DNA from: an uncultured Sphingomonadaceae bacterium
GTDB taxonomy: Bacteria > Pseudomonadota > Alphaproteobacteria > Sphingomonadales > Sphingomonadaceae
Length of the DNA stretch: 64,000 nucleotides
Direction: 5' to 3'
Assembly: GCA_903871605.1 (NCBI GenBank)
Contig: CAIQHF010000022.1
Coordinates: 102,526 to 166,525 of the forward strand
Shown here: positions 1 through 64,000 of the stretch, piece by piece
Layout of the letters: the number at the start of each line of letters is the position of its first letter
Numbering within the stretch: the stretch's first letter is position 1
Made by a program: the position numbers and the translations under genes
Notes under the pieces: model-generated
Seen by the model: only the letters and a program-made list of their open reading frames with translations
Database searches by the model: none
What the model was told of the DNA's origin: nothing

Positions 1-1
1 G

Positions 2-388
2 ACCGGCGCGCTGGCCTACCGCGAGACCGTGGCGGCGATGGCGACCGCCAGGCTGATCCTCACCGACAGCGGCGGCATTCAGGAGGAGGCACCCGCGCTC
101 GGCACGCCGACGCTGGTGCTGCGCGACGTCACCGAGCGCCCCGAAGCGCTCGCCACCGGCAACCTCGCGCTCGTCGGCACCGATACCGATCGCATCGTCG
201 CGGCCGCGACGCGGCTGCTCGACGATCCGATCGCGCATGCCGCGATGGCGTCCCCCGCATTCCCGTTCGGCACGGGCGATGCGGCGATCAAGATCCTCGA
301 TGCCATCGAACAATATTTCTCGTCGGGCCTCGACGACGTTCGTCCATTGCGTTCGGAGGCGCTTTGGATCAAGGACGGCGCCCGATAA
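2..388 (+). CDS. wecB: UDP-N-acetylglucosamine 2-epimerase, C-terminal part (5' truncated by window edge)
   Basis: Frame open to the left edge; [33 protein letters not shown] is the characteristic epimerase C-terminal motif. Confidence 0.9.
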
Positions 389-399
389 GGAGCACGCCG

Positions 400-1770
400 A
401 TGGCCATATGGGCCCCCGAAAGCTGGCGCGGACACGAAGCCAGGCAGTTACCCGACTATCCCGATCCCGGTACGCTCGCTGCTGCCGAGGCGACGATCGC
501 GCGCTTCCCGCCGCTGGTGTTCGCCGGCGAAACCCGCGCGCTGACCGCGGAGCTGGCCGAGGTCGCCGCCGGCAAGGCCTTCCTGCTCCAGGGCGGGGAC
601 TGCGCGGAAAGCTTCGCCGAATTCCATCCCAACAATATCCGCGACACCTTCCGCGTGCTGCTGCAGATGGCGGTGGTGCTCACCTACGCGTCGAAGCTGC
701 CGGTGGTGAAGGTCGGGCGGATGGCGGGACAGTTCGCCAAGCCGCGTTCGGCGCCGATGGAAGAGATTGGCGGCATCTCGTTGCCGAGCTACCGCGGCGA
801 CAACGTCAACGACATCGCGTTCAACGAGGCGAGCCGCAGGCCCGATCCCGAGCGGATGATACGCGGCTACAATCAGTCCGCAGCGACGCTCAACCTGCTG
901 CGCGCCTTCGCATCGGGCGGCTATGCCAATCTGCTTCAGGTGCATCGCTGGATGCTCGACTTCATGGGCCGCAGCCCATGGGCCGAGCGCTATCAGGATG
1001 TGGCCAACCGAATCGGCGACGCGCTCGACTTCATGGCCGCCTGCGGTCTCGATCCCGAGACCGTGCCCCAGCTGCAGGGCACGCATTTCTATACCAGCCA
1101 CGAGGCGTTGCTGCTTCCCTACGAGCAGGCGCTGACGCGGCAGGATTCGCTGACCGGCGACTGGTATGACTGCTCCGCGCACATGCTCTGGATCGGTGAC
1201 CGCACGCGTTTCGAAGGCTCGGCGCATGTCGAGTTCATGCGCGGCATCGGCAACCCGATCGGCATCAAATGCGGGCCGAGCCTCGATCCCGACGGCCTGC
1301 TGCATCTGCTCGACACGCTCGATCCGCAGCGTCGTCCCGGCCGGATCACGCTGATCACGCGTTACGGCTTCGACAAGATCGAGAAGGGCCTTCCCGCGCT
1401 GGTCCGCGCGGTCAAGCGCGAGGGACGTCCGGTGGTGTGGTCGTGCGATCCGATGCACGGCAACGTCGTCAAGGCCGCCAACGGCTACAAGACGCGGCCG
1501 TTCGAGCGCATCCTCGCCGAGGTGCGCGGCTTCTTCGCGGTGCACCGCGCCGAGGGGACGCATGGCGGCGGCATCCATGTCGAGATGACCGGGCAGAACG
1601 TCACCGAATGCACCGGCGGCGCGGTCGCGATCACCGACGAGGGGCTGGCGGCGCGCTACCACACGCATTGCGATCCGCGTCTCAATGCCGGCCAGTCGCT
1701 CGAGCTCGCCTTCCTGCTTGCCGACATGGTCAACGAGGAAATGAAGGAACGCGAGCGCCGCGCGGCCTGA
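400..1770 (+). CDS. Class II 3-deoxy-7-phosphoheptulonate (DAHP) synthase
   Basis: [51 protein letters not shown] typical of class II DAHP synthase; start set at ATG 400 ([11 protein letters not shown]). Confidence 0.93.
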
Positions 1771-1831
1771 CACATATTGGCGGTTGACGGGGGGGCGTCT
1801 CGCCCATAGAGAGCCCCCTCTCCCGCCGACG

Positions 1832-1906
1832 GCCCCTTCGTCTAGCGGTCTAGGACGTCGCCCTCTCACGGCGAAAACACGGGTTCGATTCCCGTAGGGG
1901 TCACCA
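1832..1906 (+). tRNA. tRNA-Glu (anticodon CTC), CCA encoded
   Basis: gccccttcgtctagcggtctaggacgtcgccctctcacggcgaaaacacgggttcgattcccgtaggggtcacca folds as a cloverleaf: anticodon stem TCGCC/GGCGA, loop CTCTCAC, T-arm GGTTCGATTCC. Confidence 0.95.
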
Positions 1907-2020
1907 GCAAAATCAATGACTTAGTCGAGATTTTGTCGTTCCGGGTGCGTATTTGTCTAATAATTGTCCAATAAGCTTCCTCGGATGTCTGCGGACATTC
2001 TCGGCTCGGACGGATACTGC

Positions 2021-2296
2021 TTAGTCGGGATCAGCCGGCACGATTCGGCGGGCTACGGCTTCCCGGAGGCTCGCAACCAAGATCAGCGTGCATCGCCGAT
2101 CTTTGGCGATCGTGATCTCGCCGGTGGCTATCAACTCATAGAGGCGTGATCGGCTGAATCCCGTCATCGCTGCAGCGGTGGGAATGCGGACACTGATTGG
2201 CTCGATACCGCTGCGATCGTTGACCAGATCGCCGTCTCGGGGTGACACGTAATTACTTTCTGGTCGACCGCGACCGAGCGAACGCGCGATCGCCAT
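2021..2296 (-). CDS. AlpA/excisionase-like helix-turn-helix protein
   Basis: VRIPTAAAMTGFSRSRLYELIATGEITIAKDRRCTLI resembles HTH_17/AlpA domain; first gene after the tRNA. Confidence 0.75.
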   Translation of the reverse strand: MAIARSLGRGRPESNYVSPRDGDLVNDRSGIEPISVRIPTAAAMTGFSRSRLYELIATGEITIAKDRRCTLILVASLREAVARRIVPADPD

Positions 2297-2471
2297 TTAG
2301 GAACGCGGACAACATGGCAGGAATGAGGTCCGCAAGAGCCTCCTCGCGGCCGTAGGCTTCCCTGTATAAAGCGGCATATGCCGCGAGGTCGATTGCGAGA
2401 TCCGGCATGACGCTGATATTCAATTTGACCGGAGTACGATCAGGAAGTTGACCGAGCTTCAGTTCGGGCAT
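2253..2471 (-). CDS. DUF2274 family protein
   Basis: MPELKLGQLPDRTPVKLNISVMPDLAIDLAAYAALYREAYG; usual position immediately downstream of trbI. Confidence 0.75.
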   Translation of the reverse strand: MPELKLGQLPDRTPVKLNISVMPDLAIDLAAYAALYREAYGREEALADLIPAMLSAFLNGDRAFARSRSTRK

Positions 2472-2481
2472 GTCGCGTCTC

Positions 2482-3711
2482 CTAACTTTTCCAAGGCGCC
2501 AAGATCAGGTCGCGATCAACCAGCAGCCGAACGGGAGCGCCGGGCCTGATCGTAAGCGTCGGCTGGACGTCGAGCGCATGCGCCGTCAGCTGGTCGCCCG
2601 CACGCGATACATTCTGTTGCCCGGACTGCCGGATCGCCTCGACCAGGCCCCCATTGCCGCTGAACTGCAGATCCGAGCCAATGCCCAGTATCGTCGAGAT
2701 CGCGACGCCCTTGAGCAGCTGCCAGGTGTGGAAATCCACCTTGTCCTGCAGACCAGCATAGCCCGACGGATCGGTCGCGGGCATATTGTCGAGACTGATC
2801 GAACTGCCGTCGGGAAGGATGATCCGCTGCCAGACGACGAGTGCGCGCTTCTGTCCGAAGGCAACGACGCTATCATAATTCCCGATCATCCTTGCCCCTT
2901 GTGGGACCAGCAGGATCCTGCCTGTCGGGCTGTCGAAGACATCTTCGGTCACTTGCGCGGTCACCATGCCAGGCAGATCCGAGCGCAGGCCGGTGATCAG
3001 GCTCGCGGAGATCATGCTGCCGGCAGAGATGAGATAGGGTGATGGGGCCGCCACCAGACTGTGCAGGTTCGCCGTTCCCTCCTTGGCGAGGGCTCCAACG
3101 AAATCGGCCTTATGGCCCTGCCCATTCGGATCGTGCGTCGGATCCAGCGAGAGGCCAGGCTTTTCGCTAGAAACTGTCGGAGCCGCCGGGGCGGCCGTTA
3201 CTGCCGGGGCAACCGGCGATGCAGCGCTCGCGTTGACCAGCAATCCCGATTGCAGCGCCGCCTTGGCCTCCGCGACCTGCTGCTGGCGCGCGGTCTCGGC
3301 TGCTTGGGCGGCTTGTTGCTGCTCGGCCGGGGGTGGCGTCAACAACGTGCGCTGCTGCTGATCGGCCATTGCCTTGCCGAGGTCGCCGGGAAGCGGCGGC
3401 CCTAGCCTCGGTACATCGGCATAGGTCTTTGCCAACCCCTTGAGACTGTCGCCAGCGGGGTTCGATACCGGCTGAGATCGGTCCTGGGCGGAAGCGCCCT
3501 TGCCGCCCCCGCCGTGGCGAAGAGCCACCCAGGTCGCGAGCAGAATGAAGGCCATCGCAGCCGAAGTCAGCGCGATGACGGCGCCGCGCTTGATCCGAAT
3601 GGCTCGCCTGGGACGCGCGCGGATCGCCAAAGTCTCGGGATCGACCTTCGGGGGCGGCGCCGAAGGCTTTGACGCGTCCTGCCCGGGCGCGACGGCAGCG
3701 GCCTCGTTCAT
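2482..3711 (-). CDS. trbI: Conjugal transfer protein TrbI (VirB10-like)
   Basis: RAIRIKRGAVIALTSAAMAF TM segment; LLVPQGARMIGNYDS...QRIILPDGSSISLDNMPATDPSGYAGLQDKVD; start at MNEAAAV. Confidence 0.93.
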   Translation of the reverse strand: MNEAAAVAPGQDASKPSAPPPKVDPETLAIRARPRRAIRIKRGAVIALTSAAMAFILLATWVALRHGGGGKGASAQDRSQPVSNPAGDSLKGLAKTYADVPRLGPPLPGDLGKAMADQQQRTLLTPPPAEQQQAAQAAETARQQQVAEAKAALQSGLLVNASAASPVAPAVTAAPAAPTVSSEKPGLSLDPTHDPNGQGHKADFVGALAKEGTANLHSLVAAPSPYLISAGSMISASLITGLRSDLPGMVTAQVTEDVFDSPTGRILLVPQGARMIGNYDSVVAFGQKRALVVWQRIILPDGSSISLDNMPATDPSGYAGLQDKVDFHTWQLLKGVAISTILGIGSDLQFSGNGGLVEAIRQSGQQNVSRAGDQLTAHALDVQPTLTIRPGAPVRLLVDRDLILAPWKS

Positions 3712-4679
3712 GACGCCCTCCGTGCCGAGACCTGGTCTGCGGTGCGCGCGATCCGCACGACCTGCTGGTGCTTGAGCCCGAGCCGCAGTTCGGCCACGTC
3801 GAACAGCCGGTCGACGACGTAGAACCGGCCTTTCACCCGGTAGTTGACCAGCTGGGCGGTCCCCCTGGCATCGACCAGGAAGAGCGGCGGCGCCTCCCCG
3901 GTGCCAAGATCGGCGGGAAATTCGATGAAGGTCTGGCGGCCGTCGTCGAATGCGCGCGTCGGCCGCCAACCCGGCTGGTCGCCGCTGATCGCATAGTTGA
4001 AGTGCAGCTGGGTCACGTCGATCCCGGTTGCCACCGGCGCCGCGGCCTCGGCCTGCTCGGCCGCCTTGCGCAGCGCGATCAACTGGTCGGCAGGATAGGT
4101 CCAGGACAGCGCCGCCATTGCCGTCCGCGCCGTGCTGGTCAGCGCCACATAATAGATGCGCCGGTCAGTGGTGATGACGAGATTGGTTGACAGCCCGCTG
4201 GTGAAGGGCTTGACCAGGACGTGCGTGCGCTTGGCATCGCCCGAGCCGCTGCTGGTGTCGCCGATCACCCAACGCACGGTGTCGCCCGACGCGACCGAGC
4301 CCAGCGTCTCACCCGGCTGCAGCGCGATGTCGGTGACCTGGCCGGGTGCCGTGTAGGCATGGAAGATCGCGCCCTCGACGAACGGATAGACCTGGACTGC
4401 GCCGAGGAAGCCGCGGGCATCGGGTTCTTGGGTGGCAGCGCGGTTCGCCGACAGGATGCGGGAGGCTTCTGGCGATGTGCGCCGATAACGGGGCGCATGC
4501 GGCCGAAATGCCGACGCCTTCGGCTGTGCGGCTGCTAGGACCGTGGCCGATCTGGTCGCCGCAGGTGCCACCGCAACAGGCGGCGCCGTGGGCGCCATGG
4601 ACCGGGCCGCCGGCGGCGCATTGCCCACAAGTAGGATGGACGCGCCGGTCAGAAGCGGAAAGACAAGCAAGCGGGTCAT
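3708..4679 (-). CDS. trbG: Conjugal transfer protein TrbG (VirB9-like)
   Basis: VQVYPFVEGAIFHAYTAPGQVTDIALQPGETL...HVLVKPFTSGLSTNLVITTDRRIYYVALTST; 4-nt overlap with trbI. Confidence 0.93.
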   Translation of the reverse strand: MTRLLVFPLLTGASILLVGNAPPAARSMAPTAPPVAVAPAATRSATVLAAAQPKASAFRPHAPRYRRTSPEASRILSANRAATQEPDARGFLGAVQVYPFVEGAIFHAYTAPGQVTDIALQPGETLGSVASGDTVRWVIGDTSSGSGDAKRTHVLVKPFTSGLSTNLVITTDRRIYYVALTSTARTAMAALSWTYPADQLIALRKAAEQAEAAAPVATGIDVTQLHFNYAISGDQPGWRPTRAFDDGRQTFIEFPADLGTGEAPPLFLVDARGTAQLVNYRVKGRFYVVDRLFDVAELRLGLKHQQVVRIARTADQVSARRAS

Positions 4680-5428
4680 GGCTGGACCTCCGGGGTAGAT
4701 TGGGTTTCGAGCGTGGGGAGTGTGGGTGCCGGCACGGGCGCCAGCGGCTCGAGCTCGCGGCTCCAGTCTATCGCGTCGACATAGATGCCGAGCGGGTTCT
4801 TGCGCAGCGCGTCGGCGGTCGTCGGCGGATCGGTCACGATCGTCAGGATCGCGGTCCAGTGAGACGTCTTGGTAAGCGCGCCGTGGTCGTAGGCGGTCTC
4901 GATCCACTTGACCTGGAAGGAGCGATCAGAAGCACGCACCACGCTGGTGACCTGTACCGACACGCTATGCTCGCCGATGAGCGCAAAGGGATCGGCGGTG
5001 CGCTCATAGTCGCTGAGCGCCTGCGCGCCGCGCTTGGTGGTGAAATCATACTCTTCCAACCAGGCGTTCCGCATCAGCACCGGATCGATCGAGATGGTGC
5101 GCACGGCGCTGATGAAGTGGCCGAGATGCCAGGCGATCTGCGGATCGGTCGGCTGATAGCTGGCTTCAGCCGGCGACACCGCCCTCGCCTCGCCGAGCCG
5201 GTCGACCTCGACGACATAGGGCGTGACGCGGCTCTGCAGCGACTGCCAGACCAGGCCGCTCGAGAGACCGATCGACAAGCCGAGACCGCCGAGTGCCATC
5301 AGCCGCCAGTTGCGCGCCTGGACGCGGGCCGAGCCGAGCCGATCGTCCCAGAGCTGGCCGGCGCGCCGATAGGGCGTCTCGGGCTCGGGTGTGCGTCCGT
5401 AGCGCTGGACGCCGCGCTTGAAATGCAT
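4676..5428 (-). CDS. trbF: Conjugal transfer protein TrbF (VirB8-like)
   Basis: PYRRAGQLWDDRLGSARVQARNWRLMA...VTPYVVEVDRLGEARAV; start at MHFKRGVQRYG. Confidence 0.92.
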   Translation of the reverse strand: MHFKRGVQRYGRTPEPETPYRRAGQLWDDRLGSARVQARNWRLMALGGLGLSIGLSSGLVWQSLQSRVTPYVVEVDRLGEARAVSPAEASYQPTDPQIAWHLGHFISAVRTISIDPVLMRNAWLEEYDFTTKRGAQALSDYERTADPFALIGEHSVSVQVTSVVRASDRSFQVKWIETAYDHGALTKTSHWTAILTIVTDPPTTADALRKNPLGIYVDAIDWSRELEPLAPVPAPTLPTLETQSTPEVQP

Positions 5429-5432
5429 GGGG

Positions 5433-6743
5433 TCAGTCCTCCTTTTCGCTGATGTCGGGGGTGGCCGAGGCGCCGCCGCCATCGCCTTCCTTGAGCGTCT
5501 GCGCGGCAGTCTGGCGATGATAGCGGGCGGTCTGCTCGGATCGGATTTGGCGGGCCCAGTCGGGCGCACCCGAAGATGTCCCCTGCCCGCTGCTCGAACC
5601 GCCAGCCGACGCCGGCTTGCCGATCATCGCGCGGGTCGCAGCGTTGCGGCCGGCTCCGGCGGCGTCGCCGAGACCGAGTGCGCCAGAGACCTTCGCTTTG
5701 GCCGCATTGCCGGCGGCGTGCGCGACGCCGCCCATGCCGGCACCGAGCGAGGTTTCGCCAACCGCCGCTTGCCCGAGTCCGAAGGCGGTGGACGCAGCCG
5801 ATCCCATTGCGGTGCCGGCACGGATCGCGCCGAGCGCAGCACCGCCTGCGGCGCCCGCCGCACCCATGGCGGCGCTGCCAGCAAGCGCCAGCGTCCCGCC
5901 CGCACCAATCGCCGTGCCGACCGCGGCGCCAGCGCCGAGCTGCGGCGCGCCAGCAACGAGCCCGGAGGCGATGCTCGGACCAAAGATGCCGAGACCGAAC
6001 AGCGACAGGGCGGCAAGCATCAGGCTCATTGCCTGCCCGATGTCGGGCTGGTGACCCTGCAGCGCTGTCGTGAACTGCGTGAAGAAGGTCGAGCCGATCC
6101 CGACGATGATCGCCAGCACCATAACCTTGACGCCGGAGGAGACGACATTGCCGAGCACGCGTTCGGCGAGGAAGCTGGTCCGGTTCCAGAGTGCGAAGGG
6201 CACCAATACGAAGCCGGCGAGACTGGTAAGCTTGAACTCGAGGATCGTCACGAACAGCTGGACGGCGAGCACGAAGAAGGCGAGCACCACGACCATCCAG
6301 GCGAACAGCAGCACGATGATGGTCAGGAAATTGTCGAAGAAGCTCGCAAAGCCCATCATCTGCGAGGCCTGGTTGAGCAGCGGCCAGGCCGCCGAGAAGC
6401 CGGTGCCGGCAAGCTTGCCAGGCTTGAGCAGGTCGTCCGCCGAAAGCCCCCCGCCCCCCGCCTCCAGACCGATCGCGGCGAACGATCGGTAGATGATGTC
6501 GGCGAGCGCCGAGAAGCTGTTGAGGATATAGGCGAAGGCGCCGACATAGAGGATCTTGCGCACGAAGCGCGCGATCACATCCTGTTCGCCGCCGAGCGCC
6601 CAGAATAGGCCGGCGAGCGTCGCGTCGAGCCCGATCAGCAGCACGGTCAGCGAATGGACGTCGCCACCGATCAGCCCGAAGCCGCTGTCGATATAGGTCG
6701 AGAAGACGCTAAGGAACTGGTCGATGACATTGAGGTCGTTCAC
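5433..6743 (-). CDS. trbL: P-type conjugative transfer protein TrbL (VirB6-like)
   Basis: MNDLNVIDQFLSVFSTYIDSGFGLIGGDVHSLTVLLIGLDATLAGLFWALGG, polytopic membrane protein, Ala/Gly-rich C-terminus. Confidence 0.93.
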   Translation of the reverse strand: MNDLNVIDQFLSVFSTYIDSGFGLIGGDVHSLTVLLIGLDATLAGLFWALGGEQDVIARFVRKILYVGAFAYILNSFSALADIIYRSFAAIGLEAGGGGLSADDLLKPGKLAGTGFSAAWPLLNQASQMMGFASFFDNFLTIIVLLFAWMVVVLAFFVLAVQLFVTILEFKLTSLAGFVLVPFALWNRTSFLAERVLGNVVSSGVKVMVLAIIVGIGSTFFTQFTTALQGHQPDIGQAMSLMLAALSLFGLGIFGPSIASGLVAGAPQLGAGAAVGTAIGAGGTLALAGSAAMGAAGAAGGAALGAIRAGTAMGSAASTAFGLGQAAVGETSLGAGMGGVAHAAGNAAKAKVSGALGLGDAAGAGRNAATRAMIGKPASAGGSSSGQGTSSGAPDWARQIRSEQTARYHRQTAAQTLKEGDGGGASATPDISEKED

Positions 6744-6863
6744 GAACCAACTCCTGTGCTGAGCAAATCCGCGGGACGCGTCCTGTGGGGAGCGGCAGTC
6801 CGCGCCCCGCGGTGGCAGTGACAGTTAGGGGCGACCGTCACCGCCCGATCCGGCTCTGGGCCT

Positions 6864-7586
6864 CTAGCGGGGAGTGTAGGCCGAGCCGGAACCGAGAAAG
6901 GCTTTGGTCGCCGCCTGCGCGTCGATGCTGGCCTGCGCGCGCGTCGCGGAGGCCGTCGCATCGGCGCGGCCTTGGGCCGCCGCCATCTGCTGGATCTGGA
7001 GCTGCTGCTTGGCGGTGAGCGCAAGCAGCTGGTTGGTCGCCTGCGCCACCTGAAGCGCGCCTTGCGATGACTGGCTCCGCGCCGACAGCGTCGCGAGCGT
7101 CGCTGCATCGGCACTGATGTTCTCGGCGATCTGGCTCTGCGTCGCCATCGTCTGATGAAACGCCGCCAAGGTCGCCGCCATCCGCGTCTGTGCTGCCGCG
7201 ACCTGCGCACTGGTCGTCGACGCCGTGCCACCCTGCCCCGGAAATAGCCGGGTGAATTCGGCGTCGATGCTGCTGACGTTGAAGCTGACGCCTTGGGCCT
7301 GGCCCATCAGCGTCTGGATCTTCTGAAGCGTGGTGGTGAGCTGCTGCAGCTCGGGGAAATTGAAGCTGGTCAGGTTCTTCGCCTGATTGCTCAGCATCGT
7401 CGCCTGGTTCTGTAGCGCTTTGATCTGGTTATCAATCTGGGTGAGCGTGCGTTCGGCGGTCAGAAGATTTTGCGCGAAATTGCTCGAGTCAAACACGGCC
7501 CATTGCGCACGTGCCGGACTGACGAGCGCCATCGCGGCGGCAAGCAAGACTGGCATGAGCGGGCGAGAAGGACGACGCGGTTTCAT
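6864..7586 (-). CDS. trbJ: P-type conjugative transfer protein TrbJ (VirB5-like)
   Basis: Signal peptide then QWAVFDSSNFAQNLLTAERTLTQIDNQIKALQNQATML; start at MKPRRPSRP. Confidence 0.9.
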   Translation of the reverse strand: MKPRRPSRPLMPVLLAAAMALVSPARAQWAVFDSSNFAQNLLTAERTLTQIDNQIKALQNQATMLSNQAKNLTSFNFPELQQLTTTLQKIQTLMGQAQGVSFNVSSIDAEFTRLFPGQGGTASTTSAQVAAAQTRMAATLAAFHQTMATQSQIAENISADAATLATLSARSQSSQGALQVAQATNQLLALTAKQQLQIQQMAAAQGRADATASATRAQASIDAQAATKAFLGSGSAYTPR

Positions 7587-10051
7587 GATACATCTCCATT
7601 CTGGGAGTGGGGGGCGGCCGGATGCGGGAAGTCGGCAAGCAGCTGCACGGCCCAGTCGAGACCGACATCGCTGAGGAAGCGGGCGGCAAAGTCGGGAGCG
7701 CCGTGCTCGGCGAGCAGCCGGTCGATCCGGCGCTGCGACGCCGGGTCGGACGCTCCGCACAGCGCAAGCGCGATCGGTCCAAGGCCAAGCTCGAACAGCC
7801 GGTTGCCGCACGCCGACTGGAGATAATAGTGCCGTTTCGGGGTAGCCCTGCTGATCAGCTCGATCTGGCGGTCGTTGAGCCCGAAGCGCGCATAGGCGAT
7901 CCTTCCCTGCGGCTCGATCGCCCGGTCATTGGGCAGCAATATGCGCTGCGGACAGCTCTCGATGATGGCAGGAGCGATCTGGCTCTCGGCGATGTCGGCC
8001 AGACTCTGTGTCGCGAACAGGACTGCGACATTCTTCTTGCGCAGCGTCTTCAGCCATTCGCGGATGCGAGCCGCGAACAGCGGATGGTCGAGGAAGATCC
8101 AGGCCTCGTCGAGGATCAGCAGCGTCGGCCGTCCATCGAAGCGCGCCTCGAGCCGGTGGAAGAGATAGGTCAGCACGGGCGCGACCGCGCCGCTCTGACC
8201 GAGCAGCGACTCGGTCTCGAAACATTGCACGTCGGCAAATGCCGCGTCGGCTACATCCGGCTCTGCCGCATCCAGCAGCCGACCATATGGTCCTTCGAGC
8301 GTATAGGGCGTGAGCGCGGATCTGAGCGCATTGGACTGGAGCAGCAGCGTCAGCCCGGTGAGCGTGCGCTCGTTTTCCGGCGCGGAAGCGAGATTATCGA
8401 GCGCGGACCAGACGATCTCCTTGATCTCGGGCGTCACCAGCACGCGCTCATGCGCGAGCAGCGCTGCGATCCAGTCGGCGGCCCAGGCGCGTTCGCTGGC
8501 ACGGTCAATGCGGCGCAGCGGCTGGAAAGCGATGGCGGCGCCATCGTCGGCGCTGAGACCCAGCGCATGATGCGCGCCGCCCATGGCCAGCACCGCGGCG
8601 CGCGCCGAAAAGCCCTTGTCGAAGATGATCAGCTGCGAGCCTGCATAGCGGCGGAACTGCAGCGCGATGAGTGCCAGCAACACCGACTTGCCCGCCCCCG
8701 TCGGGCCGACCACCAGCATATGACCGACGTCGCCGACATGCGTCGCGAGACGGAACGGCGTCGATCCCGATGTCTGCGCGACCAGTAGTGCTGGCGCCTG
8801 CAGATGATCGTTCGCGGCTGGTCCTGCCCACACGCTCGACAGCGGCATGAGATGAGCGAGGTTCAGCGTGTGGACCAGCGGCTGGCGGACATTGGCATAA
8901 GCCTGCCCCGGTAGTGACGAGAGCCAGGCCTCGACGGCGTTCACGCCTTCGCGGATGCAGGTGAAGCCGAGCCCGTTGATGATCCGCTCGGCGGCGCGCA
9001 CCTTCTCCTCGACCCGCGCGCGGTCGCTGTCGGAAACCGTGATGGTGGTGGTCATATAGCCGAAGGCGACATGATCGCCGCCGAGCGCCTGCAGCGCGAG
9101 GTCGGCATCGACGACCTTGTTGTCGGCGTCGCTGTCGAGCAGCGGCGACGGCTGATTGTACATCACCTCGCGCAGCAACGCGGTGATCGACTTGCGCTTG
9201 TTGAACCACTGCCGGCGCAGCTTGGTCAGCGCCTTGGTCGCATCGGTTTTGTCGAGCGCGATGAAGCGGGTGACCCAGCGATAGGCGAAATCCTGATGGT
9301 TGAGCGCATCGAGGATCCCCGGCCGGCTGACATTGGGGAAGCCGAAGATGGTCAGCGTGCGCAGATGCCGGTCGCCGAGCCTGGGCTCGAGACCACCCGC
9401 CAAGGGCGTGTCCGCCAACAGTCCGTCCAGATAGAGCGGTGTCTCGGGCGCGGCGACGGGATGCCGCTGCGTCGAGACGGTGTCGTGCAGATAAGTGAGC
9501 GTCTCGGCCGAACCCAGCGACAGCATCTCAGGCATGATCGCCGAAAATAGATCGAGCGCGCGGTCGGTCTCGGCGATGAAGCTCTGCAGCGCGGCGCGCC
9601 AGTCGCGGCCGGTCTCGCTTTCGGGGCGTTCGATCAGCGACCGGCCAGCAGCGTCGCTGCTGTCGGCGGGCGGCAGCCAGCTCAGCGTCAAATGGAAGCG
9701 GCTCTCATAATGGCGACCTTCGGCGCGAAAGCCCGCCATGCGCTCGCGGTCGACGGCCCAGGAGGCGGCGTCCGGAAACGCGCTGTCGGGATAGGCCAGA
9801 GCCTCGCGGCGCTCCGCCTCGAAGAACAAAGCCCAGCCCGAGCCGAAGCGCTTGAGGACATTGTTCGCCCGCGCGCAGGCCGAGACCAGTTCGGCCTCGG
9901 TCGCGGACTCAAGATCGGGGCCGCGAAATGCCAGCGTGCGCTGGAAGCTGCCGTCCTTGTTGAGGACGATGCCGGGCGCGACCAGCGCCGCCCAGGGCAG
10001 ATGATCGGCAAGCCGATCGGCCGACGTGCGATATTCGTGCAGCGCTAGCAT
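7583..10051 (-). CDS. trbE: Conjugal transfer ATPase TrbE (VirB4-like)
   Basis: MLALHEYRTSADRLADHLPWAALVAPGIVLNKDGSFQRT; Walker A VVGPTGAGKSVLL; Walker B TLLILDEAWIFLDH. Confidence 0.95.
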   Translation of the reverse strand: MLALHEYRTSADRLADHLPWAALVAPGIVLNKDGSFQRTLAFRGPDLESATEAELVSACARANNVLKRFGSGWALFFEAERREALAYPDSAFPDAASWAVDRERMAGFRAEGRHYESRFHLTLSWLPPADSSDAAGRSLIERPESETGRDWRAALQSFIAETDRALDLFSAIMPEMLSLGSAETLTYLHDTVSTQRHPVAAPETPLYLDGLLADTPLAGGLEPRLGDRHLRTLTIFGFPNVSRPGILDALNHQDFAYRWVTRFIALDKTDATKALTKLRRQWFNKRKSITALLREVMYNQPSPLLDSDADNKVVDADLALQALGGDHVAFGYMTTTITVSDSDRARVEEKVRAAERIINGLGFTCIREGVNAVEAWLSSLPGQAYANVRQPLVHTLNLAHLMPLSSVWAGPAANDHLQAPALLVAQTSGSTPFRLATHVGDVGHMLVVGPTGAGKSVLLALIALQFRRYAGSQLIIFDKGFSARAAVLAMGGAHHALGLSADDGAAIAFQPLRRIDRASERAWAADWIAALLAHERVLVTPEIKEIVWSALDNLASAPENERTLTGLTLLLQSNALRSALTPYTLEGPYGRLLDAAEPDVADAAFADVQCFETESLLGQSGAVAPVLTYLFHRLEARFDGRPTLLILDEAWIFLDHPLFAARIREWLKTLRKKNVAVLFATQSLADIAESQIAPAIIESCPQRILLPNDRAIEPQGRIAYARFGLNDRQIELISRATPKRHYYLQSACGNRLFELGLGPIALALCGASDPASQRRIDRLLAEHGAPDFAARFLSDVGLDWAVQLLADFPHPAAPHSQNGDVS

Positions 10052-10332
10052 GCCCAATATCCCTTCTGACGAAGATGGCGGAGCAGCACGGGCGCGAAAT
10101 AGGGATCCCGCCGGGCTGCAAAGACGGCGAGGCTGTGCCCCGCCGCCCAGAGCAGGAGGCCGGCCACCCATTGCTGGAGCCCCAGGCCGACGGCGGCCGA
10201 GATCGTCCCGATGACGATCGCGAGACCACGAGGTGCGCCGCCCAGCAGGATCGGCGACCCGAGCGCGCTGTGGATCGGGACCTCGAAGCCGGGAATGTGT
10301 CCGGCGTGCTGATGGGTGGCAGGCATGGTCAT
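10045..10332 (-). CDS. trbD: Conjugal transfer protein TrbD (VirB3-like)
   Basis: PGFEVPIHSALGSPILLGGAPRGLAIVIGTISAAVGLGLQQWVAG; length 95 aa; start MTMPATHQ. Confidence 0.88.
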   Translation of the reverse strand: MTMPATHQHAGHIPGFEVPIHSALGSPILLGGAPRGLAIVIGTISAAVGLGLQQWVAGLLLWAAGHSLAVFAARRDPYFAPVLLRHLRQKGYWAC

Positions 10333-10679
10333 GCGATCAGCGCCCCGCCGCCGAAGCTGAAGAAGCTGAGGAAGAAGCTCGAAGCGGCAAAGGCGATCGA
10401 CAGGCCGAACACGATCTGGATGAGCCGGCGAAAGCCACCGCTGCTCTCGCCGAACGCGAGCCCCAGGCCGGTCGCGATGATGACGATGACCGCCATGATC
10501 TTCGCCACCGGTCCCTGGACCGAGTCGAGCACGGACTGCAGCGGCGCTTCCCACGGCATGCCCGTCCCGGCGGCGTGGGCGGGCGAAGCGGCGAACGCCA
10601 TCGACAGCCCGACACCGAGGGCGAGTGGATGAAGCAGGCGGGCCACAAAACGGCGGCCGCGAACGGACGGCAAAGTCAT
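10329..10679 (-). CDS. trbC: TrbC/VirB2 family pilin
   Basis: Signal peptide, MPWEAPLQSVLDSVQGPVAKIMAVIVIIATGLGLAFGESSGGFRRLIQIVFGLSIAFAASSFFLSFFSFGGGALI. Confidence 0.92.
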   Translation of the reverse strand: MTLPSVRGRRFVARLLHPLALGVGLSMAFAASPAHAAGTGMPWEAPLQSVLDSVQGPVAKIMAVIVIIATGLGLAFGESSGGFRRLIQIVFGLSIAFAASSFFLSFFSFGGGALIA

Positions 10680-11683
10680 GCTGGATCTCCTTGGGCGAGG
10701 TGGTCAGGCAGGATGTCGACGAGGGCGTATTCCCCGTCGGGATCGACGCCGGTCAGGCGTGCGATGCTGGCGATCCGGCGCTGCAGACCGCGGCCGGAGA
10801 TGAAGACGATGAGATCGACCGCCTCGGCGACCAGCCGGCGCGGCACGGTGACCACCGCCTCTTGGACGAGCTGCTCGATCCGGGTGAGCGCGGCTGGTGC
10901 GCTATTGGCATGCACCGTCGCGATGCCGCCAGGATGTCCCGTATTCCAGGCTTTGAGCATATCGAGTGCTTCGGGGCCGCGGACCTCGCCGATGATGATC
11001 CGGTCGGGACGCAGCCGCAGCGTCGAGCGCAGCAGATCGGCCATGCTGACGCCAGCGGCCGAGTTCGCCCCCGCACGACGCGTGCGGAGCGCCACCGTGT
11101 CGGCCGCCGGGCTCTGCAGCTCGCGTGTGTCCTCGATCAGGATCACGCGCTCGTCGAGCCCCGCCATCTCGGCGAGCAGCGCGTTGGCGAGCGTCGTCTT
11201 GCCAGAGCTCGTGCCGCCAGCGACGACGATGTTGCGGCGCTCGACGACGCCCAGCGACAATATCCGCGCCGCGTCGGGCGACATCAGGCCATCGGCCACA
11301 TAGTCCACCAGGCGGTAGAGACGCTCGGCCGGTTTGCGGATCGCGAAACAGGGGCCGGTCGCGACCGGCGGCAGCACGCCCTCGAAGCGCTCCCCTGCCC
11401 GGCCTTCCGCATGCGGCGGCAATTCCGCCGAGATGATCGGTGCGTCGCTATGGATCTCGGCACGCGCGTAGCTCGCGACGAGCCGGATGATCCGCTCGAC
11501 CTGCTCGACCGACATGACGATGCCACTGTCGACCCGACCTTCCCCGAGGATGTCGAGGCGCAGCGATCCGTCGGGATTGACCATGATCTCGATGACGCGG
11601 GGATCGCCGAGCGCCTCGGCGATCGCGGGGCCCATCGCGGTGCGCAGCATCGTGCGCCGACGGTCGGAGGAGAGCGTGCTCAC
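10676..11683 (-). CDS. trbB: P-type conjugative transfer ATPase TrbB (VirB11-like)
   Basis: Walker A VAGGTSSGKTTLANALL; ERVILIEDTRELQ; LRPDRIIIGEVRGPEALDMLKAWNTGHPGGIATVHANS. Confidence 0.95.
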   Translation of the reverse strand: MSTLSSDRRRTMLRTAMGPAIAEALGDPRVIEIMVNPDGSLRLDILGEGRVDSGIVMSVEQVERIIRLVASYARAEIHSDAPIISAELPPHAEGRAGERFEGVLPPVATGPCFAIRKPAERLYRLVDYVADGLMSPDAARILSLGVVERRNIVVAGGTSSGKTTLANALLAEMAGLDERVILIEDTRELQSPAADTVALRTRRAGANSAAGVSMADLLRSTLRLRPDRIIIGEVRGPEALDMLKAWNTGHPGGIATVHANSAPAALTRIEQLVQEAVVTVPRRLVAEAVDLIVFISGRGLQRRIASIARLTGVDPDGEYALVDILPDHLAQGDPA

Positions 11684-12087
11684 CGGCGCGCCTCCGGTCC
11701 AGGCACATCGATGGCACGCTTGCCGCCAGCGATCTGCCGCCCGACCTGCTCGACGAACGCGGCAAAACGGTCGCGCGCCATCGCGCGTCCGGCATGGTCG
11801 TCGCCCGCTAGCGGCGCATGAATCGAGAGTTCGTAGCGGACGAACAACGCCAGCGTTTCGAGCAGGATATGACCGTCGCGTTCAATCCGGCCGAGTGCCG
11901 TCACGATCCGATCGAGGCGTTGGCCGAAACGCTCGTCGATTTCGCTGGTCGCGCGCCGGTCGAGCCAGGACAGCAGGGCCTGCTCGAGCATGGCGGATTT
12001 TGTGACGCCGGGCTTCGTCGCCAGCGCTTCGAAGCGAAGGCTGGTCGCTGGCGTCAGATAGAATTGGTGACGAACCTTCGTGCGCAT
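11680..12087 (-). CDS. CopG/ribbon-helix-helix family protein of conjugation module
   Basis: MRTKVRHQFYLTPATSLRFEALATKPGVTKSAMLEQALLSWLDRR; located between traG and trbB. Confidence 0.8.
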   Translation of the reverse strand: MRTKVRHQFYLTPATSLRFEALATKPGVTKSAMLEQALLSWLDRRATSEIDERFGQRLDRIVTALGRIERDGHILLETLALFVRYELSIHAPLAGDDHAGRAMARDRFAAFVEQVGRQIAGGKRAIDVPGPEARR

Positions 12088-12090
12088 TGG

Positions 12091-14133
12091 TCAGTCTCCC
12101 AGCCCCAGCACGCCCTGCCTTGGCCGGACGTCGTCGATGGCGAAGGACGAGCGAGCGATCGACGCCGCACGGACTTGGTCGAGCGGCTTTGCATCGACCA
12201 CCGGATCGCTATCCTGCTCATCGATGCCGAGCGCATTGCCAGGGGCTGGCTCAGCCTCTTCGACAGAGACCTGGTCGGGCATGTCGGGCTGACGTTGCTG
12301 CTCGAGGCCACCATCACCGGTCGCGACGTCATCTTCGTCGGGCGATGCGAGTCGCGCGTCGAAATCTCGGGTCGTGCCCGACCAGTCGTCGTCCCGCTCT
12401 CCGGGCCGATCCGCATAGCGGCCATCGCCCAATTTTGGGGCGGGCAGGACACGCTCGACGAACAGCGGATCGGCGTAATAGCGCATCTTGGTGGCGCGGA
12501 TCGGCGGCACCCCCGACACCAGGACGAGTTCGTCGGTCGCCGGAAGCTGCATCACCTCGCCCGGCGTCAGCAGCGCGCGCGCCGTTTCCTGCCGGCTGAC
12601 CATGACATGGCTGAGCCAGGGCGCCAGCCGGTGTCCGGCATAGTTTCGCATTGCGCGCTGTTCGGTGGCGGTGCCGAGCGCATCCGAAATGCGCTTCGCC
12701 GTCCGCTCGTCATTGCTCGCAAAGGCCACGCGCACATGGCAATTGTCGAGGATCGCATTGTGCTCGCCATAAGCCTTCTCGATCTGGTTGAGCGACTGGG
12801 CGATCAGGAAGGCGCGCACGCCGTAGCCCGCGAGAAAGGCGAGTGAGGTCTCGAAGAAGTCCAGCCGGCCAAGTGCTGGAAATTCGTCGAGCATCATGAG
12901 CAGCTTGTGACGTCGTCCCGCGCTGGCCGTGCCCTCGGCGACATGCAGATGCTCGGTCAGGCGGCGCCCGATCTGGTTGAGGATCAGGCGGACCAGCGGC
13001 TTGGTCCGGGAAATGTCCGAAGGCGGCACGACCAGATAGAGCGACAGCGGATGCTTGGCCTCGACCAGATCCGCGATGCGCCAATCGCAGGCGGCGGTGA
13101 CGGCGGCGACGGTGGGATCGCGGTAGAGACCAAGGAAGCTCATCGCGGTCGACAGCACCCCGGATCGTTCGTTGTCGGATTTGTTGAGCAGTTCGCGTGC
13201 GGCAGAGGCGACGAGGGGATGGACGCGCGGCGCCTCGTCGGTGCCGAGATGGTTGGTCGCCATCATCTGCTTCAGCGTCTCGACGAAGCTCCGCTGCGGG
13301 TCGCACAGGAAGGTCGCAACCCGCGCAAGCGTCTTCTCCTCCTCGGCATAGAGAATGTGCAGGATGGCGCCGACCAGCAGGGAATGGCTGGTCTTTTCCC
13401 AATGGTTGCGACGCTCGAGCGCACCTTCCGGATCGACCAGGATATCGGCGATGTTCTGGACGTCGCGCACCTCATCGGCGCCGCGTCGCACCTCGAGCAG
13501 GGGGTTGTAGCGCGCCGACCGCGCATCGGTCGGATTGAACAGCAGGCAATGCGAAAAGCGCGTGCGCCAGCCGGCGGTCAGCTGCCAATTCTCGCCCTTG
13601 ATGTCGTGGATGACCGCGGACCCGGTAAAGCTCAGCAAAGTCGGGATGACCAGCCCCACGCCCTTGCCTGACCGCGTCGGGGCAAACGCCATGACATGTT
13701 CGGGGCCGTCGTGGCGGAGACCGTCCTGGTGGAACCGGCCCAGAAAAACACCGGCATTGGCGAATAAGCCGGCCCGTTCCATCTCGCGCCTCGACGCCCA
13801 GCGCGCGGATCCATAAGTCGTCACCTGCTTGCGCTGACGGGCCCGCCACAGCGAACCGAAGATCGCGGCGGCGCACGCGGCCATGCCGCCGGCGCCGGCG
13901 ATCTCGCCGCCCCGATCGAAGATGCGCGGTGCATAGGCATCGAAGTGGTACCACCATGGGAACAGCGCCCAGGGCCGGTAGACATGCGCCCCAAGGATGC
14001 GAAGGTCAGACGGCCCGAGTTCCGGCTGGTACGCCAGTTGCGCTGCGACCCACTGCGTCGCCAGCCAGATCGCGCCGAACACGATCGCGAAGACCGTGAG
14101 GATCTGGCCGATCAGCAGCTTGGTGGGCGTCAT
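12091..14133 (-). CDS. traG: Conjugal transfer coupling protein TraG/VirD4
   Basis: TYGSARWASRREMERAGLFA; FAPTRSGKGVGLVIPTLLSFTGSAVIHDIKGENW; LLMMLDEFPALGRLDFFETSLAFLAGYGVRAFLIAQSLNQ. Confidence 0.95.
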   Translation of the reverse strand: MTPTKLLIGQILTVFAIVFGAIWLATQWVAAQLAYQPELGPSDLRILGAHVYRPWALFPWWYHFDAYAPRIFDRGGEIAGAGGMAACAAAIFGSLWRARQRKQVTTYGSARWASRREMERAGLFANAGVFLGRFHQDGLRHDGPEHVMAFAPTRSGKGVGLVIPTLLSFTGSAVIHDIKGENWQLTAGWRTRFSHCLLFNPTDARSARYNPLLEVRRGADEVRDVQNIADILVDPEGALERRNHWEKTSHSLLVGAILHILYAEEEKTLARVATFLCDPQRSFVETLKQMMATNHLGTDEAPRVHPLVASAARELLNKSDNERSGVLSTAMSFLGLYRDPTVAAVTAACDWRIADLVEAKHPLSLYLVVPPSDISRTKPLVRLILNQIGRRLTEHLHVAEGTASAGRRHKLLMMLDEFPALGRLDFFETSLAFLAGYGVRAFLIAQSLNQIEKAYGEHNAILDNCHVRVAFASNDERTAKRISDALGTATEQRAMRNYAGHRLAPWLSHVMVSRQETARALLTPGEVMQLPATDELVLVSGVPPIRATKMRYYADPLFVERVLPAPKLGDGRYADRPGERDDDWSGTTRDFDARLASPDEDDVATGDGGLEQQRQPDMPDQVSVEEAEPAPGNALGIDEQDSDPVVDAKPLDQVRAASIARSSFAIDDVRPRQGVLGLGD

Positions 14134-14491
14134 CCGATTTCTCCGCCCGCGATCGACTGATCGGCCTGGGCACGTGAATAATCGGCGTTTCCGGCGCGAA
14201 GCGTCAGATAGCTGTTGTTGTACCGAAGTGTATTTCAGCCAATTTCGTGACGGAAAGGTGCGGTTCGGGAATGAATCCGTTGCTTCGGACGCGCGCCCGT
14301 TCGAGGGCCGCGACTCGATTCGCGTGGGCGGCCAGCCAGCGGGCTCTCACCGTCAGACGATCTCAGCCAGACTGACGCATGGCGATATCGAAGGGCCGCC
14401 CGACTGGCCTCGCTACGCCGAGAAGGTAGCTACGCCCCTCGAATGGCGGTCGGTCCGCGGCCGCGCGGACGCGCCGCCTACACGGCCAAGA

Positions 14492-14947
14492 TCATAGGGT
14501 ATCGAGAATACGAAGCGTGGCCTCGTCCTTTTCTCCGCCGAACCACCGCTCGATCGCCGCATCAAACAACGGCGCCCCGTCGGCCTCAGCGAACAACGTC
14601 AACGAAGAGCGAAGCTTGATTGCATCGATCGTGCCGAAAATGGCTTTTGCGGTCGTGCCCGTCAGGTCCTGCAGCGCCATCACGCATTCGCGGTAGCGGT
14701 TGCCGAGTGCCGGATGGGCAAGATAGGCGCGTGCCTCTTCGAGCGAGAAGATGGCGTAGCGCTGCGCCATGCCGCTGTGACCGAGACCCGCAATTTGCGG
14801 AAAGATGAACCACATCCAGTGCGTGCGCTTCGCGCCGCGTTTGATCTCGGCCAGTGCGGTCTCATAGGTCGCCGCCTGCGCCTCGACGAACCGCTCCAGG
14901 TCAAATTCCTCCGACACCGCTTGCTTCCCCCGGTTGTAGCGATCCAT
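14492..14947 (-). CDS. DUF1810 family protein
   Basis: FDLERFVEAQAATYETALAEIKRGAKRTHWMWFIFPQIAGLGHSGMAQRYAIFSLEEARAYLAHP; start set at MDRYNRG. Confidence 0.85.
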   Translation of the reverse strand: MDRYNRGKQAVSEEFDLERFVEAQAATYETALAEIKRGAKRTHWMWFIFPQIAGLGHSGMAQRYAIFSLEEARAYLAHPALGNRYRECVMALQDLTGTTAKAIFGTIDAIKLRSSLTLFAEADGAPLFDAAIERWFGGEKDEATLRILDTL

Positions 14948-15183
14948 GTGAGCCGCTCGCTTGTCGCGCCGTTGGAGCCAACGCCCAGCCGATGCGGGTT
15001 TCGGCATAGAACATACCTAGAACTCTTCAAGTGCCGAACGCTGATGCGCGGCCGCCTCGACACCTCTTGAAGCGCTGAGAATGCTCCCTAAATTTCTCGC
15101 GCCGGGTGCTTCCGAGGCCTGGTTTGAACGAGAGGTTGGTCGATGGTGGCCATCCCCCAGATTGCTCATTGGAGGATTTGGTT

Positions 15184-15660
15184 ATGCGTACTGCCTTTGA
15201 TTTCACCCCATACCGCCGGTCGTCGATCGGTTTCGATCGTGTCTTCGATCTGCTCGAGAACACCGCCCGCGCCGACCAGGCCGAGGGCTATCCGCCCTAT
15301 AATGTCGAGCAGCGCGACGAGGACAGCTATCAGATCAGCATCGCTGTGGCCGGCTTCTCGCGCGACGAGATCGAGATCACCAGCAAACCCAACCTGCTGG
15401 TCGTGTCCGGCCAGAAGAAGGACGAGGATGGCGGTCGCCGCTATCTCCATCGCGGCATCTCCGCGCGCAAGTTCGAGCGGCAGTTCCAGCTTGCCGACTA
15501 TGTCACGGTGACGGGTGCGTCGCTGCGTGACGGCCTGCTGGCGATCGATCTGAAGCGTGAGCTTCCCGAGTCGGTGAAGCCCCGAAAGATCGAGATCGGG
15601 GACAACGCGGTCGGAACACCGCGGCTCGTCAGCGACACCGACGAGCGCCAGGCGGCGTAA
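15184..15660 (+). CDS. Hsp20 family small heat-shock protein
   Basis: MRTAFDFTPYRRSSIGFDRVFDLLE...YPPYNVEQRDEDSYQISIAVAGFSRDEIEITSKPNLLVVSGQK. Confidence 0.95.
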   Translation: MRTAFDFTPYRRSSIGFDRVFDLLENTARADQAEGYPPYNVEQRDEDSYQISIAVAGFSRDEIEITSKPNLLVVSGQKKDEDGGRRYLHRGISARKFERQFQLADYVTVTGASLRDGLLAIDLKRELPESVKPRKIEIGDNAVGTPRLVSDTDERQAA

Positions 15661-15664
15661 TCTG

Positions 15665-15694
15665 GAAAGGGCCCATCCGACGATGGGCCCTTTC
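15665..15694 (+). terminator. Intrinsic terminator downstream of hsp20
   Basis: gaaagggcccat-ccgacg-atgggccctttc: perfect 12-bp stem, 6-nt loop, followed by tt. Confidence 0.8.
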
Positions 15695-15964
15695 TTACAA
15701 GGGGGCAGCGCCTGTGCCAGTGCCGCTTTGCTGATCCGCGACCAGAGGTCGCTGGTGATGCCGTGAGCGGGAGCCATCCACGCCGTTCGTTCGCCTTCAC
15801 CGTCGGCAAATTCCCGACGCGCGAGAACATGGTTGTCAACCGAGCTCACATCCGCCCGCGCTTTCGTCATGGCACGTTGCGCGATCGGCTTCGTTGACAG
15901 CCCGCACTCATGTTTGTGGTGCGCGCCGCAGCTTGGCGCTCCGGTCGAGAGCGGACAGGTACAG

Positions 15965-17320
15965 ATGGCGGACGATCGTTTCGGGAAAAGTGGCCGGGCC
16001 GTACCCAGTAGTCGCCTGTCGCGGCTCGGTGTGTTCGGCCGGCTCGCAGGAGGGGTCGCCGGTGGCATGGTGGCCGAAGGCGCGCGGAGGCTGGCGTCGG
16101 GCGAGCTGCCGCGATTGAGCGATCTGCTGCTCACGCCCGGCAATGCCCTCAAGCTCGCCGACCGCCTGTCGCACCTGCGCGGTGCGGCGATGAAACTCGG
16201 CCAGATGATCTCGATGGATGCCGGCGATCTGCTGCCCGCCGAACTCTCTGCGGTCCTGGCGCGGTTGCGCGACAATGCGCACCATATGCCCCCGACCCAG
16301 CTCCAGTCGGTGCTGGTTCGGCAATGGGGGCCGGACTGGCGCCAGCGCTTCCAACGCTTCGACCCCACTCCGCTTGCCGCCGCCTCGATCGGGCAGGTCC
16401 ACCGCGCCTTCACGCAGGATGGTCGCGATCTGGCGATCAAAGTCCAATATCCCGGCGTTGCCGAGAGCATCGATTCCGATGTCGACAATGTCGCGACACT
16501 GCTCAGGCTTTCCGGCGTGCTCCCGAGCGGGCTCGACATCGCGCCGCTGCTCGCTGAGGCCAAGCGTCAGCTCCATGAGGAGGCCGACTACCGCCGCGAA
16601 GGCGACCAGATGGTGCGCTTCGGCGCCCTACTTGCCGACGCACCCGAATTCGTCGTGCCCTCGCTGCACGCCGATCTTACGACCGATCGCGTCTTGGCGA
16701 TGGACTTTGTCGCAGGCGACCCGATCGAGTCCCTCCTCACCGCGTCCCAGGCGACCCGGGATACCGCGATGCGGGCGCTGATCGGTCTCGTGCTCCGCGA
16801 GTTGTTCGAATTCGGTCTGATGCAGACCGACCCGAATTTCGCCAATTATCGCTATCAGCCCGGCAGTGGCCGCATTGTGCTGCTCGACTTCGGCGCGGTC
16901 CGGCCGATCGGTGCGTCGACATCGGATGGCTATCTGGCACTTCTGCGCGCCGGTCTTGGCGGTGACCGCGATGCTGTCCGTGACGCTGCGGTTGCTGCCG
17001 GCTTTCTGGGGCAAGCCGCCGTTCAACGGCACCGGCCGCTGGTCGATCGGATGATCGACGTGATCCTGGGTGAGCTCAACCGTGCAGGCCCCTTCGATTT
17101 CGGTGACCGGGCTTTTGTCGGCACACTGCGCGAGGAAGGCGCCGCGATGGCGGCCGATCGCGCGATCTGGCACGTGCCGCCGGTCGATACCCTGTTTGCC
17201 CAGCGCAAGATCAGCGGCACCGCCCTGCTTGGCGCCCGATTGAAGGCGCGGGTCGATGTACGCGCCCTGATTGCAGAGCGCCTGGACGGCGGGAACGTCG
17301 CCGCCGACGCTTCGCTATAA
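15965..17320 (+). CDS. ABC1/AarF/UbiB-family atypical kinase
   Basis: LRGAAMKLGQMISMD (KxGQ motif), LAAASIGQVHRA, LAIKVQYPGV, MQTDPNFANYRY, LLDFGAVR; start at MADDRFGKSG. Confidence 0.92.
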   Translation: MADDRFGKSGRAVPSSRLSRLGVFGRLAGGVAGGMVAEGARRLASGELPRLSDLLLTPGNALKLADRLSHLRGAAMKLGQMISMDAGDLLPAELSAVLARLRDNAHHMPPTQLQSVLVRQWGPDWRQRFQRFDPTPLAAASIGQVHRAFTQDGRDLAIKVQYPGVAESIDSDVDNVATLLRLSGVLPSGLDIAPLLAEAKRQLHEEADYRREGDQMVRFGALLADAPEFVVPSLHADLTTDRVLAMDFVAGDPIESLLTASQATRDTAMRALIGLVLRELFEFGLMQTDPNFANYRYQPGSGRIVLLDFGAVRPIGASTSDGYLALLRAGLGGDRDAVRDAAVAAGFLGQAAVQRHRPLVDRMIDVILGELNRAGPFDFGDRAFVGTLREEGAAMAADRAIWHVPPVDTLFAQRKISGTALLGARLKARVDVRALIAERLDGGNVAADASL

Positions 17321-17361
17321 CCACAAGCGCCCTGCCCGGCGTTCGATCGAGGAAATCCGCC

Positions 17362-17604
17362 ATGTCCGACAAGAATGCGACGCTCTACAGAATGGTCCTG
17401 CCCGAGGAGACCTGTCCATTCGGACTTCGCGCAAAGCAACTGCTCGAGGACAATGGCTTCGTCATCGATGATCGCCTGCTCCGCACACGCGACGAGGTCG
17501 ACGCCTTCGAGCAGGAGCAGGGCGTCGAGACCACGCCGCTGATCTTCATCGGCGACGAGCGCATTGGCGGCAGCGACGATCTCGAACGCTATCTGTCGGC
17601 ATGA
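17362..17604 (+). CDS. Glutaredoxin family protein
   Basis: MSDKNATLYRMVLPEETCPFGLRAKQLLEDNGF...TTPLIFIGDERIGGSDDLERYL. Confidence 0.88.
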   Translation: MSDKNATLYRMVLPEETCPFGLRAKQLLEDNGFVIDDRLLRTRDEVDAFEQEQGVETTPLIFIGDERIGGSDDLERYLSA

Positions 17605-18137
17605 GTACGCCCGACCGCCCAACTGCGTCCGGTCTGTCGCCGCTTCTTGCCGGCGGCATCGTCCTCGGCGTTCTCGGCCTCAGTGCAGTGCTTGGGCGGC
17701 GAAACGCACCGGATCCATCCCATCCAACGATCCGGCGTTGGTACAAGCGGCTCGACAAGCCGGACTTCACGCCGCCCGACGCTGTCTTCGGTGCAGTCTG
17801 GCCGGTGCTGGAAACCGGGCTGGCGGTCGGCGGCTATCGGTTGATGCGTCAGCCCGCGGCACCGCGGCGCAACCTATCGATCGCGCTCTGGCTGCTCAAT
17901 ACCGCGATGATCGGCGGGTGGACCCAGATCTTCTTTCGCGAACGTGCGCTGGGCGGCAGTGCGGTTGCATCAGCAACGATGCTGGCGATCGGCACCGCCT
18001 ATGCCGCGACCGCCGGCAAGGTCGATCGCGTGGCGCAGGCGACCGCCATACCGTTCGTCGCCTGGCTCGGCTTTGCCACGCTGCTCGCCGAGCGGATCTG
18101 GCAGCGCAATCCGACGCCGCGGCTGCCGGCGCGATGA
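17601..18137 (+). CDS. TspO/MBR family protein
   Basis: RRWYKRLDKPDFTPPDAVFGAVWPVLETGLAVGGYRLMRQ; multi-TM; 4-nt overlap with glutaredoxin gene. Confidence 0.9.
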   Translation: MSTPDRPTASGLSPLLAGGIVLGVLGLSAVLGRRNAPDPSHPTIRRWYKRLDKPDFTPPDAVFGAVWPVLETGLAVGGYRLMRQPAAPRRNLSIALWLLNTAMIGGWTQIFFRERALGGSAVASATMLAIGTAYAATAGKVDRVAQATAIPFVAWLGFATLLAERIWQRNPTPRLPAR

Positions 18138-18496
18138 GCCTTACCGTCTGGCATGATGGCGGTTGTCCGCTATGCCGCCGCGAGATCGCGCTGATGCGGC
18201 GGCTTGATAGACGCGGCGCGATCGCCTTCATCGATGCGAGCGATGGCACCAGCGTGTGCCCGCGCGATCGCGCGGAGCTCCTCGCGCGGTTTCACGCGCG
18301 CGAAGATGGGCGGATGCTGTCCGGCGCTGCGGCCTTCGCCGCGATGTGGCGCCAGATTCCGATGCTGCGCCCCCTCGGCCTGGTCGCCCGCAATCCTGTA
18401 GTCCTCGCCGTGCTGGAAGCCGGCTATCGCGGATTCCTCCGCGTTCGCCCGTCGCTCCAATCGCTCATCCGCCATTTCGATCGGAAGCCTGCATGA
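18134..18496 (+). CDS. DCC family (DUF393) thiol-disulfide oxidoreductase-like protein
   Basis: MSLTVWHDGGCPLCRREIALMRRLDRRGAIAFIDAS (DGxCPxC motif); 4-nt overlap with TspO. Confidence 0.9.
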   Translation: MSLTVWHDGGCPLCRREIALMRRLDRRGAIAFIDASDGTSVCPRDRAELLARFHAREDGRMLSGAAAFAAMWRQIPMLRPLGLVARNPVVLAVLEAGYRGFLRVRPSLQSLIRHFDRKPA

Positions 18497-18990
18497 TCCG
18501 TCCTGTCCCCGATCCCGCCGGACCCGGCCAGGAAAGCGTCTGGAATTTCCCCCGGCCTTCGATCGCGCAGCCGGTCACCGCCCATGTGCGGATCGTCCTC
18601 GGCGGCAAGACGATCGCCGAGACGCGGCAAGCGATCCGCACGATCGAGACCAGCCATCCGCCGACCTATTATATCCCGCCCTCCGATATCGCGCCGCTCG
18701 TGCTGCGGCCCGCGGCCGGCAGCAGCTTTTGCGAGTGGAAAGGGACGGCACGCTATTTCGACGTGATCGCTGGCGATCTGGTACGCCCCGGCGCCGCATG
18801 GTCCTATCCGCGCCCGACCGCGCCCTTTGCAGCGCTCGCCGATTACGTCGCCTTCTACGCCGCGCCGATGGATGCCTGCTTCGTCGATGACGAGCGGGTC
18901 AAACCGCAGCCGGGCGAATTCTATGGCGGATGGATCACCCCGCATGTGACCGGCCCGTTCAAGGGCGTGCCTGGAAGCCGCGGATGGTGA
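18493..18990 (+). CDS. DUF427 domain protein
   Basis: RIVLGGKTIAETRQAIRTIETSHPPTYYIPPSDIAPLVLRPAAGSSFCEWKGTARYFDV; 4-nt overlap with DCC gene. Confidence 0.88.
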   Translation: MIRPVPDPAGPGQESVWNFPRPSIAQPVTAHVRIVLGGKTIAETRQAIRTIETSHPPTYYIPPSDIAPLVLRPAAGSSFCEWKGTARYFDVIAGDLVRPGAAWSYPRPTAPFAALADYVAFYAAPMDACFVDDERVKPQPGEFYGGWITPHVTGPFKGVPGSRGW

Positions 18991-19700
18991 TAGGCGCGCG
19001 TGCCGTCGTTATCGGCGCGGGAGGCGGGATCGGCGCTGCCCTGGTCGCCGCGCTCCAGGCGTCGGCGCGGTTCGAGCATGTGTATGCCCTGTCGCGCCAC
19101 CCTTCGCCCGACACCGGTAGCGTCAGCGGCGGTATCATCGACGTCACCGACGAGGCGAGCATCCAGGCTGCGGCCGAGCAGATCGGATCGCCGCTCGATC
19201 TGGTGATCATCGCGACGGGTATCTTACACGAAGACGGCCGGATGCCCGAGAAGGCACTGCGCGAGCTCGATGGCGCGATGCTTGCGCGGATATTCGAGAT
19301 CAACACGATCGGGCCGGCTTTGGTGCTCAAGCATTTTTCGCCGCTGCTCGCCATGGATCGCCGCACTGTCGTCGCCACCCTGTCCGCGCGCGTCGGCAGC
19401 ATCTCGGACAATCGGTCAGGTGGCTGGTACAGCTACCGGGCCTCGAAGGCCGCGCTCAACATGATCGTAAAATCGGCAGCGATCGAACTTCGGCGAAGCC
19501 GGCCGCAGGCTATCTGCACCGCGTTGCATCCCGGTACGGTCGACACCGCCTTGAGCAAACCGTTCCAGGTACGCGTGCCGGCCGACAAACTGTTCACCGC
19601 TCAGTTCTCAGCGGATCGGCTTCTTGCGGTGCTCGCAGAACTTGAACCCAAGGACACTGGCGAGATTTTCGCTTGGGATGGCGACAGGATACAGCCCTGA
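18984..19700 (+). CDS. Short-chain dehydrogenase/reductase family protein
   Basis: AVVIGAGGGIGAALVAALQ; SARVGSISDNRSGGWYSYRASKAALNMIVKSAAIEL (Ser...YxxxK). Confidence 0.92.
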   Translation: MVIGARAVVIGAGGGIGAALVAALQASARFEHVYALSRHPSPDTGSVSGGIIDVTDEASIQAAAEQIGSPLDLVIIATGILHEDGRMPEKALRELDGAMLARIFEINTIGPALVLKHFSPLLAMDRRTVVATLSARVGSISDNRSGGWYSYRASKAALNMIVKSAAIELRRSRPQAICTALHPGTVDTALSKPFQVRVPADKLFTAQFSADRLLAVLAELEPKDTGEIFAWDGDRIQP

Positions 19701-20047
19701 GGACGTTTCATCCGTCGCGTCACCCTACGGTACGGCCGGGCTGATCATAGACAGTGAGAACAGGTTCGGAATCATATGCCGAGCGATCGAACCTTCGCGG
19801 TCCGTAGATCGAGTCGCGGATGGGTGACAGCTCGGCCGGAACTAGGCGGCTACAGCCCGGCAGCAGGCGGCTAGTGGCCCGCGCCTGCCTCTGTCTCGTT
19901 CGACCCACAAACGGTCATTCTGAGCGGCCTAAGCCCTCCTCGAAACTCGACGCTCGTTCACCGACGCAATCGTCCGCAAGGCTGCGTCTGCCGCTGTTGC
20001 CCTTGACGGTGTTGCTCAAGCGGCTGCCGGCACCCTAAGGTGCTCGC

Positions 20048-23000
20048 ATGGGGGAAGCTTCTGACGTCGAGCAGTTCATCGCGCAGTGGCGCGACACGGG
20101 GGGATCGGAGCTCGCGAACACGCAAAGCTTCATCAACGGTCTGTGCCGGCTCATCGGGGTGGAGCCGCCGCACGGCAGCCGCACCGATGATGCCCAGAAC
20201 GACTATGTGTTCGAGCGCCGCGTGTTCCAGGACAATGGCGACGGAACAGTCAGCTTCGGCCGGATCGATTCCTACAAGCGGGGCGTGTTCATCCTCGAAG
20301 CGAAGCAAGGAAGCGAGGCCGACCGCGCCGCGGCGGAGCGCGGCGAGGACGATCTCGACCTGTTCGGCCAGACCGCGTCCGCGCGGCTGAAGCGGGGCAC
20401 TGCGCGGCGCGGCACGCCGGGTTGGGCAAAGGCGATGGTGCAGGCCAAGGGCCAGGCCGAGCGCTACGCCAAGGCGCTGCCAGCTGACCATGGCTGGCCA
20501 CCGTTCCTGCTCGTTGCCGACATCGGCTACTGTATCGAGGTCTATGCCGACTTCTCCGGCACGGGGAAGTCTTACGCCCAATTTCCCGATCGCTCGCGAT
20601 ATCGGATCATGCTCGACGACCTGCGCGATCCTGAGGTGCGCGAGAGGCTGGCGGCGATTTGGGACGCACCCGCCAGCCTCGATCCCGCCGCCCGTGCGGC
20701 GCGCGTCACCCGCGATATCGCGGACCTGCTCGCGACCGTCGCCCGCCGGCTGGAGAAGCGCGGCCACACCGCGGAGCGCACCAGCGGCTTCCTCATGCGC
20801 CTGCTCTTCACGATGTTCGCCGAAGACAGCGGGTTGATTCCGGAGAAGAGCTTCACCAACCTGCTCAAGGCCCAGCGGGCGGCACCGCAGCACCTTGAGC
20901 ACCAGCTCACCGCCTTGTGGGCGGCGATGGATGCCGGCGCGTTCTCTCCCGCGCTCGGCGTGCCGCTGCGGAAGTTCAACGGCTATCTGTTCAAGGATCG
21001 CACCGCCATCCCGCTCGACGCCGAGGAGCTGGAGGTGCTGATCCAAGCGGCCGAGCATCGCTGGACGGAGGTCGAACCCGCCATTTTCGGCACGCTGCTG
21101 GAGCGTGCGCTCAACCCCAAGGAGCGCGCCAAGCTTGGCGCCCACTATACCCCGCGCGCCTATGTTGAGCGGCTGGTCGGGCCGACGATCATTGAGCCGC
21201 TGCGCGCCGACTGGGCGGGCGTGCGCGTCGCCGCGTCAGAGCTGATCGATCAGGGCAAGGCGGACGAAGCACGCCGCACGGTCGAGGCCTTCCACACCCG
21301 GCTCGCGCAGACCCGCGTGCTCGATCCCGCCTGCGGCACGGGCAACTTCCTCTACGTCGCCATGGCGCGAATGAAGGAGCTGGAGGGCGAGGCACTCGAC
21401 CTCCTCGTCGACCTCGGCGACGACCAGTACCTGGCCGAGCTGACCGGCCACACGATCACGCCGGAGAACTTCCTCGGCATCGAGATCAACCCGCGCGCCG
21501 CGGCGATCGCGCAGCTGGTGCTGTGGATCGGCTACCTCCAGTGGCACTTCCGCGTGAACGGCGCCGACCGTCCTCCGCCCGAGCCGATCCTGCGCGACAT
21601 CCGCACCATCGAGAACCGCGACGCGCTGATCGAATGGGACGAGCGCGTGCTTCAGCGCGATGCATCCGGCGCGCCCGTCACCCGCTGGGACGGCGAGACG
21701 ATGAAGCCGCACCCCGTCACGGGGAAGCTGGTGCCGGACGAGGCCGCGCGGGTGGAGGTGTATCGCTACGTCAACCCGCGCGCAGCCAAGTGGCCGAAGG
21801 CTGATTTCATCGTCGGGAACCCGCCGTTCATCGGCGGCAAGGACGTGCGCGAGCGGCTCGGCGACGGCTACTTCGAGGCGCTGTTCCGCACGACCGATGT
21901 GCCCGAAAGCGCCGACTTTGTCATGCACTGGTGGGACAAGGCGGCGCATGCGGTACGCCGTGGCGAGACGCGCCGCTTCGGGTTCGTCACGACCAACTCG
22001 CTCACACAACTCTTCAGCCGCCGGGTGATCGCGAAACATCTCGATGCCAAGGACGGGCTATCGATCCGCTTCGCGATCCCCAACCACCCATGGGTGGACG
22101 AAAAGGACGGGGCGGCGGTGCGGATCGCCATGACCGTAGCGGTGCCGGGGAAGAGCGAGGGCTTGTTGCTGGCCGTAGTAGACGAGCGTGAAGCCCCAGA
22201 CAGGATCGAGTTCCTTGGGCGAACCGGAGTGATCGGCAGCGACCTACGTGTGGGAGCCGAGTTGACCACGACTGTTCCGCTGCGGGCGAATGGCCGCATT
22301 GCCTCTCGCGGTGTCCAGTTGATGGGCGACGGCTTCATCGTCACGCCTGACGAAGCTGCTAAGCTCGATCCTCGCTCTATGGCGATAGCTCGTGGGGGTG
22401 ATCGTGTGCCGCCGCGGGTGCGGAGCGGGCGAGGTAATGAGCCGCAGGTCATTTACGACTACCGCAATGGTCGGGACTTGGCCTCTCGGCCCCGCGACGT
22501 CATGGTAATCGACCTGTTCGGGTTGCGAGAGGCCGAACTGCGGCATCACTATCCGGCTGTCTATCAGCACGTCGCTGCCAGGGTTAAGCCACATCGAGAT
22601 ACTAACAACCGCGCGAGCTACCGCCAGAATTGGTGGCTATACGGCGAGCCCCGAAGCGAGCTCCGAGTGGCGTTAAGTGGAGTCGAGCGATACATCGCAA
22701 CGATCGAGACAGCAAAGCACCGGGTCTTCCAGTTTCTTCCGATCTCGACTTTGCCGGATAACAAGCTCGTCGCCATCGCAAGTGATAAGGCGTACGTCCT
22801 CGGGGTGCTCTCCAGCATCTTTCACGTGCCTTGGGCTGTTGCTAGCGGTGGGCGGCTCGGGATGGGCGATGATCCTGTTTACGTGAAGTCGCGCACCTTC
22901 GACCCGTTTCCCTTTCCCACGGATGTATCCGAGCCGTTGACGGAGCGCATTGCCGCCGAAGCCGAAGCGCTCGACACCGTCCGCAAGCGCGTGCTCGCCG

Positions 23001-23566
23001 AGCATGCCGACCTGACGCTTACCAAGCTCTACAATGTCCTCGAAGCGCTACGCGAAGGCCGCGCACTCACGCCGCAGGAGCGCGACATCCACGATCGCGG
23101 GCTCGTCACGCTGATCCGCCAGCATCACGACGCGATCGATGAGGGCGTGGCGGACGCCTATGGCTGGGGCGACGAGCATCGCGCCGGCACGCTGGACGAG
23201 GAGACGATCCTCACCCGCCTCGTCGCGCTCAACAAGGAGCGGGCGGCGGAGGAGGCGCGCGGGCTGGTGCGCTATCTGCGCCCCGAGTTCCAGGACCCCG
23301 GCTACCGCGCGCCGGTCGCGACCACGCTCGATCTCGGCGAGGCGGCGGTGGCGCCGGTCAGCAATGTTATACCCTGGCCGGCGACCTTGCCGGAGCAGGT
23401 CGGCGCGGTGCAGTCGATCTTGGCTGCCGCGCCCGCGCCGCTCGCGGCAGGGGACATCGCGCGCAGCTTCAAAGGCAAACGTGCTGCAACTGTCCGTCCG
23501 GTGCTAGATGCGCTGGCCGGACTAGGCATGGCTCGTCGCCTCAATGACGGGCGTTATGCGGCGTAG
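20048..23566 (+). CDS. MmeI-like type IIG restriction enzyme / N6-adenine methyltransferase fusion
   Basis: Putative PD-(D/E)xK: RIDSYKRGVFILEAKQ; MTase motif I RVLDPACGTGNFLYVAMARM; EINPRAAAIAQLVLWIGYLQW; motif IV NPPFIGGKDVRERLGDGYFEALF. Confidence 0.9.
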   Translation: MGEASDVEQFIAQWRDTGGSELANTQSFINGLCRLIGVEPPHGSRTDDAQNDYVFERRVFQDNGDGTVSFGRIDSYKRGVFILEAKQGSEADRAAAERGEDDLDLFGQTASARLKRGTARRGTPGWAKAMVQAKGQAERYAKALPADHGWPPFLLVADIGYCIEVYADFSGTGKSYAQFPDRSRYRIMLDDLRDPEVRERLAAIWDAPASLDPAARAARVTRDIADLLATVARRLEKRGHTAERTSGFLMRLLFTMFAEDSGLIPEKSFTNLLKAQRAAPQHLEHQLTALWAAMDAGAFSPALGVPLRKFNGYLFKDRTAIPLDAEELEVLIQAAEHRWTEVEPAIFGTLLERALNPKERAKLGAHYTPRAYVERLVGPTIIEPLRADWAGVRVAASELIDQGKADEARRTVEAFHTRLAQTRVLDPACGTGNFLYVAMARMKELEGEALDLLVDLGDDQYLAELTGHTITPENFLGIEINPRAAAIAQLVLWIGYLQWHFRVNGADRPPPEPILRDIRTIENRDALIEWDERVLQRDASGAPVTRWDGETMKPHPVTGKLVPDEAARVEVYRYVNPRAAKWPKADFIVGNPPFIGGKDVRERLGDGYFEALFRTTDVPESADFVMHWWDKAAHAVRRGETRRFGFVTTNSLTQLFSRRVIAKHLDAKDGLSIRFAIPNHPWVDEKDGAAVRIAMTVAVPGKSEGLLLAVVDEREAPDRIEFLGRTGVIGSDLRVGAELTTTVPLRANGRIASRGVQLMGDGFIVTPDEAAKLDPRSMAIARGGDRVPPRVRSGRGNEPQVIYDYRNGRDLASRPRDVMVIDLFGLREAELRHHYPAVYQHVAARVKPHRDTNNRASYRQNWWLYGEPRSELRVALSGVERYIATIETAKHRVFQFLPISTLPDNKLVAIASDKAYVLGVLSSIFHVPWAVASGGRLGMGDDPVYVKSRTFDPFPFPTDVSEPLTERIAAEAEALDTVRKRVLAEHADLTLTKLYNVLEALREGRALTPQERDIHDRGLVTLIRQHHDAIDEGVADAYGWGDEHRAGTLDEETILTRLVALNKERAAEEARGLVRYLRPEFQDPGYRAPVATTLDLGEAAVAPVSNVIPWPATLPEQVGAVQSILAAAPAPLAAGDIARSFKGKRAATVRPVLDALAGLGMARRLNDGRYAA

Positions 23567-23592
23567 AACGTCGCGTGCAGGGGGATGACCGC

Positions 23593-25458
23593 ATGAGTTT
23601 CGACAGCACCAAAAACACGCTCGAGAAGCTGCTGGAACAGGTCGACGAAGGCAGCCTCCAGCTGCCCGAGTTTCAGCGCGACTATGTGTGGGCCGAAGAG
23701 GCAGTCGTTAGCCTACTGGCAAGCATCGCCAAGGGCTATCCGGTCGGCGCGCTGCTGCTGCTTGAGCGCGGCGGCGAGGTAGACTTCCAGCCACGTCTGA
23801 TCGAAGGCGTAGCGCTTATGAAACCAATTGAACCTGATTTGTTGCTGCTCGACGGGCAGCAGCGGATGACGTCGTTATACCAAGTGCTGTGGAGCCCGCG
23901 CCCGGCGCTGCTCAAGAACGCCAAGAATCAGAAGGTCGAGCGGCATCTCTTTATCGACGTCGACAAGGCGGTGGCCGCCGGCGTGCCGTTCGAGGACGCG
24001 ATCGAGATCGTGTCTGGCGATAAGCGCCGGATGAAGCCATTCGGTCGCGACATCGACCTCGACCTCTCGACGCCGGAGTTGCAATATGCGGCCAACATGT
24101 TCCCGCTCGACCGTGTCTTCGACGAGGACGACTGGCTGTTCGGCTGGCGCGATCACTGGCGCGAGAAGGAGGTGGATACCCGCGACACTGAGAAGCTGTT
24201 CAAGCAGACGGTGATCAAGCGCATTCAGAAGTACGAGATGCCAATCATCCGCTTGCTCAAGGATAACGGACGCGAAGCGGTCTGCACCATCTTCGAGAAG
24301 GTGAATGTGGGCGGTGTGAAGCTCGACGCCTTCGAACTGGTGACAGCGATTTATGCAGGGTCCGAGTTCGACCTGCGTCGCGACTGGTCGGGCACGCCGC
24401 AGGAGCATGGTCGACTGGGCCGCATCCGCAAGGCGACGCCGGAACACGGCGTTCATGCCTGGCTCGGCAGCCTCGACTTTCTCCAAGCCTGCGCCATCCT
24501 GCACACTCAGGAGCAGCGCGCCGAGGCAGCCGCGGCCGGTAAGCAGGGTCTCGACCTGCCGCAGGTGAGCTGCAAGCGCGAGACGGTGCTGGCGCTGCCG
24601 CTCGCCGCGTATCGCAAGCATGCCGACGCAGTGGAAGCCGGGTTCGTCGAGGCAGGCAGCTTCCTCAACGAGCAGAAGATCCTGTGGGGACGTGACGTAC
24701 CCTATCCGCCGCAGGTCGTGGCGCTCGCCGCCCTGTTCGCGACGCTCGGCGCAAAGGCCCGGAACGCCGCCTACCGCGATCGGTTGGCGCACTGGTACTG
24801 GGCCGGAGTGCTCGGCGAGTATTACGGCGCTAGTACGGAGACCAAGCTCGCGCGCGACGTGCCCGAACTTGCCGCATGGTTGGACGGCGGACCGGTGCCA
24901 CGGACGCACCACGAGGCGATTTTCCAGGCGCAACGGCTTCACAGCCTGCGCTCGCGCGGCTCGGCCGCCTATAAGGGCTTCCACGCGCTGCTGATGCGCA
25001 GCGGCTGCCGCGACTTTATCAGCGGCAAGCCAGTCGAGTTGATGACCGTCTATGCCAATCCGCTCGACATTCACCACATCTTCCCGAAAGCATGGTGCGA
25101 GGCGCGCGGCATCCCGCCCCAGCGCTACAATTCGATCATCAACAAAACCGCGCTCTCCGCCGAGAGCAACCGGGCGATCGGGGGCAGCGCGCCATCAACC
25201 TATCTGGCCCGTATCGAAAAGCGGCCAGGCGGTAGTGCGGAAGCCCTCGACGCAATCTTGCGCACCCATCTGATCGACCCGGCGCTGCTGCGCGCCGACG
25301 ATGTCGATGGCTTCTTTGCCGATCGCGAGGCGCGGCTCGCGGCACTGGCGTCGGAGGCGATGGGCAAGGCGGTGGTCGGCAGCGAAGTGCCGCAGGAAGG
25401 CATCGCAGACGATGCTCTCGGGTTGGACGAGGAAGAAACGCTGGAGGAGGCAGCGTGA
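23593..25458 (+). CDS. DUF262 + DUF1524 (HNH) GmrSD-like nuclease
   Basis: N-term LLEQVDEGSLQLPEFQRDYVWAEEAVVSLLASIAKGYPVGALLLL (DUF262); LLLDGQQRMTSLYQ; C-term DIHHIFPKAWCEARGIPPQRYNSIINKTALSAESNRAIGG (DUF1524 HNH). Confidence 0.9.
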   Translation: MSFDSTKNTLEKLLEQVDEGSLQLPEFQRDYVWAEEAVVSLLASIAKGYPVGALLLLERGGEVDFQPRLIEGVALMKPIEPDLLLLDGQQRMTSLYQVLWSPRPALLKNAKNQKVERHLFIDVDKAVAAGVPFEDAIEIVSGDKRRMKPFGRDIDLDLSTPELQYAANMFPLDRVFDEDDWLFGWRDHWREKEVDTRDTEKLFKQTVIKRIQKYEMPIIRLLKDNGREAVCTIFEKVNVGGVKLDAFELVTAIYAGSEFDLRRDWSGTPQEHGRLGRIRKATPEHGVHAWLGSLDFLQACAILHTQEQRAEAAAAGKQGLDLPQVSCKRETVLALPLAAYRKHADAVEAGFVEAGSFLNEQKILWGRDVPYPPQVVALAALFATLGAKARNAAYRDRLAHWYWAGVLGEYYGASTETKLARDVPELAAWLDGGPVPRTHHEAIFQAQRLHSLRSRGSAAYKGFHALLMRSGCRDFISGKPVELMTVYANPLDIHHIFPKAWCEARGIPPQRYNSIINKTALSAESNRAIGGSAPSTYLARIEKRPGGSAEALDAILRTHLIDPALLRADDVDGFFADREARLAALASEAMGKAVVGSEVPQEGIADDALGLDEEETLEEAA

Positions 25459-25810
25459 TGGAACGCTGTGGTCAGCATCGATCCTGATTAGGACCCAGTT
25501 GCGGTCATTCAGGGCACCCCTGCGATTTCTCAATCCCGGTCATTGGTTCAGGTCCAAGATAAGGGCGAGGCTGCGGATATTCCTTCCTCCTCGACAGCAC
25601 GGGGCAATCCGCAGACCTTCAGTTTCTAACGGTGCGTTTTGGGCATAGGTTGTAAGATTGGAGGCTTGCCCTCCCAATTGCGATGGTGTTTTGGCTACAC
25701 CACTCGGGCAAGGAAGCCGCCGACTGCTACATCCTCCTGGACGCTACCAATCTATCGGGCCGCCGTTCGAACGGCGACCGGAAGATCGGCTCAGTACCCC
25801 GCTCTCTTGG

Positions 25811-27004
25811 TTATGTGATGTCCCTGCCGTTACGTTCAAGGATCTCGCGGGCTGCCTGGTTGCGCCGAACGATGCCTGCAGCGGCCGATCGCTCGATCGG
25901 GAGGTAGAGAGCCAAAGCCTCCGATCGGCTCGGCCCCCACCTTTCCCAAGCGTCGATCGCCTCGTTGCGCTCATCGAGCTGGACGATCCCAGCCTTGAGC
26001 ATACCCTGCATGCCGTCGAGGTCGACGTCGGGCTTCTCCGCGAACGATTGCGCGATCGCCATCATCACTCCCTTGCCGTCGACGTTCTCGATCTCCGTGA
26101 GCAGAGCAGCAAGCTCGCCACCGCGTAGCGACGTGGCGAGGCCTCTATCGAGCGCGCGCACGTCGCGATCAAACGCATCGCGTCGATCTGCCGGAACAGC
26201 GTCGCGCCGATCGATTGCCTCGGTCAGGAGCTTCAGGATGCTGTAAAAGGCTGGCTGCGCCGCCAGCCCGGCTTCCGGATAGCCGGCGATCAGCACCTCC
26301 ACCATCGGCCAGACCGCGCGGGCACAGTCAGCGGACAGTTCGGTCTGCCGCGCTGAGAGCGTCGGTGCCCTGTCGCCGTCCAAAGCCGACATCGTCTCCG
26401 CGTTTCGGGGCATAAGTCCCGGCCGGAACGCCGTGGACGTCAGGTCGATGAGACCGCTCAGCTTGTCGAGCGTCGCCGGCGTCGTCCGATCGACCGGCGT
26501 CTTTCCAAACAGCGACGCGCCTGCGCTGATAAACACCTGCGCTACCAGCGCGGAGCAGAAGATCCCATGATCGTCGACTCGATCCAGGATTCCGGCCGGG
26601 AAGACCGATCGGACGGCGCGCGCCACGGAATAATCGCGGCCGATCTCATATTGCGCGAGCTTTGCCGCTTTCCGCGCAACGGTCCGGTCGGGATAGCGGA
26701 GCAGTCTGACGTTGGCGACGTCGTGGGCAAAGCATCGAACCAGTGACAATGTGCTGACCCCGGTCCCGATTGCCTCCACGAACACGGGCGGGCTGGAGCA
26801 GATGAGAGCGTGGCTGAACCTGCCGCCCGTCATCCGTCGGATCACCCCCGACTGCTTTAGACCAATGCGATCGTCGCTGAAGACGTTCGAGGTGAGCAGG
26901 ATGTCCCCCGCCTCGACCACTTCCACGCGCGGCAACGCGACCATTTTTCCGTCATACTCCGGCTTGGTCGCGGCTGGAGCAGACGTTTCCTGACGGCTGT
27001 TCAT
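25811..27004 (-). CDS. YiiX/permuted papain-like (NlpC/P60-related) cysteine peptidase-like protein with C-terminal helical extension
   Basis: VEAGDILLTSN...GLKQSGVIRRMTGGRFSHALIC (His), VDDHGIFCSALVAQVFISAG (Cys) matches permuted NlpC/P60 layout. Confidence 0.65.
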   Translation of the reverse strand: MNSRQETSAPAATKPEYDGKMVALPRVEVVEAGDILLTSNVFSDDRIGLKQSGVIRRMTGGRFSHALICSSPPVFVEAIGTGVSTLSLVRCFAHDVANVRLLRYPDRTVARKAAKLAQYEIGRDYSVARAVRSVFPAGILDRVDDHGIFCSALVAQVFISAGASLFGKTPVDRTTPATLDKLSGLIDLTSTAFRPGLMPRNAETMSALDGDRAPTLSARQTELSADCARAVWPMVEVLIAGYPEAGLAAQPAFYSILKLLTEAIDRRDAVPADRRDAFDRDVRALDRGLATSLRGGELAALLTEIENVDGKGVMMAIAQSFAEKPDVDLDGMQGMLKAGIVQLDERNEAIDAWERWGPSRSEALALYLPIERSAAAGIVRRNQAAREILERNGRDIT

Positions 27005-27412
27005 GCCTCGAACATGGTGATTACAGCAAGCCTGTTGAAGATGGTCATCGTGCGGCGGAGGGCGGTTGCCGATGGTGCAATGACGATCTCGCGCTACTGT
27101 CGAACCGAGTGGAGACGGGTTGTACTTGCAATGCCGGGTGGTGCCGTGAGGCGGCGTGTCGCCGGACAAGCCTCGTTGGCCTTGAACGGACCGGTCCCGG
27201 GCGCAATGGCATCACTGCATTGGCCGGTGTGGATCGAAGCGTGCGCGACGCGCAGATGCTCAGGGGCGACCTTCCTGCCGGAGCTTCGTCGCTTCGTGCC
27301 TGTCTGACGGCGCCATCCCCTCTTGTTCCTGAACGACCTAAGCCAACCAACCGGCGGCCCCAACCCGCGTGTCGTCCGTGGTGATCAGATCATCGCAAGG
27401 TATCCGAGGGGC

Positions 27413-30376
27413 TCAGAGCGCGACGCGCAGCCGACGAGCCCGCTCCTTGAACGCATCCTCGCCGCCTTCGAGGATGGCGCAAACCCGCTTGCGAATGTCC
27501 TCCTCGTCAAGCCCGCCCGATCGGTAGGAGATCGGCGGCATTGCGCCCGGCACATGCGTGCCCGCCTCCGCGATGATGATCTGGTCCGCATCGGTGTTGA
27601 TGACGAGATTGGCGTTGTGCGTCACCATGATCACCTGGCGCTGGAGTTTGGCCTGCGCGAACAGCGGGACCAGCTCGTCGAAAATCGACTTGGGGTCGAG
27701 ATTTTCCTCCGGCTGATCGATGATCAGCGGCCGATCGTCGGATTGATCCAACGCCAAGTACAGCAGGAGCAAGACGATGCCCCGCGTGCCCGGCGACAGG
27801 TTGCGGATATCGGTGCCGTCGTACCGGACCGAATATTGCACGCTGATGTGATCGGTACTGTAGAGCCACTTGGCGAACGCTCGAAGCCACGCACGGTGCG
27901 CGGCGGGGTCGGTCTCGCTCACCCGCGAGCTCGCCAACAGTACCTGATCGTGGGCGGTGCGGAAGGCCCGCATTGCGTCGGAGACCTCTTCCGCCGTCCC
28001 GCTCAGCCAAGCGCGGCGAAGATGCTCGTCGGCCAACTCGAGCAGCGTCCCGCGCCCCTTGAACGGTCCGGCCTTGCGCAGGTCGACGAAGGCCTCCCCT
28101 GCCCTCGCCCATTGCTGCACATTCGCGACCCGTCGCACCGTGAAGGACAGCTTGCCAAGCGTCCCCGGCGCCGCCTCGAGCCTCGCCTTAATGGGTGCGT
28201 AAAGGTCATTGAGGACGCGCTCCTCCGCAATGACCGCTGCAAAGACGTTGCGATAGGCCGTCGCCCGTTCCACAGTCAGGGTTTCCCGGCGCTGCGCCGC
28301 GCCGCTGGCATCCGCCAGGCGCTCCTTCAACGCCTTGGCGAGATCGCCCTCGCTCGTCATGCGGTTGGTCAGCTGCGTAAACTTGTCTTGCGTCGCGCGA
28401 TCAACGTTGATGATCTGGCTTAACCGGAGGATCTCGCGCTCCAGTGTGGCCAGCGGCTGGCGCGCAAGCTCGCAATCCGATGCCAGCGGCACGGGCGGCA
28501 CCGCGGGATCGGCGACGACGCCTTTCCAAGACGCACCGCTCGCACGGGCCTTCTGCAGACGCTCGGCCAGCAGCTCACCGACCTTGCCGACGAAATCGGT
28601 GCCGAACGGATCCCAATCGGCATCCTTGAGGCCGCTCGAGCCGAACTTCGCCTGCAGCCGGCGCAACGTCTCAGGCGACTGGTTGCGACGATAGTCGTCG
28701 ACCTCGTCCTGCAGGGTGAGAAGCTGCTGCTCCTGCACGCTGAAGTGCCGGACATAGCTTCGTACGGTCTCGGCCGCGGCACTGACATCGGTCAGCCGTG
28801 CGGCGGTCTGTTCATCGCCCTTCCTCACCAGAGCCGCGCGCTCCTGCGCGGCCCGCGCCGCCGACTGCTCGCGTTCCGCGATTAGCTTCTGCAGCGTGGC
28901 AATGCTTTTGGTTTTCTCGATCTCTTCCCCGATCCGATCCGACAGGTTGATCAGGGCGGTTTCGTCCCGGCTACGGGCTTCGCGGTGGCGCGCCGCCCTC
29001 AGATCCAACAGCGCGTCGAAGTCGGTCGCGCCGTCGCGGGTGCTGACCGAGTGGGAATCGAAGACGACGCGCTCGACCTCGCGAAGCAGCTCGTCCGAAA
29101 CGCCATCCGCCGAGCACAGTCGATCGACGAACTGCTGTGACAGATATTGCGCCCGTCTGATCTGGAAGATGTCATCTTCCGTCGCGTCCGCGATCGATCG
29201 TTCGTCGGCCGAACCCGCCGCCCAGCGGATCTGCACGGCAACGTCCTCGAGAAACTCCCGAGCCCGCCAAAGGAAGGACTGCTTGTTGCGCTCAAGGGGC
29301 AGCGGGACGGCGTCACACCCGGCAACGATCAGTTCGGCCAGGGCGGTCTTGCCCGATCCCCGCGCTCCGATGATCGTGACGAGGCCCGGATTGAGGGGAA
29401 TGTCGGGCGTCGCCGCCCAGACCGCATTGCGGAACGCGACACCGGTGATGACTTGTGACCGCGACGCACCCGTCGGCGGGGCTTCGCCGACGAAGGCGCG
29501 TTCGGGCGTGATGCACGCCTGCCGAAGCGCATCGAAGGTAGGCGCCCCGTTGATCCAGCTGTAGCGATTGCCATAGGGAGCGCCGACGCGATCGAGTTCG
29601 TGGGCATCGCTGCCGTGCAGGCAAGGCTTCGCCATACCGTATTTCCGTTGGAACTCCTCAGCCAGCAGCTTCCGACCCAGCCAGAAGTCGCGATCTCCGG
29701 GCGTCGCGGAGAAGACCGCGCGCGCGAACTTCTCGACTTCCCGCCGCAGCGTCGCATCGGCACCATCGCGCAGCCCCGAGGTGCCGTCCGCCCCCGCCGC
29801 GACGGCCACGACCATATTCTCCCGCGCCCAGCGGAAGCTGCTGAAAATCTCCTTCAGCTGGTCGAAGCTGACCTTGAACTGCGTCGAGCCGAAGCGCCGT
29901 GCCGCGCCCTCGTCGCGAATGGAGGGGTCTGCCTTGAAGCCCAGTCTGGTAAGGTCAGCGGGTGTGCAGCTGAAGCGATCGTCGAGCGCCGTGAAGGTGA
30001 TGTTCGACAGGATGCGGTTGAGTTCGGTCAGATGATCCGGGTCTTCCGGCGAGACGAGCAGGTGGACGTTCACCCACGCGCCGGCCGCGGTACCGAGACC
30101 GAGGCGCATCTCGATATTCGGGAACAACGTCGTGCAGTTGGGAAGCCGACCCTCCTCGTCCTTCGCCTTGCGAAGGCGGGCATAGGTGTCGGTGTTGTAA
30201 TAGTCGGTGAGACCGATCACCTCGAGCGCCGGCGTGATACCCTCCAGCTTCGAGACGTAATCTTCCCACGCGGTAGCGCCAGCGAACAGATCGTTGAGCT
30301 GCGTGCCCGGAGCATGGACGTGGGGGTCCCAGCGTCGCCATACCGATCCGACACCCGCCCGGTCATACGGATTCAT
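27413..30376 (-). CDS. TrlF-type PHP-domain / SMC-like AAA ATPase
   Basis: PHP motifs WRRWDPHVHAPG and CLHGSDAHEL; Walker A TIIGARGSGKTALAELI; signature LSPGTRGIVLLLLYLAL; Walker B RPLIIDQPEENLDPKSIFDELVPLF; coiled-coil middle. Confidence 0.85.
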   Translation of the reverse strand: MNPYDRAGVGSVWRRWDPHVHAPGTQLNDLFAGATAWEDYVSKLEGITPALEVIGLTDYYNTDTYARLRKAKDEEGRLPNCTTLFPNIEMRLGLGTAAGAWVNVHLLVSPEDPDHLTELNRILSNITFTALDDRFSCTPADLTRLGFKADPSIRDEGAARRFGSTQFKVSFDQLKEIFSSFRWARENMVVAVAAGADGTSGLRDGADATLRREVEKFARAVFSATPGDRDFWLGRKLLAEEFQRKYGMAKPCLHGSDAHELDRVGAPYGNRYSWINGAPTFDALRQACITPERAFVGEAPPTGASRSQVITGVAFRNAVWAATPDIPLNPGLVTIIGARGSGKTALAELIVAGCDAVPLPLERNKQSFLWRAREFLEDVAVQIRWAAGSADERSIADATEDDIFQIRRAQYLSQQFVDRLCSADGVSDELLREVERVVFDSHSVSTRDGATDFDALLDLRAARHREARSRDETALINLSDRIGEEIEKTKSIATLQKLIAEREQSAARAAQERAALVRKGDEQTAARLTDVSAAAETVRSYVRHFSVQEQQLLTLQDEVDDYRRNQSPETLRRLQAKFGSSGLKDADWDPFGTDFVGKVGELLAERLQKARASGASWKGVVADPAVPPVPLASDCELARQPLATLEREILRLSQIINVDRATQDKFTQLTNRMTSEGDLAKALKERLADASGAAQRRETLTVERATAYRNVFAAVIAEERVLNDLYAPIKARLEAAPGTLGKLSFTVRRVANVQQWARAGEAFVDLRKAGPFKGRGTLLELADEHLRRAWLSGTAEEVSDAMRAFRTAHDQVLLASSRVSETDPAAHRAWLRAFAKWLYSTDHISVQYSVRYDGTDIRNLSPGTRGIVLLLLYLALDQSDDRPLIIDQPEENLDPKSIFDELVPLFAQAKLQRQVIMVTHNANLVINTDADQIIIAEAGTHVPGAMPPISYRSGGLDEEDIRKRVCAILEGGEDAFKERARRLRVAL

Positions 30377-31191
30377 CGCTCCCCCCTATCGCCTTCATCT
30401 AGCTTGTCCGGCGGTGAACCCTGCGCGATCGTCCACTCGCGACCGGTACGAGCCTGTAGTCTGGCAATGATCTTCGCACCGCGCTCAGCGAAAATCTCGT
30501 CGAGCGCGTCGACCAGCTTCGGCCATTCGTTCGATCCGCCAATGTAGACGCCCAGCCGCGTGCCCAGCGTGACGACGAAGCGACCATCCTCCTCGACGAT
30601 CTCCATCTCGTCGTTGACCGAATGATGCTCGTCGACGTGCGCGTAACGCTTGTTGCGCAGGTCGACGATCTCGTCATGCGCGGCGCGGAGCGGCTCGGGC
30701 AGCGCATTGCGCGCAAAGCCGCTGCCACCGCCGCCTGTGTAGAGGCGGACATAGGTGGCGAGGAACGCCGTCGTCAGCATATCGAGATCGAGCAGCGCCT
30801 CCATGTCCGCCTTGAAGCGGTACTTGGCCAAGCGATCGCGCACGTGCCGAAGCACGACGACGTGATAGTAGGAGAGGGATAGCCGTGAGAGCTGCTTTAG
30901 CTCGTTGTCGGCCAGAGCGAGGACACGCCGCCCCTCCTCGGCTCGGGCTTGCAACGCGACCCGCCATTCCGTGGGAAGGTACTGCATCGCCTCCTCCGGA
31001 ACCTGGTAGTAGTCCTGTCCTTCCTCGTCCGCATCATCTAGGTCCGAGCCGACGCTCGGTTCTGTCTCGCTGAGAGGAACCAAGAATCCCACGGCGTCGG
31101 GAGCATCGGCGCGAGCAACCGCCTGCGCGCGCATTGCCTGTCTTGCTCCAACTTTCGGATCATGCTCGTCCATAGCGCGAACGTGCCTCAA
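30373..31191 (-). CDS. Uncharacterised protein with possible HEPN-like motif; ATGA overlap with the TrlF-type ATPase gene
   Basis: Helical; HDEIVDLRNKRYAHVDEHHSV contains RNxxxxH (R-x5-H) as in HEPN ribonucleases; alternative start MDEHDPK at 31173. Confidence 0.6.
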   Translation of the reverse strand: MRHVRAMDEHDPKVGARQAMRAQAVARADAPDAVGFLVPLSETEPSVGSDLDDADEEGQDYYQVPEEAMQYLPTEWRVALQARAEEGRRVLALADNELKQLSRLSLSYYHVVVLRHVRDRLAKYRFKADMEALLDLDMLTTAFLATYVRLYTGGGGSGFARNALPEPLRAAHDEIVDLRNKRYAHVDEHHSVNDEMEIVEEDGRFVVTLGTRLGVYIGGSNEWPKLVDALDEIFAERGAKIIARLQARTGREWTIAQGSPPDKLDEGDRGER

Positions 31192-31336
31192 AAGTCCTGT
31201 CGGTCCAAGTCACTCCGCATCGATCCGCGGGTGGGCCAAAGGTCGTCACCGGCCTAAGCTGCGGTCAGACGTTTATTGAAATAGCTCAACGGTAGCCCGA
31301 TATTTAGAACAATCTAGCAACAAGGGAGGACGTCGT

Positions 31337-32050
31337 ATGGCGCAATGTACAGCGCCCCGAGAAGGCCATCGAACGGCAAGCGCGGCTGCCAATTGCCCCG
31401 CATGCCGGCATAAGAGCCGTTACGGTGGAAGCTATGGGGGTGGGTATGGCGGCGGCTATGGTGGCGGGTACAGCCCGTCCCCGTCCCCGTCCCCGTCGTA
31501 CCGAGCATCGTCTGGGCGTGGGGCGAGCACCGTGAAGGCGAAATGGTCTAAGCCAGCCTCGACCGTCTATTACACACCGGTCGAGGCCAGAGCGCTCGAG
31601 CCGATCCGTGAGACGGTCGAGAAACGCGCACCACTCCCCGATGTCCGCGAGCTCTTCCTGTGCCATGCTTGGGCTGACCGACTGGATGACGCGACCAAGC
31701 TCTATAACCTCCTGATCGCGCGCAGCGTATCGGTCTGGTTCAGCGAGAAGGACATCCCCCTCGGATCGTCCTTCCTTCGTGAAATCGATCGCGGTCTCGC
31801 CAAGTCACGCGTCGGCATCGTCCTGGTCACACCCGCGCTGCTCACGCGCCTCCCGTCCGGCGGTGTTGCCGACCGGGAGCTTTCCGCGCTGCTCGCAACC
31901 GACCAGCTCGTACCTATCGTTCACAACACTACCTATGACGCCTTGCGCATGGTCAGTCCGCTGCTCGCATCGCGCAACGGCCTCTCGACGGAAGACGACT
32001 CTTTGGAGATCGTCGCGGATAAGTTGGCTGAGCTGGTGAAAACGTCCTGA
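31337..32050 (+). CDS. TIR domain protein with Cys-rich N-terminus and Gly/Tyr + Ser/Pro low-complexity linker
   Basis: RELFLCHAWADRLDDATKLYNLLIARSVSVWFSEKDIPLGSSFLREIDRGLAKSRVGIVLVTPALL; N-term MAQCTAPREGHRTASAAANCPACR. Confidence 0.85.
   Translation: MAQCTAPREGHRTASAAANCPACRHKSRYGGSYGGGYGGGYGGGYSPSPSPSPSYRASSGRGASTVKAKWSKPASTVYYTPVEARALEPIRETVEKRAPLPDVRELFLCHAWADRLDDATKLYNLLIARSVSVWFSEKDIPLGSSFLREIDRGLAKSRVGIVLVTPALLTRLPSGGVADRELSALLATDQLVPIVHNTTYDALRMVSPLLASRNGLSTEDDSLEIVADKLAELVKTS
31424..31500 (+). repeat. In-frame tandem low-complexity repeats (Gly-Tyr and Ser-Pro codons)
   Basis: tatgggggtgggtatggcggcggctatggtggcgggtac then ccgtccccgtccccgtccccgtc, encoding GGYGGGYGGGYGGGYSPSPSPSPS. 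Confidence 0.8.
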
Positions 32051-32396
32051 AAGGTCAGCGGGCGCGAACGGCAAGCCGATCCGCGCAGCCGAGTGCAGTA
32101 CGGATCGGGGCCAGCGTCCAATCTTCGACGAGTGCCGCAGCACGCAGGAGTACCGTTCACTCGCCACCATATCCACAGCCAATAGGCGTCCGAGCCCCGG
32201 CCCGGCTACATGAACGAATGGCAGGTTATTCAGGTGGCTACACAAAAGCGGACAGGCCGCTCTCCACCAGAATCAACGTGAAAGCAGCCTGTCTACTCAT
32301 CGCCAGAATCAGCGTTCTCGCAGGCGTTTTCTGACGCCCGTTCTGAGATGCCGGTCGCCGAGTTTCAAAATCAAAGCTAGGCTGCGGGCGTTCCCT

Positions 32397-33479
32397 TCAG
32401 GCCCGATAGCCGAGGAATGCCTCGATCCATCCTGAAACGGCATCGATCGGGTAGTGATCAGAGGCGTCGCCGATGACGATCTCCGTCAAGCTGTGCCCGG
32501 CAAGCGCGGTCGGCTGAAACGCACCGAATAGCCACGTCTTTCGGTCATGCGCGAAGGAGCGGTGCCGTTCGGCCAACTCCGCAGGCGAGCCCGGCATCCA
32601 GATTTGAAACGCGTTTGTACGTGGTATTGGCGGTTGCAAGATTAAGCCGGGAACGCCGTTGAGCGCACTTGCCAGGGCCCGGGCGCGCTCGACATATTCC
32701 GCCATTCGCGGGAACTGCGTGTCGATCCCGATCAACGCGGAGATGGCCTGCGGGTACGCCGTGTAGAGATCACCGCCGTAGCGCGTCTTCCAGGGCGCCA
32801 GCGACGCGATGAACTCGCTCGACGCTGCGACAAGTGCGCCGCCGAGGCCGCCCAACCCCTTGTAGAACGAAACGTAGACACTGTCCGCGAGGGCCGCCAG
32901 CTCATCGAGCGGGACGGCGTACCCGGCCGCAGCCTCCCAGATCCGCGCACCATCGAAGTGGAGTGGAATGTGCGCATCGCGGCACCACCGCGAGATCGCG
33001 ACGAGCTCATCATAATCAGGCAGCATATATCCGGCGCGCCGGAGCGGCAGCTCGACCACCACCGCGGCCAGCGGCTCAGTCACACGTTGCAGCTCATCAA
33101 TCCCGAACGGCGCGTGGCGGCCGAGCCTGACCGCATTCAGATTGCCGACCCGCTCGATCGCGTTGCGTTCGTCCAGATCGAGGTGGCTCATCGGATGCAC
33201 CACGACGTTGCGGGTGCCACGCGCTTCGGCATAGGCGTTGAGTGCACAGAGCTGCGCCGTGACGCCCTTGATGAAGAAGCGCCCGGCCGGTTTGCCAAGC
33301 AAGTCGATCGTACGCCGCTCGAGCAGCTCGACTGCACCACCCCCGCCGTAGACATCGGCGTGCGCCTCAGCGGCTGGATGCGCCGCGAGCCTCTGCAGCG
33401 TCGTGCGTGGATCGACAGGAAGATGGTGCGAGAGGAAGCGGGTGCAACCCGCCTTTGCCGCGTGATCTGCCTCGGTCAT
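32397..33479 (-). CDS. Threonine aldolase / beta-eliminating lyase family PLP enzyme
   Basis: YGGGGAVELLERR, HPMSHLDLDERNA, LHFDGARIWEAAAGY, DSVYVSFYKGLGGLGGALVA (PLP Lys). Confidence 0.85.
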   Translation of the reverse strand: MTEADHAAKAGCTRFLSHHLPVDPRTTLQRLAAHPAAEAHADVYGGGGAVELLERRTIDLLGKPAGRFFIKGVTAQLCALNAYAEARGTRNVVVHPMSHLDLDERNAIERVGNLNAVRLGRHAPFGIDELQRVTEPLAAVVVELPLRRAGYMLPDYDELVAISRWCRDAHIPLHFDGARIWEAAAGYAVPLDELAALADSVYVSFYKGLGGLGGALVAASSEFIASLAPWKTRYGGDLYTAYPQAISALIGIDTQFPRMAEYVERARALASALNGVPGLILQPPIPRTNAFQIWMPGSPAELAERHRSFAHDRKTWLFGAFQPTALAGHSLTEIVIGDASDHYPIDAVSGWIEAFLGYRA

Positions 33480-33486
33480 GGCCGCC

Positions 33487-34734
33487 TCATTGGGCCGCCA
33501 ATTCGGCCAGGACTTCGATCAGGCGATCCACCTCGGCGGCGGTATTATAGTGGCATAGCCCCACCCGAACGAGACCGCCGCTCGCGTCGAGTCCCAAGCG
33601 TCGGACAGTTTCGACCGCATAGAAATGTCCGGCCCATGCATTGATGCCGCGCGTGCCGAGATGCGCTGCAACCGCGGCAGGCGCGTGACCGGCAAGCGTG
33701 AATGCAAAGGTCGGCACGCGACGCTCGGCACGCTGTGGGCCATATAGACGCAGGCCGGCAATCGACGACAGGCCTTCCATCAGCTGGCTCATCAATTCGG
33801 TCTCGTAATGCGTGCAGGCGATCATGGCCGCACGCAGCGCCGCGCGGCGTTCGAAGGGGGCGGCCGCGGCTTCGCGTCCGAGCCAGGCAAGATAGTCGAT
33901 CGTCCCGATCAGACCTGCCTGCGCCTCGAACGACGGCGTGCCCGTCTCGAAGCGCAGCGCCGCGGGACGATCGGCTGCCGGTCGCACCTTATAAGCCGCA
34001 ATCTCCTCCATCCGATCAGTGCGTCCCCACAACACGCCCATATGCGGCCCGAAGAATTTATAGGGTGAGCAGGCGAGGAAATCGCAGCCCAGCGCCGCGA
34101 CGTCGGTCGGCACGTGCGGCACCGATTGCACCGCGTCGACGAAGGTCAGCGCATCGCTGCCGCGCCGGACGATCCCGGTGATCGCCGCGGCGTCGTTGAG
34201 CGTTCCCAGCGCGTTGCTCGCGCCGCCGAACGCGACGAGCCGCGTCCGCGGCGACAGCATGCCCGCGAGATCGTCGATCCGCAGTTCGCCCGTGTCGACG
34301 TCGATATCGAGCCAGCGCACCGCTGCGCCGCGATCGCGCGCGGCGAGCACCCAGGGCGTGACGTTGGCATCGTGATCGAGCCGGGTCAGCACGATCTCGT
34401 CGCCCGCCTGCCACGATTGCGACAGGGCGCGTGACAGCGCGAAGGTGAGCGACGTCATGTTCGGGCCGAAGCCGATCTCGTCGGCCTGTCCGCCGATCAG
34501 GTCGGCGGCGGCCGCGTGCGCCTCGCGGCTGAGCGTGCCGCATTCGATCGAGATCGCGAACGGTCCGCCGAGATTGCCCGTGCCCGTACGCATATGTGCG
34601 CTCATCGCGTCGATCGCCTCGGCGCAAACCTGGGTCCCGCCGGGCGCATCGAAATAGATGCGCGGCCGCCCCGCGTCGGTGACGGTGAGCGCGGGGAAGC
34701 GCGCGCGGACCGCGTCGATCGGGAACGTCATCAA
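33487..34734 (-). CDS. Cysteine desulfurase-like / class V aminotransferase family PLP enzyme
   Basis: YFDAPGGTQVCAEAIDAMSAHM; TFVDAVQSVPHVPTDVAALGCDFLACSPYKFFGPHMGVLWGR (PLP Lys); RVGLCHYNTAAEVDRLIEVL. Confidence 0.9.
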   Translation of the reverse strand: MMTFPIDAVRARFPALTVTDAGRPRIYFDAPGGTQVCAEAIDAMSAHMRTGTGNLGGPFAISIECGTLSREAHAAAADLIGGQADEIGFGPNMTSLTFALSRALSQSWQAGDEIVLTRLDHDANVTPWVLAARDRGAAVRWLDIDVDTGELRIDDLAGMLSPRTRLVAFGGASNALGTLNDAAAITGIVRRGSDALTFVDAVQSVPHVPTDVAALGCDFLACSPYKFFGPHMGVLWGRTDRMEEIAAYKVRPAADRPAALRFETGTPSFEAQAGLIGTIDYLAWLGREAAAAPFERRAALRAAMIACTHYETELMSQLMEGLSSIAGLRLYGPQRAERRVPTFAFTLAGHAPAAVAAHLGTRGINAWAGHFYAVETVRRLGLDASGGLVRVGLCHYNTAAEVDRLIEVLAELAAQ

Positions 34735-36218
34735 TATTCGCCGTACCGGCCGCGTACGGACTGGATCAGCTTCGCGCTGTCGTAGCCGACGCCGTCCTTG
34801 AAGGTAACCTCGACATGTTCGATGTCGGCGATCCGCGCTGCCGGGTTGCCGTTCACGACGATCAGATCCGCGTCCTTGCCGGGCGCGATCGTGCCGATGC
34901 GATCCGCGAGACCGAGAAAGGTCGCGCCGTTGAGCGTGGAGATCTGGATCGCCTCTATCGGCGTGAAGCCGGCATCGACCAGAAGCTCGACCTCGCGCTG
35001 GTCGCCATACCCCGGCACCACGCCGCCATTGCCGGTCGGGTCGGGCCCGGCGAGCAGCAGCCCGCCTGCCGCCACGAACTGGCGCTCAAGCCCGAGATCG
35101 TTGACATAGGCTTTCTCGAAGAGCGGATTAGGATGCAGGGCGCGGGCATTGCGCGCGTAGAGATACGCCTCGCGCGCTTCCGGCGTCATCGCCTCCATGG
35201 CGCGTGGTTGCAACGGCGCGCGCGCCGGGATTGACTGTTCGAACACCGGCAGCGTCGAGGTGAGCGCAACGTGATGGCGGACCAGCAACGCGATCAGGGC
35301 GGTGGCGTCTGGGCCGCCCGGCGTCATTCCCGCGAGCGTCGGCGTGCCGGTGCCGTCGGAGCAGCGATCGGGCTGCTTGCCCGGATCGTTCTGCGTGTTG
35401 ACGAAGAAGCCGTGCTCGAGATTGTCGATGCCAAGCGCGGCCGCCTCCGGATAGGTGACCGCGCAGAGGTGGCCGGTGATCTTGAGGCCGCGGCGATGCG
35501 CCTCGGCGATCGCGGCGCCAAGCTCGGCGCGCGTGATGTTCATATACGCCTTGAACGAGGTGGCACCCTGGTCCGCCCAGAAAGCGACCGTGCGGCGCGC
35601 ATCCTCCGCGTCGCGCAGCTGGTGCATCTGGATAAAAGGGCTGTTCGCGCCTTCGAGATAGGGCCCCGTCACGTCGACATGCGGGCCGGGGATGGCACCG
35701 GCATCGATCTGCCGTTTGAGATTGAGGTCGGTATAGGGCTCGACGCTTCCGGTGGTCCGCAGCGTGGTGACGCCCGCTGCCAGATAGAGCCGGGGCGAGG
35801 TGAAGGTCATTTGCGGCACGACCAGCGGCGGCTCGCTATGGCCCTGCGCATCGAGATCGGGGCGGCCGATATAATACATGTGGTCGTGCATGCCGACGAG
35901 GCCGGGCAGGATCGTGCGTCCGGTCATGTCGATTATCTTGACGCCCACGGGGATGGGCGCCGTTGCCGACTGTACGGCGGCGATCCGCGCGCCATCGAGC
36001 AGAACGACCATGTCCTCCTGCGGTGCGGCGCCGGTGCCGTCGATCAGGCGAACATGGGTCAGAGCGATCCGTCCGGCCGGAACGCGGACATAGGGCTGGA
36101 CCGCGGCGCCGGGCGCCGTCGGCGGGGGGAGTACGATCGCCGCGAACGGCGCCGCCTGCGCCGACGTCCACGCAGACATCGCCAGCGCTGCCGCGATCAG
36201 ACCTCGTGCCGCCATCAT
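34731..36218 (-). CDS. Amidohydrolase family protein with signal peptide
   Basis: ALTHVRLIDGTGAAPQEDMVVLLDGARI; ILPGLVGMHDHMYYIGRPDL; LGLADRIGTIAPGKDADLIVVNGNP. Confidence 0.92.
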   Translation of the reverse strand: MMAARGLIAAALAMSAWTSAQAAPFAAIVLPPPTAPGAAVQPYVRVPAGRIALTHVRLIDGTGAAPQEDMVVLLDGARIAAVQSATAPIPVGVKIIDMTGRTILPGLVGMHDHMYYIGRPDLDAQGHSEPPLVVPQMTFTSPRLYLAAGVTTLRTTGSVEPYTDLNLKRQIDAGAIPGPHVDVTGPYLEGANSPFIQMHQLRDAEDARRTVAFWADQGATSFKAYMNITRAELGAAIAEAHRRGLKITGHLCAVTYPEAAALGIDNLEHGFFVNTQNDPGKQPDRCSDGTGTPTLAGMTPGGPDATALIALLVRHHVALTSTLPVFEQSIPARAPLQPRAMEAMTPEAREAYLYARNARALHPNPLFEKAYVNDLGLERQFVAAGGLLLAGPDPTGNGGVVPGYGDQREVELLVDAGFTPIEAIQISTLNGATFLGLADRIGTIAPGKDADLIVVNGNPAARIADIEHVEVTFKDGVGYDSAKLIQSVRGRYGEY

Positions 36219-36277
36219 TTTTTTCTCCCGTTCGCAAAGCCTTGCCGCGGCGTATCACTTTGGGCAGCTTGCCGAAC

Positions 36278-37792
36278 ATGCTCAAGTCATTCCGTATCGC
36301 CGCTCCGCTTTCCCTGCTGCTGCTGATCGCCGCGGCGCGGTCGCAACCGACAGATCCTGACACGCGCGCATGGTGGGCGACGACCGCTGCGCTCTCGGGC
36401 GACGCGATGCAGGGCCGCGACACCGGCTCGGCCGCGTACGAGCGCGCCGCCAAGATCGTCGCGCAGCGGCTTGCGGCCGCCGGGCTGAAGCCGGCGGGCG
36501 AGAACGGCAGCTACTTCCAGCGCGTGCCGATGCAGGAGCTGCGCGTCGAGCGCGCGACGCTGAGCGTCGGGGACCGGCCGCTCCGTTTCCTGTACGACAT
36601 CATGGCAAACCCGTTTCCCGGCATGCCGCAGCGGCTCGACGCACCGCTCGCCTATCGCGGCTATTGCGCGGCGGACACGCTGGGTGACGTGCACGGCAAG
36701 GTGGTGATCTGCCACGGCACCCATCGCGCCGGGTTGCCCTCCGACGCCGAGCGTGTCGCGGCCGTCAAAGCCGGCGGCGCGGCGGCGCTTGTCACGATCG
36801 CGGACCCGGGCTTTACGGTGGAGCCGCCGCGCTGGCCGTTCGCCTATGCGCGGACCGTCTGGTTGCAGGGCAGCCCGCCGGATACCACCGGCCCGGTCCG
36901 CTTCACGCTCAACGCCGATGCCTTGGGCACGATGATCGCGGGGAGCGGCCGCGACGCGGCGGCGCTCGTCGCGGCCGGTGCTGCGGGCACGCCGCTGCCG
37001 TCGTTCGATCCGCCGGGGCGGCTCCACGCCGATTTCAAGCTTATGCAACGGCCGATCAGCGCGCCGAACGTCCTGGCGCTTCTGCCGGGCAGCGATCCGG
37101 CGCTCGCATCGCAGACGATCGTGCTGTCCGCGCACCTCGACGGCTACGGTCCGGGCGAACCCGTCAACGGCGATGGCCTCTACAATGGCACGCTCGACGA
37201 TGCCGCCTATGTCGCGCTTCTGATCCGACTTGCGGAGCGGCGAGCGGGGGCCGGCTTTCACCGCCCGGTGCTGTTCGCCGCCTTCACCGGCGAAGAGAAG
37301 GGCCTGCTCGGCGCGCGTTGGTTCGTCGCGCATCCGACGCTTCCGAAAGCGGATATCGCCGCCGACATCAATCTCGACCAGCTCCGTCCGATCTTTCCAC
37401 TGCGGCTGCTGACCGTCCACGCGCTGGGCGATACGACGCTCGGTGAGGACGCGCGCGTGGTAGCCGGCGCGATGCGGATCGCGGTGCAGCCCGATCCGGA
37501 GCCCGAGCGCAACCTGCTGCGCCGCGCGGATCAGTGGCCGTTCCTCCAGGCGGGCATCCCGGCCACCGCATTCGTGTTCGGCTATCGGCCCGGCACACAA
37601 AGCGAGCTTGTCTACCGGCAATGGTACCGAACGGGCTATCACAGACCGCAGGACGATCTCGCCCAGCCGATCGACTGGCAGGCGGCGGCAGACTTCAATC
37701 ATTTCTTCTACGATCTTGCGGCGCGCGTCGCGGACCAGAAGCGGGCGCCAGCCTGGAAGCCTGACAGCGCCCTGCGTCCGACCCGCCCCTAA
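36278..37792 (+). CDS. M28 family metallopeptidase with signal peptide
   Basis: MLKSFRIAAPLSLLLLIAAARSQ leader; IVLSAHLDGYGPG, YNGTLDDAA, AAFTGEEKGLLGARWFV metal-binding motifs. Confidence 0.9.
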   Translation: MLKSFRIAAPLSLLLLIAAARSQPTDPDTRAWWATTAALSGDAMQGRDTGSAAYERAAKIVAQRLAAAGLKPAGENGSYFQRVPMQELRVERATLSVGDRPLRFLYDIMANPFPGMPQRLDAPLAYRGYCAADTLGDVHGKVVICHGTHRAGLPSDAERVAAVKAGGAAALVTIADPGFTVEPPRWPFAYARTVWLQGSPPDTTGPVRFTLNADALGTMIAGSGRDAAALVAAGAAGTPLPSFDPPGRLHADFKLMQRPISAPNVLALLPGSDPALASQTIVLSAHLDGYGPGEPVNGDGLYNGTLDDAAYVALLIRLAERRAGAGFHRPVLFAAFTGEEKGLLGARWFVAHPTLPKADIAADINLDQLRPIFPLRLLTVHALGDTTLGEDARVVAGAMRIAVQPDPEPERNLLRRADQWPFLQAGIPATAFVFGYRPGTQSELVYRQWYRTGYHRPQDDLAQPIDWQAAADFNHFFYDLAARVADQKRAPAWKPDSALRPTRP

Positions 37793-37849
37793 CCCACCAA
37801 GTCAGTCCGCGCGCGGCGGCAACGCCGCGCGGTCATCTCAATGGTCAAA

Positions 37850-37869
37850 GGCCGGCGTTCCCGCCGGCC
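37850..37869 (-). terminator. Intrinsic terminator downstream of mucR-like gene
   Basis: ggccggcg-ttcc-cgccggcc perfect 8-bp stem; followed on - strand by TTTGACC. Confidence 0.55.
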
Positions 37870-37877
37870 CCTAGCAT

Positions 37878-38441
37878 TCACCCCTCGACGGTCTCGCCCA
37901 CGGGCACGGCGGCGGTCGCTGCGGCCTTGGGGGGGCGGCCACGCTTCTTGGGCTGAGCCACGACATTGTCCTCGACGGCAGTCACGGCCTTCTTGGCGGT
38001 CTTCTTGACCGCCTTCGTGACGGTGGCCACCGCCGGCGCAGCGATCTCCGTCACCTTCTTGCGGCCGAGACCGATCGCCTGGGCAAGACCGCGGCGCTGC
38101 TCGGCATAGGCCGGCGCCACCATCGGATAATCGCGCGGCAGATCCCATTTCGCGCGGTACTGCTCGGGCGTCATGTCGTAATTGGTGCGCAGATAGCGCT
38201 TGAGCATCTTGAGCTTTTTGCCGTCCTCGAGGCAGACGATATAATCCTGCTTGATCGACGAGCGAACCGATACCGCAGGCTCTGCTTTGATGGGCTCGAC
38301 GGCAGCCGGGGTCTCAGCGTTGGTCAGCGCGGTGAAGACGTTCTGGATCAGCGCCGACACGTCGGCCGCTGCGGTGTTGTTGTTGCTGACATGCGCGGAA
38401 ACAATATCAGCGGTCAGCTCGATGAGACGGCTATCGGTCAA
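37878..38441 (-). CDS. MucR/Ros family transcriptional regulator with C-terminal Lys/Ala-rich tail and AT-hook-like motif
   Basis: SSIKQDYIVCLEDGKKLKMLKRYLRTNYDMTPEQYRAKWDLPRDYPMVAPAYAEQRRGLAQAIGLGRK; C-term KKRGRPPKAA. Confidence 0.92.
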   Translation of the reverse strand: MTDSRLIELTADIVSAHVSNNNTAAADVSALIQNVFTALTNAETPAAVEPIKAEPAVSVRSSIKQDYIVCLEDGKKLKMLKRYLRTNYDMTPEQYRAKWDLPRDYPMVAPAYAEQRRGLAQAIGLGRKKVTEIAAPAVATVTKAVKKTAKKAVTAVEDNVVAQPKKRGRPPKAAATAAVPVGETVEG

Positions 38442-38614
38442 AGGGGCGTGTCCTTACTTGGGGGGGTGGGGCGCCAATACGCCGATCCTGACATATGTCC
38501 ATAACGGATATAGTCTTAGGGATGTCGAAACTCTCCTGTCTATCGACAGCTCCATCCACAGGATTTTAGAACATCATCTGTGTGGTCGTTGTGCCGCACG
38601 ATCTTGGACGCGTC

Positions 38615-40600
38615 TTACGATATTGTCGGCCCGCTTCGATCGCGTTCGATTTGCCAGTTGACGCCGCTATCACGAAGTACGCCGCCAACACGCCTTCCCA
38701 ACTCTCGCTCGAGCATAGGCCGCCACGGTACGAGCGTGAATTCTCGGCTCTTCTCGACGAGCGCGAAACGTCCGCTGGAAAGATCGATCCGGCGCCTGAG
38801 GACGCCCTCGATCCGATCACCCGACTTAGTCTCGGCGAAGGCGAGGCCGATCTCGTCGGACAATTGGTTGGCGACACGCAACAGCTCGCGGCGCTGAAGC
38901 GTCGCGAGCAGGTTCGCCCTGTAGCGGATAATCCCGTCGCGATTGTCTGCCAGGTCCTGATCGATCAGCCATTGCTGGCGTTGCCGCTGCGCCCTTCGGA
39001 CCTCGCCACCGAAGCCGGCATCGCCGATGGTCGTGTCAGCGTTACCACCACTATCAGCCATAAGTGTCCGATCGAGCCAGGTCGCTGCATCCGCGCGGGG
39101 CATGCGCCCCAGAGGAATGCTCGACATCATCTCGACGTTCACGGGTCGGTCACGCGTCTGCCGCGCCTCGAATGTCGCCGCGCGGTCGAGATGATCGTCC
39201 GCGATCGTCCAGCTGCCGTCGGGCCGCCTCTCGGCGCCGCCGGTCAGCCGGCGCATCGCCTCGAGCCGGCGAACATGCGTCTCGGCAAAAGCCTGCGTCG
39301 CGCTCGGATCGTGGCGGAGATGGAGATCGATCGAATAGCGTCCGCCATTGGCGCGCGCGACCGCGTCGACCGTCCGGTCCGCATCGCGGACAACCGCCGG
39401 TCGTGGGATGATCCGGACGATCGATCCCTCGGGTGTCGGCTCGGTCGCATCGCCGCGGCCGATATCGATCCGGTGGGTGCGGCCATCGACACCGTCGACG
39501 AGCAGATAATGGCGATCGTGGATTTCGTCGGACAGGCCGCGCTTCACCACCCGCCCGACGATCGGCGATACATCGACCTTGCGGGGATCGAACAGGCTCC
39601 GCTGACGCTCGGACCGGTCGAGTTTCTTCTCGGTAAGGTCGCGCTGCATGGCGCGGATGATGTCGCCTCGCTCGCCGATCTCGCGCAGCGTCAGCTCGAG
39701 CCGTTCGTCGAGCCGCCAGCGACCGCCGCCGAGGTCTTCTGCCAACCCCATGGCGCCGAGCTTCTGCAGGCGGCCAGCACGCAGCGATTGCTGCAAGGGA
39801 TCGCAGTCGACGGCAGCGACGACATGCTCGGCATCCGCATCGCGGATCAGTCGGCGGTCGATCGTCGTTAGACGGTCGGCGTCGACGTCAAGCCGCAGCC
39901 GCGCCTCGATCTCGATATCGGTGCGCGGACCGAGATCGAGGCCGACCAGCTCGGCTGCGCGCTCGCGCAATCCTTGCGCGATATATTCGCGTGCAATGAT
40001 CAGATTCTCGCCGCGATCGTCGACGCCGCGCAGCATGATGTGGCTGTGCGGATGGGCGGTGTTGAAATGGTCGACCGCGACCCAATCGAGCCTCGTTCCC
40101 AGATCCCGTTCGGCCTGCGTCATCAGCCTCCGGATCAGGTGTTTCAGGTCGGAATATTCGCCGCCGTCCTCGGCGGAGACGATGAAGCGGAACTGGTGAC
40201 GGTCGCCGGCCTGGCGTTCGAGAAAGGCCTTGCCATCCGCGACGTCCCGCTCGGCGGAGTAAAGCGCGCCAGGCTCGCCCTCGCGGGTGACGCCATCGCG
40301 CTGGATGTAGCGCAGGTGTGCAGTCGCGCCCGACAGCCCCTTGGTCCCAAGCCTGACCAATCGTGTCTTGACCACCGCCCGCCGGGCGCGGAGGCCGGCA
40401 TGGCGATCGCGGCCCCAGAGCAGTCGCGCGGTGGCCGCGCCGCGTCCGATCCGGCTGCCATCGAAGCGCCGATTGCGGACGCCGGTAACCGTGCCCGCGC
40501 GCGCCGCCGCGGCGGCGACCCTGCCGAGATATCGCCGGCCCTTCTTGCCGCCACGCGCGCGGATGCGACCGAGGCGGGGTTCGAATTCGTCCTCAGACAT
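38615..40600 (-). CDS. Relaxase / DUF3363 mobilisation protein (VirD2-like)
   Basis: LDWVAVDHFNTAHPHSHIMLRGVDDRGENLIIAREYIAQGLRERAAELVGLDLGPRTDIEI; start at MSEDEFEPRLGRIRARGGKKGRRYLG. Confidence 0.9.
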   Translation of the reverse strand: MSEDEFEPRLGRIRARGGKKGRRYLGRVAAAAARAGTVTGVRNRRFDGSRIGRGAATARLLWGRDRHAGLRARRAVVKTRLVRLGTKGLSGATAHLRYIQRDGVTREGEPGALYSAERDVADGKAFLERQAGDRHQFRFIVSAEDGGEYSDLKHLIRRLMTQAERDLGTRLDWVAVDHFNTAHPHSHIMLRGVDDRGENLIIAREYIAQGLRERAAELVGLDLGPRTDIEIEARLRLDVDADRLTTIDRRLIRDADAEHVVAAVDCDPLQQSLRAGRLQKLGAMGLAEDLGGGRWRLDERLELTLREIGERGDIIRAMQRDLTEKKLDRSERQRSLFDPRKVDVSPIVGRVVKRGLSDEIHDRHYLLVDGVDGRTHRIDIGRGDATEPTPEGSIVRIIPRPAVVRDADRTVDAVARANGGRYSIDLHLRHDPSATQAFAETHVRRLEAMRRLTGGAERRPDGSWTIADDHLDRAATFEARQTRDRPVNVEMMSSIPLGRMPRADAATWLDRTLMADSGGNADTTIGDAGFGGEVRRAQRQRQQWLIDQDLADNRDGIIRYRANLLATLQRRELLRVANQLSDEIGLAFAETKSGDRIEGVLRRRIDLSSGRFALVEKSREFTLVPWRPMLERELGRRVGGVLRDSGVNWQIERDRSGPTIS

Positions 40601-40740
40601 GGTGGGGTCCTCCACAGGGAATCGGCGGTCCGACCACTGGAATCCTGTGGGCCGCACGCAAGGATGTTGCGGGGTCTGGCGCCCATCCTCCCATGCTGTC
40701 GCTTTGGGCACTCATAAAAACGGTGTGCAGACAGATATTT

Positions 40741-40763
40741 GGCAGACCCTGGGAGGGTCTGCC
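40741..40763 (+). other. Perfect inverted repeat upstream of the relaxase (terminator-like on +, or oriT-associated hairpin)
   Basis: ggcagaccc-tggga-gggtctgcc followed by tttatctt. Confidence 0.6.
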
Positions 40764-40884
40764 TTTATCTTGCAATCCCGCCCTTCCCCCTCCTGCCGCC
40801 GCCGCTCCAAGCCCATCCACCGCGCACATCGAAGGAGAAACGACGCCGTGCCGACGCCGCCCCTCCGCTTCGAAAGCCCTCCGC

Positions 40885-41244
40885 TCAGCGGGCATCGCGC
40901 CACGCTTTCCGCGCCGCCTTCGCCGATCCGAAATGCCGCCGGGCGCTCATGCCATGCGCCCGCCCCTCGCCGTCCACGATGCAGACCGCGGTAAACCAAA
41001 TCCCGCCCAGCCGCCCGCAGATCGCCACCCGATCTAGCTCCCCATCCGCCTCGTCCAGGCTGTCGAAGCCGTCCAGCAGGCGTTCCTGCAACCGCGCTTC
41101 CCAGTGAAAATCGGTCTCTTCCGCCGCCAGAAACCGGTCCGCCAAAGCGCGCCCGGCGTTCATTCCGAACTCGTTTTCGAGCCCCGCGATCAATGCCGAA
41201 ATTGCGTCGATCTTCGCATTGCCGATTGTCTGCATGATGGTCAT
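40885..41244 (-). CDS. Hypothetical protein of conjugative element backbone
   Basis: Clean ORF MTIMQTIGNAKIDAISALIAGLENEFGMNAGRALADRFLAAEETDF, same strand and spacing as neighbours. Confidence 0.6.
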   Translation of the reverse strand: MTIMQTIGNAKIDAISALIAGLENEFGMNAGRALADRFLAAEETDFHWEARLQERLLDGFDSLDEADGELDRVAICGRLGGIWFTAVCIVDGEGRAHGMSARRHFGSAKAARKAWRDAR

Positions 41245-41455
41245 CGCGCTGTCCTTTCGCTTGCGTCCTCCTCATCGAGAACCCCCGCCTGACGACGGGC
41301 GGCGGGGTGGCTGTCAGGGCCGCGCGAGCATTCGCGCGCCGCGCAGCGGGCGCGGGGGGAACCGATTTTCGCAGAAAATTGGGGGGTACCCGCGAGCCTT
41401 GATAGCCGCCCCGCCGCCCGTCACACTGCCCGCCGTCGAGACGAGCCCTCCAACC

Positions 41456-42046
41456 TCAGGGGCCGGACGCACCGCTGCCGCGCGCGACGAACAGGCCGTC
41501 CGCATGCGTCGCGCTCGCGGACGAAGACGCCTCGGTACGATCATGGCGGACGACGAACAGGCTTTGCATCGCCGCCTCCCGCCGGGGCGGAAGGCGACGC
41601 GGCAGGCCGGTCACCGCCGCGAGATAGGCGAGCGTCTCCTGTGGAAGCCGCTGTCCAGTTTCCAGCGCCGCGGCATAGCGTGCGGGACCTGCATTGTAGG
41701 CGGCGAACAGGCCGGGATAGCCGAACCGATCGTACATCGCGCGCAGATAGGCGGTGCCCGCCAGGATATTGGCGCGCGGGTCGTCGGGATCGTTCCCAAG
41801 ATGCTCGGCGGCGCGCATCTCGGCCCAGGTCTGCGGCATCAGCTGCATCAGCCCGATCGCGCCCGCGCGGCTGCGCACCGGCCGGCCGTCGAACTGGACA
41901 TAGCCACCGCTTTCGGCTGCGATCACCCGCTCGATCCAGCCGGGCGGAATGCCGAAGCGCGCCGACGCCTCGGCGATCTGCGGTGCCCAAACCGAGACGG
42001 GGTTAGCCGCCAGCAGCGCGCCGGCGACGAGGGTCAACGCGCCCAC
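41456..42046 (-). CDS. Lytic transglycosylase (VirB1/TrbN-like)
   Basis: APQIAEASARFGIPPGWIERVIAAESGGYVQ...RSRAGAIGLMQLMPQTWAEM...DPRANILAGTAYLRAMYDRFGYPGLFAAYNAGPARY; likely GTG start at 42046. Confidence 0.9.
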   Translation of the reverse strand: MGALTLVAGALLAANPVSVWAPQIAEASARFGIPPGWIERVIAAESGGYVQFDGRPVRSRAGAIGLMQLMPQTWAEMRAAEHLGNDPDDPRANILAGTAYLRAMYDRFGYPGLFAAYNAGPARYAAALETGQRLPQETLAYLAAVTGLPRRLPPRREAAMQSLFVVRHDRTEASSSASATHADGLFVARGSGASGP

Positions 42047-42618
42047 AGCAACGTCGCTGGACCGATGATCTGCGATGCCTCGGTGACGCCGAAATAGCGT
42101 CCGTCGAACGATGTCGGGACATCGCGCATCAGCAACAGATAGTCGCCGGCATGCAGCCATCGGCAATCTGACCAGGACGGCATCGGTCGCCCCTGGCCAT
42201 CAGTCCTGGCACGGTTTGTGACCGCCACGCCGTTGATGGTGATGGCGTCACCGGCGGCGCAGATCCGGTCGCCCGGACCCGCCGCGACACGCTTGACCAG
42301 TGGAACGCCGGCGGGAAGATAGGCACGCGCCGCCGCGAGCCGGCGCGCGGCCGGCGGTGGCCATGCGATGACCATGTCGCCGACCGAAATCGGCGCGCCT
42401 GGCGACACGGCATAGAGCCCGACCGGCGCGCTGGCGCTGGCATTCCACACCAGACGTGGCAGTGGTGGCCGCGCGATCGTCACTCCGACCGGCGCAGTTC
42501 CGATAGCGACGAAGCACGTCCACCCCAGTCGGCGTCGGCGCGCCAACCGCTTCCGGCGAAGCGCCCGCCCCCAAGCGACCAGCGGCCGATCGCCATCGCT
42601 ATCGATGCGCCGATTCAT
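42034..42618 (-). CDS. S26 family signal peptidase (TraF-like)
   Basis: RLVWNASASAPVGLYAVSPGAPISVGDMVIAWPP...GVPLVKRVAAGPGDRICAAGDAITING. Confidence 0.9.
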   Translation of the reverse strand: MNRRIDSDGDRPLVAWGRALRRKRLARRRRLGWTCFVAIGTAPVGVTIARPPLPRLVWNASASAPVGLYAVSPGAPISVGDMVIAWPPPAARRLAAARAYLPAGVPLVKRVAAGPGDRICAAGDAITINGVAVTNRARTDGQGRPMPSWSDCRWLHAGDYLLLMRDVPTSFDGRYFGVTEASQIIGPATLLWAR

Positions 42619-42836
42619 GATTGCGGCCCCATCGCCTGCGCCGCCGACCATGCTGTCACGTCGTCGATATGATATTGGACCCACCGACTATGCCGACGGT
42701 ATATGGGTCCCTTGCCGCGCCGGCGCAGCTTGACGAGATAATAGACGGACACACCGAGGAAATGCGCGGTCTGCGTCGTGGTCAGATAGGGGCTGCCTTG
42801 CTTGGCATGCTCCGCCCGTTGAACTGGATCTTCCAT
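42615..42836 (-). CDS. Helix-turn-helix DNA-binding protein
   Basis: SPYLTTTQTAHFLGVSVYYLVKLRRRGKGPIYRRHSRWVQYHIDDVTAWSAA; start MEDPVQRAEHAKQG. Confidence 0.8.
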   Translation of the reverse strand: MEDPVQRAEHAKQGSPYLTTTQTAHFLGVSVYYLVKLRRRGKGPIYRRHSRWVQYHIDDVTAWSAAQAMGPQS

Positions 42837-43142
42837 ATGCAGGCTCCCGTCTGCAGTCGGCGAGATGCCGATGACGGGCATGCAAATGACGGCCGATCTG
42901 GCGTTTGCAGAGGATCGAAAAGGCGCATGGCGAAAAACGATCCCCCTACATCAAGGGCTGAGAGTCCCGCACCGATCGGCTTGCGATGACACGGGCTGGA
43001 TACCGTGATCCGGTCTACACTTCGCCAATCCTGGATGTCGACGGTGGGTCCCCTCGCGATGACCACCGCCATTGGCCGCTGCTATCGCGTGGTGCTTATG
43101 CGGTTGGCATCGGCATGGAAATGCGCGAACCGGATCGGTCGC

Positions 43143-44054
43143 TCAGGCCGCTTGTTCGAGCACCTCGAGGCGGTCGCGCGACGCCTGTTCGACGAGGTCC
43201 AGCAGCATCGCCACGCGTGCGCCGAGCCAGTCGAGTTGGTCTTTCGTGATACGATATTCGGGCGAATAGCGCGCTTTCACATAGGCATCGACGAGAAGCG
43301 CGAAGCAGCGCCGCTCGGATTTTAGCGCGGTCGACCATACATCCCGGAACCGCTTGTCTAAATCCTCCGCCGCTTCGCGAAGCTTGCCAAGTTTATGCGT
43401 TTTCGGGCTGTAAAGCGTGCGTACGAGGAGGAGGCAATGGTAGGCACGCTCGGCCGCCTGATGCAGTTGGAACGCCGCATTGTTATGGCGTCCTTGGTCG
43501 AGATTGAATTGATAATTGTCGACGAATTCGCTGGCGGTCGTGAACCATGAGTCGAAGTATCGGCGCGTCTCGTCGAGCGCCTGCGCCGGCGAAAGCGGCT
43601 GCGGTTCGGCGAATGCGACGTTACCATCATCAGACAGCAGGATGCCGTCGCGCAGGATGTCCATGAAGAAATAGCGGCCGAGGCGGAGCTGCTCGTCGAC
43701 GTCGTCGAGGCTGTGGACGATCAGGCTATGCGGCGTGCGCAGGTCGCGGCCCGCCGAGTTCGCCGCGATCAGGCGACGGTCGATCTTGTCCCAATATTCG
43801 TCCCAGTCGGTCAGCGCCTCGTGGTTGACGACGATCAGCAGATCATAGTCGGAAAAGTAGCGGCCGGTCGGGTCCTCGACCCAGTCGCCGCGCGCATAGG
43901 ACCCGAACAGGATGATCTTGAGCAGCTTGGCCGTCTTGAGATGCGGCTGGTTGCGGCGCGAGGTCGCGAAGGAAAAGCCATTGCGGATCGTCCGCACGAC
44001 GAAGGCGAGCTCGTCCTGTTTGCCCTGCGGCAGGAAGGATATGTCGGATCGCAT
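43143..44054 (-). CDS. MNT nucleotidyltransferase + HEPN domain fusion protein
   Basis: KIILFGSYARGDWVEDPTGRYFSDYDLLIVV (nucleotidyltransferase); FQLHQAAERAYHCLLLVRTLYSPKTHKLGKL (HEPN). Confidence 0.88.
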   Translation of the reverse strand: MRSDISFLPQGKQDELAFVVRTIRNGFSFATSRRNQPHLKTAKLLKIILFGSYARGDWVEDPTGRYFSDYDLLIVVNHEALTDWDEYWDKIDRRLIAANSAGRDLRTPHSLIVHSLDDVDEQLRLGRYFFMDILRDGILLSDDGNVAFAEPQPLSPAQALDETRRYFDSWFTTASEFVDNYQFNLDQGRHNNAAFQLHQAAERAYHCLLLVRTLYSPKTHKLGKLREAAEDLDKRFRDVWSTALKSERRCFALLVDAYVKARYSPEYRITKDQLDWLGARVAMLLDLVEQASRDRLEVLEQAA

Positions 44055-44163
44055 GGGCGCAGACTCGCCTGCTTTGGCGGCGGTGCCAAGCCCAAAAATG
44101 GTGGTCGAACGCAGCTTCCGGTGGTGGGCCAAGCCCCGTGCCGGAAGGCACGGGGCGGCGACC

Positions 44164-44487
44164 TCAATCGGCCGGATTCCAGATGATCGCGAAGGCGTCC
44201 TCGTCATCCTGGCCGGCGGCGCGGCCGAGATTGGCGTAGAGCCTGCGCGGTCCGAATTCGGGGGCGGCGAGGCTGAGCGAGACATAGTCCTTGCCCGACA
44301 CCTCGCCAGTGCGGATCCAGCCTGCGCCGACCTCGACCCCGCCTGCACTGACCCGGTAGTCAGGTTGCGTCTCCGACGCCTTGCCGCGGTTGGGAATGAT
44401 CTCGACCTCGGCGCGGATCGAGAGGGTCTTGAGCTGGCCCTTGAAGCTGCCGTTGGCCTGCTTGGTGACATATCCGATGGCGGGCAT
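44164..44487 (-). CDS. DUF736 family protein
   Basis: MPAIGYVTKQANGSFKGQLKTLSIRAEVEIIPN...DYRVSAGGVEVGAGWIRTGEVSGKDYVSLSLAAPEFGPRRLYANLGRA. Confidence 0.93.
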   Translation of the reverse strand: MPAIGYVTKQANGSFKGQLKTLSIRAEVEIIPNRGKASETQPDYRVSAGGVEVGAGWIRTGEVSGKDYVSLSLAAPEFGPRRLYANLGRAAGQDDEDAFAIIWNPAD

Positions 44488-45023
44488 GATGTAGTCCTTT
44501 CGATGATCTCACCCGAACCTGTTCCGGGCGATGGACAGACCGCAAGGACCGGGCAAGCCGGCACGCGAACCGTCAGGCCGGAGCGCAGCGGAGGACCGGA
44601 GCGAAAGAGGCTATTTGGAGCGCCAAGCGACCGCGAGGAGCCCGTGCACACGGGCGGGGAAATAGCCTCGATACGCGATGGTTTCGCGGTGACGGCGTCC
44701 GGTCCAGGTCGTTGGCCAAGCAGCCGGACAGGATCGGGATAAAGCGAGATACGGGACGGATCTGCCGATCGGAGATGAGGCGAAAGGACGGCGCGGTTGG
44801 AAGGCGCGCGTGTGTCCGAGCGCGCAAGACCGAGAGCGACAGCGACGACGGCATAGGCGAGACGGACAGCCGACAGTGAGCGGTCGCGGCGGCATGGAGT
44901 CGCCTGGCAAGCGACCCCGGGCATGGTGGCCAGACGTCGATCGCCTGCGTACCCCGGCCGGATGGACGCTTGCTAGCGCGCGTCGCGATGGGCAGGGACG
45001 GCGTCCACAACGAGGAAAAGACC

Positions 45024-45293
45024 ATGGCACGCCAACTGGAACTCGATCAGGCCAGCGTCGTCGACAATGACGTCGCGCGCCAGATCGAATTCACCGCCGA
45101 GATCGATGGCGACGATCGCGATTTTGCCGTCAAATATGGCGTGCTCAAGGAATTGAGCGGCGACGAGCCCGAGGACGATGCGCTCGAATTGTTCGAGCGG
45201 TTCGGCGACGAGATATTGGACATCTGCGGTGACGCGGCCGCCCGACAGCCGTCGGCCGATATCGTCACGATCGATGAGGGTGATCTCGAGTAG
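45024..45293 (+). CDS. Small acidic hypothetical protein
   Basis: MARQLELDQASVVDNDVARQIEFTAEIDGDDRDFAVKYGVLKELSGDEPEDDALELFERFGDEIL; clean ORF with upstream gaggaaaag. Confidence 0.55.
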   Translation: MARQLELDQASVVDNDVARQIEFTAEIDGDDRDFAVKYGVLKELSGDEPEDDALELFERFGDEILDICGDAAARQPSADIVTIDEGDLE

Positions 45294-45457
45294 CGCCGCG
45301 TTGCCGCGCCATGGCGTGGGGACGCCGCTTCATCAACGCGCGTAGCGCACCGACGCGAAAGCAGACTGGCGTGCCCCAGCGCGCGGTGCTTCTTCGTGCG
45401 CCGCGTGCCCTGAATGCGCATCGCGCCCGGCGCGGACGTCTCCATGGACGCGCGAGA

Positions 45458-45754
45458 TCAACGCCCCCGCTCACGCCGCAAGGCACGATCTGCCTCGTCG
45501 ATCGCGCGAAGCAGCCCGCCAAAGCAAGGGGTTTCGTCGACCGGGTAGATGCGCGCGAAATCCGAACCGAGCTTCGCCACGTCGCCCGCGGTCAGCAACC
45601 CCAACGCAATGATCCCGTTCCTTTGACCCACAACATTCTTCCCGCATAAACCTGGATTAGTAACACCTCGGTCGCCGATTGGGGTCCGCAGCGAGCGCGC
45701 TGGTCTATCAAGATCAGTAAAAAATTGCGGATCGGTGGTCCTGGGCGCCCGCAT
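45458..45754 (-). CDS. Hypothetical protein
   Basis: C-terminal GLLTAGDVAKLGSDFARIYPVDETPCFGGLLRAIDEADRALRRE looks protein-like; family not identified. Confidence 0.45.
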   Translation of the reverse strand: MRAPRTTDPQFFTDLDRPARSLRTPIGDRGVTNPGLCGKNVVGQRNGIIALGLLTAGDVAKLGSDFARIYPVDETPCFGGLLRAIDEADRALRRERGR

Positions 45755-45852
45755 AGCGGCACGGCTCGATCGGTGGACGGTTGATGTCCCGATAAAAAGC
45801 CGCGCGCCGCGGCCGGAACGCCGTGGCGCGCGGCCGGCTTCGATCCCGAAAA

Positions 45853-45875
45853 GAGGGGTGGCATCGCCACCCCTC
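45853..45875 (-). terminator. Intrinsic terminator downstream of parB-like gene
   Basis: gaggggtggc-atc-gccacccctc perfect 10-bp stem; - strand continues with TTTTCGGG. Confidence 0.7.
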
Positions 45876-45889
45876 CCCTCACCCTTCGG

Positions 45890-47770
45890 TCAGGCTGCCA
45901 GCGGAAGGGCAGCGACCGCGCCGGACGGTTCCGGCTCGGGCGCGGCCAGCACGAGCGGCGACGGCGCATCGGGGTCGGGCCGTGGCGGGGCCATCCGCGC
46001 CGCCTCGGCTTTCGCGTACGCCGCGACCGTGCCGACGCCGCCGCGTGTGGTATAGGCTGACGGCGGGAACGCCATCCAGCGCGGCACCCAGCGCTCGACC
46101 TTGGTCCGCCCGTCGCTTCCGTCTAGATGATCGCGGACGATCCGCTTCAATACCTTGGCGGGTTCGTTCGTATTGGCGCGCGCGATGCTGTCGCCCGCCA
46201 CCTCGACGACGATCCGCTGCATGACCTCGCGGTCGCGGATCAGGTCGAAGAAGACGCCGTCCGCCTGCCAGACGGCCGCCAGGTCGACACCGATGTGGAG
46301 TCCTATGACCTCGACGGCGGCGCTGCCCGCCGCCAGCGTCTCGCCCATCACGATGGTGACGATCTCCAGCACGATGCTGTCGGGCAGATCGAGCAGCCTG
46401 AACAGCAGCGCCGACAGCCGGTCGCCGGTCTGGTCATGCGCCCCTCCGCCGGAGACGGTCGGCTCGTCGTCGGACAGACCGAGCACGCCCAGCACCGCGC
46501 GGCGGCGCCGGTCGAAATCGGCCTCGGCGACGCAGGATATCACGCTCTCGCGGACATCCTCGTTGCGAGTGGCATGCGGCTCGTGCGAGACCCGCCAGAG
46601 CGGCGATCCGACGATCGCGTGCGCCACCATCAGACGCAGCGCGACACCGGGGTGACCGGTGAGCGCGGCGCGGACGGCGGCGTGGCGGTGCAGGTCGATA
46701 TAGGTCTGCATAGTGGCGGTCACTTCGGGCCGAGCGGCCTTGCGGTCGGGAGCATCGCCCTCGCCCTTCGGGACCCGCCGCGCCTCGGCGCGGCTGACAT
46801 AGCCTTCATGGAAGACGACCTCGCCGCTCGCGCGGACATCGGCATAGACCCGGCCACCTTTCCGCTTGGGCGTCTTCTCATATTCCCATGCCGCGAAATG
46901 CTCGGACGCAGGCACGACCACGACATCGCTCCATCCGGCCTCGACATAGGCCGTCGTCCGCGCCTCGATCGCAGCATGCTGTGCGGTCCAGAAGCCGTCG
47001 GCATCGGCGAAATAGGCATCCTCGCCGAACAGGTCGGCGATCGTCGCGAGCCCGCTTGCCGCGACATCGAACAGCGCTCGGCCGACCGCGATCGAGTGGC
47101 CGCCGAACAGCCACGCCTTCAACTGGTGGCCGGATGGGCAATAGGCGTCCGTGTCGTCGCGCAGCGCGAGCCACGCCTTCTGCTGCGCCTTGCTCGCCAT
47201 GGTGAGGTGGCGCACCGTGGTGCTGTCTATCTCCTCGTCCCGGTAGAGCGTGCGGAGGCGCGGCAGCAGATTGCCGAGCGCGAGCGTGCGCCGGATGACG
47301 AGCGGCGGGAGCCCGAAGGTCGCGGACAGGTCGTCGAGCGAACGGCCCTTGCGGACCAACGCTGTGAAGGTCTCCCAGCGGGTGACTTCGTCGGGATCGA
47401 GCCGGGCGATATTCTCGATCAGCGAGGCTTCGAGCGCTGCGGCATCGTCACCCGGCTCGATGATGGCGCACGGCATCGGCTCGATGTCGCCGCCGCTCGA
47501 ACGCCGCTCGTCGGCGACGATCATCGCGGCAACATAGCGTCGCCGCCCCGCGACGATTTCGAACGTCGCATCGCCGGTGTCTTGGGGGGCGACCTCGCCG
47601 TCACCCGAGCGCGACGCCGACCCCGCGGCGAGGCGCACGAGGATCGGGACGAGCACGCCGCGTGCGCGCACCGAGGGCAGGATATCGGCAACGTCGGGTG
47701 CCTTGCGGCCACCGCGCATATTGGTGCTCGACACCGACAGCTTGCCAAGATCGATATGAGAGAGGATCAT
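45890..47770 (-). CDS. ParB/RepB/Spo0J family partition-like protein
   Basis: SSTNMRGGRKAPDVADILPSVRARGVLVPILVRL...EIVAGRRRYVAAMIV...LIENIARLDPDEVTRWETFTALVRKGRSLDDLSATFGLPPLVIRRTLALGNL. Confidence 0.92.
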   Translation of the reverse strand: MILSHIDLGKLSVSSTNMRGGRKAPDVADILPSVRARGVLVPILVRLAAGSASRSGDGEVAPQDTGDATFEIVAGRRRYVAAMIVADERRSSGGDIEPMPCAIIEPGDDAAALEASLIENIARLDPDEVTRWETFTALVRKGRSLDDLSATFGLPPLVIRRTLALGNLLPRLRTLYRDEEIDSTTVRHLTMASKAQQKAWLALRDDTDAYCPSGHQLKAWLFGGHSIAVGRALFDVAASGLATIADLFGEDAYFADADGFWTAQHAAIEARTTAYVEAGWSDVVVVPASEHFAAWEYEKTPKRKGGRVYADVRASGEVVFHEGYVSRAEARRVPKGEGDAPDRKAARPEVTATMQTYIDLHRHAAVRAALTGHPGVALRLMVAHAIVGSPLWRVSHEPHATRNEDVRESVISCVAEADFDRRRRAVLGVLGLSDDEPTVSGGGAHDQTGDRLSALLFRLLDLPDSIVLEIVTIVMGETLAAGSAAVEVIGLHIGVDLAAVWQADGVFFDLIRDREVMQRIVVEVAGDSIARANTNEPAKVLKRIVRDHLDGSDGRTKVERWVPRWMAFPPSAYTTRGGVGTVAAYAKAEAARMAPPRPDPDAPSPLVLAAPEPEPSGAVAALPLAA

Positions 47771-47855
47771 CGTCGTCACTCCATGCGAGTGCCGGTCCCG
47801 GCGTTCTGACCGGAAGGACGGGGCCGGCTTAGATTGCGGCGAAACGCGCCGCGCG

Positions 47856-48920
47856 TCAGCCGCCGTGGCCGGGCCCGTCGGGGTCCGGCATCGGCGGAAG
47901 CGGGTGGGATGCGGGATCGCGCCGCGCGAGCAGCCAGTCGGCAGCCTTGCCGGCGGCGCTGGCGGCACGGAAGATCGCGCGGTTGTCGCCGCGCAGCACG
48001 TCGAGCCAGCCGGCGAGGTAGTCCGCGTGGCGGACGGTGGGGACGATGCCGAGGCTCGCGCACAGGAAGGCCGAGCCGAGTTCGGCGATCAACTCCTCGC
48101 GCGCATAATCTTTCGATCCGAAGTCGGTGACGAGCGTGCGCCCGAGGCGGGAGGCGTGACCTGTCGCGTGGCAGAGCTCGTGGAAGGCCGTCCGGTAGAA
48201 ATCGATCTGGTGGAAGAAGGCAGGCTGCGGGGGCAGCTGGACGGTATCGAGCGAGGGAACATAATAAGCCTTGTCGCCGCCGATCCGGACGGAAACCCCG
48301 CTCGCTGCGATCAGCGTTTCGCCGACGGGTATGATCTCGCGCTCGGGCAATGGCAGCGGCTCGGGCGTGAGGCCGGCGGACAGCCCGTCGCACTGCGCGC
48401 GGTTGAACACGGTGAAGCGTTTGAGGAAGGGGATGGCGCGCGCGGCGTCACCGACGTCGGCGGCGCGGGCGCGTTCGGTCTCGGGCGTAAAGCGATCGGC
48501 ATAGACGATCGTGGTGCCGCGCTCGCCTCGGCGGACAGAGCCGCCGGCATCGCGGCATTGCTTGAAGGTCAGCCAGCCTTGCGAGGGATAGCCACGCTCG
48601 ATGACCGCGCCCCACAGGATCAGGACGTTGATCCCGCCATAAGCCCGGCCGGTCGCCGCATTGCGCGGCAGGCCGACGCCCACGCCGCCGCCGTTCGTCG
48701 ACGCCCGCCCCCAAGGTTGGACCCAGGGGAAGCGGCCCGCTTCGAGTTCGGCGATGATCCGACTGGTGACCTCGTCATAGATAGAGGCGCGCGCGGCGTC
48801 GCTGGCGCCGCCCGTACCGACGGACGATCCGAGCCGACCGCCGTGGGTTGCGGGGTCGGTCGCGATGGCGCGCCCCCTGCCCACGGTTTCCGCCGCGTCA
48901 CGAATGCTGGCTTGGCGCAT
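47856..48920 (-). CDS. ArdC-like antirestriction protein (ssDNA-binding + zincin metallopeptidase)
   Basis: YDEVTSRIIAELEAGRFPWVQPWG...GLPRNAATGRAYGGINVLILW; FYRTAFHELCHATGHASRLGR (HExxH zincin); ELGSAFLCASLGI. Confidence 0.92.
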   Translation of the reverse strand: MRQASIRDAAETVGRGRAIATDPATHGGRLGSSVGTGGASDAARASIYDEVTSRIIAELEAGRFPWVQPWGRASTNGGGVGVGLPRNAATGRAYGGINVLILWGAVIERGYPSQGWLTFKQCRDAGGSVRRGERGTTIVYADRFTPETERARAADVGDAARAIPFLKRFTVFNRAQCDGLSAGLTPEPLPLPEREIIPVGETLIAASGVSVRIGGDKAYYVPSLDTVQLPPQPAFFHQIDFYRTAFHELCHATGHASRLGRTLVTDFGSKDYAREELIAELGSAFLCASLGIVPTVRHADYLAGWLDVLRGDNRAIFRAASAAGKAADWLLARRDPASHPLPPMPDPDGPGHGG

Positions 48921-50163
48921 GATATCCTCCTTGGCCTGCCCCAAAACACAAACCTCCCCGGAGAACGGGGGGTGGGCGGCAGAAGCGACCGGAGAGGCCC
49001 GTGCGAGCGGGCGCCTGCACCCCCCGGGGTCCCCGCCGCGTGCGCGCGGCGGGGTGGGATCAGGGGCGAAATGCAATGGAGCAGCCGAGCGGGCACGCGA
49101 GGCTTGCAGGTGGCCGCGACGGGCCTAGCAGGACGCGCCGTCCACCTCCCGTCTCGCCGGGAGAGACACAATCGGCGCCGCCGCGCCAGCGGCGTCATCA
49201 GCGTGGGCCAAAGGCCCGCGCCACAGCGCCAGCAATCAGCACCGTCAGGCCGAGACGAAGGCTCGGTGGCGGCGTCGCAGACGCGCTATGCGAGTGCGGT
49301 CGCGCGGGCATCGCCGCGCGAGGCGCCCGCTCACTGTTCGCTGGTATCGATCAGCACGGCCCGGTCTTCGGACATCTCGTCAGCGAGCGTTAGCGCACCG
49401 CGACGGGATGGACGTAGCGGGGCTTTGGAGTTGGCGAACTGTCCAGGGTCATCTGCGTCGATCAGATTGTCGCGTGCGACGTTTCCGTCACGGTATCGCG
49501 ATCGTCGGGATCGAATGGGATACGGGGTTCGCGTGCCTCGGGGTCCGCGTCGGCGAAACCGAGCCGGTCAGTTGAAACTGCCGAGCCTCAAGATCGACGA
49601 CCGGAGAATCGATGCGTGATCGAGGCATCGAGGGAGAAGCCACCATACTGCGACAAAGGATATGCGGCGCGGTCTGCATCAGCGTGCGATTATAGATGCA
49701 CCGAGGCAGAGACGACGCGCGATCGCCTGGGTCAGGACGAGCGCGATCTTGGCCGTCGTCTCTTGCGGCGTCCGCTTGTCCGATCGAAGCGTGAGCGTTT
49801 TGCGGCTTGCAATCATGCCCCTGTATTTCCCCCGGCGACGTCCGGATCTCGAGCTGCAACGAAGCGCTTTTCTTCTCGCGTCGGCATCTATAGTCTCGTC
49901 TGCGCACCGGATGACGTCGGGTGCCGAGGCCTGAAATCCTCGCTGTGAAGACATTTCCATCGGGTACACCCGGGTGGCCGACGTGCATGTACAGGCGCTT
50001 CGCGGCGCTAAAGACGGCGGCGCGTGTTTCCAGCATGTTTTCAGCACCCGGGCACCCTGTCGTCTCCTTCGCAGGAGGAGGACGATTTGCACAAACAGGA
50101 TCACCCGAAAGCCTCTTCTTGGCGGCGCGGTCGCTCCATGCACGTCGGCACTGTTTTACGACC

Positions 50164-50712
50164 ATGAAGCGCGACGACCCACTGCCGCCGGAAGACTGGT
50201 TGGGATATCGCGCCCAGCCGGCGGGGATCGATGCGCTCTATCGGGCGGAGCTGCCCCGGCTGTCGCGGTTCTTCGCGCGTCGGGTCGCCGCCGACGACGT
50301 CCTGGACATGGTGCATGAGGCGTTTCGGCGATTGCTTCGCGTCACGTCCGAACAGAAGACGCCGCTCGATTGCCCGGAAGCCTATCTGAGCCAGGTCGCA
50401 GGCAATCTGGTCCGCGACCAGCATCGTCGCGGGCTGAGCCGGTCGTATGATCGGCACATAGCATTCGATGAAGAAGAGATGGCAGGCTTCGAGCCGCTTG
50501 GACAGCTGGAGTCGCGCGACGCGATCGCCAAGGTCGATGCCGCGCTGCTCGAACTGCCGACCAAGACCCGCGAGATTTTCCTGCTTCACCGGAAGGGCGG
50601 GCATAGTTATGCCGAGATCGCAGCGGCACGGGGATTAAGCGTGAAGGCGGTGGAAAAGCATATCGCAAAGGCCCTGTTCGAATTGCGCCGGCGGTTGAGG
50701 CCGGACGAGTGA
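50164..50712 (+). CDS. ECF RNA polymerase sigma factor
   Basis: IDALYRAELPRLSRFFARRVAADDVLDMVHEAFRRLLRV...LLELPTKTREIFLLHRKGGHSYAEIAAARGLSVKAVEKHIAKAL. Confidence 0.92.
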   Translation: MKRDDPLPPEDWLGYRAQPAGIDALYRAELPRLSRFFARRVAADDVLDMVHEAFRRLLRVTSEQKTPLDCPEAYLSQVAGNLVRDQHRRGLSRSYDRHIAFDEEEMAGFEPLGQLESRDAIAKVDAALLELPTKTREIFLLHRKGGHSYAEIAAARGLSVKAVEKHIAKALFELRRRLRPDE

Positions 50713-51671
50713 CCCTGTCCTCCGAGGACAGGCGAGAGATCGACCTTGCCCTCGCCGAATGGTTGACTAAACTTGGCGGTGCCGATGGCGATCGGTATCG
50801 GGCTTCGTTCCATCGCTGGCTCGACGAGCGCGTCGAGCATCGCTCCGCCTATGCTGCGTTTCGCGCGACGGATCACGATGTCGAGTTGACCTCGCTACCG
50901 ACACCGCCCCTCCACGATCGTGTCGGGCTTGCCCGAACGCCCTACCTTGTGCAGTTGGCGCTCGCGGCGACGGTCTTGCTCGCCATAGGTTCCGCGGGCA
51001 CCTGGGCATGGCAGCATCATATTAACACTGCGGCATCGGGCACCACTCAAATCGCCGCTGACGACGCGGCTCGGGCGATCGATCTGCCCGACGGTCGACA
51101 CGTGATGCTCGACGCGCATGCGGTGCTGCTGACCTCGCTCGAGGACGACCCGTCCACACTGACGCTGCTCGAGGGGCGCAGCCGGTTTCGCCTTCCTGAG
51201 GGCTCTGCCCGCTTCGTCGTCGCAGCCGGTAACTTGCGGCTGACCGCGCACGGCGCTGTGTTCGATGTCATCGTCGACGACAACGGCGTGCGGATAACGT
51301 CGTTGGGCGGTACGCTAGTGGTCCGCCATCAGGGCGGTCTACCGGCCAGACCGGACATGATACTCAAGCAGGGCGAGCAGCTGGTGGCGAACAGGACGGG
51401 GGATCGGGTGACTGCGGCGGCACCCGACGAGGCAGGCTGGACCTCGGCGCTGCTTCCACTCGACGGCAAGACGCTGGCGGACATTATCGCGATCGGGAAC
51501 CGCCATGGCGGAAAGCCCATCATGCTGGCCGATCCGGCACTTTCAGCGAGGATGGTGCAAGGCCAGTTGCCGGCGACAGACACGCATATATTGGCGCTCC
51601 AGCTCGCCGCGGCCTTCGATCTCGATCTGCACGAAACCAAGCATGGCTATGTGCTCGCAATAAAAACGTGA
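50709..51671 (+). CDS. FecR family anti-sigma/signal transducer
   Basis: DUF4880-type N-term EIDLALAEWLTKLGGADGDRYRASFHRWLDERVEHRSAYAAF; LPDGRHVMLDAHAVLLTSLEDDPSTLTLLEGRSRF; GTG start overlapping sigma stop. Confidence 0.9.
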   Translation: MTLSSEDRREIDLALAEWLTKLGGADGDRYRASFHRWLDERVEHRSAYAAFRATDHDVELTSLPTPPLHDRVGLARTPYLVQLALAATVLLAIGSAGTWAWQHHINTAASGTTQIAADDAARAIDLPDGRHVMLDAHAVLLTSLEDDPSTLTLLEGRSRFRLPEGSARFVVAAGNLRLTAHGAVFDVIVDDNGVRITSLGGTLVVRHQGGLPARPDMILKQGEQLVANRTGDRVTAAAPDEAGWTSALLPLDGKTLADIIAIGNRHGGKPIMLADPALSARMVQGQLPATDTHILALQLAAAFDLDLHETKHGYVLAIKT

Positions 51672-51754
51672 GACCCCGGTAGGGGTGATTTCGCTTCCTG
51701 CGTCAAGCCGACCGTAAGGGCCGATAACGAGCCCTGAACCGGGGGCTTCATCCT

Positions 51755-54655
51755 ATGCGCAAAGCGGCTTTACTGACTACGGCATGCCTGATCGCTGCGA
51801 TCGCCAGCACCGACGCCCGCTCGGCCGATACTCGATTTCAAATTCCGGCGCAGGATTTGGCCTCCGCCTTGAAGGCGTTCGCGGCGCAATCGGGCGCTGC
51901 CATCGTCGCGTCGTCGGATCTCGTCCAGGGCCGCCAGGGTGGCGCGGCAGTCGGGAGACTCTCTCCCAGCGAGGCGCTTCAGCGAATTCTCCACGGTTCG
52001 GGACTCACCGCGCAGACGATCGGCGGCGCTTTCGTGGTGAGCATCGATCCTGTGACTCCGGCTTCGACGGAGGACGCGCAGGCCATCACCGTTACGGGTA
52101 CGCGCATTCGGGGCAGTGCGCCGATCGGCGCGCCGTTAACGGTGATCGACCGCAAGGCGATCGAAGACAGTGGGCGCGCAACGGTTGCCGACTACATCCA
52201 GACGCTGCCGCAGAACTACGCCGGAGGCCCCAATGAATCCAATCTCGGAACCAGCGCAAGCAACGGCGTAGGCAATAATCTGCGCTATGGAGCCAGCATC
52301 AATTTGCGCGGGCTCGGTACGGAATCCACACTCGTATTGTTCGACGGCAATCGACCGGCGCTCGGCGGATCGACCGGCGCTTTCGTAGATCTCTCGCTCG
52401 TACCGGCGACGGCGATCGATCGAATCGAGATCCTGACCGATGGCGCGTCTGCGATTTACGGTACTGACGCGGTTGCTGGCGTCGTCAATGTCCGGTTCCG
52501 CGATCATTTGAACGGCTTCGAGACGAACCTGTATTCGGGCACCGCCGACGGCGCCTTCGGCCAGTACCAGATAGGACAGGCGGCGGGAAAACGCTGGTCG
52601 ACCGGTGGTGTAATGATCGCTGCGCAATATGATCAGCGCGGGGCTTTGGCGGGCGCAGACAGACGCGCGTCGACAGACGATCTGACACCCTATGGCGGCC
52701 CCGATTATCGACCGGCTTATGATGCACCGGGTACGCTCATCGCTGCCAACGGAACGAGCTATGCGATCCCGGCGGGGCAGGACGGAAAAACCTTGTCGGC
52801 CGGATCGCTGATCGCGGATCAACAGCATCTTGTCGACGAGGCCAAACGGACCGATCTGCTACCGGCACAAAAAACCATTTCGGTGTACGCCGCGGGCGAT
52901 CAGCAGCTCGGCTGGGGACTGACCGCCTACGGGCACGCGCTCTATGCGCATCGCCGTTTCGATACGATAACCCAGGTCCAGGGTTTCCAGCCGGTGACGG
53001 TGCCGGTCACCAATCCCTTTTACGTCGATCCACTCGGCACGCGCCAGCCGGTGATAGTGCAATATGATTTCTCCGGCGAAGTCGGTGCTCCGCGCAGCGT
53101 CGGTACCGTGGACGCCATCACGACCAGCGGGGGCGTCAAAGGCGATATCGGTCCATGGACGATCGACGCCTCGGGCTCCTATGGACGCCAGGTCGAGCGC
53201 AATTACTATCGCAATCTGATCAGCTATAGCCGTGTCGCATCCGCACTGGCGTACACCGATCCGGCGACGGCGCTCAATGTATTTGGCGACGGCAGCGGCA
53301 ACGACCCGGCGACGATCGATGGCATCCGCGCGGAAATCGAGAATTATTCTCGGTACGCCGTGTGGTCGGCGAATTTGCGCACCGATGGGCCGGTCTTCAG
53401 ATTGCCAGCCGGTATGGTCAAGCTGGCGGCGGGGTTCGAGCATCGCGACGAACGTTTCACCGGCTTTCAAAGCTCGACGACGACCAGTCTCATCCCCACG
53501 GTTGCGCCGACGAACGGCGCGCCAGGTCACCGCAATATCGACGCGATCTATGGCGAGCTTGCGATCCCGGTAGTCGGACCTCGAACGGATGCTTTTCCCG
53601 GACGTCTCGATGTCTCGCTAGCCGCTCGCTCCGACTGGTACAGCGACGTCGGGCAAACGATCAATCCGAAGGCGGGATTACGATGGGAGCCAACGACGGG
53701 GCTCGCGCTGCGCGCGAGTTGGGGCACGTCGTTTCGCGCGCCCGGTTTCACCGAGAATGTGGGCGCGGCGAACAATTTCTATGAGGCGGTCGCACTGCCA
53801 GACCCTCGCTCGCCTACCGGCACGACGCCGGTCTTGGCCAAGATAGGTTCGGGACCCTCAATCGGCCCCGAGAAAGCCCGAAGCTGGACGGTTGGCGTCG
53901 ATCTAAAGCCCCTGTTCGCGCCGGGACTGACGCTCTCCGCCAGCTATTTTGACATCGCATATCGCGACCGGATCGGCAGCGCCAATGCCGAGGCCTATTC
54001 CTTTCTCGTCCAGCGCAACATCTATGGCAGTCTGATCGACGATCATCCCGATCCGGCGACCGTCGCCGCGTTCTACGCCAATCCGAGGTTTTTCAATCTG
54101 GCGGGCGTCGGCCCCAGCCAGATCGCCGCGATCATCAATCTCGAGACGCTCAATCTTTCGAAGCAAACCGAGCGCGGCGTCGATTTCGACATCGACTACA
54201 CGCACGCACTGTTCGGGGGCACGGCCTCGCTCGGCGTCGCCGGCACAAGGCTGCTTGCCCTCGACCAGCGGATCACGGCCACGGCGCCATCCCAGTCGGT
54301 GCTTGGCACCCTCTCCTATCCGGTCAAACTGCGGCTGCGCGGTCACGCCGGATGGGCGATCGGCGGCTTCGATGCGACGGCCTTCGTCAACTATACCAGC
54401 GGCTATACGAACCAGCTGGTCACGCCGAGCGCTCCCGTCTCAAGCTGGACGACGATAGATGGACAGATCGGCTACCGCTTCAGCCACGCATCGCCACTTT
54501 CAGGTGCCCGATTGGCGCTGAGTGCGGTCAATCTGTTCAACCGCCAGCCGCCCTATGTCGAAAACCACTTCTTTTCGACGACGCTGGCGTATGACCCGAG
54601 TGCCGCCAATGCGATTGGCCGCCTGATTTCGATCCAGGCAAATTTCTCTTGGTGA
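51755..54655 (+). CDS. TonB-dependent receptor with N-terminal STN (secretin/TonB) domain
   Basis: DTRFQIPAQDLASALKAFAAQSGAAIVASSDLVQG (STN); ITVTGTRIRGSAPIGAPLTVIDRKAIEDSGRATVADYIQTLPQNY (plug); C-term SIQANFSW. Confidence 0.95.
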   Translation: MRKAALLTTACLIAAIASTDARSADTRFQIPAQDLASALKAFAAQSGAAIVASSDLVQGRQGGAAVGRLSPSEALQRILHGSGLTAQTIGGAFVVSIDPVTPASTEDAQAITVTGTRIRGSAPIGAPLTVIDRKAIEDSGRATVADYIQTLPQNYAGGPNESNLGTSASNGVGNNLRYGASINLRGLGTESTLVLFDGNRPALGGSTGAFVDLSLVPATAIDRIEILTDGASAIYGTDAVAGVVNVRFRDHLNGFETNLYSGTADGAFGQYQIGQAAGKRWSTGGVMIAAQYDQRGALAGADRRASTDDLTPYGGPDYRPAYDAPGTLIAANGTSYAIPAGQDGKTLSAGSLIADQQHLVDEAKRTDLLPAQKTISVYAAGDQQLGWGLTAYGHALYAHRRFDTITQVQGFQPVTVPVTNPFYVDPLGTRQPVIVQYDFSGEVGAPRSVGTVDAITTSGGVKGDIGPWTIDASGSYGRQVERNYYRNLISYSRVASALAYTDPATALNVFGDGSGNDPATIDGIRAEIENYSRYAVWSANLRTDGPVFRLPAGMVKLAAGFEHRDERFTGFQSSTTTSLIPTVAPTNGAPGHRNIDAIYGELAIPVVGPRTDAFPGRLDVSLAARSDWYSDVGQTINPKAGLRWEPTTGLALRASWGTSFRAPGFTENVGAANNFYEAVALPDPRSPTGTTPVLAKIGSGPSIGPEKARSWTVGVDLKPLFAPGLTLSASYFDIAYRDRIGSANAEAYSFLVQRNIYGSLIDDHPDPATVAAFYANPRFFNLAGVGPSQIAAIINLETLNLSKQTERGVDFDIDYTHALFGGTASLGVAGTRLLALDQRITATAPSQSVLGTLSYPVKLRLRGHAGWAIGGFDATAFVNYTSGYTNQLVTPSAPVSSWTTIDGQIGYRFSHASPLSGARLALSAVNLFNRQPPYVENHFFSTTLAYDPSAANAIGRLISIQANFSW

Positions 54656-56664
54656 TGGGCGCCGCACTGGCAACCGTCGCGGCGGCAGTTGCGCTATCGG
54701 TCACCGCCGGGCCTGGGCGAGGCGTGTCGGTGTCTGACATCGTCGAGGTGACCGATCTGTCGGGTGTCAGCCTTTCACCCGATGGTCGCTGGATAGCCTT
54801 CCGGACTGACCAGGCTTCGATTGCCGACAATGGCTATCTCCTGCGCTGGTTTGTGATGCCGTCGGATCGTAGCGCAGCGCCGCATTTGGTCGCAGATGGC
54901 GGAGGTGCGTTGTTCCTGGACGCGGGGGTGCTCGCGACCGAGACGCCAATCTGGGCGCCTGATTCCAGCGGATTCTACATGCGGGCCCTGATCGGCGGCC
55001 AGATCCAGGTCTGGCGGGCGTCGTCCGACAGAAGCCCACCGACCCAGATTACGCACGACCCTGCCAATGTGCGCGATTTCACGCTGGCGCCAGATGGGCA
55101 CCATCTGACCTACCACGTCGGAGCTTCACGATCGGCGATCGACGCCGCCGAGCAACGTGCCCAGGATGATGGCGTTCTCGTAGACAGCTCGGTTGATATC
55201 GGTCAGCCGATCACGCGTGGCGCCTGGATCGATGGCCGTTTGGCGAGCCAGCGCTTCACGGGACAATGGTTTGCGCGTGGCGACATATTGTGGAAGACCC
55301 CGCTGGGAAGCGTGACCATCAAGATTCCGGATCCGCCGACGCAAAAGGCGAGCACGGTGATCGGCGTAGCCGCTTCATCCGAAGGAACAGCATCCGGCCG
55401 CGCGATTATTCGTTTCGTCGGAGCCGGTACCCAGCTGACGATCGAGCGACCGGATGCCTTGCCTGTCCAGTGTCGCACGGCGCAGTGTCTAGCGGGACGG
55501 GTCGTCTCAGCCGTCCCGATGCGCAGTGGCGCGTCGTGGCTTGTGACCGCGAACGATCCGGCCCACCAGCAGACCCTGTTCGCCTGGACACCGGGGTCAC
55601 CTCGAGCGCGCACGATCGCAAGCATAGCGGGCCTTCTCAATGGCGGGCGCGAGCCGAGTGAGCCCTGCTCGGTCGCTCGCTCGCAGCTGATCTGCGTAGA
55701 GGCGGAACCGACTAGTCCACCGCGCCTGGTCAGCGTGGATATCATGAGCGGGGAACGCGAGACTTTGTTCGATCCCAATGCGACGCTGCGAAATGATATC
55801 GACCGATCGGAACAGCATCTCTTTTGGCGAGGGCCCGATGGCGCGCACTTCACCGCCGAGCTGATCCTGCCACCGACGCCACCGCCATCGACAGGTTACC
55901 CGCTCGTCCTGCAATATTATTATTGCGCGGGATTCCTACGCGGCGGCCTGGGCGACGAATTGCCGATGCTGCCGTTGGCAAGCCGAGGTATCGCAACACT
56001 GTGTATCAATCAGCCGGCTTATGCAGGAGCACGCAACGCGACGCGCGACTACCAGCGCGCGCTCGGTGGGATCGATACGATCGTCGCGAGACTCTCGCGA
56101 GCGCGCCTCATCGATCGAAAGCATATCGGCATGTGGGGTCTGAGCTTCGGCAGCGAGGTCACCATGGCGGTCGCCGAACACTCCTCGCTCCTGGCGGCGA
56201 TTTCGTTGGCGACCGAGCCCCTGGAGCCTAGTTATTACTGGTATTATAGCGTTGCGGGCAACTCGATCGGGCCGACTTTTTTAAAGAACTGGCACGTGCG
56301 CGACCCCTCAAGCGATCTTCAAAGCTGGAAGGTGCATTCACCCGCGCTCAATGTCAGCCAAATCCACGCGCCGGTGCTGCTGCAGCTGCCCGAACAGGAG
56401 GCCCGCATTTCGATGCAATTCTATTCATCGCTTAGCCGGACGTCGACGCCTGTCGAGCTTTACGCCTTCGCCAACGAACCGCACATCAAAGAGCAGCCGC
56501 GTCACAAGGCCGCCGCCTATCAACGCAATCTCGACTGGTTCCGTTTCTGGCTTCAGCACGTGCAGGATCCGGCGCCGGATCGTGCAGACCAATATGCGCG
56601 ATGGCGCACGCTCGAGATCCGCCGTTCAGCTACGCGTCTTGGTAAGGATAGTGCGCGCCCATAG
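54652..56664 (+). CDS. S9-family lasso peptide isopeptidase (AtxE2-like)
   Basis: SDIVEVTDLSGVSLSPDGRWIAFRTDQASIADNGYLLRWFVMP; catalytic GLSFGSEV; located in a lasso peptide locus directly after the TonB receptor. Confidence 0.85.
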   Translation: MMGAALATVAAAVALSVTAGPGRGVSVSDIVEVTDLSGVSLSPDGRWIAFRTDQASIADNGYLLRWFVMPSDRSAAPHLVADGGGALFLDAGVLATETPIWAPDSSGFYMRALIGGQIQVWRASSDRSPPTQITHDPANVRDFTLAPDGHHLTYHVGASRSAIDAAEQRAQDDGVLVDSSVDIGQPITRGAWIDGRLASQRFTGQWFARGDILWKTPLGSVTIKIPDPPTQKASTVIGVAASSEGTASGRAIIRFVGAGTQLTIERPDALPVQCRTAQCLAGRVVSAVPMRSGASWLVTANDPAHQQTLFAWTPGSPRARTIASIAGLLNGGREPSEPCSVARSQLICVEAEPTSPPRLVSVDIMSGERETLFDPNATLRNDIDRSEQHLFWRGPDGAHFTAELILPPTPPPSTGYPLVLQYYYCAGFLRGGLGDELPMLPLASRGIATLCINQPAYAGARNATRDYQRALGGIDTIVARLSRARLIDRKHIGMWGLSFGSEVTMAVAEHSSLLAAISLATEPLEPSYYWYYSVAGNSIGPTFLKNWHVRDPSSDLQSWKVHSPALNVSQIHAPVLLQLPEQEARISMQFYSSLSRTSTPVELYAFANEPHIKEQPRHKAAAYQRNLDWFRFWLQHVQDPAPDRADQYARWRTLEIRRSATRLGKDSARP

Positions 56665-58377
56665 CTCCGCGTCTACCAGCGCCAGGATTCGAGCGTAGTC
56701 GGCGGGGCCACCCCGTGCCGGCTCGCGCAAGCAGTCGACGATCCTTGGCATGTCAAGCAATCCGGCGCCATGAAGAAGCCCATCTCGTAGAGTGGCTGTC
56801 AATTCAGGGCGCGCCCGATCATAGGCACGGACCATCAGAGACTCAACCCGACCTTTTTTGGTGCGTGCGAGTACCGCTGGCGGCAGGCGATCGGCGAAAG
56901 CGGCGCGGGCGACGGCGCGATCGCGGCCACCGGCAAGCCATTGCCAACTCGGGATCGCCAGGCAGGCTTCGAGCACGGGCTGGCTGAGCAACGGGAAGAC
57001 ATAACGCCGCCTGCAAAAGCGATCATGAGCGGTCAGCACCAGATGGATCCGGAGCACAGCAGCGATATGCGCGCGCAGTCCGGGCGGCGTTCCAGCCGGT
57101 AGCGCCAGCCAGGGATGACGGTCGGGTGCGGGTCGGACGTCGCGATTCAAAAAGCGGTGATTGGGCGGCCAATGGCGTGTGCGAAGGCTGTCACGGATCC
57201 CGCGCCGCGCGAGCGATCGTCCCACCTGCCAATAGGTACTGCCCGAGGTCGTTGCCACGTCGGCGAAGACTCGACGCGCCAGGGCTAATCCGCCCACTTG
57301 CCAGGCATCGACGATGGGCGCGGTCGATCCGATCGAGCAGAAGACATTATCGCCGCCTGCCCCGCTCAAGAAAGCATCCGCGCCAACGGCATCACCCAGA
57401 GCCTGCAAGGTTCGGTCGAGACCGGCCAGGAAACCCGTGCCACCGGGACGCTCGGTACGCCGTGTCGGCGTGTGGAGAGCGTTCACAACGTCGTCGCCGA
57501 CGACGGCCTCGATCAACGGCGCTACAAACTTGTCGGTGACCAGTCGAGCATAGCGGCGCTCGTCACCATCCGCGGCGCGAGTCGCGAACGTGAAACCGGT
57601 CCAGCGCGCAGACGCGCGATCGAGCGCGGCGGCCAAAATCGACGAATCGAGCCCGCCTGAGAGCTCTAGCCCGATTTGCTCGACGCCGAAGGCCCAGGCA
57701 GCGACGGCGCCATCGACGACCGACTCAAGCTCCTTGATCCTGTTTCGGCTCGCCGCGGCTCCCTGAGCCGCGTTACGAAATGCCCAGGGCTGCCAGATCT
57801 GTTCCATGGCCGGCGCGTCGGCATCCAGCCGCATGCGCTGACCCGGCAAGAGCTCGGTAACCTCCTCGATACCGGTCCGCGCCGTCGGCACCTGCGGATA
57901 GCACAGGTTATGTGCGACGCCAGGCCAGTCGATCGGGGTCCGGATATGTCCAAAGGCCTCGAGGGCTTCGAAATCGGAGGCGATCAGGGTCAGGCCGGAA
58001 CCGCTGTGAAACAGGACGGGCTGCGTCGCCGAGGGGTCGCGCATAATGCACCAAGGCCGGTCGGGACCCTCACGCCATATGGCCACGTAGCTTCCGAAAT
58101 ACGCGACCAGCAGCGACCGTCCGCCGGTACTCGCCACGGCCAGTTGTTGATGCGTCTCGATGTGCGATACCGGGCGGCTGTCCGCCGCCCGAAAGATCTT
58201 GCCGACGATCCAGCCGTCGACCGAAGGCAGCGCAATGGCGTTGCTCCCGGTCTCGGAGAAAAGCGCTGCGCCCTCCTGCATCGACACGATTGGAAAAAGC
58301 GGTGCCAAACGATCCCGCCATGTCGGAACGTATCCAGCGGCTTCCCGACCGATTGCCAGACAGAAACGAAACATCAC
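56626..58377 (-). CDS. Lasso peptide macrolactam synthetase (asparagine-synthetase-like C protein)
   Basis: N-term glutaminase-like domain lacking Cys2; PP-loop IGLELSGGLDSSILAAAL; ATP-binding GAGGDNVF. Confidence 0.9.
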   Translation of the reverse strand: MMFRFCLAIGREAAGYVPTWRDRLAPLFPIVSMQEGAALFSETGSNAIALPSVDGWIVGKIFRAADSRPVSHIETHQQLAVASTGGRSLLVAYFGSYVAIWREGPDRPWCIMRDPSATQPVLFHSGSGLTLIASDFEALEAFGHIRTPIDWPGVAHNLCYPQVPTARTGIEEVTELLPGQRMRLDADAPAMEQIWQPWAFRNAAQGAAASRNRIKELESVVDGAVAAWAFGVEQIGLELSGGLDSSILAAALDRASARWTGFTFATRAADGDERRYARLVTDKFVAPLIEAVVGDDVVNALHTPTRRTERPGGTGFLAGLDRTLQALGDAVGADAFLSGAGGDNVFCSIGSTAPIVDAWQVGGLALARRVFADVATTSGSTYWQVGRSLARRGIRDSLRTRHWPPNHRFLNRDVRPAPDRHPWLALPAGTPPGLRAHIAAVLRIHLVLTAHDRFCRRRYVFPLLSQPVLEACLAIPSWQWLAGGRDRAVARAAFADRLPPAVLARTKKGRVESLMVRAYDRARPELTATLRDGLLHGAGLLDMPRIVDCLREPARGGPADYARILALVDAELWARTILTKTRS

Positions 58378-59021
58378 AACGCCAGTATCGGAGTGAATTC
58401 GGCAATGACGTCGAGATCATCGCTGAGCACTGTCGAACCTGCCTGCACCCAGCTATGCGCGGCGAAAGGGTCGATACGAACGCCGAGTACGAGGGTGGCA
58501 TCGAGACCCGCGTCGACGAGAAGGATCATGAGCGCAAGGCTATCGCGCAGGCACACCGGTCGGATCGGAACCCTGGTGCGGATCGCCCTATAGGTCTGGG
58601 CAACAGCAACAGCTGCATCGACGTCCCGCCGTAACGCGTGGGTCGCCTCGCGTGCGCTGATCAACCGGAGGCTAGCCTCGAAGCCGCGCGCCCATTGGAT
58701 CCACGTGACGGACAGAAGCGCTCGGCAAACGCGAAGCCACAGCATATCCCGTGCAGATGCGACCGAGGCCAAGGGGATCATGTGTTCCGGGTTGGGAATA
58801 TCGAGTGGTCGGTACGGGGTGTTTCCCGCGCAGAGAATACCGGCGGCGAGCAGATGCTCCAGCGCTGCGACGTCGGTAACGGTCTCATCCTTCGCGATGT
58901 TTTGAAACACGTGAGCGGCACGCGCGCCCAGCGATCGATAGCGGTCGGCGGAGATGTCGAGCAGTATCGCGCGCTCGTCGAACAAAGCGATCCGAAGATG
59001 AGGGGGAAGCGCGTGGGCCAT
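58374..59021 (-). CDS. Lasso peptide biosynthesis B protein (RRE fused to B2 leader peptidase)
   Basis: N-term FDERAILLDISADRYRSLGARAAHVF (RRE-like); CLRDSLALMILLVDAGLDATLVLGVRIDPFAAHSWVQAGSTVLSD (Cys/His transglutaminase-like B2). Confidence 0.92.
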   Translation of the reverse strand: MAHALPPHLRIALFDERAILLDISADRYRSLGARAAHVFQNIAKDETVTDVAALEHLLAAGILCAGNTPYRPLDIPNPEHMIPLASVASARDMLWLRVCRALLSVTWIQWARGFEASLRLISAREATHALRRDVDAAVAVAQTYRAIRTRVPIRPVCLRDSLALMILLVDAGLDATLVLGVRIDPFAAHSWVQAGSTVLSDDLDVIAEFTPILAL

Positions 59022-59067
59022 CGCCGTTCGAATGCGCGGACGCCAAAACGCCCGCGCATTCTAGAGC

Positions 59068-59196
59068 TCAGTCGGCGTCGGAGAGACCGATCGGCTGGAG
59101 ACCGGCGGTCTCCTGCGGAAGGCCTACCGAGCCCTGGGTCTCGATGCTGGCGGCGCCCAGATCGATCAGTTCAAGCGTGTTCTGGTCGGTGTTCAT
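59068..59196 (-). CDS. Lasso peptide precursor: MNTDQNTLELIDLGAASIETQ | GSVGLPQETAGLQPIGLSDAD
   Basis: 42 codons read directly on - strand; RBS agaggag upstream; Thr at -2, Gly at core 1, Glu at core 8; immediately upstream of lasso B and C. Confidence 0.93.
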   Translation of the reverse strand: MNTDQNTLELIDLGAASIETQGSVGLPQETAGLQPIGLSDAD

Positions 59197-59297
59197 GACC
59201 ATTCTCCTCTTGCCGTACGGAATTGGACGGCAGGATCAGACTATGCGGTTCGACGCAGATGGGAACTTTATACTTCTCGTATCGGCCGAATATTGTT

Positions 59298-59918
59298 TTA
59301 CGGCCCGATGTGCTTATGACTTCGCAGAATTCCGGCAATCTCGCCAACGATCCGGAGACGACGGCGATGAAAATGATCGAAGGCGCGCGCCGCTTCCGTC
59401 CAGCGCGCATCAGCCAAAGCCGAATCGATCGGCGCGACATCCTCGTCGCTTCGCGGAAGGACCAATGCCTCCGCTCGCCGGCAGAGAGCCATGCGATCGT
59501 TGAGGCTGGCGATCGCGAGCCGATGCTCGTGGTTCGATGAGCGCAGCGCAAGGTCCGTGAACACGCCTTCCACCTGCGCGACATAATCCGCTGCGACGGC
59601 GCTCGTCGCTGCTACAGCGGTGCTGGTTGGACGCGCCGCGCTACGCAACACGACGTGAACAAGTTCGCTGCTCCAATCGTAAAGATCCCTGATCGCCGGC
59701 TCGACGATATGGGGTTGGCGGAAACCTTCCTGTTGCCAGCTTTCCACGAGATGTTCGCCAGCTAGACGATGAAGGGCTTCTCGCACCGGCGTCGGGCTTG
59801 CCGCCAGATCCAACGCCAACTGGTGCGGATCAAGCCGCTCTCCGGGCGCAAAGCCACCTGCCATGATGCGCGCCTTGAGAGCGTCATAGACGCGCATCAT
59901 CGTCGCCCCGGGGCTCAT
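59298..59918 (-). CDS. GntR family (FCD) transcriptional regulator
   Basis: VYDALKARIMAGGFAPGERLDPHQLALDLAASPTPVREALHRLAGEHLVE winged HTH. Confidence 0.92.
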   Translation of the reverse strand: MSPGATMMRVYDALKARIMAGGFAPGERLDPHQLALDLAASPTPVREALHRLAGEHLVESWQQEGFRQPHIVEPAIRDLYDWSSELVHVVLRSAARPTSTAVAATSAVAADYVAQVEGVFTDLALRSSNHEHRLAIASLNDRMALCRRAEALVLPRSDEDVAPIDSALADARWTEAARAFDHFHRRRLRIVGEIAGILRSHKHIGP

Positions 59919-60859
59919 GGCACGTCTGCGCTCGCGGCCACCTCAGCCGTCCCCTCATGTCGCTGTTGGCGAACATATCCGGCCAGAAGCGCTGCCTGGT
60001 CGGGTCGCAGCGCGTCGATTGCCCCGAGCGGGCGATCGGCCCAGTCGTCGAGCAGGACCGAGGGACATTGGCCTTCGAAGTTGCCGAGATTGGGACGGTG
60101 CTGCTGGTAGCCGACCAGACGCGCAAGATCCGCCGGGAAACCGCGCGCAATCTCAGGCGGATAGGCCAGCGACTGATTTTCATAGGCACGAAGCCACCCA
60201 AGACTATATCCTATCACAATCGCCTGGCGCCGGCGGGGGCCGACATTCGCGCCTGCGCCGTGCAGCGTGGAACCGAGAAAGACGATCGCGTCGCCGGGAT
60301 CGCATTCGGCGGCGACGGCTTCCAATTGAGGCTCGCTCGCTTCGAGGGCCGTCGCGCCATGACTGTCGGGCCAGATACGCGTTGCGCCATTCTCCTGCGT
60401 GAACGGGGTCAGCGGCCACATGACATTGACGAGATATTCGCTGACCCCCTTCGATCCTTGCCACATGTCTTGGTCGCGGTGGGGATATTGTGCCGGTGCG
60501 CCCGGATGAATCTCGATCGCCTGGGCGACGTTCAGCTGGATCACGTCGCACCACGGTCCAAGAATGCGGTTGACGATCTCGAGCAGGATCGGCTGCAGGA
60601 CGAGTGCCGCGGACGTTTCCGATCGCGCCAGCAGGCGGCCGAACCGCTTTGTATGCTCGCCATAAAAAGGGCCACGACAAAAGGGCGTTTGAGCAAAATT
60701 GCCATCGATTTCGCGCGCCACACGCTCGATGACCCTCTGCGATACGAGTTTCCGGATGATGCAGTATCCCTGATCCTCCAACTGGAAGGCCGCGATGTTG
60801 GTACGGGCGGCATCGAACGCCCCGTCGCTCAGCAATGCGTTCATGGTGTCTTCCTTCAA
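59915..60859 (-). CDS. Phytanoyl-CoA dioxygenase (PhyH)-family Fe(II)/2-oxoglutarate dioxygenase
   Basis: HRDQDMWQGSKG (HxD), FTQENGATRIWPDSH, AIVFLGSTLHGAGANVGPRRRQAIVIGYSLGWLR. Confidence 0.9.
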   Translation of the reverse strand: MKEDTMNALLSDGAFDAARTNIAAFQLEDQGYCIIRKLVSQRVIERVAREIDGNFAQTPFCRGPFYGEHTKRFGRLLARSETSAALVLQPILLEIVNRILGPWCDVIQLNVAQAIEIHPGAPAQYPHRDQDMWQGSKGVSEYLVNVMWPLTPFTQENGATRIWPDSHGATALEASEPQLEAVAAECDPGDAIVFLGSTLHGAGANVGPRRRQAIVIGYSLGWLRAYENQSLAYPPEIARGFPADLARLVGYQQHRPNLGNFEGQCPSVLLDDWADRPLGAIDALRPDQAALLAGYVRQQRHEGTAEVAASADVP

Positions 60860-61473
60860 GCTGCGCGGGACATTGGCAGCGGATCATGGGGCACTGCGAA
60901 GATTCCCGCGCGCCGCAGCGCCGGGAGCGTGTCCTGCGTGATCCTGATTCGCAGTGCTCCGAGCATGCGCGAACCGTAGCGTTTCGGTTTCCCGAGCAGC
61001 TCGCAGTCCCAACCGAATTGCAGGATCTGCTCGAGCCATGGAAGGTCGGCAACACCTGTATAGGTATCGACCCCATGATCGACCGCATACATCGCAAGCG
61101 CCGTAACGAGTTTGTTGCGGCATAGTCGCCGGTCAGGCGCCCGCATGTCCGGAGACAGGCAGAAGCGCGTTATTTCCCATACGCTGTCGCCGGCCGGGAG
61201 GGGGCCATCGCACAGATCCGGAAAAAGCGTGTCGAGGATCCCCGGCCGTGTCGTCGGCAGCAGGCGGGCCGAGGCAAGATGGCGATGCTCGCCGTCGGCC
61301 AGAATGATATAGCGCGCGGCGGCGATATCGAAATGGTCCACTTCATATCTGTCATCGAGCGCTGGTATGTCCCAGCGCAGGAGATCAATGAAGACGCGCT
61401 TGCGCGCCTCGAACATTGATCTCAGAACGACGCGCTCATTGATGCGATTGGTGGCATCCACGTGCAGAAGCAT
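60856..61473 (-). CDS. LuxI-family acyl-homoserine-lactone synthase
   Basis: MFEARKRVFIDLLRWDIP...YEVDHFDIAAARYIILADGEHRHLASARLLPTTRPGILDTLFPDL...SVWEITRFCLSP. Confidence 0.93.
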   Translation of the reverse strand: MLLHVDATNRINERVVLRSMFEARKRVFIDLLRWDIPALDDRYEVDHFDIAAARYIILADGEHRHLASARLLPTTRPGILDTLFPDLCDGPLPAGDSVWEITRFCLSPDMRAPDRRLCRNKLVTALAMYAVDHGVDTYTGVADLPWLEQILQFGWDCELLGKPKRYGSRMLGALRIRITQDTLPALRRAGIFAVPHDPLPMSRAA

Positions 61474-61505
61474 TGCGTGTCTCCTTGATGGGAGACGGCA
61501 ATGAA

Positions 61506-61542
61506 ACACCCGATCGGATCGTCGCCTATGACCCGATCGGGT
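61506..61542. promoter_or_regulatory. Candidate lux-box region upstream of luxI (perfect 12-bp palindrome plus second half-like copy)
   Basis: cacccgatcgga...acccgatcgggt (61531-61542 is self-complementary) in the luxR-luxI intergenic region. Confidence 0.5.
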
Positions 61543-61549
61543 ACCGGCG

Positions 61550-62299
61550 TCAGGAAAGAACGTCGGAAATGCAGAGCGATCCGTCGGCGAGCGCCTGAAG
61601 CGGAAGGGTCGTTCTGGTCGCGAACGCATAGCGCTCGCATGCTTCGCGCAGATGCTTCTTCACCGTATTCACCGAGAGACCAAGCAACTTCGCGATCGCC
61701 CAATTGCATTTGCCGCGACCGACCCACATCACGCATTCGAGTTGGCGCTCTGTCAGGATATCGCGCTTCGGCAAATGACGCGCCCAGCCGATATCGAGCA
61801 TCTTCTGGAACAGGATATTCCCGAACGCTTGCGCCAGGAATAAGCGATGCTCGGGGAACGGCGTTCCTATTTCGGTCGCAAACGTCACCGAGCCGCGGGC
61901 CGCACCGTAGACGTTGGCCGGCACGGTGAAACCGTCCTCTATACCATATCCCCTCGCCTCATCGAGCATCGCATCGTCTCTTGGCGAGAATGGAACGATC
62001 AGATGCGCATCGCGCCAGCGAAATCCGCTGGAGCGAACATGACAGGCGCGATGGACGGGGTCACAGCGGCCGAGTTCCTCGCTGATATAGCGGGCTTCCC
62101 AGCCCGCCGGGTAGTTATGGATCGGCTCGCCAGGATCGTCTTTGCGGAGCCCCGGATGTCGCGATATCGCATAGAAATCAAATCCCAGCGTGCGAGCCGC
62201 TACCGGAAGAACTTCCCGCATATCGTCGAAAGTGCCGCAGTCGGCGATTGTCCCTGTAACCTGAGCAACATGATCACTTACAAGCATGACGGTCATCAC
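61550..62299 (-). CDS. LuxR-family quorum-sensing regulator
   Basis: Autoinducer-binding GFDFYAISRHP...FRWRDAHLIVPFSPRDDAMLDEARGYGIEDGFTVPANV; C-term LTERQLECVMWVGRGKCNWAIAKLLGLSVNTVKKHLREACERYAF. Confidence 0.93.
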   Translation of the reverse strand: MMTVMLVSDHVAQVTGTIADCGTFDDMREVLPVAARTLGFDFYAISRHPGLRKDDPGEPIHNYPAGWEARYISEELGRCDPVHRACHVRSSGFRWRDAHLIVPFSPRDDAMLDEARGYGIEDGFTVPANVYGAARGSVTFATEIGTPFPEHRLFLAQAFGNILFQKMLDIGWARHLPKRDILTERQLECVMWVGRGKCNWAIAKLLGLSVNTVKKHLREACERYAFATRTTLPLQALADGSLCISDVLS

Positions 62300-62591
62300 G
62301 TCCGATCAGGAGTTTCCAGCCCCCTGCACCGGAACGCGCCTTGTGGCCGGCGCTGATCAAGCGGCTTTCAGGACCGCACAGTCCGGACGTTGCGACTCGC
62401 TCTTCAAGCTCCTCCCGAAAATATTATAACGACTACGACCAGATCGCCCGCGCTCTTACAATTATATCAACAATATCGATGAATTATCGCGTCCATCATA
62501 GGACTGGTTGCGATGCAGAGTGTTTTACTGCTCTTGTCGATTAGACTAAATTCGGCTTTTGGACGCCGGAAATTTTTGATCGCCCTCCAGG

Positions 62592-63467
62592 TTGGAGAAA
62601 CCCTTCAGACGCCGGGTGAGCGATCCGCTTGGCAAAGCATGCGTTTCGCCATCGTGCGATGTTCTTGAGCATCGGCCGATCGTGGTGCTCATAACCGCGC
62701 CACCCAATCTTTCGACGAGGCCGCCGGACTGGAGGAAAGCTACCGATTACGAAGCGCTACGCTCGGCAGACCGGCCAGCATTCGCCTGGGAATGGCTGAG
62801 ACGTTCCGCGATCTACCGCCGTGCATGGGAAGGCCGCGATGGCCACCAAGCCAATGCACGCGCATTTAGTCTCGAACGCTTCGAGGATCCGCTCCATCGC
62901 GTGCCCTTCGCGCGGCCGATCTGGAGTGCCAGCATCGATAAGTCCGTCATTATTGCGAGGGTACATAGCCTGTATGCCGCCGCCTCCGACCGCATCGATC
63001 TGCTGGACCTGCAGCATCTCGTGACGCTCACGGTCGATGAGGATCAGATCGAACACTTGTTGCTCAGCGATGGTGTGCGGGGGCTACGCATCGATGTTGT
63101 TGAAGGAACGCTGATCGGATGCCCGGCGGTGCTGCGATATTTGATCGAGGGCCTGGATACGCTTCGTGGGCCACTGGCCGCGATTGAGCGCCTCGTCCGA
63201 TTGAGTAAGACGGGAAGCCTTGATCGCCCCGGCCCCCGATCAACCAGGCTGCCCGATCGTTGGATTTCCGAATTGCGGGTTGGGGACGCGCTGAGCAGCG
63301 GCGCCGACCACCAGGATATTGCCCGCGTCCTTTACGGGCATCTCGTTCCGGCGGACGGTTGGCGGACGACAAATACGGCGTTTCGAACGCGCATTCAGCG
63401 TCTCGCGCGCGCCGCTCGACGACGTTTGGAACGGCCGTTGGATGCATCATGGTTCACCGTGGAATGA
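62592..63467 (+). CDS. DUF2285 domain protein (ICE-type regulator with DUF6499-like N-terminus)
   Basis: PDWRKATDYEALRSADRPAFAWEWLRRSAIYRRAWEG; C-term DQDIARVLYGHLVPADGWRTTNTAFRTRIQRLARAARR-like region typical of DUF2285. Confidence 0.8.
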   Translation: MEKPFRRRVSDPLGKACVSPSCDVLEHRPIVVLITAPPNLSTRPPDWRKATDYEALRSADRPAFAWEWLRRSAIYRRAWEGRDGHQANARAFSLERFEDPLHRVPFARPIWSASIDKSVIIARVHSLYAAASDRIDLLDLQHLVTLTVDEDQIEHLLLSDGVRGLRIDVVEGTLIGCPAVLRYLIEGLDTLRGPLAAIERLVRLSKTGSLDRPGPRSTRLPDRWISELRVGDALSSGADHQDIARVLYGHLVPADGWRTTNTAFRTRIQRLARAARRRLERPLDASWFTVE

Positions 63468-63499
63468 TGACGTGGGTTCTGGTCAATGACGATCAGCCC

Positions 63500-63649
63500 C
63501 GTCGAGATGTCGTGCTGCCGGGCCACGTGAAGCACCTTGGCATCCGGCGAAAACACCTCTTCCAGGATCTGCCAGCGCTCCTCGTCACTCCACCGGTGAC
63601 GCCGCTCGACCCGCGAGTAGATTGCGACCTGACCCATCAACCACTCCAA
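63500..63649 (-). pseudogene. IS66-family OrfA (TnpA) N-terminal fragment
   Basis: YSRVERRHRWSDEERWQILEEVFSPDAKVLHVARQHDISTG resembles IS66 OrfA, then loses homology. Confidence 0.7.
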
Positions 63650-63734
63650 AGCACGCGCTCAAGAGCGCTCCTAAGCGTGGTCATAAGAGCGTCGCCGCCG
63701 ATGCCCGCAAGGCGGGCCTCGCCGGCTCTCGCTC

Positions 63735-63858
63735 ATGACGCCCTTCGTGCCGAGACCTGATCCGCAGTGCGCGCGATGGGCACGACCTGCTGATGCTTTA
63801 CCTCGAGCCGCAGCACGGCCACGTCGAACAGCCGCTCGCCGACATAGAATAGGCCTCT
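63735..63858 (-). pseudogene. Truncated second copy of the trbG 3' end / trbI start
   Basis: - strand encodes FYVGERLFDVAVLRLEVKHQQVVPIARTADQVSARRAS, near-identical to the C-terminus of TrbG at 3708-3850 (FYVVDRLFDVAELRLGLKHQQVVRIARTADQVSARRAS), ending in ATGA(GC) trbI-like start. Confidence 0.85.
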
Positions 63859-64000
63859 TATACCAAGTCCCGTTGATCATGACGCATGCGCCCATTTGCG
63901 TCGGCCGATGGACATGATGCGCCATGGCTGATCGACGAGGCGGTTCCAGGCGAAGCAGCAATGGTCGAGAATGTCCTCGTAGGATCGGAAGATCCGGTTC
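63859..64000 (-). mobile_element. IS630-family transposase, C-terminal end (continues past window)
   Basis: - strand NRIFRSYEDILDHCCFAWNRLVDQPWRIMSIGRRKWAHAS*; abuts a TA dinucleotide where trbG homology stops. Confidence 0.8.

Follow-up and report, generated by a model that had tools for sequence, protein, structure and literature searches.

In almost all isopeptidase-type lasso peptide clusters a GntR gene precedes the precursor gene (PMC9266682). Pairs of luxI and phyH have been published for Sphingomonadaceae (PMC3704786, PMC4288048), and in N. subterraneum the AHL synthases were validated and a GntR gene follows phyH at novI3 (PMC5012321); the remark, in an earlier note on this DNA, that PhyH-like genes beside luxI had been reported in the family is borne out by these papers. 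On the mobile element ICEMlSymR7A the TraR-AHL complex switches on FseA, which starts excision (PMC10359603). A Sphingomonas lasso mutant could no longer grow on phenanthrene (PMC11006600), and a relative with a mutated luxI degraded this compound less well (PMC7432010), a parallel that is suggestive only. In the open-access papers searched, none connects lasso peptides to luxI or phyH. Since GntR before the precursor is already known, the new joint in the locus described here is the one between phyH and gntR.

The window, that is the whole stretch of 64,000 nucleotides that was analysed, comes from an uncultured Sphingomonadaceae bacterium, and its features are collected in Table 1. Seven intact minus strand genes lie at 56626-62299 in the order luxR, luxI, phyH, gntR, lassoA precursor, lassoB and lassoC, as the earlier note had claimed, and all match the expected families. 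A gene for an AHL synthase and one for an AHL-binding LuxR are adjacent, as befits a LuxI/LuxR circuit, and LuxI has the residues R..F..W and D..D (judged by eye). The luxI open frame reaches 61629, the most likely start being the ATG at 61473, which is preceded by AAGGAG. For phyH the start is probably the ATG at 60844, which is preceded by the better Shine-Dalgarno sequence, so that luxI and phyH are 11 nt apart; the 4-nt overlap previously described for this pair is possible only with a TTG start and is not retained. The remaining junctions stand: phyH and gntR overlap by 4 nt (59915-59918, ATGA), gntR and lassoA are separated by 101 nt when counted from the better-spaced ATG at 59196 (95 nt from the ATG at 59202), and lassoB and lassoC overlap by 4 nt with a GTG start or by 1 nt with an ATG start.

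Table 1. Features of the window, with position, strand and supporting matches or remarks.
Feature	Position	Strand	Match or remark
Trb/VirB conjugation genes (TrbI, VirB8/TrbF, TrbL, TrbE, TraG coupling protein)	2482..14133	-	
Relaxase-like DUF3363 protein	38615..40711	-	PF11843 4e-138
ParB-like and ArdC anti-restriction genes, element backbone	45890..49076	-	beside fecI
FecI-type ECF sigma factor	49921..50712	+	
FecR-like anti-sigma factor	50709..51671	+	NF007296 1.8e-9
TonB-dependent receptor with STN signalling domain	51755..54655	+	PF00593, PF07715, PF07660
AtxE2-family lasso isopeptidase	54649..56664	+	convergent with lassoC; NF033523 2e-161, over cut-off
lassoC, Asn-synthetase-like macrolactam cyclase	56626..58377	-	Asn_synthase PF00733 3.5e-28
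lassoB, leader protease B2 domain	58374..59021	-	NF033537 2e-19
lassoA precursor	59068..59202	-	PF24178 (Subterisin) 8e-13; NCBIfam benenodin family NF033522 9e-13
Hairpin	59211..59232	-	directly upstream of lassoA Shine-Dalgarno; position kept across loci
lassoA operator/promoter element CGATACGAGAAGTATAAAGTTC	59263..59284	-	motif tATA-N7-TATAAA-N-TTC, 19.6 bits
gntR, VanR/FCD-type regulator	59298..59918	-	4-nt overlap with phyH
phyH, Fe(II)/2OG dioxygenase	59915..60844	-	PF05721 3.2e-27; HRD...H...R motif intact
luxI, AHL synthase	60856..61473	-	PF00765 (Autoind_synth) over cut-off
Candidate lux box ACCCGATCGGGT	61531..61542	.	perfect 12-bp palindrome, about 64 nt upstream of luxI
luxR	61550..62299	-	AHL-binding and GerE HTH; PF03472 (Autoind_bind) 2.7e-26, PF00196 4.5e-8
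FseA-like DUF6499-DUF2285 regulator	62592..63467	+	divergent from luxR; PF20109 2.7e-8, PF10074 2.6e-6

The lasso cluster extends past the span first considered, the plus strand of 49921-56664 encoding FecI, FecR, a TonB receptor and an AtxE2-family isopeptidase; with these, and with the B protease and the C cyclase, it is a complete isopeptidase-type (AtxE2) cluster. The precursor leader ends in ...LIDLGAASIETQ with Thr at -2, and the core GSVGLPQETAGLQPIGLSDAD starts with Gly, has an Asp/Glu at 8-9 and closes with a C-terminal Asp. Its predicted ring is G1-E8 and its computed mass 2005.996 Da as a lasso, or 2021.990 Da with an added oxygen. The product is predicted to be a threaded peptide; a search of solved structures with a subterisin-like core gave no match. 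The same genome has a second complete set (locus L100, contig C36:40000-59999), comprising luxR-luxI-phyH-gntR-lassoABC with isopeptidase, TonB receptor, FecR and FecI, whose LuxI and PhyH are each 65% identical to those of the window, the set overall being roughly 40-65% identical, and whose core is GSIIGGAEAGGLHKGVGLSDDD.

A set of 401 sphingomonad species genomes was surveyed, calling the isopeptidase at the NCBIfam cut-off. This identified 70 AtxE2-type isopeptidase genes in 59 genomes. Counts that follow are approximate, and those of luxI are lower bounds, since they are taken among the best 150 luxI matches listed and since divergent isopeptidases (L178, L179, L185-L188) fall below the cut-off. 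Among these matches luxI lies within 20 kb of at least 44 of the 70 isopeptidase genes, where about 1.0 would be expected, and for about a third of the isopeptidase clusters none was found nearby; luxI occurs in at least 56 of the 59 genomes with an isopeptidase versus at least 64 of the 342 others (Fisher p = 9e-31), and among genomes that lack an isopeptidase the luxI survey extends to only some 19 loci. Outside the Sphingomonadaceae, an isopeptidase of this kind occurs in one of 237-odd alphaproteobacteria, which is without luxI. A PhyH search of GTDB genomes gave 67 loci. In about 47 of these, from Sphingopyxis, Novosphingobium, Sphingomonas, Stakelama and other hosts, B and C, a convergent isopeptidase and a TonB receptor come after luxR-luxI-phyH-gntR. 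Some 18 of the 67 have luxI-phyH without gntR, and lasso genes are found in none of these. A gntR joins the luxI operon almost exclusively in loci that have lasso genes, the exceptions in a gntR-by-lasso table being inflated by stretches truncated at an edge. Counting near-duplicates, 66 of 72 loci retain the 4-nt overlap of phyH and gntR. The proposed quorum-sensing linkage of the lasso cluster thus recurs in dozens of loci, far beyond chance; it is neither confined to this strain, which the earlier note had named as an outcome against its reading, nor unusual, as that note had supposed, but widespread and apparently unrecognised. Judged from these genomes, the quorum-lasso pairing is old and has been retained time and again in many sphingomonads.

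The pairing comes in two main layouts. The luxR-luxI-phyH-gntR unit lies upstream of lassoA in 67 loci and at the FecI end in 21, the second layout being seen also on the sequenced plasmids Sphingopyxis indica pMC4 and Blastomonas pBSY18_2 (standard annotation). In a third group the unit lies 22-70 kb from the lasso genes or on another contig (L196-L199, L208, L217), and for several lasso clusters that lack a gntR nearby, luxI-phyH-gntR occurs at another place in the same genome. Lasso-linked PhyH sequences form one clade. Three changes on the PhyH tree account for the lasso/gntR label, and four for the position in the cluster: one old association that was rearranged several times yet kept. 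Divergence of LuxI and of C is correlated (Spearman 0.42); this may reflect shared ancestry and we therefore do not lean on it.

Upstream of luxI, the relatives carry the lux-box-like dyad ATcCCCatTTCttGGgAT where the window has ACCCGATCGGGT, which does not score with the family motif (-8.4 bits), despite being fully palindromic and in the expected position. Of 102 strong sites of the dyad, 81 lie upstream of luxI and none upstream of lassoA. In most clusters, whether or not they have luxI, the tATA-N7-TATAAA-N-TTC motif is found about 82-96 nt ahead of the lassoA start, and it is consequently a trait of the lasso module and no proof of quorum control. In the 3.2 Mb scanned, 79 of 90 strong sites are directly upstream of the precursor used, several of the remaining ones preceding B or a further precursor. 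Most simply, the dyad would be bound by LuxR and the lassoA element by GntR. A structure model of GntR (mean pLDDT 90) matches VanR/FCD regulators, and VanR operators, with a GTATAC core, resemble the half-sites of the lassoA element. Stems of the hairpin before lassoA vary with pairing kept (GCCGC/GCGGC, GCTGC/GCAGC, GTCGC/GCGAC, GTCATC/GATGAC), and it occurs in clusters with and without quorum-sensing genes. Scans for sigma-70 promoters and terminators around lassoA found none.

Residence on a conjugative element, as had been proposed, is supported by the type IV secretion genes, coupling protein and relaxase in the window, which are those of a Trb-type element. The FseA-like gene has DUF6499 and DUF2285 in one frame, with no frameshift needed, as in the FseA family. 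A tRNA-Glu lies at 1831-1906. A 129-nt direct repeat, 86% identical, is located at 3703-3831 (inside trbI, near the left end) and 63728-63856 (near the right window end). The same element has MmeI-type restriction-modification and GmrSD-type genes at 20048-25458, possibly defence cargo, and at 43143-44924 a single chain in which a nucleotidyltransferase is joined to a C-terminal HEPN domain. Elsewhere, four luxI-phyH loci without lasso genes (L086, L091, L092, L098) are found beside ParB and ArdC, three of them with a relaxase. Conjugative elements of sphingomonads may commonly carry luxRI-phyH as a module.

That PhyH hydroxylates the lasso peptide, giving a product of +15.995 Da, had been suggested and has some appeal: phyH is adjacent to the lasso genes in the same orientation, and the Fe/2OG enzyme CanE, encoded near a lasso cluster, hydroxylates canucin at its C-terminal Asp (PMC9266682), the window's core likewise ending in Asp. 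A CanE-like gene would track the lasso cluster, whereas the window's phyH follows luxI, and PhyH goes with luxI whether lasso genes are present or absent; many luxI-phyH loci have no lasso genes, some of the conjugation type among them. Conversely, lasso clusters without luxI lack phyH, leaving aside stretches cut at an edge and locus L118. In the latter, the only such case, a phyH (L118:15708-16502) that is perhaps a remnant adjoins fecI of a lasso cluster without detectable luxI. The active-site motifs of PhyH are invariant; 76 lasso-linked and 33 other PhyH sequences have 62 near-invariant alignment columns in common, and no column tells the two contexts apart. The closest structures (PrhA, AndA, AsqJ, FtmOx1) are all small-molecule oxygenases, and a C-terminal Asp/Glu is equally common in cores from clusters without quorum-sensing genes. 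We therefore regard lasso hydroxylation by PhyH as very improbable. Because PhyH tracks luxI and not the lasso genes, its substrate is probably the AHL or the acyl precursor of the AHL.

Our preferred scheme for this quorum-sensing/lasso supercluster on a Trb-type conjugative element, which we hold as a whole to be reasonably probable, is as follows. LuxI would make an AHL and PhyH would oxidise this signal or its acyl precursor; LuxR with the signal would activate luxI-phyH-gntR from the lux-box-like site, and the co-translated VanR-type GntR would act on the lassoA operator and set expression of lassoABC, so that lasso production would be tied to cell density. The released peptide would re-enter via the TonB receptor and be opened by the isopeptidase, with FecR/FecI tuning the uptake genes. 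A single operon from luxI to lassoC, as first proposed, would instead have AHL drive the lasso genes directly by read-through from the luxI promoter, GntR merely modulating. Co-orientation of the genes, the overlap of phyH with gntR and the empty terminator scan of the gntR-lassoA gap agree with it, but the separate element conserved before lassoA in clusters with and without luxI, and the units at the TonB side or tens of kb away, which cannot read into lassoA, make one transcript unlikely. With a lux-box-like dyad before luxI and an operator of its own before lassoA, the order LuxR-AHL, GntR, lassoA is the likely one. The quorum circuit could also serve mainly element transfer, as TraR/FseA does, with the lasso cluster as co-inherited cargo without regulatory link. 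Besides that precedent (PMC10359603) and the window's Trb genes, relaxase, ParB, ArdC and FseA-like gene, FseA-like homologues occur by luxR in 28 of 57 loci with the unit on the ABC side, and luxRI-phyH adjoins virB genes on plasmids. We find this doubtful, since none of the 38 luxI-phyH loci that lack lasso genes has an FseA-like gene close to luxI, the luxI operon gains gntR almost only alongside lasso genes, and the linkage persists after rearrangement to the other cluster end. Given the Trb genes and the FseA-like gene divergent from luxR, the circuit may govern transfer besides lasso production. A two-tier signalling system of the mobile element, in which a new class of oxidised AHL made by PhyH acts through GntR on the lasso peptide as a shared signal or carrier, which the TonB receptor, isopeptidase and FecR/FecI would read and which would couple density to transfer, is a speculative and rather improbable extension.

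As a recognised arrangement the conserved quorum-lasso supercluster is provisionally new, going by the open-access literature. The AHL circuit gives a handle on what isopeptidase-type lasso peptides do in nature, as one can add AHL and look; lasso genome mining in sphingomonads may have missed an inducer that is required for native production. Lasso peptides are in turn a likely output for the long-noted luxI-phyH pairs, and the linkage suggests that phyH alters the signal.

The clusters of astexin/AtxE2, benenodin, sphingopyxin I and subterisin have the same precursor family, B, C, GntR, convergent isopeptidase, TonB receptor and FecI/FecR as the window (PMC9266682). Unlike these isopeptidase-type clusters, compared by their description, in which quorum genes are unmentioned, the window has its gntR in a luxI-phyH-gntR operon. 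The N. subterraneum locus L059 has the full set with the core GPPGDRIEFGVLAQLPGLDRD, probably subterisin, as judged by species and family name only. ICEMlSymR7A resembles the window in having LuxRI-type genes (TraRI) on a conjugative element with a DUF6499-DUF2285 gene, FseA (PMC10359603); the window adds phyH, gntR and the lasso cluster. M. japonicum R1-I1-crotonase also has an enzyme gene directly after luxI, there required for an unusual AHL (PMC10470506), and this precedent for a neighbour enzyme that shapes the AHL supports placing PhyH, the dioxygenase found where M. japonicum has a crotonase, on the signal side. Finally, the published luxR-luxI-phyH loci have the same three genes in the same order as the window (PMC3704786, PMC4288048, PMC5012321); those papers mention no lasso genes, whereas here lasso linkage is the rule for the gntR-bearing subtype.

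Follow-up and report, generated by a model that had tools for sequence, protein, structure and literature searches.

An earlier, sequence-only reading of a 64,000-nt stretch of DNA from an uncultured Sphingomonadaceae bacterium (hereafter, the window) proposed that an open reading frame on the minus strand, absent from the ORF track, encodes a lasso peptide precursor with a new core. This raises the questions of whether this small gene is a genuine precursor gene, and of how the lasso genes to which it belongs may be controlled.

The precursor gene and its predicted product

Re-reading the minus strand reproduced the proposed coordinates and translation exactly. The precursor gene (A) and the lasso genes and uptake genes beyond it are as follows.

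59068..59196, minus strand: lasso precursor gene A, encoding MNTDQNTLELIDLGAASIETQ followed by GSVGLPQETAGLQPIGLSDAD (leader, 59134-59196; core GSVGLPQETAGLQPIGLSDAD, 59071-59133; stop codon, 59068-59070)
59204-59209, minus strand: ribosome-binding site of A, GAGGAG, 7 nt before the ATG at 59196
58374..59021, minus strand: B, leader peptidase (B2/transglutaminase-like C-terminal domain); NF033537, 70 bits (cut-off 33); PF13471
56626..58374, minus strand: C, asparagine-synthetase-like macrolactam cyclase; PF00733, 99.7 bits; overlaps the stop of B
54649..56664, plus strand: Atxe2-type lasso isopeptidase, convergent with C; NF033523, 539 bits (cut-off 400)
51755..54655, plus strand: TonB-dependent receptor with an STN domain; PF00593, PF07715, PF07660
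50709..51671, plus strand: FecR-type anti-sigma regulator; PF04773
50164..50712, plus strand: putative ECF-type sigma factor, an ORF adjoining the FecR gene, start estimated

As a second in-frame ATG, at 59202, is too near to GAGGAG, A most likely starts at 59196 and has a product of 42 aa. Profile searches gave A 48 bits (E 8e-13) against the NCBIfam benenodin-family model NF033522, whose cut-off is 33, and 48.7 bits against the Pfam Subterisin model PF24178, whose cut-off is 27. B and C are encoded immediately after A, and C could alternatively start at a GTG at 58377. The opposed uptake half is ordered, in the direction of transcription, from the sigma factor gene to the isopeptidase gene. 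The product of the latter aligns with AtxE2 (5txc; E 7e-53), including the active-site serine of the GLSxG motif (GLSFG versus GLSDG in AtxE2), and the curated equivalog score together with this serine assigns it to the predicted Atxe2-type isopeptidases. The scores against the family models, the complete A-B-C set with isopeptidase and TonB genes nearby, and the conserved Thr-2, Gly1 and acidic residue at position 8 argue that A is, judged by its sequence, a genuine class II lasso precursor gene of the benenodin/subterisin family. The simplest reason why the ORF track lacks A is a length filter, as the frame encodes 42-44 aa; in related records, genes of this kind are annotated by NCBI.

The residues on which the proposed ring depends, Thr-2, Gly1 and Glu8, are all present in the window core. 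When related cores were gathered from the loci described below, 44 of the 45 had Asp or Glu at position 8, and therefore an eight-residue Gly1-Glu8 ring followed by a 13-residue loop/tail is a strong prediction. The length of 21 residues is shared with 28 of these 45 cores. The sequence-only reading had also pointed to the lack of an aromatic plug; the tail indeed contains no aromatic residue, but this is ordinary in the family, as 24/45 cores likewise have tails without F, W or Y. Tails that in addition lack H, R and K are rarer (4/45). The GLS-D end of the core presumably resembles that of the caulonodins.

Recomputation of the masses agreed with those given earlier: 2024.006 Da for the linear core, 2005.996 Da for the lasso form and 1004.005 for [M+2H]2+. 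The same genome contains a second complete LuxR-LuxI-PhyH-GntR-lasso cluster (L129; G000:C36:41000-60900) with its precursor gene at 9155-9283, and the lasso peptide predicted from it, GSIIGGAEAGGLHKGVGLSDDD, has a mass of 2005.970 Da, about 13 ppm from that of the window lasso. Because the two are almost isobaric, the mass spectrometry test suggested earlier would be unspecific in the native host. The claim that the core is new held: the core string does not occur in the literature searched, and tblastn with the precursor gave no match in the plasmid collection. Hence, the window peptide is, by its sequence, a new member of the known benenodin/subterisin family.

Conservation of a quorum-sensing module upstream of the lasso genes

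Four genes at 59298-62299 on the minus strand read into the lasso genes, giving the order LuxR, LuxI, PhyH, GntR, A, B, C.

61550..62299, minus strand: LuxR-type AHL-binding regulator; PF03472, 92 bits; PF00196
60856..61473, minus strand: predicted LuxI-type AHL synthase; PF00765, 65.4 bits (cut-off 24); ribosome-binding site AAGGAG at 61481-61486
59915..60844, minus strand: PhyH-family Fe(II)/2-oxoglutarate dioxygenase (HRD...H motif); PF05721, 96.6 bits
59298..59918, minus strand: GntR-family regulator; PF00392, 54.7 bits; start overlaps the PhyH stop by 4 bp

When LuxR was aligned with RhlR and TraR, the ligand-pocket residues W, Y, D, P and W were found to be kept, and these residues, together with the autoinducer-binding and GerE domains, identify it as a predicted AHL receptor. 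LuxI aligns with solved AHL synthases and, with its conserved catalytic residues judged by eye in the alignments, is a predicted AHL synthase by both domain and catalytic residues; it is its homologue NovINsub3 that has been validated (PMC5012321). The nearest solved relatives of PhyH are fungal natural-product dioxygenases. A transposase-like ORF was seen by eye beside the cluster, at 63395-63649 of the window, near the contig end.

A scan for PhyH in 85,488 species genomes yielded 67 loci. Taking these together with the family genomes, more than 40 loci, spread across the Sphingomonadales, have LuxR-LuxI-PhyH-GntR followed by B, C and the opposed isopeptidase and TonB genes. On a plasmid of Sphingomonas paeninsulae, the NCBI annotation gives the same order, including a 'benenodin family lasso peptide'. 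A 4-bp overlap joins the PhyH stop to the GntR start in nearly every locus, even though the proteins concerned are only 55-63% identical, and LuxI and PhyH are separated by a median of 10 bp.

We also surveyed 401 family genomes, in which 71 isopeptidase loci above the cut-off were found in 60 genomes. Within 20 kb, 45 of these loci have a PhyH gene and 44 a LuxI gene, against a chance expectation of about 0.014 per locus; the other 26 loci have no PhyH within this distance. LuxI is present in 56 of the 60 genomes with an isopeptidase versus 62 of the 341 others, a statistic that ignores the relatedness of the genomes. The lasso label requires three changes on the PhyH tree (about 12 in shuffles), and the quorum-sensing label five on the isopeptidase tree (about 10 in shuffles); therefore, the link between quorum sensing and lasso genes is old, yet it was gained or lost more than once.

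Several loci depart from the common order. On the plasmids L150/L154, L151/L153 and L156, LuxR-LuxI-PhyH-GntR reads into sigma-FecR-TonB-isopeptidase, with A-B-C convergent from the far end. L099, L110 and L111 carry two or three different lasso precursor genes in tandem in the interval from GntR to B, and L093 and L094, which have LuxR-LuxI-PhyH-GntR without B and C nearby, appear to be losses. Where PhyH occurs without lasso genes, LuxI is retained, and some of these loci continue into virB genes, an arrangement described as topology T (PMC4288048). In four loci without lasso genes (L104, L116, L119 and L121), a protein of about 195-230 aa is encoded just downstream of PhyH, and the motif GGxTFxEDP is present in three of the four proteins. 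Since PhyH accompanies LuxI both with and without lasso genes, we read it as part of the signalling cassette.

Parts of this arrangement are known from other systems. The closest is a locus of Novosphingobium subterraneum (L088), which has the same order, LuxR-LuxI-PhyH-GntR-A-B-C/isopeptidase-TonB, the same precursor family and the same position of the ring acid as the window, but a different core (GPPGDRIEFGVLAQLPGLDRD versus GSVGLPQETAGLQPIGLSDAD); its LuxI and PhyH are 51% and 60% identical to those of the window. Its precursor scores 50 bits against the Subterisin model, and we take its core to be subterisin, with which the name of the Pfam family agrees. In PMC5012321, N. subterraneum DSM 12447 was the source of three expressed LuxI proteins, and one of them, NovINsub3, was validated as an AHL synthase; the primer coordinates given there for novINsub3 (JRVC01000028.1:28037-28735) fall on the LuxI gene of L088. 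The same paper reports phyH and a GntR gene beside novINsub3 and does not mention lasso genes. Subterisin, according to a citation in PMC11006600, was isolated from Sphingomonas subterranea, the former name of N. subterraneum. The sphingocin cluster of Sphingomonas sp. BPH (PMC11006600) is like that of the window in having A-B-C without a D transporter, divergent isopeptidase and TonB genes, a benenodin-family leader and a GLSDD end, but it has a different core, and quorum-sensing genes are not mentioned in that paper. The benenodin/astexin-type isopeptidase clusters reviewed in PMC9266682 share with the window a GntR gene before A, the isopeptidase, TonB and sigma/anti-sigma genes; neither quorum sensing nor phytanoyl dioxygenases appear in the text of the review. 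The novR-novI-phyH circuits of sphingomonads, including topology T, have the LuxR-LuxI-PhyH cassette of the window (PMC3704786, PMC4288048, PMC5012321), but lasso genes are not reported there; what these papers describe is the cassette and, in one instance, a GntR gene. Topology T leads into virB genes.

Conserved elements upstream of luxI and of A

61526..61547, minus strand: lux-box-like dyad CCGGTACCCGATCGGGTCATAG, between luxR and luxI
59257..59273, minus strand: candidate operator GTATAAAGTTCCCATCT, upstream of A; family consensus gTATAAAATTCcTATAc
59211..59232, minus strand: stem-loop TGCCGTCCAATTCCGTACGGCA, between the dyad and the ribosome-binding site of A, just upstream of the latter

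In most of 41 dereplicated loci, a palindromic motif with the consensus CCACCCCCATTTCTTGGTATGG is present upstream of luxI, about 70-80 nt from its estimated start (LLR 202 versus about 38 for shuffled sequences), and it is usually the best-scoring match within its locus. The window dyad is centred on CCCGATCGGG, which occurs once in the window, but it is divergent and scores a weak 4.9 bits by the family matrix. A second copy of the lux-box core CCGATCGGG follows after about 25 nt in the direction of luxI, the two lying within 61500-61547. Scanning with the family matrix detected no lux-box-like site directly upstream of A.

The dyad gTATAAAATTCcTATAc lies 70-91 nt before the A start in 29 dereplicated loci (LLR 207 versus about 25 for shuffled sequences). 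The stem-loop shows compensatory changes (GCCGC/GCGGC, GCTGC/GCAGC and GTCGC/GCGAC), and double-sided changes number 14 against 4.5 in shuffles (0/500). These pair counts are conservative for the window, L129 and L148, because the MAFFT alignment (A1) misplaces the 3' arm in these three rows. The RNA fold of the window stem-loop is not unusually stable (z -0.28), so the case for the stem-loop rests on covariation; its comparison with Rfam gave no match other than one chance match elsewhere. This ordinary stability, and the fact that as DNA the element forms a perfect or nearly perfect palindrome, make it a serious possibility, though one we hold tentatively, that it is not an RNA leader hairpin but a DNA operator, bound by GntR or another dimer. 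An operator would, however, account less well for its position adjoining the ribosome-binding site, where the transcript is expected to begin, and for a U-G pair kept in four sequences. On three plasmids where A is apart from GntR, the stem-loop and a TTATAA-type dyad are kept before A, whereas no TTATAA-type dyad was found in their GntR-sigma gap. Both elements are thus tied to A.

Proposed AHL control of the lasso genes and its alternatives

We consider it probable that the benenodin/subterisin precursor gene and its biosynthetic genes form the downstream part of a conserved, AHL-headed unit, and that production is under AHL control. Family membership, gene order, overlaps, conserved cis elements and co-occurrence can be read from the sequences themselves; for regulation, product structure and uptake, we infer the following course. 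LuxI would make an AHL, and LuxR with the bound AHL would bind the dyad upstream of luxI, from where transcription would run through luxI, phyH and gntR towards A-B-C, with GntR presumably acting on the fixed dyad upstream of A. B would then remove the leader after Gln-1, Thr-2 being the recognition residue, and C would join Gly1 to Glu8. After export, the lasso peptide may be taken back up through the TonB receptor, and the isopeptidase would then open it.

Some observations speak against this model. A has its own conserved promoter-like region without a lux-box-like site directly upstream, so AHL control would need to act by read-through or via GntR; in some plasmids, the quorum-sensing genes read into the sigma-FecR-TonB-isopeptidase half instead; and the weak score of the lux-box candidate and the isopeptidase loci with no PhyH within 20 kb point the same way. 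The lasso genes could be under their own promoter only, through the GntR dyad and/or the ECF sigma factor, with LuxR-LuxI-PhyH as non-controlling neighbours that share mobile elements. That the dyad and stem-loop stay with A, and that no lux-box-like site was detected there, would fit this explanation, as would the location of many PhyH loci on plasmids and the five label changes on the isopeptidase tree; still, we regard it as unlikely, since the PhyH/GntR overlap kept between such diverged proteins and the genome-level association of LuxI with the isopeptidase point to selection for the link.

It is more doubtful still that PhyH tailors the lasso peptide by hydroxylation, giving a product of 2021.990 Da. 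An Fe/2OG dioxygenase in the same apparent operon, whose nearest solved relatives tailor natural products, would suit such a role, and CanE, which hydroxylates canucin (PMC9266682), is a precedent. But LuxR-LuxI-PhyH loci without any lasso genes exist, also on conjugation plasmids, and the lasso clusters examined that lack LuxI lack PhyH too; because PhyH goes with LuxI in the absence of lasso genes, we rank this explanation low. Finally, although the product is predicted from sequence, a decayed or silent A from which no peptide is made is very improbable given the intact family signature, the ribosome-binding site, B, C and isopeptidase, and the conserved upstream elements.

Returning to AHL control, the literature searched, which covered openly accessible papers, contained none that brings lasso peptides together with both AHL and isopeptidase, or with both LuxR and Sphingomonadales. 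The quorum-sensing-headed lasso architecture, conserved at the sequence level and undescribed in that literature, is therefore more notable than the precursor itself. We know of no established biological role for the isopeptidase-type lasso peptides, and a built-in AHL circuit would offer a directly testable trigger for them. In N. subterraneum both ends, the AHL synthase and subterisin, have already been worked on separately. If true, AHL control would also explain the frequent adjacency of luxI and phyH, and at least once gntR, noted in the sphingomonad quorum-sensing papers (PMC3704786, PMC4288048, PMC5012321). The conserved arrangement suggests that lasso peptides in sphingomonads may be switched on by population density. 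We see an even chance that a widespread isopeptidase-type lasso subfamily of the Sphingomonadales is a quorum-sensing output, with the AHL circuit and PhyH built into the biosynthetic operon; its peptides would then pass through a density-dependent cycle of production, TonB recapture and isopeptidase opening, perhaps as a second signal or a scavenger.
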